NCBI GenBank assembly: GCA_020831775.1
Contig: JAFIFZ010000062.1
Span: 1-54,599, forward strand
Direction of reading: 5' to 3'
DNA length: 54,599 bases
From: Phycisphaerales bacterium
Lineage (GTDB): Bacteria > Planctomycetota > Phycisphaerae > Phycisphaerales > UBA1924
A model generated the notes under the pieces. That model was not told the DNA's origin and did no database searches. It saw only the letters and a list, made by a program, of their open reading frames with translations. The position numbers and the translations under genes were made by a program. Shown here piece after piece: positions 1 through 54,599 of the stretch (position 1 is its first letter; each line of letters begins with the position of its first letter).

Positions 1-236
1 AACAGTGATCCCGCAGGGCAGGACTCGGTGCTGGAATTCAACTGGCATGGGGGCATGGTAGAAGGGGGGTGTGGGGGGGGGGGGGGGGGTGGGGGGGGCC
101 CCGGTTTTGGGGGGGTGTGTGCTGGGGTGCGTCGCGCCGGCTACCCACCACCCCCCCACGCCCCACACCCCCCTTCTACCATGCCCCCATGCCAGTTGAA
201 TTCCAGCACCGAGTCCTGCCCTGCGGGATCACTGTT
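1..236. repeat. Fold-back inverted repeat at the window edge with a poly-G centre
   Basis: Bases 1-76 are the exact reverse complement of bases 161-236, with no mismatch over 76 positions. The 84-base centre (77-160) is almost all G on its left side and C-rich on its right. The right arm includes the first codons of the M16 protease gene, so the left arm is a backwards copy of coding sequence. A perfect fold-back with a homopolymer centre, exactly at a sequence end, is typical of a chimeric read or an assembly fault. I treat bases 1 to about 160 as unreliable. A real hairpin is possible but less likely. Confidence 0.85.
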
Positions 237-1415
237 GTCGCCGAGACCGACGCGGCGGCCGAGTCCGCGGGCGCGGGCTTCTTCGTCAAGACCGGCGGGC
301 GCGACGAGCCCAACGAGATCGAGGGCGTCAGCCACTTCCTCGAGCACATGATGTTCAAGGGGACCGAGGAGCTCTCGGCCGAGGACATCAACCGGGGGTT
401 CGACGAGATCGGCGCCCGCAACAACGCCTACACCAGCCACGAGATCACCTGCTTCTACGCCCATGTGCTGCCCGAGGCGATGGAGAAGAACATCGAGCTC
501 TTGTCGAAGATGATGCGCCCCGCCCTCCGCCAGAGCGACTTCGACACAGAGAAGCAGGTCATCCTCGAAGAGATCGCGATGTACAAGGACGACCCGTTCT
601 GGGTCGTTTACGAGGAGACGATGCGTCGGCACTACGCGGGGCATCCGATGGGCCACCGCGTGCTCGGCTCGGTCGAGAGTATCACGGCGCTGACCCGCGA
701 CCAGATGCTCGGCTACTTCACCGATCGCTACTCGGCGGACAACACGGTCGTCTCCCTCGCCGGGCGAGTGGACTTTGACAGCGCGTGCGACCAGATCCAG
801 TCGCTGTGCTCGTCGTGGCAGCGGACCAAGCCCGCCCGCGATAACAGCCGCCCGCCCGTCGCCTGCAAGTCGTTCGTCGAGAAGTCCGACCGCGTGAACC
901 GGACGCACCTGTTGGCGTTCGCCGACGGGCCGGCGATGGACGACGACCGGCGGTACGCCGCGGCGTTGCTCGGGCAGATCCTGGGCGGGCCGGACAACAG
1001 CCGCCTGCACTGGGCGCTGGTCGAGACGGGGATCGCCGAACAAGCGGTGGCCGGCTCGGACCCCCACGACGGGTGCGGGGCGTACTACTTCTACGCGACG
1101 GGCGCCCCAGAGCGAGCCGACGAGATCTGGGCGACGATGCAGCAAGAGATCGCCGGCCTGCGCGACTCTCTGAACGAGGACGACCTCGCCCGCCTCCGCG
1201 CCCGCTTCGCCACGACCGTCACGATCGGTGGCGAGAGGCCCGCCGACCGCATGCAGCGGCTCGGGCGGATGTGGGCGTATCTCGGCGAGTACCTGCCGCT
1301 GGAGGTCGAGCTCGACCGGATCAACCGCGTCACACTCGATGATCTGCGCACGACGCTCGAAGCGTTCCCGCTGGACAAGTGCACGCTTGGCAGGCTCGAA
1401 CCGGCCGCTTCGTAA
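189..1415 (+). CDS. M16 family zinc metalloprotease (insulinase/processing-peptidase-like)
   Basis: This 408-residue protein matches the single-unit M16 peptidases of bacteria (PqqL/YmxG/mitochondrial processing peptidase beta type), which cut peptides inside a two-lobed chamber. The inverted zinc motif HFLEH lies at residues 49-53, with Glu52 as the catalytic base. The third ligand is expected at Glu127 or Glu128, in the ILEEI stretch about 75 residues on. The N-terminal lobe has the usual GxRxE and HxLEHMxFKGT context, and the second lobe runs to the C-terminus. No signal peptide is seen. The ATG at 189 gives the normal family start (a beta strand leading into LPCGITVV). The upstream bases belong to the fold-back artefact, so neither the ribosome site nor a longer N-terminus can be judged. 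The full catalytic motif suggests an active enzyme; its substrate is unknown. Confidence 0.88.
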   Translation: MPVEFQHRVLPCGITVVAETDAAAESAGAGFFVKTGGRDEPNEIEGVSHFLEHMMFKGTEELSAEDINRGFDEIGARNNAYTSHEITCFYAHVLPEAMEKNIELLSKMMRPALRQSDFDTEKQVILEEIAMYKDDPFWVVYEETMRRHYAGHPMGHRVLGSVESITALTRDQMLGYFTDRYSADNTVVSLAGRVDFDSACDQIQSLCSSWQRTKPARDNSRPPVACKSFVEKSDRVNRTHLLAFADGPAMDDDRRYAAALLGQILGGPDNSRLHWALVETGIAEQAVAGSDPHDGCGAYYFYATGAPERADEIWATMQQEIAGLRDSLNEDDLARLRARFATTVTIGGERPADRMQRLGRMWAYLGEYLPLEVELDRINRVTLDDLRTTLEAFPLDKCTLGRLEPAAS

Positions 1416-1459
1416 CGGGTGCGGTCCGGGCTCAGCGATCCGGGTTCAGCGGCCCGCGC

Positions 1460-1954
1460 TCAACGCCCGAGGCGGCCTCGGGCCATCGCACGCTCGATGT
1501 CACGCCTGGCCTCGCGCTCGCCGATGGCGCGGCGTTTGTCGGACTGGCCCCGCCCCACACCGACTCCGATCTTGAGCTTGATGCGTCCGTCGTCGTTGAA
1601 GAACATCTTCAGGGGGACGATGGTCGCCCCCTTCTGCTCGACGGCACTGGCGAACTTGTCGATCTCGCGGTTGTGGGCGAGCAGGATGCGGTCGTGCACC
1701 GGCTTGTGGTTGGCCGGGCCGGCGGGCTGGTACTCGGCGATGTTCACCCCCACCAGGATCAGCCTCGGCACGCGCGGGTTGACGCGCACATACCCCTCCT
1801 GCAGCGACACCTTCCCGTCACGGACGCTCTTGACCTCCGAGCCGGTCAGCACGATGCCGACCTCCAGCGTCTCGCCGATCTCGTAGTCGTAGCGTGCGCG
1901 ACGGTTCTCGATCGTCGGCGTGCCGGTGCCCTGCTTTTTCTTCTTCCTGGCCAT
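1460..1954 (-). CDS. smpB: SsrA-binding protein SmpB
   Basis: SmpB binds tmRNA and brings it to stalled ribosomes for trans-translation. The protein has 164 residues, normal for the family. It shows the OB-fold core with IENRRARYDYEI near the start, the LTGSEVKS strand, then the GYVRV and HDRILLAH segments. The basic C-terminal tail enters the empty mRNA channel. The open frame extends further upstream, but the ATG at 1954 (MARKKKKQ) gives the usual lysine-rich start, and the extra upstream codons are proline- and arginine-rich with no family match. It sits 46 bases downstream of the histidine kinase on the same strand and runs tail to tail with the M16 gene. No tmRNA gene was seen here. Confidence 0.95.
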   Translation of the reverse strand: MARKKKKQGTGTPTIENRRARYDYEIGETLEVGIVLTGSEVKSVRDGKVSLQEGYVRVNPRVPRLILVGVNIAEYQPAGPANHKPVHDRILLAHNREIDKFASAVEQKGATIVPLKMFFNDDGRIKLKIGVGVGRGQSDKRRAIGEREARRDIERAMARGRLGR

Positions 1955-2000
1955 GGGTTGGGCGGGGAGTCTAGGAAGCGGCGGACGCCTGCCGCGAGAT

Positions 2001-3656
2001 TCAATCGCCCGAGACCAAGGTCCGCGGGGAGCGTCCGGAGGCGAGCGAGGCGCGGAAGGCCTTTTCGAGCCTGGTCTCACGCACGCGGGTCTCGTCGGGC
2101 CGGATCGGGACGATCAGACTGAACATCGAGCCCTGCCCCACCGCCGAGTCGACCTGGATCTCGCCTTGCAGGATCGTCGCCAGCTCGCGCGCGATCGCCA
2201 GGCCCAGGCCCGTGCCGCGGTGCTCGCGCGTGTGCCCGGTCTCGACCTGATGGAACTTCTCGAAGATTCTCGCCTGCTCCTCGGGCGGGATGCCGGGGCC
2301 GGTGTCGATCACCGAGATCCGGACCGCGTCGGCGTCCCCTGCGCTCGCGGCGATCAGCCGCTCGGCCCGGACCGTGATCCGCCCCGGACGCCCGGTCCGC
2401 TCGGCGGGCTCGATGAACTTCACCGCGTTGCTCAGGAAGTTGAAGATGATCTGCTGGAACCTCTTGGCGTCCGTGCGGATCACCGGCAGCTCGCGGGGCA
2501 CATCCACGATCACCTCGATCCCCTTGCGCGAGGCCTGGGGATGGATCAACGCGGCCAGCGTCTCGCACGCCTCACGCAGCACCAAGGGCTCGAAACGCAG
2601 CTCGACCCGCCCCGCCTCGATCTTGGCCATCTCCAGCAGGCTCTCAATCATCTCCAGCAGGCCCTTGCCCGCGTCGACGATGTTCGACAGGTAGCGCAGA
2701 CGCTTGGCGGTGTGCGCGTTGTCGGGGTTCTCCTTCGCCTCCTGGCTGGCGATCTCCTGGAGCAGCTCCGCGAAGCCGATGATCGAGTTCAAGGGCGTGC
2801 GCAGCTCGTGGCTGACATTGGCGAGGAAGTCCGCCTTGAGGCGATTCGCCTCGTACAGCACGCTGTTGGCCTGGGCGAGCTCGTTGAGCTTCAGGTCCAG
2901 CGCCCGGTTGACCGACCGCTGCTGGTCGTGGGCCGTCTGGAGCTCGCTGAGCATGCTGTTGAAGGCCTCGGCGAGTTCCTGGTACTCGTCGCCGGTGCGG
3001 ATGTCCGAGCGTGTGTGCAGATCGCCGCCCTTGACCTTCTCGGCCGTTTCGCGGAGCTGACGCACCGGGCCGAGCACGAGCTTGTGCGTGATGAGGTAGA
3101 AGACGACGATCGCCGGCGCAAGCACCACCAGCCCGGCGCTGAGCTGGTAGACGGTGTTGACGACCAATGCCGTCGCGGTGTCGTCGGAGCGTTGCTCGAT
3201 CACCAGCAGGCCCGAGAGGCGCTGCCCCCCCTCGGCCGGGCCTACGGCCCTGTAGTAGCGGTACACCCGCACGATCCCGTCCCAGCTCGACCACATCCGC
3301 TCGCGCCGGGTCGGATCGTCGTCGAAGTAGCGGAGGGCCCGCGCGTGCTGGGGGTCTTCCTCGGCGGCCGCCTCCGCCTCCTCGATGGTCATCCGCCGCA
3401 CGCGGATCCCCCCGTGCTCGACGGTCCCCCGTTCGTCGATGGTGCGGGGCGCCCCCTGCTCGACCGCCCGAGCGTCCAGCCGCTGCCAGGTGTCCATCTT
3501 CTGGCGGAGCAGCTCCCGCTGGCGGTCCTCGACGAGGGCGTTCATCCGCAGCCAAGGCGGCGCCAGGGCGGCCAGCACGATCAGCACCACCGCCCCGCCG
3601 AAGAGCAGGAGGCACTTGTTGGCCAGCGAGAGTCTGCGGGGCAGGCGAAGACGCAT
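2001..3656 (-). CDS. Membrane sensor histidine kinase (HAMP, HisKA, HATPase)
   Basis: A 551-residue sensor kinase. One transmembrane helix lies near residues 13-35, then an extracytoplasmic region of roughly 150 residues, then a second helix near 190-210. These are followed by a HAMP linker (LGPVRQLRETAEKV), a short coiled coil, a HisKA dimerisation helix with the phospho-acceptor in NVSHELRTPLNSII, and an HATPase domain. The N box (NFLSNAVKF), G1 box (DTGPGIP) and G2 box (GTGLGLAI) are all complete, so it should be active. No receiver domain is fused and no response regulator lies next to it, so its partner is encoded elsewhere. The start at 3656 gives MRLRLPRR directly before the first membrane helix. 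The longer open frame upstream overlaps the miaB promoter region and is low-complexity. The signal it senses is unknown. Confidence 0.9.
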   Translation of the reverse strand: MRLRLPRRLSLANKCLLLFGGAVVLIVLAALAPPWLRMNALVEDRQRELLRQKMDTWQRLDARAVEQGAPRTIDERGTVEHGGIRVRRMTIEEAEAAAEEDPQHARALRYFDDDPTRRERMWSSWDGIVRVYRYYRAVGPAEGGQRLSGLLVIEQRSDDTATALVVNTVYQLSAGLVVLAPAIVVFYLITHKLVLGPVRQLRETAEKVKGGDLHTRSDIRTGDEYQELAEAFNSMLSELQTAHDQQRSVNRALDLKLNELAQANSVLYEANRLKADFLANVSHELRTPLNSIIGFAELLQEIASQEAKENPDNAHTAKRLRYLSNIVDAGKGLLEMIESLLEMAKIEAGRVELRFEPLVLREACETLAALIHPQASRKGIEVIVDVPRELPVIRTDAKRFQQIIFNFLSNAVKFIEPAERTGRPGRITVRAERLIAASAGDADAVRISVIDTGPGIPPEEQARIFEKFHQVETGHTREHRGTGLGLAIARELATILQGEIQVDSAVGQGSMFSLIVPIRPDETRVRETRLEKAFRASLASGRSPRTLVSGD

Positions 3657-3840
3657 CGCGCGAGTGTATCCGGACCCGCGGCCCCGCCACGGCGCCGGAC
3701 GCTGCACGCCTCCGGCGAGGGCGCGGGGAGTGGGGCGCGGGGCGCTGGGGTTTGAGGCGGCCTTCGGCCTGGCTTTGCCATCCCTGCGCCCAGCACCCCG
3801 CGCCCAGCGCCCGTCGTTCTGGCCGCGTAGAGTTGCAGCC

Positions 3841-5502
3841 ATGCCCGCCGGACGCGTCTATCTCGAAACCTTCGGCTGCCAGATGAACGAGCTGGACTCG
3901 GAGCTGGTCCGAGGCCGCCTCGCCTCGCTCGGCTACCGCTTCACGCCCGATCCGGCCGAGGCGGATGTCGTCCTGTACAACACCTGCTCGGTCCGCGAGC
4001 AGGCCGAGCAGAAGGTCTGGAGCCGCCTGGGCGACCTGAAGACCCACAAGGCCGAGCGCCCCGAGACCGTCGTCGGCGTCCTGGGCTGCATGGCCGAACG
4101 CGACGGCGAGGACCTCATCAAGCGCATGCCCGTGGTCGACATCCTCTGCGGCCCCGGCGAGCTCGACAAACTGCCCGAACTCATCGACAACGCGCTGCGG
4201 ACACGCCTGTCTCTCAGGGCCGAGCGCTCCGCGTCGCAGGTCGCCCTGCAGGGGAGCACCTCGCGGCGCAGCGCCACCCTCGCGGCGGCCCAGGACGACC
4301 TTGAGTTGCTCGACCTCTCTCGCGCGATCTCGCCGACGGACCATTCCGGCTCGGCGTATGTGCGCATCACGCGCGGGTGCAACAAGTTCTGCACCTACTG
4401 CGTCGTGCCCTTCACGCGCGGGGCCGAGGTGCACCGCCCGCCCGACCACATCGTCGAAGAGTGCAAGAGGCTCGCAGACGCCGGCGTCATCGAGGTCACC
4501 CTCCTCGGCCAGACCGTCAACCACTACCGCTACGAGGACGGCGCGGCGGTCACGGTCAACGGGATGCTCCAGCCCCAGAAGGGCCGCATCTACAAGGGCG
4601 CCTCGGCCGAGGGTCGCCGCAGCGACGCCTTCACGGGCGAGCGAGTAACGACCTTCGCCGACCTCCTGCGCCGCATCCACGACGAGGTCCCCGCGATCAA
4701 GCGACTGCGCTTCGTGACCTCGTACCCCCGCGACTTCGGTGACGATGTGCTGGAGGTGATGCGCGACCACCCGCGGATCTGCCGCTACCTGCATGTGCCC
4801 GCCCAATCCGGCTCCGACCGGATGCTGAAGATGATGAACCGGGGCTACACCGTCGCCCAATACGACGAGTTCATCGCCCGCGCCCGTCACTACCTCGATC
4901 AGCCCGAGCTCGGCCGCCCGCTGATGATCTCGGGCGACATCATCGTCGGCTTCCCGACCGAGACCGACGAGGATTTCGAGGCGACCAAGGCCCTTCTCCA
5001 GCGCTCCCGCTACAAGAACTGCTTCATCTTCAAGTACTCGCCCAGGCCCGGCACCGTCGCCTATGACCGCATCCCCGACGATGTGCCCGACGAGGTGAAG
5101 CGCCGGCGAAACAACGAACTGCTGGCGCTGCAGACCGGGATCTCCGAAGAGATCGGGCGAGCGCAGGTCGGGCGCGAGTTCGAGGTGTATGTCGAGGGGC
5201 CCAGCCGCAGGGCGAAGAAACAGGCCGGGCTCAAGAAGTCCAGCCTGCGCAACAAGGCGAACCACACGATCTCGCTGACCGTCTCGGGTCGCGAGCCTGG
5301 CGAGGCTTCAGAAAGCCACGGCGCGATCGCTTCGATCGACGCTGGCGGCCCCGTCCAGCTCAGCGGGCGGACCGATGGCGACCAGATCGTCTTCTTCGAC
5401 ACCCCCGAGGGCCGCTCCCCCGCCGACTTCATCGGACGCCTCGTCCGCGTGCGCATCGAAGCGGCCCAGGGCATGTCGCTGGCGGGCTCGCTGCTCGGGT
5501 GA
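3841..5502 (+). CDS. miaB: tRNA-2-methylthio-N6-dimethylallyladenosine synthase MiaB, with insertions
   Basis: MiaB is a radical-SAM methylthiotransferase that converts i6A37 to ms2i6A37 in tRNAs reading UNN codons. The N-terminal UPF0004 domain carries the auxiliary 4Fe-4S cysteines at about residues 13, 49 and 83. The radical-SAM motif CNKFCTYC is at 180-187, and a TRAM-type RNA-binding domain ends the protein. At 553 residues it is roughly 100 longer than common MiaB proteins. Extra segments occur before the radical-SAM domain (about 123-165), after the LLGQTVNHY motif (about 225-265, including NGMLQPQKG), and in a lysine/serine-rich stretch within the C-terminal part. The family start METHIONINE-xxxx-VYLETFGCQMN fixes the ATG at 3841. 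It is divergent from the histidine kinase, with 184 bases between them. Confidence 0.94.
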   Translation: MPAGRVYLETFGCQMNELDSELVRGRLASLGYRFTPDPAEADVVLYNTCSVREQAEQKVWSRLGDLKTHKAERPETVVGVLGCMAERDGEDLIKRMPVVDILCGPGELDKLPELIDNALRTRLSLRAERSASQVALQGSTSRRSATLAAAQDDLELLDLSRAISPTDHSGSAYVRITRGCNKFCTYCVVPFTRGAEVHRPPDHIVEECKRLADAGVIEVTLLGQTVNHYRYEDGAAVTVNGMLQPQKGRIYKGASAEGRRSDAFTGERVTTFADLLRRIHDEVPAIKRLRFVTSYPRDFGDDVLEVMRDHPRICRYLHVPAQSGSDRMLKMMNRGYTVAQYDEFIARARHYLDQPELGRPLMISGDIIVGFPTETDEDFEATKALLQRSRYKNCFIFKYSPRPGTVAYDRIPDDVPDEVKRRRNNELLALQTGISEEIGRAQVGREFEVYVEGPSRRAKKQAGLKKSSLRNKANHTISLTVSGREPGEASESHGAIASIDAGGPVQLSGRTDGDQIVFFDTPEGRSPADFIGRLVRVRIEAAQGMSLAGSLLG

Positions 5503-5531
5503 AGCCGATTAAGGCTGAAATGACAGCATGA

Positions 5532-5646
5532 ACCCGACTCTTCGCTGCGCTCAGAGGTCGGCGTCATTCCCTCGCGGCGGATGACGCGCCCGACAGCGAT
5601 GCACGCAACCTGGACGCCGATCTCTGAGCGCAGCGAAGAGTCGGGT
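5532..5646. repeat. Inverted repeat pair, 33-base arms (dispersed repeat family A)
   Basis: The left arm (5532-5564) and right arm (5614-5646) are reverse complements at 32 of 33 positions, with a 49-base loop. The right arm reads acgccgatctctgagcg, then cagcgaagagtcgggt. A third copy at 54460-54492 differs from the right arm at one base. The pair sits between the convergent genes miaB and the S10 peptidase. It could fold into a long hairpin in RNA from either side and act as a two-way terminator or an mRNA end protector. It lacks a T run, so it may equally be a dispersed REP-like element. Confidence 0.85.
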
Positions 5647-5669
5647 CTTCCGCCGGTAACCAGCCGACT

Positions 5670-7190
5670 TCAATCCCCCAACGCCTGCCTGTAAAACTCC
5701 ACCGCGTCGACCTTGAGCTTCTCCAGATCCGCGATCCGCAGGTACATCATGTGCCCCGCCTCGTAGTGGCTCAGCATCACCTGCTTGCGGAGCTCGGGGT
5801 CGAGCTGCATGTGGCTGATGGTGTACTCTGCCGCGAAGTGCGGCGTCGCCAGGTCGTAGTACCCGCAGGCGAACCATGCGTGGAGATCTCGATTCCGGTT
5901 CATCGCGCTGCGGAGGCTCTCGGCCACATTCGCGTAGCGGTTCTGGTCCTGCGCGTAGCTCCACGGACGTACGCGACCGGTCAGGATCTCGTAGGGATGA
6001 TCATTCACATACTTCAGCTCGCGGCGCATGTAGTCGTTCAGAGCCGTCGAGTAGGGCCCGAGGATCGCCGAGTAGCTCGGGTCGTACTCGTACCGGTCGC
6101 CGACATCCAGCCGGTCGCGCCCCTTGTAGCGTGAGTCGAGGCGCCCGACCGTCAGCCCCTCGTCGCGCAGCAGCTCCTTGGTGAAGCGGAAGATGTCGAT
6201 CCGCAGGTCCGTCTGCTCGATGTACCGCTTCGAAAGCCCTGTATACCGGGCCAGTTTCGAAGCGATCTCGTCACGCTCAGACATCGTCAGCCGGTCGCCC
6301 TTGGCCAGCGCCACGAGGTACTCGGTCTCGGCGAACTCTTCGACCTCGTCCATCAACGCCCGCAGATCCTCAGAGAGCGCCGGTTCCAGCCGCCCGTGGT
6401 AGAACGCCGTCGCGGCGTAGGTCGGCAGGAACAGCCAGTACGGCATCTCGTTGCCGACATTGAACCGGATCGTCTGAAAGTTCAGCACCGGGCTCACGAG
6501 GATCACCCCGTTGAGGTACATCCCGTGCGTCTCCTGCAGGTAACCGCTCAGGCCCGCCGCCCGCGTCGTCCCGTACGACTCGCCGATCAGGAACTTCGGG
6601 CTCGACCACCGCTCGTTCCGCGTCACCCACAATCTGATGAACTCCCCCACCGCCTCGATGTCCTCGCGCAGCCCGAAGAACTCCGTCGGACGCACGCCCT
6701 CCTCGGCGCGGCTGTAGCCCGTCCCAACCGGATCGATAAAGACCATGTCCGTCAGGTCCAGCCACGAAAACTCGTTGTCGACCACGCGACCCGGCGGGGG
6801 CAGGGGCATGCCCTCGTCGTCCATCAGCACACGGCGCGGGCCCAGCGTGCCCAGGTGCAGCCAGACCGACGACGAGCCCGGCCCGCCGTTGAAGCTGAAA
6901 GTCAGCGGCCGGTCTTCGGGCCCATGATCCCCGTCGAGGGTGTACGCGATGAACGAGAGCTCGGCCCGGGTCTGGCCGTCGTACGCGGGAAGCTCCATCC
7001 GCCCCGCCATGGCGGTGTACGAGAGCTCGCGCCCGTCGATCGTCACGCTGTGCCGGGTGACGCTGGGCTCATCGGCGACGCGGAACGACAGATCGACCGC
7101 CGGTTTGTCATCCGCCCCCAGCGCGGGGAACATCCACACAGCCATGCCCAGCGAAACCGCACAAACCCGATGCAACACCTTCGAACGCAT
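5670..7190 (-). CDS. Secreted S10 family serine carboxypeptidase-like protein
   Basis: A 506-residue alpha/beta-hydrolase of peptidase family S10, which removes C-terminal residues from peptides. A signal peptide covers about residues 1-26 (MRSKVLHRV, then a hydrophobic core ending at ALGADD). The oxyanion-hole motif NGGPGSSS is at 101-108, the nucleophile is Ser205 in GESYG, and the other triad members are probably Asp446 (GYYDLATP) and His480 (GHMMY). The triad is complete. The start at 7190 is chosen because AGGAGG lies seven bases before it. A slightly longer frame (MPRPLRIRRR) has no such site. Bacterial members are common in soil and marine scavengers, so periplasmic or extracellular peptide breakdown is the likely role. 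It is divergent from the sirtuin gene and convergent with miaB. Confidence 0.9.
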   Translation of the reverse strand: MRSKVLHRVCAVSLGMAVWMFPALGADDKPAVDLSFRVADEPSVTRHSVTIDGRELSYTAMAGRMELPAYDGQTRAELSFIAYTLDGDHGPEDRPLTFSFNGGPGSSSVWLHLGTLGPRRVLMDDEGMPLPPPGRVVDNEFSWLDLTDMVFIDPVGTGYSRAEEGVRPTEFFGLREDIEAVGEFIRLWVTRNERWSSPKFLIGESYGTTRAAGLSGYLQETHGMYLNGVILVSPVLNFQTIRFNVGNEMPYWLFLPTYAATAFYHGRLEPALSEDLRALMDEVEEFAETEYLVALAKGDRLTMSERDEIASKLARYTGLSKRYIEQTDLRIDIFRFTKELLRDEGLTVGRLDSRYKGRDRLDVGDRYEYDPSYSAILGPYSTALNDYMRRELKYVNDHPYEILTGRVRPWSYAQDQNRYANVAESLRSAMNRNRDLHAWFACGYYDLATPHFAAEYTISHMQLDPELRKQVMLSHYEAGHMMYLRIADLEKLKVDAVEFYRQALGD

Positions 7191-7307
7191 CTTACGCCTC
7201 CTGATTCTCAGTGGTCGCGGCATGGTACAGAAACCCACGCCCCGAGGCAGCACGCGTGTCGCGTCCGCCCCGCCGCAGGGCCAGCCGCCAGCCGAAAGAG
7301 ACCACGC

Positions 7308-8129
7308 GTGAGCGACCAAACCACCCCCCCAGATCCAGACTCGCGGCCCGACCCACAGATCCGCCGCATCGCGGCCATGCTCGCCGATGCCCGGCGTGTT
7401 GTGGTCCTGACCGGGGCCGGCGTCAGCGCCGAAAGCAAGATCCCGACCTTCCGCGACGCGATGGAGGGCCTCTGGGCGAGCTTCGACCCCCAGTCCCTCG
7501 CGACTCCGGAAGGGTTCGCCGCCGACCCCGAGACCGTCACCAAGTGGTACGACTTCCGCCGGATGAAGTGCCGCGAGGCCGAGCCCAACCCCGGCCACCT
7601 CGCCCTCGCCCGCATCGAACGCGAGCTCGAATCCCGGTCTCGCGAGTTCATCCTCCTCACCCAGAATGTCGACGGCCTGCACCGGCGCGCCGGCAACAAA
7701 TCCGTCGTCGAGCTCCACGGCTCGCTCGAAGTCTGGCGCTGCACGGAGACCGGCGAAGAGTTCCGCGACCTGCCCGCCCCCTTCGACACCTACCCGCCCC
7801 GCACCGATCGTGGCACGGTGCTCCGCCCCGGCGTCGTCTGGTTCGGCGAGATGCTCCCCCCCGAGGCGATCGAGACCGCGGGCGAACGCCTCGATACCTG
7901 CGACCTCTTCTTCGCCATCGGCACGAGCGCGACCGTCTACCCGGCCGCGGGCTTCTCGGACCTGGCCCGGGCCGCCGGGGCGTCGACCGTCGAGATCAAC
8001 CCCGACGCGACGCCGGCTTCGGGCCATGTCGATGAGAGCGTGCGGGCCCGCGCAGGGGCGGTCCTCCCAGAGATCGTCGAGCTCGCCTTCGGCGCTGGCG
8101 ACGCAAGCCCGCGGGGCGGGAACGGTTGA
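7308..8129 (+). CDS. SIR2 family NAD-dependent protein deacylase (class III-like, no zinc cysteines)
   Basis: A sirtuin that uses NAD+ to remove acyl groups from lysines. The NAD motif GAGVSAESKIPTFR is at residues 36-49, TQNVDGLHRRAG at 118-129, catalytic His137 in ELHGS, and LRPGVVWFGE near 172-181. The YDFR stretch at 81-84 matches the Tyr-x-x-Arg pair that class III sirtuins (SIRT5, CobB) use to bind succinyl or malonyl groups. The structural zinc cysteines are missing: only Cys145 remains where two CxxC pairs normally lie, and that loop is short and proline-rich. The GTG at 7308 follows gaaagag and gives 273 residues. The stop lies 47 bases before the next photolyase gene, so cotranscription is likely. 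Confidence 0.88.
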   Translation: MSDQTTPPDPDSRPDPQIRRIAAMLADARRVVVLTGAGVSAESKIPTFRDAMEGLWASFDPQSLATPEGFAADPETVTKWYDFRRMKCREAEPNPGHLALARIERELESRSREFILLTQNVDGLHRRAGNKSVVELHGSLEVWRCTETGEEFRDLPAPFDTYPPRTDRGTVLRPGVVWFGEMLPPEAIETAGERLDTCDLFFAIGTSATVYPAAGFSDLARAAGASTVEINPDATPASGHVDESVRARAGAVLPEIVELAFGAGDASPRGGNG

Positions 8130-8176
8130 GGGGCAAGACGCCAAGCTCTCTCCCCGGCGCGAGCCCCGGCAGCGGC

Positions 8177-9781
8177 GTGTGCCTCAGGCTGGTCTTTGTC
8201 TTCGGCGACCAGCTCACCGACGCGACATCCGCCTTCGAAAGCTTCGACAACAAGCGCGATGTCATCCTGATGGCCGAGTGCGACGCCGAGACCGGGCTCG
8301 GCAGCGGCGACCAGCAGCACGCCGGACGCAGCCACAAGCAGCGGATCGCCGTCTTCTTCAGCGCGATGCGCCACTTCGCGATCGCCCAGGCCGACAAGGG
8401 CCGACGCGTCCGATACATCCGAGTCAACGACCCCAACAACACGCACGCCTTCACCGGCGAGCTGGATCGCACGCTCAGACAGCTCTCGCCAGACGAAATC
8501 GTCGTCACCCGCCCCGGCGAGTGGCGTGTGCTGGAAGAGGTCGAAAGCTGGGAAGACCGCTTCGGCGTGCCTCTGCGCCTCTGCGAGGACGACCACTTCT
8601 ACACCACGCCCGAGGAGTTTTCGCAGTGGGCCTCGGGGCGCAAGCAGCTCGTGATGGAGTACTTCTACCGCGAGCAGCGCAAGAGGCTCGGCGTCCTGAT
8701 GGACGGCAAGGACCCGGTCGGGGGCGAGTGGAACTTCGACAAGGACAACCGTCAGTCGTTCAAGTCAACACCACGAGTCCGCCCGCTCGAGTGGGCTGAA
8801 CCCGATGAAGTGACGCTCGAAGTGATCGACCTGGTCAACCGGCGCTACCCCGATGCGCCGGGGCGTCTCGACGCCGATCGCTTCATCTGGCCCGTCACGC
8901 GATCGGACGCCCTGCGCTGGCTCGACGAGTTCATCGACAAACGCCTGGGCAAGTTCGGCCCCTACGAAGACGCGATGTGGACCGGCCAGCACTTCCTTTA
9001 CCACTCGATGCTCTCGGTCGCTCTCAACCTCAAGCTGCTCGACCCGCGCGAGTGCGTCGAGAAAGCCCTCAAGGCCTACGAGAACGCCAAGGCCCCCATC
9101 AACTCCGTCGAGGGCTTCGTCCGCCAGCTCATCGGCTGGCGCGAGTTCATCCGGGGCGTCTACTGGCACGAGGGCCCGGACTACCGCGACCGCAACAGCC
9201 TCGACCAGCACGCCGACCTCCCCGAGTTCTACTGGACCGGCGATACCGACATGCGCTGCATGGCCGAGGCCCTCGAACCCGTGCTCGACCACGCCTGGTG
9301 CCACCACATCCCGCGGCTGATGATCCTCTCCGGCTTCGCCATGATGGCCGGCGTCCACCCACGCAAGGTCGGCGACTGGTTCTACGCGATGTTCGCCGAC
9401 TCGGTCGACTGGGTCACCACGCCCAACACCATCGGCATGGGCATGCACTCTGACGGCGACGCCAAACGCCCCGGCGTCGTCGGCACCAAGCCCTACGCCG
9501 CCAGCGGCAAGTACATCGGACGCATGAGCAACTACTGCGAGCACTGCGCATACGACAACACCAAGCGAACCGACAGCGAGGGCAGCACCAGGCCCGCATG
9601 CCCGTTCAACACCTTCTACTGGGACTTTCTGATCAGAAACCACGAACGGTTCAAGGGCAACAACCGGATGGCGATGATCCTCAAGCATGTCGACCGCATG
9701 AGCGACGACGAACGCGCCGAGATCACCGTCGCGGGCAAGAAACTCCGAAAGAAGCTCGGCGTCGGCCCGATCACGGGCTGA
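8177..9781 (+). CDS. Fe-S cryptochrome/photolyase family protein (prokaryotic (6-4) photolyase, PhrB/CryB type)
   Basis: This 534-residue flavoprotein belongs to the FeS-BCP group, whose studied members repair (6-4) photoproducts with FAD and a lumazine antenna. The N-terminal half is the Rossmann-like antenna domain (LVFVFGDQL start). The C-terminal half holds the FAD site. Four cysteines at about residues 361, 454, 457 and 475 (CMAEALE, CEHC, CPFN) match the 4Fe-4S ligands of that group in order and approximate spacing. The GTG at 8177 places the family's usual start at the N-terminus. A TTG at 8126, overlapping the sirtuin stop, would add 17 residues of poor match. It lies in tandem with a second photolyase of a different class, giving repair of both major UV lesions from one cluster. 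Confidence 0.9.
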   Translation: MCLRLVFVFGDQLTDATSAFESFDNKRDVILMAECDAETGLGSGDQQHAGRSHKQRIAVFFSAMRHFAIAQADKGRRVRYIRVNDPNNTHAFTGELDRTLRQLSPDEIVVTRPGEWRVLEEVESWEDRFGVPLRLCEDDHFYTTPEEFSQWASGRKQLVMEYFYREQRKRLGVLMDGKDPVGGEWNFDKDNRQSFKSTPRVRPLEWAEPDEVTLEVIDLVNRRYPDAPGRLDADRFIWPVTRSDALRWLDEFIDKRLGKFGPYEDAMWTGQHFLYHSMLSVALNLKLLDPRECVEKALKAYENAKAPINSVEGFVRQLIGWREFIRGVYWHEGPDYRDRNSLDQHADLPEFYWTGDTDMRCMAEALEPVLDHAWCHHIPRLMILSGFAMMAGVHPRKVGDWFYAMFADSVDWVTTPNTIGMGMHSDGDAKRPGVVGTKPYAASGKYIGRMSNYCEHCAYDNTKRTDSEGSTRPACPFNTFYWDFLIRNHERFKGNNRMAMILKHVDRMSDDERAEITVAGKKLRKKLGVGPITG

Positions 9782-9807
9782 CCCTCGCCGAAAACGAAAG
9801 GGACCCC

Positions 9808-11250
9808 ATGCGGGCATTGGTCTGGTTCAGATGCGACCTGCGGACGCGCGACAACACCGCCCTCGCAGAGGCCTCCTCCGCCGCAGATGGCGGCGTCGTC
9901 GGCGTCTTTACGATCTGCCCCGACCAATGGCGCGAGCACGACTGGGGCGCGATGAAGGTCAACTTCCTCCTGCGCAACCTCCGCGAACTCTCGGCGTCGC
10001 TCGCCTCGATCAACATCCCGCTCAAGATCGTCACCACGCCCCGATTTCAAGGCGTGCCGGGCGCCCTCGACAGGCTCGCCCGCGAGTGCGAGTGCGACGC
10101 CCTCTACTTCAACCGCGAGTACGAGGTCAACGAGCAACGCCGCGACGAACGCGTCGAGGCGGTGTTCAGGAAGGCCGGTCGCAAGGTCTACCCCCTGCAC
10201 GACAAGACCCATTTCCCCCCCGGCGAGCTGCGCACCCAGCAGGGCGGGTGGTACACCGTCTTCTCCCCGCTCAAGAGGTCGTGGCGCGAGGCGTTCAAGG
10301 CGACGCCGGACAATGAGGGCTGCAAGAAGGTCCGGCGATCGCCATCCGCCCGCCCCGACACCGGCATCAAGCCGGACAAGGTCCCCGACAAGATCGAGGG
10401 CTTCGACGCCGGCGCCGACCGCCCCGACCTCTGGAAGGCCGGCGAAGACCACGCCAGAGACCGCCTCCGCGCTTTCATCGACTCGCGCATCGATGACTAC
10501 AAAGACAAGCGCGACTTCCCCGGCGTCAACGCCACCAGCACCCTCTCGCCCTACCTCGCCCTCGGCGTCATCTCGCCCCGCCAGTGCGTCGAGGCGGCGC
10601 GGGCCGCTAACGACGGGCAGATCGACTCGGGCTCCCGCGGCGTCGTCCACTGGATCGACGAAATGGTCTGGCGCGAGTTCTACCAGCACATCCTCGCCGG
10701 CTTCCCGCGCGTCTGCATGGGCCGCGCCTTCAAACGCGAGTACGACCGCGTCGAATGGGACAACGACGAGGAAAAGTTCGAGGCGTGGAAAGAAGGCCGC
10801 ACCGGCTACCCCATCGTCGACGCGGCGATGCGCCAGCTCAACCAGACCGGCTGGATGCACAACCGCCTGCGCATGATCGCCGCCTCGTTCCTCACCAAGG
10901 ACCTCTTCCTCGACTGGCGCAGGGGCGAGCGGTACTTCATGAACCGCCTCGTCGACGCCGACCTCGGCTCCAACAACGGGGGCTGGCAGTGGTCCGCCTC
11001 GACAGGAACCGACGCCCAGCCCTACTTCCGCATCTTCAACCCCACCAGCCAGAGCGAACGCTTCGACCCCGAGGGCGACTTCATCCGCCGCTTCGTCCCC
11101 GAACTGGAAAGCCTCGACAGCAAGCAGATCCACGCACCGCACGAGCGGGCGCAGGACCTGTTCTCCAAGCTCGACTACCCCAAGCCGATCGTCGACCACA
11201 AGAAAGCCCGCGAGCGGGCGATCAAGGCGCTCGAAGGTGTCAAGCCCTGA
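9808..11250 (+). CDS. phr: Class I deoxyribodipyrimidine (CPD) photolyase
   Basis: A 480-residue photolyase that uses blue light and FADH- to split cyclobutane pyrimidine dimers. The N-terminal antenna domain begins MRALVWFRCDLR, a typical class I start. The FAD-binding half contains the FPGVNATSTLSPYLALG segment, the WIDEMVWREFYQHIL helix and MHNRLRMI. Near the end DADLGSNNGGWQW is followed by YFRIFNPTSQ, all hallmarks of active class I enzymes. The ATG at 9808 follows gaaaggga. It starts 26 bases after the Fe-S photolyase gene and is probably in one transcript with it and the sirtuin. A DASH cryptochrome is less likely because the length and active-site context fit CPD photolyases. Confidence 0.93.
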   Translation: MRALVWFRCDLRTRDNTALAEASSAADGGVVGVFTICPDQWREHDWGAMKVNFLLRNLRELSASLASINIPLKIVTTPRFQGVPGALDRLARECECDALYFNREYEVNEQRRDERVEAVFRKAGRKVYPLHDKTHFPPGELRTQQGGWYTVFSPLKRSWREAFKATPDNEGCKKVRRSPSARPDTGIKPDKVPDKIEGFDAGADRPDLWKAGEDHARDRLRAFIDSRIDDYKDKRDFPGVNATSTLSPYLALGVISPRQCVEAARAANDGQIDSGSRGVVHWIDEMVWREFYQHILAGFPRVCMGRAFKREYDRVEWDNDEEKFEAWKEGRTGYPIVDAAMRQLNQTGWMHNRLRMIAASFLTKDLFLDWRRGERYFMNRLVDADLGSNNGGWQWSASTGTDAQPYFRIFNPTSQSERFDPEGDFIRRFVPELESLDSKQIHAPHERAQDLFSKLDYPKPIVDHKKARERAIKALEGVKP

Positions 11251-11270
11251 GCCAGCCCGCAAAAACAACA

Positions 11271-11295
11271 ACGGCCCGGCGGAGAGCCGGGCCGT
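11271..11295 (-). terminator. Intrinsic terminator of rplT, between convergent genes
   Basis: A perfect 10-bp stem, acggcccggc (11271-11280) with gccgggccgt (11286-11295), and a five-base loop. Read on the minus strand it is followed by tgttgtttttgc, a good T-rich tail, so it should end the rpmI-rplT transcript. On the plus strand the tail is weak, so any effect on the photolyase transcript would be partial. Confidence 0.8.
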
Positions 11296-11323
11296 CGTGT
11301 GTTGGATCGGTTTTGCCGGAGAC

Positions 11324-11698
11324 TCAGGCGTTCGCAGGGACCGCCCGCGAGTGCTCCTTGGCGATCGCGATCAGCTCGTCGAAGACCGCCGGGTCGGTGA
11401 TCGCGACCTCGCTGAGCATCTTCCGGTTCAGGTCGATGCCGGCCATCTTCAGGCCGTTGATGAACGCCGAGTAGCGTGTCCCACGCATGCGGCAGGCCGC
11501 CGTGATGCGGGTGATCCACAGGCGCCGGTAGTCACGCTTGCGACGACGACGGTCACGGTAGGCGAAAACGCCGGCGCGGATGACCGCGTCCTTGGCCTGG
11601 TACTTGTGCTTGCTCTTGACGCCGTAGTAACCGCGGGCTTCGCGCAGGATGCGCTTGCGGGCCCGGGTACGGGATGAACCTTTGCGAACGCGGGGCAT
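11324..11698 (-). CDS. rplT: 50S ribosomal protein L20
   Basis: L20 binds 23S rRNA early in large-subunit assembly. At 124 residues it is close to the usual 115-120. The start MPRVRKGSS, then RARKRILREARGYYG and RRRRKRDYRRLWITRI, and the YSAFINGLKMAGIDLNRK region are all typical. The basic N-terminal extension is intact. The gene lies 120 bases after rpmI on the same strand, the usual order, and ends at a strong terminator. L20 represses its own operon in E. coli and Bacillus; nothing here proves this, but the 120-base gap leaves room for a control element. Confidence 0.97.
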   Translation of the reverse strand: MPRVRKGSSRTRARKRILREARGYYGVKSKHKYQAKDAVIRAGVFAYRDRRRRKRDYRRLWITRITAACRMRGTRYSAFINGLKMAGIDLNRKMLSEVAITDPAVFDELIAIAKEHSRAVPANA

Positions 11699-11818
11699 GT
11701 CGTCGTCTCCAAGTGGCCCGGCCGGGGCCCGCCGGTGATCACCGGTTCGGGGCTTTCAGGGATCCCGCCAGGGCGTGTGCGGCTCTGATGATCTGAAAAC
11801 AGAGAAGGGAAGAAACGC

Positions 11819-12112
11819 TCAATCCGCGTTCTTCGCCCGCTCCTCACGCATCGCCCGGCGCTCGGCCGGCGAGGGGCTCCGCCGGATCTCGGCGCGGGGC
11901 TGGGTCCGCCCACGAAGACGCTTGAACAGCAACTGCTCGAAACGCTTCGCCTCGGGGTTGGCGATGTAGCGATCCCGACGCAGCTGACGCAGACGCTTGC
12001 CCGACTTGTGAGAACTCAGGTGCTTGTGGAACGCGGAGCGGTGGCGCACCTTCCCGGTACGCGTCACCCGCACTCGCTTGAGCACACCCTTGTGAGGCTT
12101 GTTTTTCGGCAT
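11819..12112 (-). CDS. rpmI: 50S ribosomal protein L35 with a C-terminal extension
   Basis: The first 64 or so residues (MPKNKPHKG, VRVTRTGKVRHRSAFHKH, KRLRQLRRD) are ordinary L35, a small basic protein of the large subunit. The protein then continues for about 33 more residues, rich in Arg, Glu and Pro (ending EERAKNAD), where most L35 proteins stop at about 65. The ATG at 12112 follows gaaagg and is the family start. A longer open frame upstream is not conserved in character. infC, which normally comes first in this operon, is absent: the next gene upstream is an unrelated anti-sigma-like gene ending at 12291. Confidence 0.93.
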   Translation of the reverse strand: MPKNKPHKGVLKRVRVTRTGKVRHRSAFHKHLSSHKSGKRLRQLRRDRYIANPEAKRFEQLLFKRLRGRTQPRAEIRRSPSPAERRAMREERAKNAD

Positions 12113-12290
12113 CGTGCTGGCCTTTCGGCGCTCTAAAACCTGTCCGGCCGAGGATCGCGGGGCTCCCCGCAATTCCCGTCGGCTCGGGAACGCAGACAAT
12201 AGGCCGAACCTCCGCCCAAGGCCACCGAACCGGTCCCACCGAACCATTCCCGCTCGCCTGCTCCCCTGTTCCCCCGCTCAGCTGCTCCGA
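12113..12290 (-). promoter_or_regulatory. Leader and promoter region of rpmI-rplT
   Basis: This 178-base gap must hold the start of the rpmI-rplT transcript, since the gene upstream is unrelated. A perfect 6-bp hairpin, gcgggg (12157-12162) with ccccgc (12165-12170), lies about 45 bases before the rpmI start. A possible minus-strand -10 box, TATTGT (complement of 12196-12201), is upstream of it, but I find no convincing -35 at the right distance. L20-dependent control of such leaders is known in other bacteria; here it is only a suggestion. Confidence 0.3.
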
Positions 12291-13541
12291 TCAGGGGCCG
12301 ACGAAGGCGTCTTCCACCCCCGCGGGGGTCTCGAACCCGTTCAGCGGGCTCGCCCGCCGCCCGGTCAGGTGATCGATCACGATCTCGATGTCCCTGGGCA
12401 GCCAGATGTTGTCCCCGTTGGCGAGCTCGGGAGTCTCCAGCCAGATCACCGATCCGTCGTTGAACAGGACATTCTGGCCACGACGCCCGTGGTTGTGCGA
12501 GTTCTCCAGAGGATGGATCGGCTGGCCCAGCACCGCCCGCTGCACCACCGGCGAACGGTCCGCCAGCAGCACCACCGACGAAGGGGACGACCACTGCGGC
12601 CGGTCGTTGCCGAACATGATCCGGTAGCTGTACGAGACCTCCTCCAGCCGGCGCCAGTCGCGGGCGGCGGGGTCGGTCAGGCGGGTCGGGGCGACCCGGT
12701 TGCCCGGGCAGGCCAAGCTGTCCAAACCGACATAGTCCTGCCGCGAGAGCTCGAAGAGGTTCGCCGAGTTGGACTCCTCGGGCCTGCCGACATTCCACCA
12801 CAGGCGTCCGGGCAGCCCGGCGCTGGCCATCGGCAGGGCGTCACGGTTGGACGCCGCGTACGACCCCATCGCGAAGGCCGAGGCCCGCATGTTGCTCGCG
12901 CAGACGGTCTGGCGGCTTTCCTCCCGGACCGAGTTCATCACCGGCCAGAGGACCGACGCGCCGATCACCAGCGACGCCGCCACCGCGACGAAATCCCAGA
13001 AACGGACGCGCCCGCCCCTGTTCCGGCCGATCGGGATCGGCTCAAGCAAGGCCTCGTCGACCTCGCGAACGCTGGCCATCGTCCGGTCGATCAGCGACGC
13101 CGGCGCTGACTCACCCGCCGTCACCATCGAGGCGAAGCGATCGTGGGCCGCGGCACGCTGCTTCAAGCTGCCGGGCACCTTGGCGGGGTCGAAGCCGGCG
13201 AGCACCCACGCGTCGAGCGCGTCGGCGTCGGCGGGGGTGAGCTCGGGCTCGCGACGCTCCAGCTCCCGCCGCCGGGCGACGCGGACCATGCTGACATCGA
13301 CGAGTGTTCTGTCTTCGGGAAGGGTGACGCCGTCCAGGCCGCCCAAGAGCGCCGCGACCTTCCCGGCGCCCAGGTCACCGTCGTCAGGCGACCAGCCAGA
13401 GTCGACCAGCCGGTCGATCGCTCGCCGATCCTCGGGCGACAGCGATTGGGCCGTCTCCTCGAAGTCGGGTTCGTCATTGAACTCTGGAGGGGTCAACGCC
13501 TCATCGTCCGAGAACGGGTTGTGGTTTGAGTCCATGCTCAT
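12291..13541 (-). CDS. Membrane-anchored anti-sigma-like protein with an H-X9-DG pseudopilin-like ectodomain
   Basis: A 416-residue protein in three parts. The first 220 or so residues are acidic and cytoplasmic (AIDRLVDSGW and similar helices), as in many planctomycete anti-sigma proteins. A membrane helix follows at about 225-245 (FVAVAASLVIGASVLW). The rest resembles the outer part of prepilin-like DUF1559 proteins: SNMRASAFAMGSYA after the helix, then a C-terminal HNHGRRGQNVLFNDG, which is the H-X9-DG motif. No prepilin peptidase site is seen at the N-terminus. Its start overlaps the sigma gene stop by four bases (ATGA), which suggests coupled translation and supports a role in holding that sigma factor. 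What the ectodomain senses is unknown. Confidence 0.75.
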   Translation of the reverse strand: MSMDSNHNPFSDDEALTPPEFNDEPDFEETAQSLSPEDRRAIDRLVDSGWSPDDGDLGAGKVAALLGGLDGVTLPEDRTLVDVSMVRVARRRELERREPELTPADADALDAWVLAGFDPAKVPGSLKQRAAAHDRFASMVTAGESAPASLIDRTMASVREVDEALLEPIPIGRNRGGRVRFWDFVAVAASLVIGASVLWPVMNSVREESRQTVCASNMRASAFAMGSYAASNRDALPMASAGLPGRLWWNVGRPEESNSANLFELSRQDYVGLDSLACPGNRVAPTRLTDPAARDWRRLEEVSYSYRIMFGNDRPQWSSPSSVVLLADRSPVVQRAVLGQPIHPLENSHNHGRRGQNVLFNDGSVIWLETPELANGDNIWLPRDIEIVIDHLTGRRASPLNGFETPAGVEDAFVGP

Positions 13542-14191
13542 CGGCTGTCGCTCCTGAACACATCCTCGCCGCCGGGACCGAGGCCGGCCTCTTTTGAGAC
13601 CCGCTCGAAGTGCCCGGCGAAGCTCGCCACCGCGGCGTGGAGCCTCGACTTGACCGTCCCCAGCGGGATCCCCAGGTCTTCGGCGATCTGGGCGTAGCTG
13701 AGCCGCTGGAAGTAAGCCAAGAGAAGGATCTCCCTGAGTGTCGGGCTCATCCGGCCCAAAGCCGCCTGTACGAGCCTGTCGGTTTCCTGCTTGTCGAGCC
13801 CGGCGTCCGGCGAGGGGGTGTCGATCTTCATGAGGTCCACAAAGGTGGCCCCGCGAGACCCGTCATCGCCGGAAACCGGGGCGGACAGATCCATCGTCTG
13901 CCGCCGGCCCTTCTTACGCAGGTAGTCCCGCCCTTTGTTCGCCGCGATCGTAAAGAGCCAGGGCCGAAAACGTCGAGAGGCGTCGAAACTGTGCGCCGAG
14001 ACATGCACCTGGAGGAAGGCTTCCTGAAAGACATCCTCCGCGGCGACACGATCACCGAGCAACCGATACAGGAACCTGTACAGGTCGTCGTGGTAACGCT
14101 CGATGAGGGTCCGGAAAGCTTCCGTATCCCCCGCCCGGTAGCGTTCAAACAGTTGCTCGTCGGTGGTCTGGCCCACTCGTACAGAATCCAT
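13538..14191 (-). CDS. ECF-type RNA polymerase sigma factor (first module)
   Basis: A 217-residue sigma-70 family factor of the extracytoplasmic function type. Region 2 (LFERYRAGDTEAFRTLI, YRFLYRLLGD, AEDVFQEAFLQV, RPWLFTIAANKGRDYLRK) recognises the -10 element. Region 4 (LREILLLAYFQRLSYAQIAEDLGIPLGTVKSRL, quoted in part here) contains the helix-turn-helix for the -35 element. The linker between them is typical. The following gene overlaps its stop codon and is probably its anti-sigma factor. It diverges from a second ECF module, with 264 bases between the starts. The regulon is unknown; self-activation is usual in this class. Confidence 0.93.
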   Translation of the reverse strand: MDSVRVGQTTDEQLFERYRAGDTEAFRTLIERYHDDLYRFLYRLLGDRVAAEDVFQEAFLQVHVSAHSFDASRRFRPWLFTIAANKGRDYLRKKGRRQTMDLSAPVSGDDGSRGATFVDLMKIDTPSPDAGLDKQETDRLVQAALGRMSPTLREILLLAYFQRLSYAQIAEDLGIPLGTVKSRLHAAVASFAGHFERVSKEAGLGPGGEDVFRSDSR

Positions 14192-14455
14192 CGGTTCACC
14201 GGGCCCCGCGTCAGGAATCGAGGGCGGGCCCGGATTGGGAGTCGGAAGGGAAAGCAGCGGCTACTACCATTTATCGAACAACGGTCGGTTCCCCTTTCTT
14301 CCGGCCCCAGTTGTACCCGGCGGGACGGATCCACGCCCGCGGAGACCCTCATTGGAGACTGTACAGGCCGATTTCCAGCCCCGACCGCCGGCGAGCGCCG
14401 GAGGGCAATACGACGCCTGCGGCCGCGTTGTGCACTGCAGATGTCGGGGGTCGCG
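14192..14455. promoter_or_regulatory. Divergent promoter region between two ECF sigma modules
   Basis: These 264 bases separate two sigma genes that point away from each other, so promoters for both must lie here. A GGAACC on the minus strand near 14288-14293 resembles the -35 of self-regulated ECF promoters, but no matching -10 at 16-17 bases is clear. No open frame looks like a gene, and I found no strong hairpin or repeat. Confidence 0.4.
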
Positions 14456-15061
14456 ATGAGTTCTGGAAGCGCGAGACCCGCCCCGGCCCCCGATAACCCG
14501 TCGCTGCTCGCCCGAGCGGCCGGCGGCGACGAAGGGGCGTGGCGGTGCGTGGTCGCGTCGTACGCCCCACGGGTCTTTGCGCTGGTGCGGAGCCGGTGCC
14601 GCGACGACGACCTCGCCGAGGAGATCACCCAGGCCGTGTTCGTGACGATGGCGGAAAAACTCGGGGCGGGCGGGTACGACGAGCGGGGCCGCTTCGAGGC
14701 CTGGCTCTTCAGGGTCGCGATGAACCGCTTCCGCGACCACGCCCGGAAGGCCAAACGCCAGGCCTCCCCCGTCGACCCCGCAACGCTCGACGCGGGGGCC
14801 GACACACGCCCCGGCCCGGCCGACGGCGCCGACCGCCCCGCCGACCTCTCCCGCCTCCGCGAGGCGCTCGAAGCCTTGAGCGAGGCCGACAGAGAGATCG
14901 TCCACCTGCGTCACCACGCGGGCCTGACCTTCAAGCAGATCGCCGAGGTGCTGCAGGAACCCCTCGGCACGCTCCTGGCCCGCCACCACCGGGCCCTCGC
15001 CAAGCTCCGCAAGGTGCTCGGCGAGCCTGATGAACACCCAAACGCGGAGCACGCGTCATGA
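14456..15061 (+). CDS. ECF-type RNA polymerase sigma factor (second module)
   Basis: A 201-residue ECF sigma factor. Region 2 includes EEITQAVFVTMAEKL and GRFEAWLFRVAMNRFRDHA. An acidic, proline-containing linker follows. Region 4 is LSEADREIVHLRHHAGLTF, then KQIAEVLQEPLGTLLARHH. The -QPLGTVKSR- type turn is changed to EPLGTLLAR, so its -35 preference may be unusual. The ATG at 14456 has GGGGG at a fair distance; an ATG 15 bases earlier has none. Its stop overlaps the next start (ATGA), linking it to a small membrane protein in the way sigma/anti-sigma pairs are arranged. Confidence 0.92.
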   Translation: MSSGSARPAPAPDNPSLLARAAGGDEGAWRCVVASYAPRVFALVRSRCRDDDLAEEITQAVFVTMAEKLGAGGYDERGRFEAWLFRVAMNRFRDHARKAKRQASPVDPATLDAGADTRPGPADGADRPADLSRLREALEALSEADREIVHLRHHAGLTFKQIAEVLQEPLGTLLARHHRALAKLRKVLGEPDEHPNAEHAS

Positions 15062-15510
15062 CCCGTGAGCAAGAACAACCGAAGACGCCGCTGGAAGAAC
15101 GCCTCGACGCGCTCGGCGCTCTCGAACGCGACGCGACGCCCCCGGGCCTGGCGTCGCGCATCGCCGAGGCCTCGGCGCCGAGCCTGCGTTCTGGCCGCCC
15201 CGCGGTGGTCGCCCGAATCGGCCCGGCGTGGGCGTCGCGCCTCGGGGCCTTGGCGGCCTGCCTGGCGCTGCTCATCGGCGTCGCGGCGCTGGTCATCAGC
15301 GTCCGCCCGGGCGAACAGATCGGAACTCCGACGCCCGTGATGGCCACCGTCGCGGCCGACATGGACCTCTGGCTCTCGCTGGAGTCGATGCTCAGCGATC
15401 CCCTCGACAACCGCCTGAACGCCCTCCACGCCGAATCAACGGCGCTGGAGTCCTACGACGAAGCCGACCTGTTCACGCTCGACATGCTGAGCGTACTGGA
15501 GTCGATGTGA
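15058..15510 (+). CDS. Probable anti-sigma factor, small single-span membrane protein
   Basis: I do not recognise a named family. The protein has 150 residues: an acidic cytoplasmic N-terminus of about 60 (LEERLDALGALERDATPPGLASRI), one transmembrane helix near 62-82 (LAACLALLIGVAALVISV), and an outer part ending in LFTLDMLSVLESM. The 'PPGLASRI' turn before the helix is common in planctomycete and proteobacterial membrane anti-sigma proteins. The gene overlaps the sigma stop by four bases and shares one base with the next gene, so the three are a tight operon. No zinc-binding HxxxCxxC motif is present. The function is inferred from position and topology only. Confidence 0.6.
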   Translation: MTREQEQPKTPLEERLDALGALERDATPPGLASRIAEASAPSLRSGRPAVVARIGPAWASRLGALAACLALLIGVAALVISVRPGEQIGTPTPVMATVAADMDLWLSLESMLSDPLDNRLNALHAESTALESYDEADLFTLDMLSVLESM

Positions 15511-16406
15511 TGAAACACACCCAAGCCCGCACGCTCGCGCTCGCCGGCCTTGCCACGGCAGCCCTGACCTTCTCCGCCCTCGCGCTCGCCCAGCCCGAAG
15601 GCGCGGCAAGCGAGCGCAGCGCCGAGAGCGCCCAGCAGCGCCCCGAGCTCACCCGCACCCAGCTCCAACGCCAGCGTGAGGAGACGCAGCAGCGGATCGA
15701 GATGCTCCAGCAGCGGCTCTCGCGCATCGACGGCGCGCTGGAGCGCCTCGGCGACGACGACGCCCGGGAAGCGGCCGGCAAGGACCAGCCGCAGACCGTG
15801 CAATCCGAGGCCCGCGAGTTGCCGCGCGATCGGTTGCGCCGGCTGGAGCAGCGTCGAACCGAATCGGCTGAGAATCTCCAGACCGACCTGCGTGCGGAGC
15901 TGCTAGACACGATCGCTGCGGAGTCGCCCGAACTCGCCTCGCGCCTCCGACGCCTGCGTGCCGAAGACCCCGACGAGTTCGGGATGCTGCTGCGGCGGAT
16001 CGGCCCCCGCTACCGCGAACTCTCGGAGCTGCGCGAGCAAGACCCGCAGCTGGCGGCTCTGCGCGCCCGCGAGCTGGCGGCCGGACTGACGATGGCGAGT
16101 TCGACGCGCCAGCTCGCCGCCGCCGTGCGAGCCGGGGACGAAAGCGCCGCCGAGGAAGCCCGCGTGGCGGTGATGCGGTCGCTGGAGCGTTCGTTCGACG
16201 CGCGCGAGGCGTCGGCCCGGCTGGAGATGTCCAGGCTCCGCGAGCGATTGGGCACCATGGAGTCGGAGGTGCAGGACCGGCGCAATCGGCGCGACGCGAT
16301 CATCGCCGAGCAGATGCGCCGCATCGAGCAGAGCCTCGACCGACTCGTCGAACGCGAACAGCCCAAGCGCGACGGAGGTCGCCGGTCACGCGGCGGCGGT
16401 CGGTAA
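15510..16406 (+). CDS. Secreted coiled-coil protein, third gene of the sigma operon
   Basis: This 298-residue protein has a signal peptide (MKHTQARTLALAG, hydrophobic to about residue 25, AQPEG after the cut). It then has long heptad-rich stretches: residues about 45-85 (QREETQQRIEMLQQRLSRID) and most of 190-285 (SRLRERLGTMESEVQDRR, EQMRRIEQSLDRLVE). A central part is LLDTIAAESPELASRLRRL. It ends in an Arg/Gly tail (GGRRSRGGGR). It recalls periplasmic helical stress proteins of the CpxP/ZraP kind in layout, but I see no LTxxQ signature. Its start shares one base with the anti-sigma stop (TGATG). It may be the sensed or protective partner of the sigma module; that is inference. Confidence 0.75.
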   Translation: MKHTQARTLALAGLATAALTFSALALAQPEGAASERSAESAQQRPELTRTQLQRQREETQQRIEMLQQRLSRIDGALERLGDDDAREAAGKDQPQTVQSEARELPRDRLRRLEQRRTESAENLQTDLRAELLDTIAAESPELASRLRRLRAEDPDEFGMLLRRIGPRYRELSELREQDPQLAALRARELAAGLTMASSTRQLAAAVRAGDESAAEEARVAVMRSLERSFDAREASARLEMSRLRERLGTMESEVQDRRNRRDAIIAEQMRRIEQSLDRLVEREQPKRDGGRRSRGGGR

Positions 16407-16427
16407 ACCCGCGCCAGGCCCGGATTG

Positions 16428-16814
16428 TCAGGAAACGATCGCGCCGGGCGCGATCTCGCTCATCGGGCTGAGCAGGATGACGCTGCGCTCCGCCTCGCCC
16501 TTGGCGGCGTCGCTGGCGGCCAGCAGCATCCCGCGCGACTCCTCGCCCCGGATCTTCCGGGGCGCGAGGTTCGCCACGACCACGATCAACCTGCCGACGA
16601 GCTCGCCCGGCTCGTAGTGGCCCTTGATCCCCGCGCAGATCTGGCGGGGCTCGCCCGACCCGTCGTCGAGTTGGAGGCGGAGCAGGCGGTCGGCGTTGGG
16701 GTGGGGCTCGGCCGTGGTGATCTTCGCCACCCGCAGGTCGAGCCTCGCGAACTCATCGAACGAGACCACCGGCTTGCCTGTGGATTCTGTCGTGCCTTCG
16801 GTCGCTTCCGCCAT
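16428..16814 (-). CDS. EMAP/MetRS C-terminal-type tRNA-binding domain protein
   Basis: A 128-residue stand-alone OB-fold protein of the kind found at the C-terminus of methionyl-tRNA synthetase and in CsaA. Visible motifs are FARLDLRVAKIT, PHPNADRLLRLQLD, QICAGIKGHYEP and LAPRKIRGEESRGMLLAAS. The last fits the MetRS beta-chain form better than CsaA. It could serve in trans with a MetRS lacking this domain. AGGAGG lies seven bases before the ATG at 16814, which decides the start over a longer frame. It is convergent with the sigma operon and lies just upstream (divergent side open) of nothing else on its strand, so it is probably a single gene. Confidence 0.88.
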   Translation of the reverse strand: MAEATEGTTESTGKPVVSFDEFARLDLRVAKITTAEPHPNADRLLRLQLDDGSGEPRQICAGIKGHYEPGELVGRLIVVVANLAPRKIRGEESRGMLLAASDAAKGEAERSVILLSPMSEIAPGAIVS

Positions 16815-16894
16815 GGGGACGCCTCCTGTGTTGCCAGCGCGTTGGGTTGGGCGGGAGTCTATTGGCCCGGCCCGCACCGCGACGGCTCTGGGGC

Positions 16895-16927
16895 GGATCA
16901 GGGGTGGATCAGGGGTGGATCAGGGGC
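16895..16927. repeat. Three tandem copies of an 11-base unit
   Basis: The unit ggatcaggggt occurs at 16895-16905 and 16906-16916, and again with one final change at 16917-16927. The third copy contains the stop codon of the last gene in the ExbBD operon. The other two lie just beyond it. It looks like a local slippage expansion at a gene end. Confidence 0.85.
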
Positions 16928-17825
16928 TGGGATCCTGCTCCGGCTCGGCGCGATCCGGGCGGACCCAACGCCCCTCGTGAAAAACCGTCCGGGCGGGATC
17001 GATCCGCATCGCCGAGGCGAGTCCCTCGGGGTCGGGGTCGCGCAGGGGCGTCCCCCCGTCGGTCGCGAGCTGCGAGGACCATGTCGCGTGCTCGGCGTTG
17101 AGCAGGGCGAACTCGGTGCGAAGATGGGCGACATACAGGTCGGGCGTCATCTCCGAGCCTGGGTCCCCGCTGCAGGTCCTGCAGAGAGCCCCACGCCCAC
17201 GCGCATCGCGCGACAGCCTCGTGTTTCGGCATTCGGGGCAGGGCCAGAGCATCGCCTCGCGCTGCAGATCGAACAGCCCGCCCCGCGCCCCAAAGGGGTG
17301 CAGCAGCCGGTCGTACCTCGACAACGCCGCGAGCACGCTCGGGTCGTCGAGCAGGGCGACTGCGGCGCGCCCGTTGCCCGCTCGCACATGGCCGATCGCT
17401 TCGGCCGCCCGCAGCGCGATCCGGGGCGAAGGGGCGCCGGGATCGACGCGCGACCAGTCGGGCGTCCCGTGACGCGGATCCATCGCCGCCGCCAGCGCGC
17501 GGAGCCAACGGCGCTCGCGCTCGTCGGTCGCCAGCGCCGCCAGCCCGATGCAGGCGCTGGCGCTCAGCCCCGAGTCCCCCCGCGCCCTGCCCAACTCGAA
17601 GGCGAGCACGAAGAGCCGGCGCGCCGTCGCGAGCAGCTCTCGGTCTCTGCGGTCGGCGTCCTCGGCCAACGCCGCCATCTCTTCGGCCAGCGCGAAATAC
17701 GCAGCCGGATCGTCCGGGGAGAGCGAAGCGAGCCGCTCGGCCCAAGGCCCGAGCGCATCGGGCGTCTCGGCCCCCACGGGGCAGACCAGCACCAGCACAA
17801 GCATCGCCGCGATCAGCCGCCTCAC
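16920..17825 (-). CDS. Secreted CxxC/CxxC protein, last gene of the ExbBD-vWA operon
   Basis: I do not recognise the family. The protein has 301 residues, a signal peptide (GTG start, RRLIAAMLVLVLVCPVGAE), and helical repeat-like segments through the middle. A CPEC...CRTC pair stands about 15 residues apart near residue 200 and could bind zinc or form disulphides outside the cytoplasm. The C-terminus is polar (RPDRAEPEQDPSP). The GTG start overlaps the upstream stop by four bases (GTGA), so it is surely cotranslated with the large protein before it. The helical character suggests a partner of the repeat proteins in the same operon. Confidence 0.72.
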   Translation of the reverse strand: MRRLIAAMLVLVLVCPVGAETPDALGPWAERLASLSPDDPAAYFALAEEMAALAEDADRRDRELLATARRLFVLAFELGRARGDSGLSASACIGLAALATDERERRWLRALAAAMDPRHGTPDWSRVDPGAPSPRIALRAAEAIGHVRAGNGRAAVALLDDPSVLAALSRYDRLLHPFGARGGLFDLQREAMLWPCPECRNTRLSRDARGRGALCRTCSGDPGSEMTPDLYVAHLRTEFALLNAEHATWSSQLATDGGTPLRDPDPEGLASAMRIDPARTVFHEGRWVRPDRAEPEQDPSP

Positions 17826-20686
17826 AATCCGCCTCCGATCAGATCGAGCCTGATGCGCCAGAGCCTGGCCATGGCCCGCTCGCACGCGGCGACCTGTTCG
17901 AGCACATGCCCCGCAGCACGGCGTTCGTCCTCGAACTGCGCCAGCACCGCCTCGACCTCCGGCGACACGCCCGGGCGCTCGGCGGAGACCACCAGCGCCA
18001 TCGCCTCGCAGATCGCGATCTGGTACGCCAGGAACGCCTGCACCGGCCCGTCGGCGAGATTCAGCCTCGCGTTCATCCGCGCGTCGATCGACCCGGGCGT
18101 GAGGCCCCCGGCCACAGAAGCGATCGCCGACGAGGGCGCCCGCCTTGCCAGCGACAGCCAGTAGTGGTGCAGCAACTCGGCGCCGTCCATCGGGTTGGGC
18201 TTGTCGCCCAGCGAGATCTCGTCCTCGGGGTCGTCGATGGCGCTGAGCTCGGCGTACGCCTCGGCGACGATCGCCGACAGCCGGTCGAGCGCCACGCCCT
18301 CGCGTTCTTCCGAAGCCATCTGCAACAGCCGCTGCACGATCGCCCGTCTCGCCTCGAACATGAACGACGGGTCGTCGGGACGGGGCAGCATCTCGCTCGC
18401 GGCCATCTCGATCAGTTCGGCGCTCCGCCGGGTCAGCGGCGCGTCGGGCAGCACCTCCAGGAACGCGTTGACCACGCGGGGCTGGCCTACGACGCGCTCG
18501 ACAACTTGCCCCGCCGCGATGCGCACACGCGGCGAATCGCCCCGCAGCGCCTCGGCCACGACGATGTCCGCCTCGACCCAGCCGAGGTAGTGCGGGCTCC
18601 GCCCCAGCTCTTCGAGCATCGCCACGCGCGCGTCGACCCGCCGACCGACCTGCAGATACGCCAGCGCCCAGCGGTGCTCGTCGCGGCCATAGTCGAACAA
18701 CCCGTCGAGGCGATAGGCCGCCGAGCCGGATCTCGCGGTCTCGATGACCCGGTCGGTCTGTTCGAGCACCAATCCCGCCTCGTCGTACCGGCCCGCAAAG
18801 CGCAGCGCCGAGGCGAGGTTGAGCCTGGCGAGCGCCGCGGCCGAGGCGAGGTGGTCCTGCGGAGCGATCGCGCCCTCGGACCGCTCGATGAAGTTCCGTG
18901 AATACCCCGCCAGCGAGTAGCCGAGCTCGTCGGCCCGCTCGGCCTGGTCCAGACCCCACAGTCGGGCGAGTGACTCGCGGATCCGGGCCCTGTCCGCCTG
19001 CATCGCCTGCGCCGAGGGGATCTGCGCCGGGCCGACCATGCTGTCTGGAACGCGTTCAGAGAGCGCCCGCATCAGCGTGCGCACCAGCGTCGCGTCGGCG
19101 CGAGACGAGCCGGCGATCCGCAGCAACCAGAGCCTCGCCTCCGACCCGTCGCCCCACCTGACCTCCGGCGCGAGCATTCGCACCGCGTGCACACCGGCCC
19201 TCGCCCGCTCGCCCTCGCCCCCGGCGAAGATGATCGCGTCGAGCGCGCCGAGCACGACCCTGTCGCGCTGCGTGCCGGGCGATGGCTCCAGCGCCTCGAT
19301 GCAGGCCAGCCACGCGTCCCACGCGCGGATCTCCCGATCGCCCTCTTCTCTGGATGAAGGCGGGGCCGCGATCGACATCTTCAGCCCCAGACGCGACGCC
19401 CCGGCCATCGCCCCTCGCTCGAACCCCGCGCCCGAAGCAAAGCCGGCGTCGGCCCCCACGCCCACGAGCGCCTCATCGATCGCCAGCCGCGCGGAAGCGG
19501 GCAGGTCCCGGTCCGAACGCAGGCGGGCGAGCATCCCCGACGCCCAGATCGCGCGGCGCATCTCGACCTCGCCCGGCGCACGCTCGGCGCGCAGCACATT
19601 GAGGTGCTCGGCGATCGCCCCGATCGCCCGCGACGAGGCGTTGGGCCACGAGCCGGCACGGTGAACAAACCCGACAACCTCCGCCCGGATCGCGACGCGC
19701 TGGTCGGCGCGATGGTCCAGCCAGTGGGCGGACGCAAGCTCAACCGCACGCCGAAACTCGGTCGACGCGGCCTGCGCGTCGAGTTCCAGCATCGACGCCG
19801 CGTCGGCCAGCATCGAGCGGATCTCCGTCGCATCGGGCACGGGCGGCGGCGGGGGGCTCTCGGTTTGTCCGTTGACCGATTCGCGCCCCGTCGCTGCGCC
19901 CGTCGAGGGGCTCGGCGGGGGCGCTGCGGCGGGCGCTTCAGGCGGGGGTTGCTGCGTCGTCTGGGCCTGCTGAGACTGCTGCTGAGAAGTGGCCGATCCG
20001 AGGCGGTCGGCGAGCAGCACGACCGAGACCGCCGCGATCGCCCCGAGCCCCACCACCGCAACGCCCAGCAGCAGAATCACTTGCCCGACAGAGCCCGGGC
20101 GCTGCGCTTCATCCATCCACGCGGGCGGCGGCGTCACGCCGGGGCTGTCGGTGTCGCTCTCCCGCTCTTCGTCGTCGTAATCGCCACCGTCAGCGGGCGT
20201 CTCTTTCGAATCGTGCTTCTGCGTGGATCGCTGCGACGATGCGTCGGAGTGCACGATCGACTCGACAAGGCGCTCGACAGGGATCCCGTGCGTCTGCGCC
20301 AGGAGCGAGAGCCGATGCAGCGCCGAAGCGTTGTGGGCGCCGCCGGACAGCAGCAGCATCGCCTGACGCTGCAGCTCGAAATCGATCATCTCGCCGACAT
20401 CGCCGCTGTCGCCGCCTTCCAACCATCGCTCAAGGAGAGCCCGCTGCACTTGCGGGTCCATGAGCTGGGCCGCCGCCGCGTGCAACGCCAGGCGCGCGTC
20501 GTCGGCTTCGGGCGTCTGCGCATGGGGGTGGCGGTCGATCTCGGCGAGGCGCCGCTCCAGCGCCTCGAAGACGGTGTCTTCATCGGCGGGCTCGATGGGA
20601 AGCGCGAGCAGGCCGAAGGGGCCTGCGCCCACCGCCTTCTCCCCGAGGAACCTCCTCGCCGGTGCGTCGTAGCCTCTGCTGGGCAT
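17822..20686 (-). CDS. Large single-span membrane protein with a degenerate J-like N-terminus and a helical ectodomain
   Basis: A 954-residue protein. Residues about 22-90 (FGLLALPIEPADEDTVFEAL, DRHPHAQTP, LMDPQVQRALLERW) follow the helix order of a DnaJ J domain, but the HPD motif reads HPH, so Hsp70 stimulation is doubtful. An acidic linker leads to one membrane helix at about 202-226. A Gln/Pro-rich linker follows at about 231-285 (SQQQSQQAQTTQQPPPE), then some 670 residues of mostly helical, TPR-like outer domain. It has no signal peptide, so the N-terminus should be cytoplasmic. It shares one base with the preceding gene (TGATG) and four with the next. The ATG at 20686 fits that overlap and the J-like start. 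Its likely place is a scaffold spanning from the cytoplasm into the periplasm in the ExbBD machine. Confidence 0.78.
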   Translation of the reverse strand: MPSRGYDAPARRFLGEKAVGAGPFGLLALPIEPADEDTVFEALERRLAEIDRHPHAQTPEADDARLALHAAAAQLMDPQVQRALLERWLEGGDSGDVGEMIDFELQRQAMLLLSGGAHNASALHRLSLLAQTHGIPVERLVESIVHSDASSQRSTQKHDSKETPADGGDYDDEERESDTDSPGVTPPPAWMDEAQRPGSVGQVILLLGVAVVGLGAIAAVSVVLLADRLGSATSQQQSQQAQTTQQPPPEAPAAAPPPSPSTGAATGRESVNGQTESPPPPPVPDATEIRSMLADAASMLELDAQAASTEFRRAVELASAHWLDHRADQRVAIRAEVVGFVHRAGSWPNASSRAIGAIAEHLNVLRAERAPGEVEMRRAIWASGMLARLRSDRDLPASARLAIDEALVGVGADAGFASGAGFERGAMAGASRLGLKMSIAAPPSSREEGDREIRAWDAWLACIEALEPSPGTQRDRVVLGALDAIIFAGGEGERARAGVHAVRMLAPEVRWGDGSEARLWLLRIAGSSRADATLVRTLMRALSERVPDSMVGPAQIPSAQAMQADRARIRESLARLWGLDQAERADELGYSLAGYSRNFIERSEGAIAPQDHLASAAALARLNLASALRFAGRYDEAGLVLEQTDRVIETARSGSAAYRLDGLFDYGRDEHRWALAYLQVGRRVDARVAMLEELGRSPHYLGWVEADIVVAEALRGDSPRVRIAAGQVVERVVGQPRVVNAFLEVLPDAPLTRRSAELIEMAASEMLPRPDDPSFMFEARRAIVQRLLQMASEEREGVALDRLSAIVAEAYAELSAIDDPEDEISLGDKPNPMDGAELLHHYWLSLARRAPSSAIASVAGGLTPGSIDARMNARLNLADGPVQAFLAYQIAICEAMALVVSAERPGVSPEVEAVLAQFEDERRAAGHVLEQVAACERAMARLWRIRLDLIGGGL

Positions 20687-23391
20687 CAGCCGCCCCCCCC
20701 GCCGCTGCGGAAGGCGTCGAGGCGTCGGTCGAGCTCGCGCAATCGCTCGCCCCATGGTTCTGGGCCGAAGTTGGGGTGCAGGGCCTTGTGCTGGTCCATC
20801 ACGAGCGCCGCCCGCTCGGGCGAGGTGCGCATCAGCAGCCGGATCGACTCGTGGCGGGCCCGGAACCAGTCGGGCGAACTCGCGTCCAAGCCGGTCAGCA
20901 GTCTCCGCCATGCATCGAGCGCCCGCTCGTGCTCTTCGGCGGCTTCGGCGAGTTCAGCAAAGCGCAGCAGCATCGTCGCGCTCGCCCGGCCCGCGTCGAC
21001 CAGCCGTCCGTCGACCTCCAGTGCCGTGTCTCGCATCTGCTCATCGGCCCGCTTGCGCCAGAGGGTCGCGGCGACATCGGCCACGCGTGCCGAGATGGCG
21101 GCGAACTGTCGGTCGCCCGGCCCCCCGCCCTTGGACATCGAGATCGACAGCAGCCTCCGGCCGGACTCGACCGCCTCGCGCCCGGCCTGAAAGTCGCTCG
21201 AATCGCGCTGGAACCTCGCCAAAGCGTCCCGGAAGAGCAGACCTTCGGCGGCCTCGGCCAGCGGGTGGTCCCCCTGACGCAGGCGTCGGCCTGCCTCGCT
21301 CGCCGACTCGACATCCCCCTCCGCCAGCGCGATCTGCACCTCGCGGTACAGCAGCTCGTCGGCGAAGGGCGCTTTGTCGACGCCCGCGATCGAAACGATC
21401 TCGCGGAGCATCGTCAGCGATCGCCTCGCGCGGGCCGGGTCGGGGTTCTCCGCGGCGAGCATGGCGTCGAGCATCTGGCGCAGCACGATCGCGGCGCGGG
21501 TGCCGTGCTCGTTGAGGCCCGATCCGGTCGCGTCGCGCATCGCGCGGCGCTCGTGCTCGACAACGCCCTCGGCGATTTCGAGGAACCTCGACGCGGCGAA
21601 CTCGCGCTCGGCGCCCGAGCTGTCGCGGTACACCCGGTAGAGCAGGTTGGCGGCCTGACGCTCGGCGACGGGGCGCAGCGACGACGAACGATCGACCGCC
21701 AGCAGCGTCTCGACGGCGGTGATCGGGTCGGCCGAATCGCCCGCGGTGCGCCGGACGAGGAGGACCGCCGCGCGTTCGCGCCTGGGGTATTCGCCGATGT
21801 AGAGCGTCGCGAGTGTGCGCAAGCGTCGGTCGACGCCGGCGCCGGGCATCTCGGCCGCACGTTCCAGCGCGAGCACCGCGTTCCAGAGCGCTTCCTCGCG
21901 CAGGGGCTCGCCGGGCTCAGCGCGGAAGACCTGCTCGAACCGGTCGGCCGCCTGCAGGTACTCGCCCGCGCGGAAATACGCGAAGGCCAGACGCTGGCGG
22001 GCCGACATCGACTCGCGTTCGAAGTTTTCGGCGTCGTCGGTCGCCAGCGCACGCTCGAGCGCCCGCGCCGCGTCGCGGAAGGCGGTGCGTGTCGCGGCGC
22101 TCTCGATCGCTTCGTCGCCGGCGTCGGCGAGCTCTTCGGCCTCCTCGTACGCGCGCAGGCCCTCGACATACCGCGCGATGAACCCGTCGCCGATCACCGG
22201 CGTGCCCGCGTAGCGGTCGACGAGGTCGAGCACCTGCCCGATCTCGCCCATCGCGATCAGCTCGCCGATCCCGATCTCCGCGAGCTTGAGGATCAGCGTC
22301 GACAGGCGCGGGTCCGGCGCGTCGGCCTCCACCGCCTCGAGCGCCAGCACCGTCAGCAGCCTCGCCTCGCGGACGGAGAAGGGCGGCTTCGACTCGCGCG
22401 AGGCCGCGGCCAGCCGCTGATCGACAAGCTGCTCGACCCGCGCCCAGCGGGGACGCGTCGAGGCGAGAACGCTCAGCCTCCGCTCGAACATCGAGGCGCG
22501 GACCGACTCGGGCAGTTCCCTGTGGCGCTCGATCGTGTCCAGCCACGCGACGGCGTCGGCGTCGTCGCCTCTGACGGCGTACGCCAGCGCGACGCCGATC
22601 GCGGCCCTGGCGACCACTTCCCTTGCGAGCATGTCGCGCGAGAGGCGTTCGAGCGTCGGGATCCGCCCGTCGGGCGCGCCCAGCAGCCACCCGAATTCCT
22701 GCAGCGAAGCCGTCGCCGACTGCGAGCTCCCGAGGATCATCGCGAGGTAGTACTCGCTCCAGCCGGCGAAGAACCTCGCCTCCGAGTGGATCGCCGCGAT
22801 CTCGGTCCTGCGCTCGCGGATGTGCTCGACATCCTCGCCCCTGCCGCGCTGCTCAAGGCGGTCGAGCTGGTCGATGCGTCGCGACGCGGAAGACGCGATG
22901 GCCGCGAACCCCCGTCGGGCCTCGCGGAGCGAACGCACCGCCTCCTCCCGTTCCTGGTCGGTGGCGAGGCGGACGCGCCATCGCTCGGCGAGCTCTTCTG
23001 CCGCGAGGTAGCGGGTCCGCTCGATCATCACGCGGAGGGGATGGTGGTCCTGGTCGGGGATCTCGCGGAGGATTTCGTAGGAGGCCGCGAGAAGGCGCTC
23101 GCGCTCGTCGGCACTCGACGCCTCGCGCATCTGAATCGCATAGAGACGGCCGAGGCGTTCGGCGATCTCAGGCCGATCGCTCGCGGGCGCACGGTCGAGC
23201 CGGTCGCGGAGCTGGACGATCATCAGGTCTTCGATGCCCAGGCGCTCGAGGAATGACTCGACGCGGTCGTCGGGCGAGACGCGGACCGGCTCGACCTCGC
23301 GCTCCTGCGCAAAGCCGAACGGCGCAATCAGCAGCAGCGCCGCCAGCGGCGCGAGCCACGCGTGCGACCGGATGTCAGTCCGCGGGCACAT
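20686..23391 (-). CDS. Secreted TPR-like helical-repeat protein of the ExbBD operon
   Basis: A 901-residue exported protein. The signal peptide is about residues 1-29 (HAWLAPLAALLLIAPFGFAQ). The rest is alpha-helical with TPR-type repeats, for example ARQRLAFAYFRAGEYLQAAD, RFEQVF and similar pairs, and LRQMLDAMLAAENPDPARAR. No catalytic motif is seen. The ATG at 23391 lies inside the end of exbD, overlapping it by 17 bases, with AAGGTGA just before. Periplasmic TPR proteins often serve as docking platforms, for example TolA/Pal-associated YbgF (CpoB) in the Tol system, and a similar role beside ExbBD is reasonable. It may bind the vWA protein; no sequence shows this directly. Confidence 0.78.
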   Translation of the reverse strand: MCPRTDIRSHAWLAPLAALLLIAPFGFAQEREVEPVRVSPDDRVESFLERLGIEDLMIVQLRDRLDRAPASDRPEIAERLGRLYAIQMREASSADERERLLAASYEILREIPDQDHHPLRVMIERTRYLAAEELAERWRVRLATDQEREEAVRSLREARRGFAAIASSASRRIDQLDRLEQRGRGEDVEHIRERRTEIAAIHSEARFFAGWSEYYLAMILGSSQSATASLQEFGWLLGAPDGRIPTLERLSRDMLAREVVARAAIGVALAYAVRGDDADAVAWLDTIERHRELPESVRASMFERRLSVLASTRPRWARVEQLVDQRLAAASRESKPPFSVREARLLTVLALEAVEADAPDPRLSTLILKLAEIGIGELIAMGEIGQVLDLVDRYAGTPVIGDGFIARYVEGLRAYEEAEELADAGDEAIESAATRTAFRDAARALERALATDDAENFERESMSARQRLAFAYFRAGEYLQAADRFEQVFRAEPGEPLREEALWNAVLALERAAEMPGAGVDRRLRTLATLYIGEYPRRERAAVLLVRRTAGDSADPITAVETLLAVDRSSSLRPVAERQAANLLYRVYRDSSGAEREFAASRFLEIAEGVVEHERRAMRDATGSGLNEHGTRAAIVLRQMLDAMLAAENPDPARARRSLTMLREIVSIAGVDKAPFADELLYREVQIALAEGDVESASEAGRRLRQGDHPLAEAAEGLLFRDALARFQRDSSDFQAGREAVESGRRLLSISMSKGGGPGDRQFAAISARVADVAATLWRKRADEQMRDTALEVDGRLVDAGRASATMLLRFAELAEAAEEHERALDAWRRLLTGLDASSPDWFRARHESIRLLMRTSPERAALVMDQHKALHPNFGPEPWGERLRELDRRLDAFRSGGGGG

Positions 23392-23794
23392 AGCTCACCT
23401 TCGTAAAGCCCGCCCTCTTGCAGGCGCTCAGGGCCTTGGCCGCGGCGTCGACCGACGCCCGATCGGTCACCCGCACGAACACGCCTCCCTCCTTGGGAAG
23501 CGGCGTCAGCCATGCGACGATCGCTTCGGGGTCTTCAGAGGCCCGCTCGCCCAAACGGTAGAGCGTCCGACCGTTGTCGCGGTCGACGGTCACGATCATC
23601 GGCAACAGATCTGCTGCGCTCGACGGCCCCTCCGCCTCCGCCTGCAGCCCCGACGCCAGATCCTCCTCGGGCATGGTGAACGAGGCGGTGAGGATGAAGT
23701 AGATCAGCAGCAGGAAGACCACATCGATCATGCTGGTCATGTGGCGCTGCACGCCCTCCTCGTCGTCGTACTTGTGTTCACGGGTGAACTTCAA
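23375..23794 (-). CDS. ExbD/TolR family biopolymer transport protein (second copy)
   Basis: A 139-residue protein with a short cytoplasmic N-terminus, one membrane helix (SMIDVVFLLLIYFILTASF) carrying the proton-path Asp at residue 24, and a periplasmic ExbD/TolR domain of about 90 residues ending VSYVPAD. In ExbD and TolR this Asp sits inside the ExbB/TolQ pore and takes up protons. The start overlaps the first exbD by four bases (ATGA). Two different ExbD proteins beside one ExbB fits a mixed dimer in the pore, because ExbB pentamers hold two ExbD chains. Confidence 0.92.
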   Translation of the reverse strand: MKFTREHKYDDEEGVQRHMTSMIDVVFLLLIYFILTASFTMPEEDLASGLQAEAEGPSSAADLLPMIVTVDRDNGRTLYRLGERASEDPEAIVAWLTPLPKEGGVFVRVTDRASVDAAAKALSACKRAGFTKVSYVPAD

Positions 23795-24225
23795 GGCCCG
23801 CCCCCCGCCGGCGCCTCTGTCGCCAGCCTCCAGCCGCGGATCCCTAAAGCCGAGAGCGTCGAGGCGACGCGGTTGGCATGCGCCGCGTCCAGAGAACGAT
23901 CCGCGCGAACCAGCACCGTGACCTTCGAGGCGTCGCCCCCGGCCTGGTTGATCTCCGCCCGCACCACCGAGGCGAACCTCGCGAGATCGACGGGCTCACG
24001 CTCGATCAGCAGCGTTCCGTCGGGAGCGATGTCCAGCACGACCGTCGCCGGACGCTCGGCGCTCATCGGGTCGCCCCGCTCCTCGGGCAGGTCCAGGGGC
24101 GTGCGCACCAGCGTCGTGAACTGCGAGGTGTACAGAAAGAAGATGATGAGCTGGAAGACCACATCGATCATCGGGGTCATGTTGAACCCCCCGACCTTCC
24201 TGGGTTTCCGCTGGACGAAGTTCAC
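23791..24225 (-). CDS. ExbD/TolR family biopolymer transport protein (first copy)
   Basis: A 144-residue protein. The membrane helix follows the classic GGFNMTPMIDVVFQLIIFFL, with the conserved Asp at residue 21. The periplasmic part has the VTVLVRADRSL strand typical of ExbD. The start is GTG at 24225, giving MNFVQRKPRK and a four-base GTGA overlap with exbB. The family needs this short basic N-terminus, so the longer frame upstream is ruled out. It is closer to the ExbD consensus than the second copy. Confidence 0.93.
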   Translation of the reverse strand: MNFVQRKPRKVGGFNMTPMIDVVFQLIIFFLYTSQFTTLVRTPLDLPEERGDPMSAERPATVVLDIAPDGTLLIEREPVDLARFASVVRAEINQAGGDASKVTVLVRADRSLDAAHANRVASTLSALGIRGWRLATEAPAGGGP

Positions 24226-24956
24226 CGCGGCGCGCCCCTCTGCGGCGCCTGCGCAGGCGGCGTGCCCGGCCTCGGCTTGCGGGCCGCGTTCTGGTCCAGG
24301 TGCTGGGCGAGCTCCTCGGTCACCTCGGCGACCTTGGACGCCAGCGTGTCGATCCGCCCGCGGAGGTAGGCGTACGCCGCGGTGCACGGGATGGCGACCA
24401 GCAGCCCCATCACGGTGGTCATCAGGGCCGTGGAGATGCTGCCCGCGAGGCGGTCGGGCTTGGCGACGCCCTCAGCAGCGCTGAGCGTGTCGAACGCCCC
24501 GACCATGCCGACGACCGTGCCGAGCAGCCCCAGCATCGGCGCGATCGAGGCGACCACGCCGATGGTGTCGTTGGATCGCTGCAGGCGGGAGACCTCCATC
24601 TGCCCCGACTCCTCCAACGCTCCCTTGAGCTCAAGAAAGCCGAACGGCGAGCGGGCGCACCGCGTCAGCGCCGAACGGAACACCCGCGAGAGGAACGACT
24701 CGTTGTCGGGCTGAGAGCAGAACTCGATCGCGCCCTTCACATCCCCTTTCCGGAGCCTGGCGTCCAGCCCGAGCACGAAGTCGCGCGGCGCCATCCGCTC
24801 CATCCGCACCCTGATCAGCTGCGCCACGATCAGCCCCACGGCAAAGAGCGACAGCGCGATGATCACATACCCGATCCCCCCGCCGCTCTGGATGTACTCC
24901 AGCAGCGTCTTGCCCCCCTCCGCGTCGGTGTTCGCCGCGATCAGCATCCGGTTCAT
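24222..24956 (-). CDS. MotA/TolQ/ExbB family proton channel protein
   Basis: This 244-residue protein is the pore-forming stator unit of an ion-driven complex. The first helix is near residues 29-50 (YVIIALSLFAVGLIVAQL), followed by a cytoplasmic loop of about 90 residues. The second and third helices are in SIAPMLGLLGTVVGMV and STALMTTVMGLLVAIPC, which hold the signature residues of TolQ and ExbB. The cytoplasmic tail is helical and ends in a Pro/Arg-rich stretch. The ATG at 24956 shares one base with the preceding stop; a TTG one codon earlier is also possible. Proton motive force is the expected energy source, with both ExbD genes directly after it. Confidence 0.93.
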   Translation of the reverse strand: MNRMLIAANTDAEGGKTLLEYIQSGGGIGYVIIALSLFAVGLIVAQLIRVRMERMAPRDFVLGLDARLRKGDVKGAIEFCSQPDNESFLSRVFRSALTRCARSPFGFLELKGALEESGQMEVSRLQRSNDTIGVVASIAPMLGLLGTVVGMVGAFDTLSAAEGVAKPDRLAGSISTALMTTVMGLLVAIPCTAAYAYLRGRIDTLASKVAEVTEELAQHLDQNAARKPRPGTPPAQAPQRGAPR

Positions 24957-26176
24957 CAATGTTCCTGTCCGCCCCCGGCGCGGGGGCTGTTCATCGTCAC
25001 GCCACGGATCGGCCCGTTGCCGCCCGGGGCATCATCGCCCGCGGGGTGGCCCGGGTACCTCCTGCGGAGCTCGGCCCGCAAGAGACCCGCGGTCTCGCCC
25101 CGCCCCAGTTCGTCCATCGCCTCGGCCGCCTCGGCCAGGCAGAGCCCCGCGAGGAACGGCTGCTCATCGGCGAACCTCGCCGGCAGGTGCAGCATCGTCA
25201 CCACGCCCCGAAGACGCTCCGCCTCGTCGTTCTCACGCACGAGCGAGCGCCCGATAGCCGCGTAGATCCACGCCTCCAGCCACGCGGGCGTCTGCGCCCG
25301 CCCGGCGCGCGATCGATCCAGCCTCTGGCGGAGGCGATCTCTGTTCTCGGAGCGCTCGACGCTCGTCCCGTGCTGGGCGAGCACCAACTCGGCGATCAGC
25401 CGCACGCTCGGATCGTCGCTGCTGCTCGGCCGGTCTTGCCGCTCGCCGACGGTCGCCGCCGCGGCATAGCGGTACCAAGCGCCAAGCAGCGCCGCCCGCT
25501 CGTCGGTCGGTTCGACGCCCGAGGGCAGGCTGATCCCCCGTTCTGCGAGCTGGCGGACGCCGGTCGTCTCCGTCCAGATCGGCGGGATCGCCGGGCAGAG
25601 CCCCGTCTCGGGGTCGACCACCGCCGGCACGCCCTCGAACACCGGGCGCCCCCCGCCACCCGCCTGCAGCAGCATCAGCCAGGGCCCGATCGCCGACGCG
25701 TGCGCCCCCCGACGCAGCCTGCAACGCAGCGCCCCTTCCGCCACGGCCTGCGCCGTCGGCCCCAGCCGCCCGGCGTACACGCCAAACAACTCCTCGAACC
25801 CGGCCTCGGCGAGCACGAAATCGCCCCGCTCCAGCCGCTGGCGCGAGCGCCACGCCTTCTCGGCCAGCTCAAGAAACTCAGCAGCCTTCTCGGCGCCCGG
25901 CCCGCTCATGCGGACAACGCGGTCCCAGCCGATCTCGACCGTCGCCCCAACTACACGCAGAGACAGCGCCTCGAACGAAGCCTCTTCGACCTTGCCCAAG
26001 AGCGGCTCGACCCGACCGAGCAGACGCACCTCGGCCCGATCGAGATCCGAAGCCTTCGCGACGCCCGCCTCTTCCCGAGGCTCGGCGCCGAGCACGCCCG
26101 CGCCCGCCGACAGCACAAGGCCGCACAGACCCGCCGCCACCGCCCGCTCTAAGAAACGCTGCGAGGGCCGCTTCAA
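24956..26176 (-). CDS. Secreted protein of unknown function, second gene of the ExbBD-vWA operon
   Basis: I do not recognise the family. It has 406 residues with a signal peptide (AVAAGLCGLVLSAGAGVLGAEP). Residues about 45-90 (LLGRVEPLLGKVEEASFEAL, then VVGATVEIGWDRVVRMSG) look like a small beta domain seen at the start of many planctomycete secreted proteins. The rest is helical and repeat-like (AWRSRQRLERGDFVLAEAGF, LCLAEAAEAMDELGRGETAG), resembling TPR or Sel1-type packing. The C-terminus is Gly/Pro-rich. The start overlaps the vWA gene by four bases (ATGA) and its stop shares one base with exbB. Its place between vWA and ExbB suggests a periplasmic part of the same complex. Confidence 0.72.
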   Translation of the reverse strand: MKRPSQRFLERAVAAGLCGLVLSAGAGVLGAEPREEAGVAKASDLDRAEVRLLGRVEPLLGKVEEASFEALSLRVVGATVEIGWDRVVRMSGPGAEKAAEFLELAEKAWRSRQRLERGDFVLAEAGFEELFGVYAGRLGPTAQAVAEGALRCRLRRGAHASAIGPWLMLLQAGGGGRPVFEGVPAVVDPETGLCPAIPPIWTETTGVRQLAERGISLPSGVEPTDERAALLGAWYRYAAAATVGERQDRPSSSDDPSVRLIAELVLAQHGTSVERSENRDRLRQRLDRSRAGRAQTPAWLEAWIYAAIGRSLVRENDEAERLRGVVTMLHLPARFADEQPFLAGLCLAEAAEAMDELGRGETAGLLRAELRRRYPGHPAGDDAPGGNGPIRGVTMNSPRAGGGQEH

Positions 26177-27225
26177 GGCCCACCCCCGCCCGCGGAACGG
26201 TCCAGCGGCACATAGGTGTAAGTCCCGCCCGACATCTCCGCGATCCGGCGCATCATCGCCTCGCCCGAGCGGTCCTCGAAGCAGATCGCGTGCACCGGCA
26301 CCGTCGGTCTTCGGTTCTGGGCGATGATCGCGTCCGCCTCCGCCTCCGCGAAGATGCCGTCGGTCATGAAGTAGATCGCGTCGGGCCTCGGACTCAGCGT
26401 GAAGATGATCTCAAAGCCCGTCAGCGGGTTGGTGCCCCCGTAGACCTGGATGGTGTCGATCGCCCGCTCCGCCCACCGCTTGCCGGACCTGTCGGCCCGG
26501 AGCCAGCGTGTCCTGCCGCCCAGCACGTTCGCCTCGTGGCTGAACGGGACGATGATGAACTCCGCCCGCTCGTCCAGCGCGTCGACGGATTCCTTGAGCG
26601 CACGCCGCAGCGCCTCGATCCTCGGGCCCATCATCGAGCCGGAGATATCCACGAGGAACACAAACCGGCGCCCCTTCGCCTCGACGCCCAGGAAACTCGC
26701 GGCCCCTTCGCCCGCGCCCCCAACATCGAACCCCCCGACCCCCTCGGTCCCGCCCCCCGAGCCGCTCTGGCTCAGCGTCGCAAGGTCCGCCAGGTCCGAA
26801 GCGAGGTCCATGCCCGCCGGATCGTCGAGCGCCGGGATTTCCGCGGCGTCCGCCTGTTCTGAAATCTCGACGCTCGGCTCGGCCAGCGAGAGCGCCTCAG
26901 CCTCAATCGCGTCGAGCTCGGACTGGCTCATCACCGCCAGCTCGAAGACCTGCTCGCCCGGCGCCCCCCCGATCTGGCCCGACGGCTGCTGGATCGCGAT
27001 CAGCGCCGCGATCAGCATGAGCACGATGTGCAGCACGATCGTCGCGATCGCACCGACCACCGACGCCCGCTTGAGGTAACGGATCGCCCGCTCCTTAAAG
27101 TCCTCGGGTGGAACAGCAGCCACCGCGCCGGCGGTATGTGCCGACGGGCGAGGGGCCGGTTGCTGGACCGGTTCGTTGGCCGCCGCATCCTGCGGCGATC
27201 CGGATTGTCGCGTAAGGTTGGCCAT
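26173..27225 (-). CDS. Membrane-anchored von Willebrand factor A domain protein, first gene of the ExbBD operon
   Basis: A 350-residue protein laid out like TonB or TolA: a Pro/Gln-rich cytoplasmic N-terminus (VQQPAPRPSAHT), one membrane helix at about 54-78 (VVGAIATIVLHIVLMLIAAL), a linker with acidic and Gly-rich parts, then a vWA domain (about 186-345). The metal site (MIDAS) is complete: DISGS at 193-197, Thr265 in GGTNP and Asp289 in MTDG. It should bind Mg2+ and a protein ligand outside the cytoplasm. I chose the ATG at 27225; a GTG 21 bases upstream (27246) is possible. It heads an eight-gene operon and is divergent from pyrH, with 145 bases between them. It is the likely moving or ligand-binding part driven by ExbBD. 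Confidence 0.82.
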   Translation of the reverse strand: MANLTRQSGSPQDAAANEPVQQPAPRPSAHTAGAVAAVPPEDFKERAIRYLKRASVVGAIATIVLHIVLMLIAALIAIQQPSGQIGGAPGEQVFELAVMSQSELDAIEAEALSLAEPSVEISEQADAAEIPALDDPAGMDLASDLADLATLSQSGSGGGTEGVGGFDVGGAGEGAASFLGVEAKGRRFVFLVDISGSMMGPRIEALRRALKESVDALDERAEFIIVPFSHEANVLGGRTRWLRADRSGKRWAERAIDTIQVYGGTNPLTGFEIIFTLSPRPDAIYFMTDGIFAEAEADAIIAQNRRPTVPVHAICFEDRSGEAMMRRIAEMSGGTYTYVPLDRSAGGGGP

Positions 27226-27370
27226 GCCTGTGGGGCCGGACGGCACGCCCTGTCCGTTCGGTCAGTCTATGGGTTAGACAGCCATCGCGACCGAAAGTTC
27301 CCGAACCCGAGCACTTCCGCCCCGCCCTGTCGCGGGCCCGCCTCCCCAAGCCCCCCAAGGACCACACTCC

Positions 27371-28144
27371 ATGTCCGACGCCCAGCCCGCTCAGGATCCC
27401 GAAAATCGGCCGTTCAAGCGGGTTCTCCTGAAACTCTCCGGCGAGGCGTTCTGCAAGGCGCCTGGCTTCGGCGTCGATCCGGACGAGCTCGAACTCATCG
27501 CCGGCGAGATCAAGGAAGCCGCGACCCAGGGCGTCCAGGTCGCTGTGGTCGTCGGCGGGGGCAACATCATCCGGGGGGCGGAGCTGGCCAAGTCCGGCGA
27601 TGTCGCCCAGGCGACCGCCGACTACATGGGCATGCTCGGGACGGTCATCAACGCCCTTGCCCTCCGCGAGGCCCTGACGAACATCGGGATCGACAGCCGC
27701 GTGATGTCGGCGATCGAGGTCCGGGCCGTCGCCGAGCCGTTCATCCGGGCCCGGGCCATCCGCCACCTGGAAAAAGGGCGCGTGGTCATCCTCGCCGCCG
27801 GCACCGGCAACCCCTTCTTCACCACCGACACCTGCGCCGCACTCCGCGCCCGCGAGCTGGACTGCGATGTGCTGCTCAAGGCGACCAAGGTCGACGGCGT
27901 CTATTCCGCCGACCCCAAGCTCGACCCGACCGCCGAACGCTACGACCGCCTGACCTTCGCCGACGCGATGGCCAAGAACCTTCGCGTGATGGACATGACC
28001 GCCCTGGCGATGTGCCAGGAGCAGGCGATCCCCGTCGTCATCTTCGAGTTCAAGAAGCCCGGCAACATCCGGCGCATGGTCGGCGGCGAGCGCCTCGGCA
28101 CGCTCGTCTATAACGCCGACCGCCCGCCGGTGGGGATCTCCTGA
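27371..28144 (+). CDS. pyrH: Uridylate kinase (UMP kinase) PyrH
   Basis: PyrH uses ATP to turn UMP into UDP in pyrimidine synthesis. The protein has 257 residues, about 15 more than usual because of the N-terminal MSDAQPAQDPENRPF. Key motifs are LLKLSGEAF, VVGGGNIIRG, DYMGMLGTVINALAL, GTGNPFFTTDT and KATKVDGVYSADP. These form the bacterial hexameric amino-acid-kinase fold, not the eukaryotic type. It lies 87 bases before frr on the same strand, the usual pairing in the tsf-pyrH-frr order, although tsf and rpsB are not present here. Confidence 0.97.
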   Translation: MSDAQPAQDPENRPFKRVLLKLSGEAFCKAPGFGVDPDELELIAGEIKEAATQGVQVAVVVGGGNIIRGAELAKSGDVAQATADYMGMLGTVINALALREALTNIGIDSRVMSAIEVRAVAEPFIRARAIRHLEKGRVVILAAGTGNPFFTTDTCAALRARELDCDVLLKATKVDGVYSADPKLDPTAERYDRLTFADAMAKNLRVMDMTALAMCQEQAIPVVIFEFKKPGNIRRMVGGERLGTLVYNADRPPVGIS

Positions 28145-28231
28145 CCGGCCGGCGATTCGCGCTTCGCCGCACACACAACGCATATGATCGCGACCGGGCC
28201 GCAGAGGGCCCGCACGCTTAGGAGCAGAGCC

Positions 28232-28804
28232 ATGAGCACCGACCCGGACACCATCCTCCTCGAGACCGAAGAGGGCATGAGCAAGGCCGTCGAGCACCTC
28301 CGCGACGAGCTCAGAGGCATGCGCACAGGCAGGGCCTCGACCGCGCTGGTCGAGTATGTCAAGGTCGACTACTACGGCTCGATGACCGAGCTCAAGGCGC
28401 TCGCCGCCATCAGCGTCCCCGAGCCCTCGCAGATCCTGATCAAGCCCTTCGACGCCGGCTCGGTCGGCGCGATCCGCCAGGCCTTGGAGAACAGCGACCT
28501 GGGCCTGAATCCGGTCGTCGAGGCCAAGCAGGTCCGCCTGAACATCCCCGCCCTCTCCAGCGACCGGCGCAAGCAGCTCGCCGCCCACTGCAAGAAAGTC
28601 GGCGAGCAGCAGAAGGTCGTCGTCCGCAACCTGCGCCGCGACGCCAACAAGCACGCCGACGCGCTGACCAAGTCCGACACCAACCCGGTCTCCGAGGACG
28701 AGGTCAAGACCCTCAAGGACGAGATCCAGGAACTGGTCAAGAAGTACGAGGCCGAGATCGAAACGCTCGTCGACGCCAAGACCAAGGAAGTCATGGAGAT
28801 CTGA
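28232..28804 (+). CDS. frr: Ribosome-recycling factor
   Basis: RRF splits post-termination ribosomes together with EF-G. The 190 residues cover the full two-domain protein: AVEHLRDELRGMRTGRAS near the start, VPEPSQILIKPFD in the small domain, LNIPALSSDRRKQLA, and the last long helix (LKDEIQELVKKYEAEIETL). The ATG at 28232 follows taggagcagagcc, a clear ribosome site, and removes a longer open frame. Likely cotranscribed with pyrH. Confidence 0.97.
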   Translation: MSTDPDTILLETEEGMSKAVEHLRDELRGMRTGRASTALVEYVKVDYYGSMTELKALAAISVPEPSQILIKPFDAGSVGAIRQALENSDLGLNPVVEAKQVRLNIPALSSDRRKQLAAHCKKVGEQQKVVVRNLRRDANKHADALTKSDTNPVSEDEVKTLKDEIQELVKKYEAEIETLVDAKTKEVMEI

Positions 28805-28813
28805 GGGGGGCGT

Positions 28814-28836
28814 CTTCGCCGGCCTCCGCCGGTGCT
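28814..28836. repeat. Dispersed GCCGGCCTCCGCCGG element (repeat family B)
   Basis: The core gccggcctccgccggtgc occurs right after frr. Four related copies stand together at 51926-52025 after pgk. The core can form a 5-bp stem (ccggc with gccgg) and four-base loop. All five copies lie in gaps at the 3' ends of genes, in convergent settings, like a small REP element or weak terminator. Confidence 0.7.
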
Positions 28837-28903
28837 GGCAAAAGATCGCCGCGGCCGAATCTATGCTCAGCCAGGAAGAAGCAGCACGCGTTCAAACACC
28901 GCT

Positions 28904-29212
28904 TCACCCTCCCGCCCGAATCTCAAGGCCATCAACGACGAGACGGCGCCAGCGCCAGAACCCCGCGAGGTCGATCGTCACGACGCCTTCGCTCTGAGCG
29001 CCTTCGCCTTCCACGCCTTCATCAAGATACACATCCACGCCGTCCACGCGCTCCCGCCGATGCCCGCGTTCATCCTCGGGCGCGCCCGGCTCGGCGAGCG
29101 GGACCATCGCGGTCGCGCCGCAGCACCCGTGCCTGGTCGAGAGCCGGAGCATCACCGCCCCGCCGTGGTCGACGATCCACCGCCTCGCGTCCGGTGTGAT
29201 GCGGATCTTCAC
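28904..29212 (-). CDS. CC-motif small protein (resembles the CC/Se motif family), coupled to ACR3
   Basis: A 102-residue soluble protein. It begins like a HesB/IscA fold (MKIRITPDARRWIVDHGG), then carries a vicinal pair Cys30-Cys31 in STRHGCCG, and ends GFWRWRRLVVDGL. From memory this fits the group named CC/Se motif proteins, in which some members have selenocysteine at the pair. Here both are ordinary TGC/TGT-type cysteines, with no in-frame stop. Vicinal thiols bind arsenite tightly, and the gene overlaps the arsenite permease stop by four bases (ATGA), so a role as arsenite handler or sensor for the pump is attractive. That is inference; no ArsR, ArsC or ArsA gene is nearby. Confidence 0.7.
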   Translation of the reverse strand: MKIRITPDARRWIVDHGGAVMLRLSTRHGCCGATAMVPLAEPGAPEDERGHRRERVDGVDVYLDEGVEGEGAQSEGVVTIDLAGFWRWRRLVVDGLEIRAGG

Positions 29213-30333
29213 TGGTCAGCTCCCGGGTCCCCGCCGGCGGGTTCCGGTTCCGCGCCGGTCTCAGCCGCGTCGAAACGGTGGCGCGTCCGGTTGGCGATCT
29301 TCACCAGCGCCAGCATCACTGGCACCTCGACGAGGACGCCCACCACCGTCGCCAAGGCCGCGCCCGAGTGCAGGCCGAAGAGCGCGATCGCCGCCGCGAC
29401 CGCAAGCTCGAAGAAGTTGCTCGCGCCGATCATCGCCCCGGGCGCCGCGATGTTGTGCGGCACACGCCACGCCTTCGCCCACCAGTACGCGATGAAGAAG
29501 ATCAGGAAGGTCTGGATCGTCAGCGGCACCGCAATCAGCAGGATGTGCAGCGGGTTGTTGACGATCCTGTCGCCCTGGAAGGCGAACAGCAAGACGAGCG
29601 TCACGATCAGCGCCGCGGGCGTCACGCGACCGATCCGCTTCATGAACACGCCGTCGAACCACTCGATCCCCTTCCGCCGGATCAACGCCACGCGGGTCAG
29701 GTAGCCGGCGACGAGCGGGATCACGATGTAGAGGAATACAGAGAGCGCGACCGTGTCCCACGGCACCGCGATGTCTGAGAGGCCCAGCAGCAGGATCACG
29801 ATCGGCGCAAAGGCAAAGAGCATGATCAGGTCGTTCAGCGAGACCTGCACCAGCGTGTACGCCGCGTCGCCCCGGGTCAGGTAGCTCCAGACGAAGACCA
29901 TCGCCGTGCACGGCGCTGCGCCGAGCAAAATCGCCCCGGCCAGATACTCCCGCCCAAGGTCCTCGGGGATCAGGGGCGAGAAGACCACCAGCAGAAAGAA
30001 CCACGCGATCGCGAACATCGTGAACGGCTTGATCAGCCAGTTCACTGTCGTCGTGATGATCAGGCCCTTGGGCTGCCGCCTGATGCCCAGCACCGACGCG
30101 AAGTCGATCTGGACCATCATCGGGAAGATCATCGCCCAGATCAGCACCGCGACGGGGATCGAGACCTGCGCGTACTCGAACCTCGACAGCGTCTCGGGCA
30201 CCACAGGCAGAAACCGCCCCAGCGCAATGCCGGCCACGATCGCCAGCGCCACCCAAACGGTCAGAAACCGCCCGAAGAGGTCCATGCCCTCGCTCGGATC
30301 GGGCGGGTCCGCCATCGGCGGGCGTTCTGCCAT
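29209..30333 (-). CDS. ACR3 family arsenite efflux permease
   Basis: A 374-residue, ten-helix membrane protein of the ACR3 (Arsenical Resistance-3) family, which exports arsenite using the proton gradient. The essential Cys is at residue 142 in GAAPCTAMVFVWS, and the family stretches FPMMVQIDF, LNDLIMLFAFAPIV and MIGASNFFELAVA are present. The N-terminus (MAERPPMADPPDPSEG) is a few residues longer than usual but has ggagacgcaccg before the ATG at 30333, which supports it. No arsR repressor or arsC reductase lies beside it; the coupled CC-motif gene follows. The C-terminal tail is Glu/Pro/Gly-rich. Confidence 0.93.
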   Translation of the reverse strand: MAERPPMADPPDPSEGMDLFGRFLTVWVALAIVAGIALGRFLPVVPETLSRFEYAQVSIPVAVLIWAMIFPMMVQIDFASVLGIRRQPKGLIITTTVNWLIKPFTMFAIAWFFLLVVFSPLIPEDLGREYLAGAILLGAAPCTAMVFVWSYLTRGDAAYTLVQVSLNDLIMLFAFAPIVILLLGLSDIAVPWDTVALSVFLYIVIPLVAGYLTRVALIRRKGIEWFDGVFMKRIGRVTPAALIVTLVLLFAFQGDRIVNNPLHILLIAVPLTIQTFLIFFIAYWWAKAWRVPHNIAAPGAMIGASNFFELAVAAAIALFGLHSGAALATVVGVLVEVPVMLALVKIANRTRHRFDAAETGAEPEPAGGDPGADQ

Positions 30334-30503
30334 CGGTGCGTCTCCAGCGGAAAAAACGGACGCAGGACTCCCGGCGGCATCGGCGACAACCGCCTGCGCA
30401 CGGGCCGCGACTATACGGATCGCCGTCCGACCGACACCGGCGACTCCTCAGAACGAGTGTTGCACGCACGCCGGCCGGATCGCCTCGTCACCACATGAAA
30501 ACA

Positions 30504-30530
30504 CGGGGCGCGGCCCTCGGCCGCGCCCCG
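30504..30530 (-). terminator. Intrinsic terminator of sppA
   Basis: A perfect 12-bp stem, cggggcgcggcc (30504-30515) with ggccgcgccccg (30519-30530), and a three-base loop. On the minus strand it is followed by tgttttcatg, a short T run. It lies 71 bases past the sppA stop and 171 before the ACR3 start, in the same direction, so it separates these two units. Confidence 0.75.
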
Positions 30531-30600
30531 CTCTCGATCTGCCCGTGCGTCTCCGCCCCGGGCGAATGTTCACGCGATCTTTACAAACCTCGCGATCGGC

Positions 30601-32379
30601 TCACCTGATGATGATCGCCCGCGGCAGGACCACGAGCACCGGCTCGTTGCGGACCTGCACCATCGCCTCGAGCTGGTCGCGGATCGTGTTCCACGCCGCA
30701 TCGCCGACGACGCCCTTGATCAGCGAGACGAACTCGCCCCCGGCGCCGACCTGCGGGGCCGTGATCCCGAACGCGCCGCCGAACATCTCCGACAGCGGCT
30801 TGGGGCCGGGGAAGTGCATCACATCGAAGCGGTCCCTGTCCCAGCCGAGCTCCGAAGCGAGGTCGCCCACCGCGTCGTCGAGCCCGCCGATCCGGTCGGC
30901 CATGCGCAGCGCCACCGCGCGGTCGCCGGTGAACAGGCGCCCCTCGCCGACGCGACGCATGTTGATCCCGTCGCGCCCCTCACGCACGCGGCTGGCGAAC
31001 AGGTCGTAGGTCTCGGTCATCCGCTGGCGGACGAGTTCCTCCTGCGCCCCGGTCCAAGGCTCGACCGAGCTCATCAGATCGGCCATCGGCCCGCGCGAAC
31101 GCGGGTACACGCGAACCTTCAGCTTGTCGTACACCCCGCCGAGCGTCATCTTCCCGCCGACCACGCCGATCGAGCCGAGGATGCTCGACTCGTTGGTGTA
31201 GATGCGGTCGCCGCCCACGGCGATGTAGTACCCGCCCGAGGCGGCCATGCTCCCGATGCTCACCCAGACGGGCTTCTCCTCAGAAACACGCTTGAGCCCG
31301 CGCCAGATCACCTCGCTGGCGATCGCAGAGCCGCCGGGCGAGTTGATGCGGATGATCACCCCGCCGACCTTGTCGTCGTTGCGGAGGTCTTCGAGCACAT
31401 TGCGGATGGTGCGGCTGCCGGTGGTCGCGCCGCCGAACAGCCCGCCGGGCGAGGACTCGCCGTCCATGATCGGGCCGTCGATGTGCACGATCGCGATCGT
31501 CTCACGCGTGGGCGTGTGCTTGGGGTCCTGCGAGAGCATCCGGAAGATCGCAAACGGGTTGCTCGTGTCCATCCGCGAGCGTGTGCGCGAGCGCGTCGGG
31601 CGGTCGGTCCAGCTCACCTCGCCGCCCAGAGTCGCTTCCAGGTGCGAAGCGAGCTCGGCGAGGTCGACCTCAGAATCGAGCAGGCCGACGGCGATCGCCT
31701 TGTCCGCGTCTGCGAACCAGGCGACCTTCATCGCCTCGTCGAGCTGCGGGTCGTTCAGCCCGCGCCCGGCCTTGACTACATCGCGGATGTTCGAGTACAT
31801 GCTGTCGAGCAGCTGCGAGATGTTCTCTTCCCAGGCGGGGCTGGGCTCGGTGTTCATGAACTGCTCGTCGGCGCCCTTGTAATCGCCCACCTGGATGAAC
31901 TGGGCCTTCACGCCCAGCCAGCTCAGCGTGTCGGCGAGGTACATCTCCTCCATGTACAGCCCGGGGAAGGAGACCGCCCCGCCCGCCTGGATGATCGCCC
32001 GATCGGCGTGGCTGGCCAGCAGCAGTTCCCCCGTGCCGTAGTTCTCGGCGAAGAGGAAGACCTTCTTGCCCGACTCGCGAACCGCGTTCATCGCGACGCC
32101 GAGCTCCTCGATCTGCGTCATCGAGAGCGCCGCGTCGCGCAGACGCACCACGACCGCGTTCAGCGACTCGTCGTCGCGGGCGCGGTGCAGCATCGTCAGG
32201 TAGTCGCCCAGCGTCTTGGGGGCTTCCGTCGCCAGCCAGTCGAACGGGCCCGGACGCTCCTGGGGAGCGCCACGCATCTCGATCATCGCGACCTCGAAGC
32301 GGTCGGCCAGCGCCGTCGACGCGGCCGTCGCCAACGCCACACCGGCGCACGCGAGGGTCATTGCTGCGGATTTGAACAT
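30601..32379 (-). CDS. sppA: Signal peptide peptidase SppA, long form
   Basis: SppA digests cleaved signal peptides in or near the membrane, using a Ser-Lys dyad. The protein has 592 residues, the duplicated long form as in E. coli. Lys168 in VGDYKGADEQF from the first half and Ser381 in SMAASGGYY from the second half match the dyad positions. INSPGGSAIASEVIWRGL is the ClpP-like turn. The N-terminus is a signal peptide ending about residue 25 (STALAD), where E. coli has a membrane anchor, so this one may be periplasmic. aggagatctcaacg precedes the ATG at 32379. A strong terminator follows. Substrate preference cannot be read from sequence. Confidence 0.93.
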   Translation of the reverse strand: MFKSAAMTLACAGVALATAASTALADRFEVAMIEMRGAPQERPGPFDWLATEAPKTLGDYLTMLHRARDDESLNAVVVRLRDAALSMTQIEELGVAMNAVRESGKKVFLFAENYGTGELLLASHADRAIIQAGGAVSFPGLYMEEMYLADTLSWLGVKAQFIQVGDYKGADEQFMNTEPSPAWEENISQLLDSMYSNIRDVVKAGRGLNDPQLDEAMKVAWFADADKAIAVGLLDSEVDLAELASHLEATLGGEVSWTDRPTRSRTRSRMDTSNPFAIFRMLSQDPKHTPTRETIAIVHIDGPIMDGESSPGGLFGGATTGSRTIRNVLEDLRNDDKVGGVIIRINSPGGSAIASEVIWRGLKRVSEEKPVWVSIGSMAASGGYYIAVGGDRIYTNESSILGSIGVVGGKMTLGGVYDKLKVRVYPRSRGPMADLMSSVEPWTGAQEELVRQRMTETYDLFASRVREGRDGINMRRVGEGRLFTGDRAVALRMADRIGGLDDAVGDLASELGWDRDRFDVMHFPGPKPLSEMFGGAFGITAPQVGAGGEFVSLIKGVVGDAAWNTIRDQLEAMVQVRNEPVLVVLPRAIIIR

Positions 32380-32560
32380 CGTTGAGATCTCCTCGGGAAC
32401 CTGCGGGGACCGGGGGTCCGATCCCGCCGCGTCTCCACCGATGGCTTTCGGAAACAGTCCGGCCCCGTTTCATCGGCCCCGCTCTCGCAGCGAGGCCCCG
32501 CGATCGCGGGCGAACAGACGCACCAACCAGGGCGCCAATCAGGGCAAGACCGACCGGAAT

Positions 32561-32983
32561 TCAGTCGTACCCGAGGCCTTCGAGGTCCTCCTCGTCGAGC
32601 CCCATCTGGTGCCCGATCTCGTGCAGGAGGGTGACCCGGATTTCCTCGTAGAGTTCATCGACCGCCGAAGCGTCCCGCTCCAGCCGGCGCCACCCCCCCA
32701 CATGCTCGATCAGCCCCCGCCTGAAGATGTGGATCTGGCTGGGAAGCTCCCCGGAATGCGTGATAGAACGGTCGGTGATCGCGATCCCCGAGTGCAGCCC
32801 GAAGAGCGACGCCCCCGCCCCCGGCTCGGCGGGATCCATCCCCACCGACTTGAGGATCTCCGGCGTCGGCTCGTCGAGCACGACCAGCGGCGTCTCGTCG
32901 AGCACCGCGAGCACCCCCTCGGGCAGTTCGCCGACCGCCTCGTCGACCAGCGCGTCGAACCACGCCCGCTGTTCTTCCGTCAC
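32561..32983 (-). CDS. Small zinicin-like metallopeptidase
   Basis: A 140-residue, single-domain protein of the minimal metallopeptidase (TTHA0227-like) group. The C-terminal LLHEIGHQMGLDEEDL gives HExxHxxGxxxxD with ligands His121 and His125, Glu122 as base and Asp130 as the probable third ligand. An upstream stretch IHIFRRGL is a usual strand of this fold. No signal peptide or membrane helix is seen, so it is cytoplasmic. The start is GTG at 32983, overlapping the upstream stop by four bases (GTGA). Its partner gene encodes a zinc-ribbon membrane protein. The family's cellular substrates are largely unknown. Confidence 0.88.
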   Translation of the reverse strand: MTEEQRAWFDALVDEAVGELPEGVLAVLDETPLVVLDEPTPEILKSVGMDPAEPGAGASLFGLHSGIAITDRSITHSGELPSQIHIFRRGLIEHVGGWRRLERDASAVDELYEEIRVTLLHEIGHQMGLDEEDLEGLGYD

Positions 32984-33987
32984 TGACCGAGCCCTCCTGC
33001 TCCCTGTGGGGCCGAGCGGCCCTCGCTGGCGGATCGCTCCGGAACCGATTCGTCAACCAGCATCTTCGAGGGCTCCAGCCGCGGCTGAAGGATGACCGGG
33101 GCGATCCGCAGGCAGTCGCGGAAGACGCCCCACAGCCCGATCGTAAACAGCACCGCCCCCAGCCCGGTGAGAATCATGTCGGCGTAAAAGACTGTGTCCA
33201 GCATCCACCCGCCCATCGCGATGGCGACGAGCCCGAGGAGCGCTCCGAGCCAGATCAGCGCCATCGCCCCGGCCATGGGCAGCATCGACTGACGCTCCGC
33301 CCCCCCGCTGCGGAGCACCTGCGACCGGCGGGCCAGCACCTTGGCGTTGGGCCTGAACAGAAAGACGATCGCGACAACCATCGTCGCCCCGATCAGCCGC
33401 AGCGTGAGCAGGCCGGGATCCAGCGTCGAGCCCTTCAGAAACGAGGCCGGGCTGAGCGCCTGAGTCTCTGCGTCCAGCAGCCGGACGCCGACCAGCGCCG
33501 CCATCAGGGCCGTGCCACCCGCGGCCATCAGCCGGTCGCGCCGAGGAATCCCCGCGTGCGGGGCGATCAGGGCGATCGAGCCGAGGGCCGAGAGGGCGAT
33601 CGCCGCCAGCGTCGCAGGCCCCAGCCAGACCGGCGGCAGACGCCCGACCTCCATCATCGCGACCGTCTCGATCCAGAAGCGGTTGAACCACATGAGCAGC
33701 GCGGCGACGATCGCCGCGGCAGGCCAGAGCACCAGACCGATCGCCACCAGACGCCGACGCCGGATCGGCGAGATCACGCCCGCGGCGGGGTCGACCGCGT
33801 TGAGCACGGTGGCGAGGACGGAAGTGCCGCACTCGGGGCAGGCGGACCGCACACTGAGTGACCGAAGGTTGTAGCCACAGCGGATGCACGCGAGATCCCC
33901 CGCCAGCTTTCTGGCGATCCGCTCGCTCTGCGCGACGGGGTCAGCGCCTGTCGGAGGGTTCGGATTTGGGACTTGTTGGTGGCTCAT
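32980..33987 (-). CDS. Zinc-ribbon multi-span membrane protein
   Basis: A 335-residue protein with a cytoplasmic N-terminus holding CIRCGYNLRSL and CPEC, a zinc ribbon of four cysteines that heads many planctomycete membrane proteins. It is followed by about seven hydrophobic helices (for example VAIGLVLWPAAAIVAALLMW, and LIWLGALLGLVAIAMGGWML) and a polar C-tail. No known transporter or enzyme motif is visible. The gene is coupled to the metallopeptidase after it (GTGA) and divergent from moxR, with 116 bases between. The function is unknown; the pairing suggests the peptidase acts on or with this membrane protein. Confidence 0.78.
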   Translation of the reverse strand: MSHQQVPNPNPPTGADPVAQSERIARKLAGDLACIRCGYNLRSLSVRSACPECGTSVLATVLNAVDPAAGVISPIRRRRLVAIGLVLWPAAAIVAALLMWFNRFWIETVAMMEVGRLPPVWLGPATLAAIALSALGSIALIAPHAGIPRRDRLMAAGGTALMAALVGVRLLDAETQALSPASFLKGSTLDPGLLTLRLIGATMVVAIVFLFRPNAKVLARRSQVLRSGGAERQSMLPMAGAMALIWLGALLGLVAIAMGGWMLDTVFYADMILTGLGAVLFTIGLWGVFRDCLRIAPVILQPRLEPSKMLVDESVPERSASEGRSAPQGAGGLGQ

Positions 33988-34103
33988 GTAGGGAACAAAC
34001 TCGGTGGCCCTGAGGTCTCACAACGCCCCCTCGGCCGGTGGCAGCGTACCTCAAGATGCGGGATCGTTGGCCGCTAAACTCCGAACCCACGCCAGGAGAC
34101 ACG

Positions 34104-35030
34104 ATGCAGGACAAGATCCAGGAACTCAGGGAGAACATCACCAAAGTCTTTCTGGGCAACGAGGGGGCTGTCGACCGGCTGATCTGCTGCCTGCTCTCCC
34201 GGGGCCACGCGCTGATCGAGGATGTGCCGGGCGTCGGAAAAACGGTCCTGGCGACGGCTTTGGCCCGGAGCATCGACTGCGCGTTCACCCGGATCCAGCT
34301 CACGCCGGATCTTCTGCCCGGCGATGTGCTGGGCGTGAGCGTGCTGGACAAGGCGACGGGCGACTTTGTCCTCAAGCGGGGCCCCATCTTCACCAACATC
34401 CTGCTGGCCGACGAGATCAACCGGACCACGCCCCGGACGCAGACGGCACTCCTGGAGGCGATGAGCGAGCAGCAGGTCTCTGTCGACGGGCGGGTGATCC
34501 CACTGGAGCCGCCCTTCATGGTCCTGGCGACCCAGAACCCCTACGAGTTCGAGGGGACCTACCTGCTCCCCGAAAACCAGCTCGACCGGTTCCTGATGCG
34601 GATCGAACTGGGGTATCCCTCCGCCGAGGACGAGCTGCGCGTGCTGGAGATCCGCCCCGCCCAGCGGGTGCTGGCCGAGCTCAAGCCGGTGCTCAAACGC
34701 GACGAGGTCATCGAGCTGCAGAACCTGGTCGACGCGGTGAAGGTCGACCGGGCGATCCTCGACTACATCGTCCGCATCGCCGACGCGACGCGGAACCACC
34801 CTTCGATCCGCGTCGGCCTGAGCCCGCGCGGGTCGCTCGCTCTGGCGCAGGCGTCGCGGGCGACGGCGATGATCCACGATCGCGACTATGTCATCCCCGA
34901 GGATGTGCTGGAAAACCTGACCGACATCGCGGCCCACCGCCTGATCTTCACCTCCGGCGGGCACCCCGACGCCGAGGAGGCCAAAGCGCTCTTGGACTCG
35001 ATCGCCGCGGGCGTCGGCAGCCCCGCCTGA
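34104..35030 (+). CDS. MoxR family AAA+ ATPase
   Basis: A 308-residue MoxR-type AAA+ protein, which usually acts as a chaperone to fit cofactors or activate vWA-domain partners. Walker A is DVPGVGKTVLA (Lys46), Walker B ILLADEINR (Asp103, Glu104), sensor 1 lies in VLATQNPYEFEGTY, and the lid has VGLSPRGSLAL. aggagacacg precedes the ATG at 34104. The usual following genes (DUF58, transglutaminase, vWA) are missing; a CDGSH gene comes 24 bases later. The window does hold a vWA gene about 7 kb away, but there is no direct link. Confidence 0.93.
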   Translation: MQDKIQELRENITKVFLGNEGAVDRLICCLLSRGHALIEDVPGVGKTVLATALARSIDCAFTRIQLTPDLLPGDVLGVSVLDKATGDFVLKRGPIFTNILLADEINRTTPRTQTALLEAMSEQQVSVDGRVIPLEPPFMVLATQNPYEFEGTYLLPENQLDRFLMRIELGYPSAEDELRVLEIRPAQRVLAELKPVLKRDEVIELQNLVDAVKVDRAILDYIVRIADATRNHPSIRVGLSPRGSLALAQASRATAMIHDRDYVIPEDVLENLTDIAAHRLIFTSGGHPDAEEAKALLDSIAAGVGSPA

Positions 35031-35054
35031 GCATCAACACAGAGGAGGCCGCAG

Positions 35055-35261
35055 ATGGCCAGACTGATCCGACAGCACCGCGACGGGCCCATCAAGATCG
35101 AGCCGCAGGACAAGCCGGTCTGGATCTGCGGGTGCGGGCTGACAAAGGAGTTCCCGTTCTGCGACGGGAGCCACAAGGCCTGCAGCAAGGAAGAGCCGGG
35201 CAAGCTGTATGTGTACGACGACGAGGGCAACATCGTCGAGGAGCGCAAGGACGGGGACTGA
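35055..35261 (+). CDS. CDGSH iron-sulphur domain protein
   Basis: A 68-residue protein containing the full CDGSH motif: Cys25, Cys27, Thr30, Pro34, Cys36 and His40 in CGCGLTKEFPFCDGSH. This binds a redox-active 2Fe-2S cluster through three cysteines and one histidine. It is a single-motif bacterial type with no membrane anchor. gaggaggccgcag precedes the ATG. It lies 24 bases after moxR, so the two are probably cotranscribed. A role in redox or iron sensing is typical; the specific one is unknown. Confidence 0.92.
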   Translation: MARLIRQHRDGPIKIEPQDKPVWICGCGLTKEFPFCDGSHKACSKEEPGKLYVYDDEGNIVEERKDGD

Positions 35262-35270
35262 CCCCGCCCT

Positions 35271-35969
35271 TCAGCGCCCCTCTGGCAGCGAGCCGGCGGA
35301 GGCCTGCGTCTGGTTGGCCTCGGCCTCTGCGCCCGGGGTTTCCTGCGAGGCGGGCCATTCGAGCCTGATCCGCACATCAAAGAGCCCGAGGAAGGCCTTG
35401 AGCTGGCGTTCGATGCTGCGGACCGCCTCGGCGTGGTAGCGGGATTCGTTCTGCTGGAAGAGCTGGGCGGCCTGCTCCTGAGCGCGCACCATCAGCCGCT
35501 TCTGCGTCGGGGCGTTGACCTGGATGACATCGAGCAGCCCGAGCACGCGCCCGTCCTGGATGTCGTAGGGCGAGACATCGATCAGCCGGAGCGAGCCCTC
35601 CACAGGCGGGAGCGTCAGGACGAACTCGGTCTCGCCGACCTGCTCGACATCGGCCGCCTGCACGCGGGTCAGGTCGATCCAGTACTGCTTCTCAAAGTGG
35701 AAGATCATCGCGACGCGGGCCTGGCTGAGGAGCAGCGGCGGGAGCCAGCTCAGCCCCTTGGTCGCGGTGGCGATCTCCTTGGCGGAGACCTCCAGGCCGA
35801 TCAGCTTGCCGACGGCTCGCATGTGCTCGGCGATCGCGTCGACGCGGGATTTCTCGGGGACGAACGGCTCGCCGCGTTTGCGGGTGAGCATCCGCCAGAG
35901 GATCAGCCCCGCGATCGCCGCGACGAGCACGCCGAGCAGCAGGAGCAGGATGTTGATCAGTGTTTCCAA
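35271..35969 (-). CDS. DUF4230-like single-span membrane protein
   Basis: A 232-residue protein with one N-terminal membrane helix (LLLLLGVLVAAIAGLILW), then a region that looks like DUF4230: FHFEKQYWIDLTRVQAADV, a beta segment (FVLTLPPVEGSLRLIDVSP), then helices (QKRLMVRAQEQAAQLFQQN) and a strand (LFDVRIRLEW). The start is TTG at 35969, supported by GGAGG six bases before it; no ATG fits before the membrane helix ends. It runs tail to tail with the CDGSH gene, nine bases apart. The family has no well-defined function. Confidence 0.72.
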   Translation of the reverse strand: METLINILLLLLGVLVAAIAGLILWRMLTRKRGEPFVPEKSRVDAIAEHMRAVGKLIGLEVSAKEIATATKGLSWLPPLLLSQARVAMIFHFEKQYWIDLTRVQAADVEQVGETEFVLTLPPVEGSLRLIDVSPYDIQDGRVLGLLDVIQVNAPTQKRLMVRAQEQAAQLFQQNESRYHAEAVRSIERQLKAFLGLFDVRIRLEWPASQETPGAEAEANQTQASAGSLPEGR

Positions 35970-36069
35970 GTCGCGCCTCCGCGCATCGTGCCGCTCCGAG
36001 GTCGCGGCTGGCTGTGGGGTCTTGGGGATCTCCCGGCGGGGGTTTCGTCGGGACCACCCCGGCGGACGC

Positions 36070-36711
36070 TCATGCGGCGTTCGAGGGGCTTGCGCCTCCG
36101 GCGCGAGAGTTATCGGGCTCGGGCATCCGGGTGCGCTCGAAAGCGCTGACGACCAGGTGCACCCCCGCGGCCAGCAGCCCCCCCGCCGCGACCGCCAGCA
36201 CGAGAATCAGCAGCACCGCCCCCACGCGGGCGAAGACCGAATCAATGCCCATCAGCCCCCTGGCGGCCAGGAGCGAGCCCGCGACCAGCACCGAGCCGAC
36301 GAGGCAGGCGACACCGGTCAGCAGCGGGCGGAGGGCCTTCGGCTCACGCTGGAAGGCGACCGCGACCCCGATGAGGACCAGCGCCGCAGCCAGGGCGAAC
36401 CGCAGCAGGAAGAACGGGTGGGTCAGCACGCCCATGGGCGGGAACTGGCGGGCGACGAGGGAAAGCCCCGTCCCGACCACTGCGGCCCCGGCGGCGCAGA
36501 CGAAGGCCATCGTCGGCCCCTGCGAGAAGCGGCCGAGACCGGTGAGCAGGGCGAGGACCGCGGCGATCGCGGTGATCACCTCGAACCCGAGCACGGGCCA
36601 GTTGATCACGCCCCCTGAAAGAGCGACAGATCCCCCGTAGAGGGTGGTCGCAAGGAGGGCGGCCGAGCACGCGGCGCCGGCGAGCAGGATGGGTCGGGCT
36701 GATCGGACCAT
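36070..36711 (-). CDS. Multi-span membrane protein of unknown function
   Basis: A 213-residue, very hydrophobic protein with about six predicted helices, including ILLAGAACSAALLATTLYGG, FVCAAGAAVVGTGLSLVA and AVLLILVLAVAAGGLLAAGV. No motif is recognised. GGAGAG lies just before the ATG at 36711. It is divergent from the fliD promoter and upstream of the DUF4230 gene on the same strand, 100 bases apart, so those two may be one unit. Confidence 0.7.
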   Translation of the reverse strand: MVRSARPILLAGAACSAALLATTLYGGSVALSGGVINWPVLGFEVITAIAAVLALLTGLGRFSQGPTMAFVCAAGAAVVGTGLSLVARQFPPMGVLTHPFFLLRFALAAALVLIGVAVAFQREPKALRPLLTGVACLVGSVLVAGSLLAARGLMGIDSVFARVGAVLLILVLAVAAGGLLAAGVHLVVSAFERTRMPEPDNSRAGGASPSNAA

Positions 36712-36898
36712 GGGGCTCTCCGGGCCCGAAGATCGGGCGACCGAGCCTCAGACCTTACGCAGAGGCCGGGGATCGGGATCGCGGCCCCGAATCTTTGCCG
36801 GTCGGGTGTCGTCGTTCCGACGGTCGCCGTTGAAGGCGGGGGCCTGATCGGACCGACCTTTGCATCGTCCGGCGGTCTCTCCGCGCCGGCCCTGCGAT

Positions 36899-36914
36899 CG
36901 GCACCCCGATTGCG
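36899..36914 (+). promoter_or_regulatory. Sigma-54 promoter of fliD-fliS
   Basis: cggcaccccgattgcg matches the sigma-54 (RpoN) consensus TGGCACG-N4-TTGCW at the core GGCAC and TTGC, with the exact spacing between the GG and GC elements. The transcript would start near 36925, about 26 bases before fliD, and an agagg ribosome site lies between. Middle and late flagellar genes often depend on RpoN, which supports it. No activator site was identified. Confidence 0.65.
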
Positions 36915-36950
36915 GGAGCGCGGGCGGGACAAGCCAGAGGATTCGCAGCT

Positions 36951-39842
36951 ATGGGCGGCATCACTTCCAGCGTCGGGATATTCAGCGGGATCGACAGCCG
37001 CCAACTCATTGCCCAGCTCCTCCAGGTCGAGGCGCGGCCCAAGCAGGTGATCCAGTCTCGGCTGGTGCAGCTCCAGTCGCAGCAGGCGGCGTTTCTGGAC
37101 ATCAACAGCCGCATGAGCTCGCTGCGGACCGCCGCGAGCAAGTTCCGGACCGACAACACCTTCGACACCAGGCGGGCGACCTCGTCGGACCCCGATGTGA
37201 TGCAGGCGACCGCGAGCGCCGGGGCGCAGGAGGGGACCTTCCGCTTCGTGGTCGACCGGCTGGTCTCGTCGCGCCAAATGCTCTCGCGGGGCTTTGCCGA
37301 CCGGAACACGACCGGGGTGGGCGCTTCGAAGTTCACCTTCGAGCCCCCCGAGACCCGCCTGAACCGCGACATGAACCTCTCGGACCTGAACGGGGGCGAG
37401 GGGATGCAGCGCGGGAAGGTCATCATCGAGCAGGGCTCTGCGAGCGTCGAGATCGACCTCTCCAGGGCCGTGACGGTCAACGATGTGCTCAGGGCGGTCA
37501 ACGACGCGACAGGCGTGGATGTGCGCGCAACGCTCCGGGACGGGGCCTTTGAGCTGCGCTCTGAGTCCGGCCAGGCGTTCACCATCCGCGACACGCTGGG
37601 CGGCTCGACCGCCTCGACGCTCGGGCTTGTCGGCTCCAGCAGCGACACCGGGGGCGTGCAGACGCTCGAAGGCGATCGCGTGTACTACATCGGCGCCAAC
37701 ACGCAGCTCTCGATCCTGCGCGACGGCAACGGCGTCTATGTCGGCGACATCGTGGGCACCGGGCTGTACGACTTCGAGCTCCGGATCGACGACTCCGGGG
37801 GCGGCACGCAGAAGACCGTCCGCGTGAACCTCGGCGCCGTCTACGAGGAAGAGGACGGCAAGTTCGTGCAGAAGGCGCCGGCGGTCTCGACGATGGGCGG
37901 CGCCGTCGCACGCATCAACGAGGCGCTGCAGAAAGAGGGCGTCACGGGCATGTCGGCCTCGATCGGCCCGAACGGCGAACGCCTCGTTCTGAACAACTCG
38001 GCCGGGCACGCCGTCACCATCAACGAGAACTCGAGCACCGCGGGCAACACCGCCGCCAACCTCGGCCTGACAGTGGGCCAGGCGCTCACCGATACGACCA
38101 TCTCCGGCAAGAGGCTCCTGTCGGGGATGAACGACCGGCTGGCCTCGAACCTCAACGGCGGCTCGGGGATCAGCGGCACCGGGATGCTCGACATCACGGC
38201 GCGCGACGGGACCTCGTTCAGCATCGACCTTTCTGGCGCAGAGACCGTCTCGCAGATCATCAAAGCGGTCAACGAGAACGCAAACAACGACGGGCGCGTC
38301 ACGCTCTCGCTCAACGACGCGGGCAACGGCGTGACGATCAAGGACAACACGGGCGGCTCGGGCGCCTTCCTCGTCGGGGGCGACGGCGCGGTCGGCCTGA
38401 AGATCAACACCCCCGACATCGGCGTCGAGGCCTCCACCGTCCGCGGCGAAGGGCTCAACTTCGCCTACATCACCAACAACACCTCCGTCGCCTCGCTCAA
38501 CGGCGGGCGCGGGATCGGCAACGGCACGATCCGCGTTGTCGACGGCTTCGGACGCTTTGAAGACATCAACATCGGCGCGTCGGTCAGCACGGTCGGCGAT
38601 CTCATTCGGCAGATCAACAGCCAGGTCTCCTCCGAGGGGCTCAATGTCGTCGCGAGGATCAACGACGAGGGCAACGGCCTGATCTTCACCGAGCGCGACG
38701 GGGAGCCCTCCGGCGGCTCGCCGATCCGTATCGAGGACCGTTCGGGCCAGGTCGCGAGAAACCTCCGCATCTTGGGCAGCGCCGACGGGACCAACGGCGA
38801 GAACTTCATCAGCGGCTCGTTCTCGACCGTTGTCGAGTTCACCGCCGGCGACACCCTTGACGACATCGTCCGCAAGATCAACCAGTCCGGCGCCGGGGCG
38901 ACCGCATCGGTCGTCAACGACGGGGGCAGCTCGACCCCCTTCCGCATCAGCCTCGGATCGCGCACCACCGGCAGCGAGGGCCGGTTCGTCTTCGACAGCC
39001 ACGGCTTCGACCTGGGCATGCGCGTGCTCGACGAGGGACGCGACGCGGTCGTCTTCTTCGGCTCTAGCGACCCCGCCGATGGATTGGCGCTGACAAGCTC
39101 GAGCAACACGATGGACGGCGTGCTGCCGGGTGTCTCGCTGGACCTGCGCTCTGCGTCGAGCGACAAGCCCGTCGAGATCAACATCTCTCGGGACGACGCG
39201 GCGATCGAGAAAGCGATCGAGGAGTTCATCAGCGCGTACAACACGGTGCTGGAACGCATCGACCGCCAGACCCGCTACGACATCGAGAGCAAGGAGCGAG
39301 GCCCGTTGCTGGGTGACTCGACCATGCGGTCGGTCCGCCAACGCCTCGTCAACAACTCGCAGCGCCCGGGCATCGGCCTCACCGAGCAGTTCGACAGCCT
39401 CGCGAAGGTCGGCGTGACGGTCGGGGAGAAGGGCCGCCTGCAGTTCAACCAGGAGTCGTTCAGGGAGGCGCTCGCCAACGACTTCGACGCCGTGCGAGCC
39501 CTCTTCGACGCGAGAGAGACCGAATCGACCACGGAGGAGTTCGTCCAGATCGCCCCGGGCGTCAGCGTCCTGCAGAGGGGCGACGGCGAGTTCGTCCGAC
39601 TGGGCGTCATCGGGCAGATCGAGGAAACGGTCCGCCAGTATGTCGACTCCGTCGACGGCATCCTGACGGGCAAGCGCCGGTCGATCGACACGCAGATCGA
39701 GCAGCAGCGACGGCGGATCGCGACCTTCGACCTGCGGCTGGACCGCCGGCGCGAGTTCCTCGAACGCCAGTTTTTGGGGATGGAGCGGGCGCTCGCCCAG
39801 CTCCAGAGCCAGCAGGGCTCGCTGATGCAGATGGGGATGTAA
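36951..39842 (+). CDS. fliD: Flagellar filament cap protein FliD, extended
   Basis: FliD (HAP2) caps the filament and helps flagellin assemble. The N-terminal domain (GITSSVGIFSGIDSRQLIAQ, and coiled-coil LQSQQAAFLDINSRMSSL) and C-terminal domain (SIDTQIEQQRRRIATFDLRL, ending SLMQMGM) are clear. At 963 residues it is much longer than common FliD (about 450-670). The extra length is a chain of hook-IN-like modules at about residues 170, 315, 430, 543 and 630, each with a V-x-D-V-I-x-x-I-N type helix (TVNDVLRAVNDATG, TVGDLIRQINSQV). A longer exposed cap arm is likely. It is followed by fliS 47 bases on and preceded by a sigma-54 promoter. No flagellin gene is in the window. Confidence 0.92.
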   Translation: MGGITSSVGIFSGIDSRQLIAQLLQVEARPKQVIQSRLVQLQSQQAAFLDINSRMSSLRTAASKFRTDNTFDTRRATSSDPDVMQATASAGAQEGTFRFVVDRLVSSRQMLSRGFADRNTTGVGASKFTFEPPETRLNRDMNLSDLNGGEGMQRGKVIIEQGSASVEIDLSRAVTVNDVLRAVNDATGVDVRATLRDGAFELRSESGQAFTIRDTLGGSTASTLGLVGSSSDTGGVQTLEGDRVYYIGANTQLSILRDGNGVYVGDIVGTGLYDFELRIDDSGGGTQKTVRVNLGAVYEEEDGKFVQKAPAVSTMGGAVARINEALQKEGVTGMSASIGPNGERLVLNNSAGHAVTINENSSTAGNTAANLGLTVGQALTDTTISGKRLLSGMNDRLASNLNGGSGISGTGMLDITARDGTSFSIDLSGAETVSQIIKAVNENANNDGRVTLSLNDAGNGVTIKDNTGGSGAFLVGGDGAVGLKINTPDIGVEASTVRGEGLNFAYITNNTSVASLNGGRGIGNGTIRVVDGFGRFEDINIGASVSTVGDLIRQINSQVSSEGLNVVARINDEGNGLIFTERDGEPSGGSPIRIEDRSGQVARNLRILGSADGTNGENFISGSFSTVVEFTAGDTLDDIVRKINQSGAGATASVVNDGGSSTPFRISLGSRTTGSEGRFVFDSHGFDLGMRVLDEGRDAVVFFGSSDPADGLALTSSSNTMDGVLPGVSLDLRSASSDKPVEINISRDDAAIEKAIEEFISAYNTVLERIDRQTRYDIESKERGPLLGDSTMRSVRQRLVNNSQRPGIGLTEQFDSLAKVGVTVGEKGRLQFNQESFREALANDFDAVRALFDARETESTTEEFVQIAPGVSVLQRGDGEFVRLGVIGQIEETVRQYVDSVDGILTGKRRSIDTQIEQQRRRIATFDLRLDRRREFLERQFLGMERALAQLQSQQGSLMQMGM

Positions 39843-39889
39843 AAACCCGCTCAAGCCCCGAGCGGTGAGGCCCGATAGACACTCCGCCT

Positions 39890-40369
39890 ATGCCAGAAAG
39901 CAATATCAACGCGTACCTCCGCACGAAGGTCATGACCGCCAAGCCCGAGCAGGTCAGGCTGATGCTGCTCGACGGGGCGATCAAGTTCGCCCGCCAGGGC
40001 CGGGCCGGCATGGCCGAGAAGAACTACGAGCAGGTCTACGAGGGCGTGAGCCAGTGCCGCGACATCGTCAGCGAGCTGCTCACCTCCATCGCGCCGGGGA
40101 CCGACCCGGTGCTGGCCGAGCGGGTGCGGACGGTGTACGGGTTTCTGTTCCGCGAGCTGATGGAAGTCAGCTTCTCGCGGGATCTCAAGGCGATGGACCG
40201 GATCATCGAGTTGCTCGAGTACGAGCGCGAGACCTGGGTGCTCGCCATCGAGAAGCTCGCGAAGGAACGGGCCGAGGGCCTGATCGAAGAGCGCCCCCTC
40301 CGCCCGACCGGGACCGACCCGGCGCCGAGCGCAGATGGGCAGCGTCGGTCGGTCAGCATCGAGGCCTGA
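39890..40369 (+). CDS. fliS: Flagellar secretion chaperone FliS
   Basis: FliS binds the C-terminus of flagellin in the cytoplasm and prevents early assembly. The protein has 159 residues, slightly longer than usual, as a helical bundle: NAYLRTKVMTAKPEQVRLML at the N-terminus (the conserved N-A-Y...P...L-I-x-x-L-x-D-G-A-I pattern), LLDGAIKFARQGR next, and YGFLFRELMEVSFSRDLKAM. The last 30 residues are a polar tail. The usual fliD-fliS order is kept. It runs tail to tail with holB, six bases apart. Confidence 0.93.
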   Translation: MPESNINAYLRTKVMTAKPEQVRLMLLDGAIKFARQGRAGMAEKNYEQVYEGVSQCRDIVSELLTSIAPGTDPVLAERVRTVYGFLFRELMEVSFSRDLKAMDRIIELLEYERETWVLAIEKLAKERAEGLIEERPLRPTGTDPAPSADGQRRSVSIEA

Positions 40370-40375
40370 CGGCCG

Positions 40376-41569
40376 TCAGCGGCGGGCGGGCTCGGGGCGG
40401 AGCCGCGCCACCAGGAACTCCATCACATTCAAAATGCGGACATTCGAGGCGATGAGCGATTCGCTCTCGGCGATCGCGTCGATGAACGAGGCCCAACGCT
40501 CGGGGTCCGCGCGCTCGCCCCGCAGCTTCAGGCGGGCCCACGAGGCGACATAGCCGAGCATCAGTCGGACCGCCTCTCTGTTGGCGGCCTCCTTGCTGGC
40601 GTTGTCGGCTTCTTCGACGGCCTTCTTGGCGAAGGCGTCGGTCAGGGCGGCCATCTGGCTCGGCAGCGCGATCGCCGGCCCGCCCGAGGCGGCCTCCTCC
40701 AGCAGCGGGCGGAGCTTGCTGTCCCACGCGTCGAGCCCGGCCTCGGTCGCCTCGATGACGGCGCCCGGCGAGCCCCCCGCCATCGCCTCCAGCCACGGGG
40801 GCAGCCCGCTTCTGGCGAAGGGCAGCCCACTTGAAGCCAGCCACGCGTCCATCGAACGCGGGTCCAGCAGCGTGAAGCCGACACGCTGGCAGCGGCTGCG
40901 GACCGTCGGGAGCAGGCGTTCCTCGTTGCTGGTGCAGAGGATGATGACGGTGCCGGGGGCGGGCTCTTCGAGCGTTTTGAGCAGGACATTCTGCCCCTCG
41001 CGGTTGAGCAGGTGGGCCTCTTCGAGGATCAGCACCTTGCCGGCCAGGCTCTCGCCCGCCATCGCGCGGGTGCGCGAGGCCGGATCGATCAGGAACTCTC
41101 TGAGCACCTCGACGGGGATGTTCGTCTGTTTGCGGGCCCTGACATCCGCCTCGCGGCTGAACGCCGCCAGTTCCTTGGTGACGACATGGAAGTCCGGGTG
41201 CGCCCCCTGGGCGATCAGGCGTCGGACCGGGCTGTCGGGATCGGGGGCGAGTTGGCCCGACAGATCGGGAGCGAGGGAGGGGTCGATGAGCATCGCGCCG
41301 AACGCCGCGGCGGTCGTGAACTTGCCGACGCCACGCGGCCCGTGGAAAACCCAGGCGTGGTGGACCCGCCCGGAACTCATCGCGGCGCTCAGGACGCCCA
41401 GCGCCCGGTCCTGCCCGACGATCCGGTCGAAGGTCTTCAGGTCGATCGAGAGCTTGCCCGGCTGGGGGGGCGCCTCGGCGGCGCGTGCGGCAGCAGAGCC
41501 CCGGCTTGCTTTGGGGCTCGCCTTGGAGGTCTTCTTCCGCGTGGTCTTCTTGGAGGTTTTCTTGGCCAC
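40376..41569 (-). CDS. holB: DNA polymerase III delta-prime subunit (HolB/DnaX-like), with a Lys-rich N-terminal tail
   Basis: A clamp-loader AAA+ subunit of 397 residues. VGQDRALGVLSAAM precedes Walker A HGPRGVGKFT (Lys83). LILEEAHLL is the Walker B-like segment, and LLKTLEEPAPGTVIILCTSN, then RSRCQRV, fit sensor 1 and the SRC motif of clamp loaders. The zinc-binding cysteines of DnaX are absent. The first 35 residues are unusual: repeated Lys-Lys-Thr-Ser units (KKTSKKTTRKK), like histone H1 tails. The start MAKKTSKK at 41569 has no clear competitor. It lies 80 bases after the transhydrogenase gene on the same strand. Confidence 0.88.
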   Translation of the reverse strand: MAKKTSKKTTRKKTSKASPKASRGSAAARAAEAPPQPGKLSIDLKTFDRIVGQDRALGVLSAAMSSGRVHHAWVFHGPRGVGKFTTAAAFGAMLIDPSLAPDLSGQLAPDPDSPVRRLIAQGAHPDFHVVTKELAAFSREADVRARKQTNIPVEVLREFLIDPASRTRAMAGESLAGKVLILEEAHLLNREGQNVLLKTLEEPAPGTVIILCTSNEERLLPTVRSRCQRVGFTLLDPRSMDAWLASSGLPFARSGLPPWLEAMAGGSPGAVIEATEAGLDAWDSKLRPLLEEAASGGPAIALPSQMAALTDAFAKKAVEEADNASKEAANREAVRLMLGYVASWARLKLRGERADPERWASFIDAIAESESLIASNVRILNVMEFLVARLRPEPARR

Positions 41570-41627
41570 TCGGCGAACAGCGTAGCTTTCCGCTCACCTG
41601 ATCGCCTGCTCGCCTGATCTACCGCTC

Positions 41628-41652
41628 TAGGCCGTGCCGAAGGCCCGGCCTA
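41628..41652 (-). terminator. UUCG-loop hairpin at the sthA stop
   Basis: taggccgtgcc (41628-41638) and ggcccggccta (41642-41652) pair at 10 of 11 positions. In the minus-strand RNA the loop reads CUUCGG, an extra-stable tetraloop. The hairpin begins with the sthA stop codon itself. There is no T run after it, so it may slow RNA decay or give Rho-dependent or partial termination before holB. Confidence 0.5.
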
Positions 41653-43065
41653 CACGCCCATGAGTTTGTTGATCCCGTTCAGGGCGGCGACCTTGTAGCA
41701 CTCCGCCAGTGTCGGGTAGTTGAACACGGTCTTGACGAAGTAGTCGACGGTCGCGTTGAAGGCCATCGCGGTCTGGCCGATGTGCACGAGTTCGGTCGCG
41801 CCGGTCCCGATGATGTGCACGCCCAAGATGTGGCGTGTCTCCTGGTGGATCAGGAGCTTGAGCATGCCGATGTCGTCGCCGAGGAGCTGGCCCCGGGCGA
41901 TCTCCTTGTACTGGGCGATGCCGGCCTCGTAAGGGATGCCCTCGGCTGTCAGGCGTTCCTCGGTCCAGCCGACCATCGAGATCTCGGGGACCGCGTAGAT
42001 GCCGAAGGGCAGCAGCTCGGCGAAGGACTGCCCGGGTCGCCCAAAGGCGTGGCAGGCCGCGAGGCGTCCCTGCTCCATGCTCGTCGAGGCGAGGGCGGGG
42101 AAGCCGATGACATCGCCCACGGCGTAGATGTGTTCCCGCTCGGTCTGGAAGTGCTCGTTGACCTTCAGCCTGCCGCGGCTGTCGGGTTCGAGGCCGACCT
42201 GGTCGAGCCCGAGGTCGGCGGTCGTGCCCTGGCGCCCGATGCAGTAGAGCAGGCAGTCGGCGCGGAGGGTCTTGCCGCTCTCGAGCGTCGCCTGAGCCAG
42301 CAGGCGGTCGGCCGAGCGGGCGGAGTCGGGCGCGTCGACCCGCTCGATCTTGACGACCTTCTCGCCCATGCGGAGGGTCATGCCGGCGTGGCGGAGGTGG
42401 TACTGCAGGGCCTCGGCGATCTCGGCGTCGACGAAATCGAGCAGGCGGTTGCGCCCCTCCACCAGTGTGACCTTCACGCCCAGGGCGGTCATCATCGAGG
42501 CGTACTCGGTCCCGATCACGCCGCCCCCGACGACGATCATCGAGTGGGGCAGGAAGCCAAGGTGCAGAAACTCGTCGGAGGTGATGACCGTCTTCTCGTC
42601 GAAGGGGATCCCCTCGGGGCGTGCGGGGTAGGTGCCCACGCCGATCACGAAGCTGCGCCCCTTGACCATCGTGCGGACGCCCTGGTGCTCGACCTCGACG
42701 GTGTCGGGCCCCACGAAGCGGGCGTGCCCGTTGATGATGTCGACCCCGTTGGAGCCCAGGTGGCGTCGCGAGAGTTCGACCTCGCCCCGGATCACCCGGT
42801 TGCACGAGTCCATGACCTGGGCGAAGGTCGCGTTTCTGGCGGCGGTGAAGTCGGCGTAGGTCGGCATCGCCGGGCCCGGGCCCGTCAGCGTGAGGATCGC
42901 CTCGCGGAGGGCCTTGCTGGGGATGGTGCCGGTGTTGATCGCCGCCCCGCCGACGACCTCTCGCTTCTCGATGACGCAGGCTCTTTTTCGGAGTTTGGAG
43001 GCCTGGATAGCGGCCCGCTGGCCCGCCGGGCCGCTGCCGATGACAACAAGGTCGTACTCACGCAT
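41650..43065 (-). CDS. sthA: Soluble pyridine nucleotide transhydrogenase-like flavoprotein
   Basis: A 471-residue, FAD-containing protein of the dihydrolipoamide dehydrogenase superfamily. The FAD motif VIGSGPAGQRAAIQ is at the start, the NAD(P) motif VVGGGVIGTEYASM in the middle, and YAVGDVIGFPAL holds the second FAD strand. The redox-active Cys pair is replaced: GGAAINTGTIPSKALREA has no Cys. This is the pattern of SthA, which balances NADPH and NADH, and rules out lipoamide or mercury reductase. The C-terminal dimer domain ends with NYPTLAECYKVAALNG. The ATG at 43065 (MREYDLVVIG) is the family start. Confidence 0.92.
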   Translation of the reverse strand: MREYDLVVIGSGPAGQRAAIQASKLRKRACVIEKREVVGGAAINTGTIPSKALREAILTLTGPGPAMPTYADFTAARNATFAQVMDSCNRVIRGEVELSRRHLGSNGVDIINGHARFVGPDTVEVEHQGVRTMVKGRSFVIGVGTYPARPEGIPFDEKTVITSDEFLHLGFLPHSMIVVGGGVIGTEYASMMTALGVKVTLVEGRNRLLDFVDAEIAEALQYHLRHAGMTLRMGEKVVKIERVDAPDSARSADRLLAQATLESGKTLRADCLLYCIGRQGTTADLGLDQVGLEPDSRGRLKVNEHFQTEREHIYAVGDVIGFPALASTSMEQGRLAACHAFGRPGQSFAELLPFGIYAVPEISMVGWTEERLTAEGIPYEAGIAQYKEIARGQLLGDDIGMLKLLIHQETRHILGVHIIGTGATELVHIGQTAMAFNATVDYFVKTVFNYPTLAECYKVAALNGINKLMGV

Positions 43066-43238
43066 GCCATCACCATCGGCCCGCCGAGGGCGAGCGGTCG
43101 AGCTTACGAACATGGCTACACTGAATGGCAAGCACCTCTACCAAACAATGCACGATCATTTTGTCCTATCATTATCCTATCACCTGTCGCTGAGTGCGGC
43201 GAGATCGAGACTGCCAGAACACACTTTGGGAGTACCAC

Positions 43239-43841
43239 ATGGGATACGCGAGCTATCGAGAAGACATCGAGGAAAGCCTTAACGACGGGTTAGAAGAAGT
43301 TCGAGCTCTATCTTCGATCCTATCACATAGCCACGAACGCACCAAGCCGCCTTTGGCTGCCCATGACGATCTGCACCCCGACAGGCCCTTCGTACCCACA
43401 GCCAGTGAAGAACTCGCAGAAATCAAGTCCAAACTTAGTTCAATATCCGATCAAATTATCAAAGCACAAGCCGCACTCAAGAAGTATGTTGACCTTGCAG
43501 ATATTCTTACGGATCCAGACTTCGATGCGGCGACGGATTACCTGAGCTTGTCTGACCGCCTTCGAGAGCGACACAAAGAGATAGATGAACTGAAACACGC
43601 CGGAGCCATGCTTAAGAAACAAAATGCTTTACTGAAGGCACAAGCCGAAAAGACCCAAAAGAAATTAGAGCAAACGAAAGACCAACTAAAATCATCCCGA
43701 GCAAGTACGCGACAACTGAAGCGCGCTCTTGATAACGCCAACTACTTGCTGGCAGCATACAAGCCCAAACCCACGGAGAAGAATCGCGGCACAAAACAAG
43801 CCGATCGACAGAAACACCAGCATAGCCAGCGTCAATCATAG
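43239..43841 (+). CDS. Low-GC orphan gene encoding a coiled-coil protein
   Basis: I do not recognise this protein. It has 200 residues and no signal peptide or membrane helix. After an acidic N-terminus it has a long heptad-rich coiled coil from about residue 60 to 175 (EELAEIKSKLSSISDQIIKA, KTQKKLEQTKDQLKSS), and it ends in a basic, Gln/His-rich tail (TKQADRQKHQHSQRQS). Base use differs sharply from its neighbours: 25 of 60 bases are G or C at 43441-43500 and 30 of 60 at 43681-43740, against 42 of 60 in alaS at 44101-44160. gggag stands before the ATG at 43239. It points the same way as alaS, 74 bases away. Horizontal gain is likely. Confidence 0.7.
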   Translation: MGYASYREDIEESLNDGLEEVRALSSILSHSHERTKPPLAAHDDLHPDRPFVPTASEELAEIKSKLSSISDQIIKAQAALKKYVDLADILTDPDFDAATDYLSLSDRLRERHKEIDELKHAGAMLKKQNALLKAQAEKTQKKLEQTKDQLKSSRASTRQLKRALDNANYLLAAYKPKPTEKNRGTKQADRQKHQHSQRQS

Positions 43842-43915
43842 ACACTAAACTGTGAGACCCCCGCGCGACCGCAACCAGAGACCAGAGCAGTTCTTACCCA
43901 CGGAAATCTGGACAC

Positions 43916-46800
<2,885 letters not shown>

Positions 46801-46804
<4 letters not shown>

Positions 46805-47190
46805 ACGAGCCGCCCCCGCCGCCACCCATCCCCGAGATCCTCCGAGAGGACGGCCCGAAGTTCGAGACGCCGGGCCAGAAGAAGCGGCTGGAGCGCGAAA
46901 AGCGACGCAGCGGCCCCGAGATGCGCGCGATCGCCATCGGGCTGGACTTTGCGGCCATGGTCGCCGGTGGGTGCGTTCTCGGGTTCGCGGCCGATACCTG
47001 GCTGGGCACTTTCCCCCGCTGGACGGCCGTCGGGGGGATCGTCGGCGTTGTGTCAGGGGGATGGACGGCGATCAAGCTCTCGATGAAGCTCAACAAGGAC
47101 ATGGAGCGGATGGAAGCGGAGCAGCGCCGGGCCAGATCGGGCGGCTCGGGCGAGGGGAACCCGGGCGGGAACGGTCGCCGCGCCGATTGA
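46801..47190 (+). CDS. AtpZ/AtpI-family ATP synthase accessory membrane protein
   Basis: A 129-residue protein with a Pro-rich N-terminus (PPPPPPIPEIL), a charged stretch, and two membrane helices (IAIGLDFAAMVAGGCVLGF, and WTAVGGIVGVVSGGWTAIKL) forming a hairpin, as in AtpZ (putative F0F1-ATPase subunit, DUF). The C-tail is Arg/Gly-rich. AtpZ and AtpI help c-ring assembly and Mg2+ uptake in other bacteria. The ATG overlaps the alaS stop (ATGA). Its place as the first gene of an ATP synthase group supports the call. Confidence 0.8.
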
Positions 47191-47346
47191 ACCCGGCTAT
47201 GCTTGCGACCCCGCGGGGCGGCCTCCGGGGGGTGTGGAGCGGGGGTGTTTTTCCCGCGGCATCACATCGGTCACTGTCAGCCGAGAATCGATCCGGACAT
47301 TTTCCGTCCGGGCTGTCCGGGCTTGAAAGGGTCAGGAACACCGGTC

Positions 47347-47844
47347 GTGTCGAGCATCGCAGCCGATCAACAGACGATCCCGTCCCCGCGCCTCGCCTCG
47401 CTGGCGGTGCCCGCGTTGGGGTTGGTCGGGCTTGGGCTTGCGGCGATGCTCGCTTCGGCTTCCGACCGGCTCGACACCGGCTCGGTGGCGATGGGCGCCG
47501 TGCCGGCGCTGCTCCCGTGCGTCTTCCCGGTGATCGTGTTCATGCTGATCGGCCCGCAGCCGATCATGCGTTTCGGCGCGATCGTCTTCGGGCTGGCCGG
47601 CGCGAGGTTCCTCGTCTCGATCGCGGGCTTCCTCGCGGTCTGGCAGGCCCTCGACGCGCAGCGGGGCGGCTTCCTCCTCGGGTTTATCGCGGTCGCGGCG
47701 TTGTCGCTGGCGGCCGAGAAAACGATCGCGGTCGTCGCCCTGCACAAGGCGACGCGGCGTGGCGGCGGAGGCCCCGGCGGCACGCCCCGCGATCGGGCCT
47801 GTGAGTTGAGCGGTCGTGAACCTACAGCAGGATTGAGAGCGTGA
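47347..47844 (+). CDS. AtpI-like small membrane protein in the ATP synthase cluster
   Basis: A 165-residue protein with four hydrophobic helices (VPALGLVGLGLAAMLASA, GAVPALLPCVFPVIVFMLIG, IVFGLAGARFLVSIAGFLAV, FIAVAALSLAAEKTIAVVAL), the layout of ATP synthase subunit I. It shows little residue-level match, so the call rests on topology and position between atpZ and atpB. The GTG at 47347 is chosen because it comes just before the first helix and after tcagga; an earlier start would add a low-complexity Gly/Pro/Cys stretch. Its stop overlaps the atpB start (GTGA). The 156 bases before it hold no other gene. Confidence 0.65.
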   Translation: MSSIAADQQTIPSPRLASLAVPALGLVGLGLAAMLASASDRLDTGSVAMGAVPALLPCVFPVIVFMLIGPQPIMRFGAIVFGLAGARFLVSIAGFLAVWQALDAQRGGFLLGFIAVAALSLAAEKTIAVVALHKATRRGGGGPGGTPRDRACELSGREPTAGLRA

Positions 47845-48833
47845 TTGTCAATACCGCCATCTCAAGCGTTCTGAACTTCTTGCCGACCGCCAAGGCCGAC
47901 CCGGCCGCGAAGGTCGTCCAGCATGTCATCGACCACCCCTCCGCCTACGGGTTCAAGCAGGACGGCGCGGTCTGGTACTGGTCGGCGCACATGACGATGC
48001 TGCTGATCGCTGCGGCGATCTGCATCCTCGTCGGACGCTGGGCGGCCCGCCAGATCGGCACCGGCCCCGAGAACGACGGCAACGACCGCTTCATCACCAA
48101 GAACCCGTTCGCGCATGTGCTGGAGATCGTCTGCACCTTCCTGCGTGACGAGATCGCTCGTCCGCTGCTGCACGAGAAGACCGACCGGTTCATGCCGTTC
48201 CTCTGGACGCTCTTCTTCTTCATCTGGACCTGTAACCTCCTGGGCATGGTCCCCCTGCTGGACCTGAACCACCTGCTCGTGCCGAGCATGGCCGCGGACC
48301 ACACCGCCATCATCGGCGGCACCGCGACGCAGAACCTCTGGGTGACGGCGGCGCTGGCGACGATCGCCTTCTTTGTCATCAACATCAGCGGGATGTTCAG
48401 CCTCGGAATCAAGGGATATGTCGAGCACCAGACCGCGGGCGCCCCGTGGTATGTCTGGCCCCTCCTGGTGCCGATCGAGCTGGCGGGCCAGTTCATCAAG
48501 CCGATCGCGCTGGCCGTGCGTCTGTTCGCCAACATGACCGCGGGCCACATCCTTCTTGGCCAGATCATCGTGTTCGCCGGCGGCGGGCTGTACGCCCTGA
48601 CGCAGGGGCAGGTGGTCGGCCTTGTGACCTTCGCCTTCGCCCTGCCCGGGGCCGTTGCGATCTTCTTCCTGGAAGTCTTCGTGGCGACGCTCCAGGCGTT
48701 CATCTTCATGTTCCTGACGACGGTGTTCATCAGCCTCCTGCAGCACCACGACGAGCACGACCACGAGCACGCGCACGAGCCGGAGCTCAGCGAGGAAGAC
48801 CTGCACCCCGCGGCGCCCCCGCTGCCCGCCTGA
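47841..48833 (+). CDS. atpB: ATP synthase Fo subunit a
   Basis: Subunit a forms the two proton half-channels beside the c-ring. The 330-residue protein has the essential Arg in PIALAVRLFANMTAGH and the helix NLLGMVPL, both diagnostic. The first 100 residues include an N-terminal helix and a polar loop longer than in E. coli. The C-terminus is His/Glu/Asp-rich (HHDEHDHEHAHEPELSEED), which could bind metal ions. It starts with GTG at 47841, overlapping the previous stop by four bases. Confidence 0.96.
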   Translation: MIVNTAISSVLNFLPTAKADPAAKVVQHVIDHPSAYGFKQDGAVWYWSAHMTMLLIAAAICILVGRWAARQIGTGPENDGNDRFITKNPFAHVLEIVCTFLRDEIARPLLHEKTDRFMPFLWTLFFFIWTCNLLGMVPLLDLNHLLVPSMAADHTAIIGGTATQNLWVTAALATIAFFVINISGMFSLGIKGYVEHQTAGAPWYVWPLLVPIELAGQFIKPIALAVRLFANMTAGHILLGQIIVFAGGGLYALTQGQVVGLVTFAFALPGAVAIFFLEVFVATLQAFIFMFLTTVFISLLQHHDEHDHEHAHEPELSEEDLHPAAPPLPA

Positions 48834-48981
48834 AGCAACCACTCGACCGGGCCCGGCAGCGGGACGGACCGGTCCGGATTTTCAGCGTTGGTCGGGCAGA
48901 CGCCCGGCCTCAGAATCGCCCCGCAGCACATGACCAAGGCCGGCCCGTAGCCCCGGCCCGAACAGAGAGACCGGAGCAACC

Positions 48982-49299
48982 ATGAAGACCTTCAAGAACA
49001 TCGCGCTCGCGACGCTCGCCCTCGCCGTCCTCGGCCCGACCATGGCCCTCGCCCAGACCGGCGCCGGAGAGGCAGTCGTCGTTGGCGGCACCACCGTCGG
49101 CAAGGGCATCGCGGTCCTCGGCGCCGGCCTGGCGCTCGTCGGCGGCGGCATCGGCATCGGCCTGATCGGCAAGGCGGCCAACGAGTCGACCGCCCGCCAG
49201 CCCGAGGCCGGCGGCCGCATCTTCACGATGACGATCATCACCGCGGCGTTCGTCGAAGGCGCGACGCTCTTCGCGGTCGTCGCCGCCCTGATCGCCTGA
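48982..49299 (+). CDS. atpE: ATP synthase Fo subunit c with an N-terminal leader
   Basis: Subunit c makes the rotating ring. The mature hairpin is AVLGAGLALVGGGIGIGLIG, the polar loop ARQPEA, then IITAAFVEGATLFAVV with the ion-carrying Glu92. The sodium-site residues of Na+ types (Gln in helix 1, Ser-Thr after the Glu) are absent, so protons are the likely ion. The first 25 residues (LATLALAVLGPTMALAQ) look like a cleavable signal, an extra feature seen in some bacterial c subunits. ggag lies before the ATG. It is 148 bases after atpB. Confidence 0.96.
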   Translation: MKTFKNIALATLALAVLGPTMALAQTGAGEAVVVGGTTVGKGIAVLGAGLALVGGGIGIGLIGKAANESTARQPEAGGRIFTMTIITAAFVEGATLFAVVAALIA

Positions 49300-49385
49300 G
49301 CCTTGTTCAAAGGATCACAGCGGGCCGCCCGACAGCGACCCGCTGCTTTCGCACGAACCGAACGACCCGCCACGGAGCGAGCCAG

Positions 49386-49985
49386 ATGACCCTCCAGAGC
49401 AGATCAGCCGCAGCCGCCTTCATCGCCACGCCGATCCTCTTTGCCGGCGCCGCCTTCGGCGCCGACGAGGTGCCCAGCGTTGTCCGGGGCATCAACGAGG
49501 GCGTGATCACGGGCATCCTCACGCTCGTCGTCTTCGCGATCGCCTTCGCCATCATGTACAGCCAGGTCTGGCCGAGGATCCTCAAGGGCCTTGAGGAGCG
49601 GAGCGAGAAGATCCGCCAGGAGATCGCCGCGGCCGAGGACGCCCGCCAGCAGGCCAGAGAGGCGCTCGAGCAGTACGAGCAGTCGCTCGCCCAGGCCCGC
49701 GCCGAGGCCCAGAAGATGATCGACAAGGCCAAGGCCGACCAGACCCGCGTCGTCCAGGAGCTCAAGGCCAACGCCGAGACAGAGGTCTCGAAGATGAAGG
49801 ACCGCGCGATGCGCGACATCGAGGCGACGCGCCGCGCCGCCGTCGCGGAGATCTACCACGAGGCCGCCGCCCTCTCCACGGCCATCGCCTCCAAGCTGCT
49901 GGCCCGCGAGGTCTCCGGCGACGACCAGGACCGCCTGCTGGAAGAGTCGCTGCAGGAGCTGCGCTCCGCCGGCACGCCCAACTGA
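49386..49985 (+). CDS. atpF: ATP synthase Fo subunit b
   Basis: Subunit b is the outer stalk. This 199-residue form has an N-terminal leader-like segment (AAAAFIATPILFAGAAFGAD), a membrane helix at about 41-62 (ITGILTLVVFAIAFAIMYSQ), then a long charged helix (EIAAAEDARQQAREALEQYE and onward). It ends with LLEESLQELRSAGTPN. Only one b gene is here; there is no b-prime partner. It lies 86 bases after atpE and 55 before atpH. Confidence 0.95.
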   Translation: MTLQSRSAAAAFIATPILFAGAAFGADEVPSVVRGINEGVITGILTLVVFAIAFAIMYSQVWPRILKGLEERSEKIRQEIAAAEDARQQAREALEQYEQSLAQARAEAQKMIDKAKADQTRVVQELKANAETEVSKMKDRAMRDIEATRRAAVAEIYHEAAALSTAIASKLLAREVSGDDQDRLLEESLQELRSAGTPN

Positions 49986-50040
49986 GGCCCGCTACGACCC
50001 CCCAAGCAACGACCCGCGGACACCCCCGCAGGAGCCACCG

Positions 50041-50661
50041 ATGCCGCTGAGCCAGGCCCGCCCCGACGCCGTCGCCCAGGTCTATGCCAAGAGTCTGCTC
50101 GAGCTCGCCGAAGCCGAGGGCGGTCGCGACCTGATCGAGTCGTGCCTGGGCGAGCTCGAAGATGTGCTTGAGCTGGCGCGCGAGGACGCTCGCTTTTCCG
50201 AGTTTCTCTCCAGCCGCATCCTGCCGGTCAACAAGCGCGAGGCCTCGCTGCGCAAGGTCTTCGAGGGCAAGATCCACGACCTGACGCTCCGCTTCATGCT
50301 GCTGCTCAACGAGAAGGGGCGGCTGGCGCACCTGCCGGCGATCGTCGCGGCGCTCGACGCCCTCGTGCAGGAGCTCTTCGGCCGCGTCGAGGTGGATGTC
50401 TACACCGCCCAGCCCATCGACACCGACGAGCTCGACCGCATCCGCGAGCGGCTCGCCGAGATCCTCAAGAAGGATGTCATCGTCCATCCCTACACCGACG
50501 CCTCGATGATCGGCGGCGTGAAGTTCCGCATCGGCGACCAGCTCGTCGACGGCTCGCTGGCCAACCGGCTGCGCCGCTTCCGCGACCAGCTCGGCTCGCG
50601 GGGCCTGGCCAAGATCCGCGCCCGCGCCAACGACCTGATGGACCGGCCCGAGGCAGACTGA
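50041..50661 (+). CDS. atpH: ATP synthase F1 subunit delta
   Basis: Subunit delta (OSCP) joins the b stalk to the F1 head. The 206-residue protein has the usual helical N-domain ([16 protein letters not shown], and [20 protein letters not shown]) and the C-terminal signature [20 protein letters not shown], then [13 protein letters not shown]. The ATG at 50041 is preceded by gcaggagccacc. The next gene is pgk, so atpA, atpG, atpD and atpC must lie elsewhere. Confidence 0.95.
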
Positions 50662-50710
50662 TCACGCGCCGGACCCTCCCGCCTTCGCCCCCGCGGGATA
50701 CCATCCGGTT

Positions 50711-51916
50711 ATGGCCAAGAAAACCGTCAAAGACGTCGATGTTTCCGGCAAGCGCGTCCTTGTGCGCGTCGATTTCAATGTCCCCCTTAAGGGCGGGACA
50801 ATCACCGACGATCGCCGGATCCAGTCCGCACTGCCGACCATCAAGAGCGTGATCGAGCGCGGCGGGCGCGCGATCCTCATGAGCCACCTCGGCCGCCCCG
50901 CGGGCAAAGGCTTTGAGAGCGAGTTTTCCCTGCGCCCGGCCGCAGACCGGCTCGGCGAGCTGCTCGGCAAGCCCGTCGCCTGCCCCTCGCAGGACTGCGT
51001 CGACCAGGCCACAGCGGACGCCGTGGGCGCCATGAAGGACGGGGAAGTGCTGCTGCTGGAAAACCTGCGCTTCCACGCGGGTGAAAAGAAGGGCGACGCA
51101 GGCTTCGCCGAGAAGCTCGCGGCGTACGCCGATGTGTATGTCAACGACGCCTTCGGCGCCTGCCACCGCGACGACGCGAGCATGGTCGCGGTCCCCGAGG
51201 CGATGGGCCAGAAGCCCAAGGCCGTCGGCTTGCTCGTTGAGCGCGAGATCAAGTACCTCTCTGAAGCGCTGGCCGAGCCCAAGCGTCCGTTCGTGGTCGT
51301 GCTGGGCGGGGCGAAGGTCTCTGACAAACTCGGCGCGATCGAGCACCTGCTGCCGATCGCCGACCAGGTGCTGGTGGGCGGTGCGATGGCGTACACCTTC
51401 TGCAAGGCGCTGGGCAAGCAGGTCGGCGCCAGCCGCGTCGAGAACGATCGTCTCGCCGACGCGCAGAGGATGATCGACCTGGCCGCCCGCGTCGACCACG
51501 AGCTGCATGTCCCCTTCGACCACATCTGCTCGACGGAGTTCTCAGAGCACTCCGGCGACATCGAGATCTTCGAGGACTCGATCCCCGAGGGCTACATGGG
51601 TCTGGACATCGGCCCCCAGACGCAATCACGGTACCGCAGGGTCATCAAGACCGCCAAGACCGTCGTCTGGAACGGGCCGATGGGCGTCTTCGAGTGGGCG
51701 CCCTTCGCCGTGGGCACCGGCTCTGTCGCCAGGGGCGTCGCCGAGGCGACCGAGGCGGGCGCGACGACGATCATCGGCGGAGGCGACTCGGCCGCGGCGG
51801 CCGAGAAGTTCGGCGTCGCAGACCGCGTTTCGCACATCTCGACCGGTGGCGGCGCGTCGCTGCAGATGCTTGAGGGCAAGTCGTTCCGCGCCGTCGACAT
51901 CCTCGACAACGCATAA
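50711..51916 (+). CDS. pgk: Phosphoglycerate kinase
   Basis: PGK moves a phosphate between 1,3-bisphosphoglycerate and ADP in glycolysis. The protein has 401 residues, typical. Motifs: [81 protein letters not shown] and [10 protein letters not shown]. All catalytic and nucleotide-binding residues appear present. It follows atpH by 49 bases on the same strand, so it may share that transcript. The downstream gap holds a cluster of small repeats. Confidence 0.97.
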
Positions 51917-51925
51917 GGGCTGATC

Positions 51926-52025
51926 ACGCCGGCCTGCGGCTGGTCATGCCGGCCTGCGCCGGGGCGGGAGTTGTGCTTGCCGGCCTCCGCCGGTGCGGGA
52001 TCGCTTGTTGCCGGACTCCGCCGTT
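51926..52025. repeat. Cluster of four GCCGGCCTSCGCCGG elements (repeat family B)
   Basis: Four variants of gccggcctgcgccgg lie near 51926-51944, 51945-51964, 51976-51995 and 52007-52025, in the same direction. Each begins with a c/t-t-gccgg step and can make a small ccggc/gccgg hairpin. They fill the 125-base gap between the convergent genes pgk and mutL, and a fifth copy is at 28814-28836. They may serve as a two-way terminator or be a spreading REP-like repeat. Confidence 0.7.
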
Positions 52026-52041
52026 TCGCATTTGGAACGCT

Positions 52042-53967
52042 TCAAGAGCGTCCGAACATCCGTTCGAGCTGGCGGATGGTCAGGCGGACTGAGGTCGGTC
52101 TGCCGTGGGGGCAGTTGCTGGAGCGTTCGACCATCTCGCGCTGGCGGAGGAGTTCGTCGAGCTCCTCGGGGGCCATGCGGTCGCCGGCTTTGACCGCCGC
52201 CTTGCAGGCCATCATGTCGAGCACTTCGTGCAGCGCCTCCTCGCTCCCCGGGGGCAGGGGCGATTCGGCTGCGCGGTCGAGCAGCTCCTCGACAAACGGA
52301 CCGGGTTCGACCCCGCGCTCGAACAGCAGCGTCGGGAAAGCATGAACGCCGAGGCTGACGGGCCCCATCGGCTCGACGCGGACGCCGATCTTTTCCAGGA
52401 GCGGCGCGATGCGTTCGGCCGCCTCTTCCCTCCGCGGCGTCGAACCGATCACCGCGGGCGTGAGCAGGCGCTGGCTTTCGAGCTCGCCCCGCGTCACTCG
52501 CGTGTACAGCCGCTCGTACATCACTCGCTCGTGCAGGGCGTGCTGGTCGATGATGAGGATGCCCTGCTCGTCCTGGGTGACCAGGTACGACTTGTGCACC
52601 TGCAGCACCGAGCCGGTCGGGCGGATCGTGCCGCCGAGCCCCGCGGCTCCGGAAAACTCAGATCCGGACAGCTCGCCTCCGGGTGTCTCGGTTCCGGGTG
52701 GCACGCCTCGCCGAGCCGTGTCCGATGCATCCCCGCCATCGGCCTCAACCCCCCGCACCGCGTCGCGGATCGATTCAAAGGAGAGCCTCTGCGTCTTGTC
52801 GCCTCCGGGGCCGGACCTGAGAAACTCGACCATCGTCGAAACGCCGGCGCCCGTCGATGGGGGCGCGATGCCGTCGCCCGTCTCGGGCCGCCCGCGCCCG
52901 TCGCCGCTCCCTTCGCTGGTCTGCGGCGTCAGATCCGCCGAACGCAGCGCCTCGCGCACCGCGCGCAGCACGCCCTGGTGCACCATCGACTGGTCCCTGA
53001 AGCGCACCTCCAGCTTGGCGGGGTGGACATTGACGTCGACCGCGTCGGGCGACATCTCGATCATCAGCACCGCCGTGGGGTGACGCCCGGGCTCGATCAG
53101 CCCGCGGTACGCCTCGCGCAGGGCGTGCTGGATCGTCTTGTCGCGCACGGCCCGGCCGTTGACGAAGACATGCTGCGAGCGCGCGGTGGCGCGAGCGATG
53201 GTCGGCAGGCCGCAGAGCCCCCAGACCATCACCCCCCGCGCGTCGTCGAAGCGGTCGAGGTGCGCCTCGACGAGTTGGTCCTCGATGTCTTTGCCCAGGA
53301 TCGCGATCGCGCGCGTGCGAGGGCCCTGGCCGGGCGGGAGGTCCATCGTCACGCGTCCATCGCAGACGAGCCGGAAGCCGACGCCGGGCCGGGCCATCGC
53401 CAGGTCTTTGAGCCAGTCGACGCAGCGCCCCTGCTCGGTCGCGGGCGTGCGGAGGAACTTGCGCCGCGCCGGCGTGTTGTAGAACAGCGTCCGGACCGTC
53501 AGCACCGTGCCGGGCGCGCCAGAGGCAGGGCGGACCTCGCCGACGACGCCACCGTCGACAGCGATCTCCGACGCCGCGCCGTCCTGCGCCCTGCGGCTTC
53601 TGATCGTCAGCCTCGACACAGACCCGATCGACGCGAGCGCCTCGCCCCGGAACCCGAGCGTCGCGACGGTGTCGAGGTCCTCGGCGATCGAGATCTTGCT
53701 GGTGGCGTGCTGTTCGATCGCAAGCGGGAGTTCGTCCGGGGCGATCCCCCGCCCGTCGTCGGAGACGCGGATGAGCTCGATGCCCCCCCGCTCCAGCTCG
53801 ATCGAGACCTTCGTTGAACCAGCGTCCAGCGCGTTCTCGACGAGCTCCTTGAGCACCGAAGCAGGGCGCTCGATCACCTCGCCCGCGGCGATTTGGTTGA
53901 TCACCACCGGCGGGAGGCGCTTGATGGGGCCGATGGAGAGGTCGGGGCTGGGGGGAAGATCGGGCAC
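52042..53967 (-). CDS. mutL: DNA mismatch repair protein MutL with an intact endonuclease site
   Basis: MutL links MutS mismatch recognition to strand incision. The protein has 641 residues. The N-terminal GHKL ATPase has NQIAAGEVIERPASVLKELV, DDGRGI, TLGFRGEALASI and the DVNVHPAKLEVRF strand. A variable Gly/Ser/Pro linker covers about 340-450 (GGELSGSEFSGAAGLGG). The C-terminal dimer domain holds DQHALHERVMYE, which is the DQHA-x2-E-x4-E nicking motif, plus ACKAAVKAGD and NCPHGRP, the zinc-site motifs, and a final FGR. It should therefore nick DNA itself, as in bacteria without MutH. No mutS is in the window. It diverges from the HIT gene 35 bases away. Confidence 0.96.
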   Translation of the reverse strand: MPDLPPSPDLSIGPIKRLPPVVINQIAAGEVIERPASVLKELVENALDAGSTKVSIELERGGIELIRVSDDGRGIAPDELPLAIEQHATSKISIAEDLDTVATLGFRGEALASIGSVSRLTIRSRRAQDGAASEIAVDGGVVGEVRPASGAPGTVLTVRTLFYNTPARRKFLRTPATEQGRCVDWLKDLAMARPGVGFRLVCDGRVTMDLPPGQGPRTRAIAILGKDIEDQLVEAHLDRFDDARGVMVWGLCGLPTIARATARSQHVFVNGRAVRDKTIQHALREAYRGLIEPGRHPTAVLMIEMSPDAVDVNVHPAKLEVRFRDQSMVHQGVLRAVREALRSADLTPQTSEGSGDGRGRPETGDGIAPPSTGAGVSTMVEFLRSGPGGDKTQRLSFESIRDAVRGVEADGGDASDTARRGVPPGTETPGGELSGSEFSGAAGLGGTIRPTGSVLQVHKSYLVTQDEQGILIIDQHALHERVMYERLYTRVTRGELESQRLLTPAVIGSTPRREEAAERIAPLLEKIGVRVEPMGPVSLGVHAFPTLLFERGVEPGPFVEELLDRAAESPLPPGSEEALHEVLDMMACKAAVKAGDRMAPEELDELLRQREMVERSSNCPHGRPTSVRLTIRQLERMFGRS

Positions 53968-54002
53968 GGCGCGATCGTATCCGGCCCCCCTACACTCGCG
54001 CC

Positions 54003-54425
54003 ATGAGCGACACCATCTTCACCAAGATCATCAAGGGCGAACTCCCGGCGCACCGGGTCTATCAGGACGACCGGGTGCTCGCCTTCATGGACATCAACCC
54101 CCTCGCCGAGGGGCATGTGCTGGTGATCCCCAAGGAGCCTGGCGCCTCGCTGGCGGACCTGTCGGATGATTCGGCCGCGGCGATCGGCCGGGTCCTGCCC
54201 CGCATCTGCCGCGCGATCCGCAAGGCGACGGGGTGCACGGACTTCAATGTCCTGCTCAACGACGGGGAGTCGGCCGGCCAGGCGGTGATGCATGTGCACT
54301 TCCACATCATCCCGCGATACGCCGACAAGGGCGAGGGCGCGGGTTTGACCAAGAGCTGGAAGCCGACCAAGCCCGACAGCGAGGCCCTCGCCGAGCTGGG
54401 CCGCAAAATCGCCAGACAGCTCTGA
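54003..54425 (+). CDS. HIT family nucleotide hydrolase (Hint-type)
   Basis: A 140-residue histidine-triad protein that splits nucleoside phosphoramidates, for example AMP-lysine. The triad is His97, His99 and His101 in QAVMHVHFHIIPR. The strand FMDINPLAEGHVLVIPKEP and the helix FNVLLNDGESAGQAV are the family's other hallmarks. The C-terminal extension (LTKSWKPTKPDSEALAELGR) is common in bacterial members. The ATG at 54003 begins SDTIFTKIIKGELPA, the family start. Likely cytoplasmic and housekeeping. Confidence 0.94.
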   Translation: MSDTIFTKIIKGELPAHRVYQDDRVLAFMDINPLAEGHVLVIPKEPGASLADLSDDSAAAIGRVLPRICRAIRKATGCTDFNVLLNDGESAGQAVMHVHFHIIPRYADKGEGAGLTKSWKPTKPDSEALAELGRKIARQL

Positions 54426-54459
54426 GAGAGACCTCCCACCAATGACGCCCGCGCCCTTG

Positions 54460-54492
54460 ACGCCGATCTCTGAGCGAAGCGAAGAGTCGGGT
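54460..54492 (+). repeat. Third copy of dispersed repeat family A
   Basis: Bases 54460-54492 match the arm at 5614-5646 at 32 of 33 positions (one c to a change). Here only one arm is present, right after the HIT gene, in a tail-to-tail position with a possible minus-strand gene. The bases just before it (aatgacgcccgcgccctt) also resemble those before the 5614 arm. Confidence 0.8.
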
Positions 54493-54496
54493 TGAT

Positions 54497-54599
54497 TCAG
54501 TCGCTGACATCGAGGTTGCAGCCCAGCGGATCGTCGGCATGACGCTCGTGTCGGTCTGTGCTTATTCTGCGCGCGCGGCAAAGACCCGAGGGTTGGGGT
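54497..54599 (-). CDS. Possible C-terminus of a gene cut by the window edge
   Basis: On the minus strand an open frame enters at the window edge and ends at a TGA (54497-54499), giving about 33 codons that finish ADDPLGCNLDVSD. The ending reads like a natural protein C-terminus, and its stop lies just beside the repeat that often marks gene ends here. No family can be named from so little. It could be chance. Confidence 0.25.
   Translation of the reverse strand, partial: PQPSGLCRARRISTDRHERHADDPLGCNLDVSD

Follow-up and report, generated by a model that had tools for sequence, protein, structure and literature searches.

Results

An ACR3 gene overlaps the gene of a small vicinal-cysteine protein

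The window, by which we mean the whole 54,599-nucleotide stretch of Phycisphaerales DNA that was analysed, carries on its reverse strand a gene for a 374-residue ACR3 arsenite efflux transporter (29,209–30,333), followed on the same strand by a gene for a 102-residue protein of the CC/Se-motif family, here called the CC protein, which begins with GTG (28,904–29,212). The transporter matched PF01758 and scored 398.4 bits against TIGR00832 (acr3), exceeding the equivalog cut-off of 282.8 bits, and by profile score it is an ACR3 arsenite pump. The small protein scored 110.8 bits against NF041239 (cut-off 40) and covered positions 1–91 of the 91 in that profile. Its adjacent residues Cys30 and Cys31, encoded at 29,120–29,125 (reverse strand), lie in the motif R-x-S-x-R-H-G-C-C-G. 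A first-pass annotation had described an ACR3 gene overlapping that of a vicinal-cysteine protein, and with both family cut-offs passed this description holds.

The ACR3 stop codon and the CC start codon share four bases (29,209–29,212, reverse strand). The overlap had been annotated as ATGA, but reads GTGA because the CC gene starts with GTG; its length of four bases is unchanged, and such an arrangement suggests translational coupling. The sequence GGGAG (29,220–29,224, reverse strand), 7 nt before the GTG start, is a possible ribosome-binding site. As annotated, no arsR or arsC lies near the pump, since none was found among the eight window open reading frames scanned, nor by tblastn in 20,905–37,212; arsA was likewise absent from the eight reading frames. 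A terminator-like hairpin of 13 pairs lies between sppA and ACR3 (30,503–30,531, reverse strand), which is a weak sign (two such sites found, 1.1 expected by chance), and frr lies convergently behind the gene pair; together these suggest that ACR3-CC may be its own transcription unit. Elsewhere in the window, a small CDGSH iron-binding protein of 68 residues is encoded at 35,055–35,261 on the forward strand.

The CC gene is conserved and under purifying selection

NF041239 is named "CC/Se motif family (seleno)protein" (Moor_selen_rel). The excerpt of a 2026 review that deals with the family describes it solely as hypothetical, a protein predicted for Moorella, and gives no function; the annotated existence of selenocysteine forms is there in print (PMC13188914).

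We compared 53 loci, comprising 51 found through the CC gene, the window as the starting point, and one locus of the window's family (L112) that was identified by way of its ACR3 gene. All 53 CC proteins have cysteine, never selenocysteine, and all contain GCCG. In the alignment, which took in 43 of the 53 sequences, Cys30 and Cys31 were invariant, together with A9, R23, S25, R27, G29, G32, A40, P45, L91 and G95. The dN/dS ratio was below 1 in all 12 orthologue pairs from three lineages (0.08–0.68; the pairs partly share sequences). The CC gene is a real gene under purifying selection, its coding status being beyond chance.

Relatives outside the family were sought in several ways. Four CC proteins scanned against Pfam matched no family at E ≤ 1, while NCBIfam returned only NF041239 at E ≤ 0.01 and no match to an ArsD profile, on the assumption that an ArsD model is in the libraries. 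A PDB sequence search with the CC protein gave nothing convincing, and no relative was confirmed in the viral contigs scanned. Among plasmids, tblastn yielded one true relative, on a 1.8 Mb replicon of Halomonas sp. PA16-9, where the CC gene lies behind ACR3; the pumps of PA16-9 and the window are 79% identical and the small proteins 32% identical. A match on a Rhizobium plasmid was dropped, as it fell inside a long reading frame that by eye resembles a dehydrogenase.

The CC gene lies next to ACR3 in three bacterial groups

ACR3 was present in all 51 loci found through the CC gene. The two genes were adjacent (overlapping or less than 80 nt apart) in 34 of them; in 16, other genes separated CC from an upstream ACR3 of the same orientation (0.4–7 kb), and in one (L015) ACR3 was on the opposite strand. 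The four-base overlap recurs in Phycisphaerales and Thioalkalivibrio, a 3-nt gap is found in many Halomonas, and at one locus (L058) the ACR3 and CC matches themselves overlap by 60 nt. The pairs of the window and of L112 are also adjacent; neither informs enrichment, given how these two loci were obtained. A motif scan of genome contigs contributed 41 loci (36 from Halomonadaceae, three from Ectothiorhodospiraceae, two of these Thioalkalivibrio, and two from Phycisphaerales), and nine stretches from genome searches were added to the loci measured. The 36 Halomonadaceae loci are related and do not amount to 36 independent cases; the scan motif was built on Halomonas and window proteins, so that the loci lean towards Halomonadaceae and may leave out lineages whose motif differs. 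The CC gene thus co-localises with ACR3 in three unrelated bacterial groups. The named carriers (Halomonadaceae, Thioalkalivibrio and uncultured relatives) are mostly halophilic or alkaliphilic, and soda lakes are presumably what some of the sample codes denote; this tendency is a pattern, not a test.

We then turned to family-model searches of two genome samples, which are independent of the motif bias; both samples include their centre, the Thioalkalivibrio genome G407, which had been picked as a carrier. Three of 398 Pseudomonadota genomes carried the CC gene and 228 carried ACR3 above cut-off, and the distance between CC and an ACR3 match in the three carriers was 54 nt, 812 nt and 1139 nt. 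In the order to which G407 belongs, represented by 47 genomes that are related to one another, ten carried CC and 14 carried ACR3 above cut-off (p = 1.9e-7), with all ten CC genes 54–57 nt from ACR3, measured between matched stretches. Leaving out G407, carriers numbered 2 of 397 in the phylum and 9 of 46 in the order (order p = 6.5e-7), and the chance of both phylum carriers lying within 2 kb of ACR3 was 1.8e-6. Mere presence of the two genes was not associated in Pseudomonadota (p = 0.26; 0.51 without G407), because ACR3 is common; the evidence lies in position. Enrichment with arsenic genes was one of the two checks on which the first-pass annotation had staked its reading, and the CC gene indeed sits beside ACR3 far above chance. 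These results leave the arsenic link of the CC protein well supported. In Planctomycetota, the window's genome was the sole carrier among 392 sampled genomes and among the 198 of an overlapping draw; three related loci (L042, L044, L112) also carry the gene.

Further arsenic, stress and redox genes surround the pair

Further ars genes occurred in at least 40 of the 53 loci, mostly in Halomonadaceae and the like-placed L065. All neighbour counts are lower bounds, because locus lengths differ and the arsR-like gene of a Thioalkalivibrio locus (L041) was missed in them; against its family model this gene scores 54.1 bits (cut-off 55). On this basis ArsH was found in at least 30 of the 53 loci, ArsJ in at least 26 and an ArsE-type thioredoxin in at least 23; for ArsC-like genes, two low-molecular-weight queries each matched at least 29 loci and a glutaredoxin-type query at least 10, and for ArsR-like genes two queries each matched at least 11. 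An FMN reductase was present in at least 23 loci, and a universal stress protein gene (usp) in at least 18, lying directly behind CC in 16. Outside Halomonadaceae and L065, tblastn detected a further ars gene in three of 15 loci (L040, L061, L062). Curated models confirmed single representatives of ArsH, ArsJ, glutaredoxin-type ArsC, ArsE-type thioredoxin and ArsR, whereas the low-molecular-weight ArsC representative scored below its cut-offs. The first-pass annotation had raised selenite as another possible substrate; among the neighbours identified at the CC loci, which were arsenic genes, nothing pointed to it.

Two arrangements recur within the Halomonas group. An ArsE-type thioredoxin gene lies directly before CC in six loci, at 7.6–8.3 kb (L011, L012, L014, L015, L017, L022; TIGR00412 for L011). 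A permease gene is also present in these six loci; the representative of its family bears a weak resemblance, under the cut-offs, to SaoE/SO_0444. In five others (L006, L007, L009, L010, L019) an FMN reductase gene directly precedes CC (PF03358 for L007), the order being arsH, acr3, FMN reductase, CC; arsJ and gapdh lie nearby in convergent orientation, and pst-like genes were recognised by eye. The ACR3 gene of one of them, from Vreelandella maris (L006), has a single in-frame TGA near position 7,025, reflecting either disruption of the gene or an error in sequencing. In L041 an arsR-like gene is followed by ACR3, CC, usp and hemerythrin. A VOC protein encoded divergently from ACR3-CC-usp in the same locus (5,704–6,465) is weakly like ArsI/CadI (49.7 bits, cut-off 116).

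The window's pump falls in the ACR3 clade here called type B

The window's ACR3 was the only ACR3 match in its own genome. An arsR-arsC-arsM cluster lies on another contig (L147, contig C18, 3,505–5,219) with no ACR3 beside it, its ArsC scoring under its cut-offs. Two relatives (L119, L120) have arsR-arsC-ACR3-arsM, as judged by eye, and a third (L121) has an arsM-like gene before ACR3. The pumps of these three relatives (34–39% identical) fall in another clade of our ACR3 tree, here called type A as opposed to the window's type B; the tree comprises 76 rows (69 different, the rest duplicates), excludes rows of 250 residues or fewer (L013), and has long branches and unsettled bootstrap values. 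No CC gene was found around type-A ACR3 in the stretches of all 11 such tree genomes (that of L149 is short), nor around six type-B ACR3 genes of the tree in the stretches examined. Given an arsR-arsC-arsM cluster without ACR3 here and type-A ACR3 in the relatives, the CC-linked pump may have replaced an older one.

In the sister genomes L042 and L044, usp starts 4 nt after CC. Relative to L042, where usp is whole, about 800 bases have been deleted at window positions 28,811–28,899, and usp behind CC is lost apart from an 18-base remnant of the gene start (28,882–28,899, reverse strand). With usp deleted and ACR3-CC kept, the pair persists without usp. At another locus (L115, genome G846) type-B ACR3 is followed directly by usp with no CC between, so that CC must have either entered such an ACR3-usp pair or dropped out of it.

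The CC protein is predicted to adopt an A-type carrier fold

Two AlphaFold2 models, computed from differently led alignments of the same family, had mean pLDDT values of 83.9 and 85.6, with lower confidence at residues 21–40, which hold the cysteine pair. The best Foldseek matches of both were SufA and IscA (SufA E = 3.9e-4 and 2.5e-4; TM about 0.5–0.6). A second structure comparison with the first model gave IscA at Z = 8.9 and ten rows of A-type or related proteins at 5.6 or above (YneR among them, counted for its presumed kinship to A-type proteins), the next, unrelated row standing at 2.6. Since models without a clear match often reach 7–8, we place weight on the uniformity of this match list and not on the Z value. 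Profile comparison with seven A-type carriers gave a probability of 93.6% (E = 2e-7, 66 columns) and paired Cys31 of the CC protein with Cys35 of the carriers.

A-type carriers are defined by three conserved cysteines, one internal and two in a CxC near the C-terminus. This CxC had no counterpart in the 43 aligned CC proteins. The seven carriers had been taken from 20 matches in these genomes by a cysteine pattern requiring the C-terminal cysteines, so they cannot prove the three-cysteine rule. Separate PF01521 genes were present in all ten genomes checked, including the window's. We therefore assign the CC protein a predicted IscA/SufA (A-type carrier) fold, and do not class it as an iron-sulfur carrier because the two C-terminal cysteines are missing. 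The predicted IscA-type fold, together with the lack of an ArsD match, agrees with the annotated view that the protein is unlike ArsD.

Discussion

The probable place of the CC gene in published arsenic operons

Two published arsenic gene clusters resemble the loci described here. In the excerpts of the report on Halomonas sp. GFAJ-1, arsH1-acr3-2-arsH2 is counted as a three-gene operon, and arsH1-acr3-2 confers resistance on E. coli AW3110 without the genes behind (PMC5930303). As described there, the GFAJ-1 island shares with our five Halomonas-group loci the order arsH, acr3, FMN reductase, as well as arsJ, gapdh and pst-like genes. In those five loci CC is likely the fourth gene of a GFAJ-1-like operon, GFAJ-1 itself being compared by description only. 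For Thioalkalivibrio jannaschii ALM2, the excerpted account reports that 5 mM arsenite induces an ars cluster in which ACR3 and uspA are accompanied by two hypothetical proteins, and a figure legend covering the three strains drawn also names hemerythrin (PMC6620896). ACR3 and usp are common to this cluster and L041, and the ALM2 hypothetical proteins are unnamed in that account. By analogy with L041, one of the two is probably the CC protein, and the CC gene would then probably be arsenite-induced in T. jannaschii.

ArsD offers the closest functional parallel: it is a small protein with vicinal cysteines in an ars setting that carries As(III) to the ArsA ATPase. The introduction of the Thioalkalivibrio paper likewise gives it as an As(III) chaperone (PMC6620896). 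The CC protein shares with ArsD its small size, vicinal cysteines and ars setting, and the carrier role proposed below; it differs in having no ArsD profile match and ACR3 as its constant neighbour. With the A-type carriers IscA, SufA and HesB-like proteins (PF01521) it shares the predicted fold, a cysteine pair at the Cys35 site and a remote profile match, but it lacks the two C-terminal cysteines and a Pfam match, and is encoded near an arsenite pump. To NF041239 the window protein is a full-length match with the cysteine pair, here tied to ACR3 by position.

A proposed vicinal-thiol accessory of an arsenite pump

We give roughly even chances to the reading in which the pumps of one ACR3 clade have the CC protein as a vicinal-thiol accessory that binds arsenite and buffers or delivers it. 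Overlapping or near-abutting genes in three lineages suggest that synthesis of the protein is often coordinated with that of the pump. As(III) would most likely be bound through the two thiols of Cys30 and Cys31, and the protein may then buffer or carry it, presenting it to the cytosolic side of ACR3. ArsH, FMN reductase, ArsE-type thioredoxin and the universal stress protein would be optional neighbours in such a scheme. Judged from its sequence and setting, the CC protein probably binds arsenite and helps the pump. The narrower proposal, of an arsenite chaperone dedicated to a secondary pump, in which an A-type fold has turned from iron-sulfur clusters to arsenic, we advance only tentatively. 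As(III) sites often have three thiols, and the CC protein has only two conserved. That 225 of the 228 ACR3-bearing Pseudomonadota genomes lack CC, together with the E. coli result for GFAJ-1 genes, argues against a strict requirement, and ACR3 evidently does not depend on the CC protein everywhere. We found no published tie of NF041239, or of an IscA-type protein, to ACR3 in the open-licence literature searched.

The main rival, rather unlikely in our judgement, makes the CC protein a thiol-redox protein of arsenic metabolism, whose cysteine pair cycles between dithiol and disulfide (selenenylsulfide in selenocysteine forms). It would reduce As(V), thioarsenates or organoarsenicals, and its partner would be ArsE-type thioredoxin, ArsH or FMN reductase. 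The thioredoxin genes directly before CC in six Halomonas-group loci and the FMN reductase genes in five are what this reading would expect, and selenocysteine, where it occurs, is usually catalytic. Adjacent cysteines, however, give strained disulfides that form less readily than those of CxxC motifs; the most constant partner is an As(III) pump and not a reductase, and each low-molecular-weight ArsC query already matched 29 of the 53 loci, the representative scoring under its cut-offs. The literature points both ways: excerpts record selenocysteine forms in the family (PMC13188914) and a GFAJ-1 without a working arsenate reductase, whereas the GFAJ-1 genes that gave E. coli its As(V) resistance lie upstream of where CC would be expected (PMC5930303). 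The thioredoxin and flavoprotein neighbours, along with the selenocysteine forms, keep a redox role in contention.

Alternatively, the CC protein could be an As(III) sensor or modulator, which gates ACR3 or tunes ars expression rather than carrying As(III). A vicinal-thiol site and translation together with the pump would suit such a role, and among the fold matches is DsrR, which presumably lacks cluster ligands. We consider it distinctly unlikely, as neither the family scans nor the model revealed a DNA-binding domain and the usual place of the gene is on the 3' side of the pump; separate ArsR-like genes are moreover present in 11 of the 53 loci by each of two queries, in L041 and elsewhere in the window's genome.

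That the protein is an iron-sulfur or iron carrier of A-type, serving arsenite-damaged proteins, seems more improbable still: the predicted IscA/SufA fold and the A-type profile match speak for it, but the C-terminal CxC has no counterpart in the aligned CC proteins, the four scanned had no Pfam match at E ≤ 1, and the ten genomes checked have separate PF01521 genes. A hitch-hiker without arsenic function, as the rarity of the gene might suggest (one of 392 Planctomycetota genomes, the window's own, and three of 398 Pseudomonadota, one being the chosen centre), is very hard to credit for a gene that is kept near ACR3 in three lineages under purifying selection, even after the loss of usp in the window.

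Implications

The arsenic link found here for an orphan (seleno)protein family is consistent and real, and the fold that comes with it was not expected; arsenite chaperoning is a plausible, still unproven reading. Our analysis offers a testable function for a family that has none in print. It also supplies a gene that was probably overlooked in ars operons already being studied, perhaps that of GFAJ-1 among them. If the CC protein does carry arsenite to ACR3, then a fold hitherto associated with iron-sulfur work provides the helper of a widespread pump, and the view of how arsenite reaches secondary carriers would change. If it is a chaperone, Halomonas, Thioalkalivibrio and some Phycisphaerales would have an unrecognised extra ars-operon gene, and the selenocysteine relatives would become candidate selenium-based arsenite carriers.
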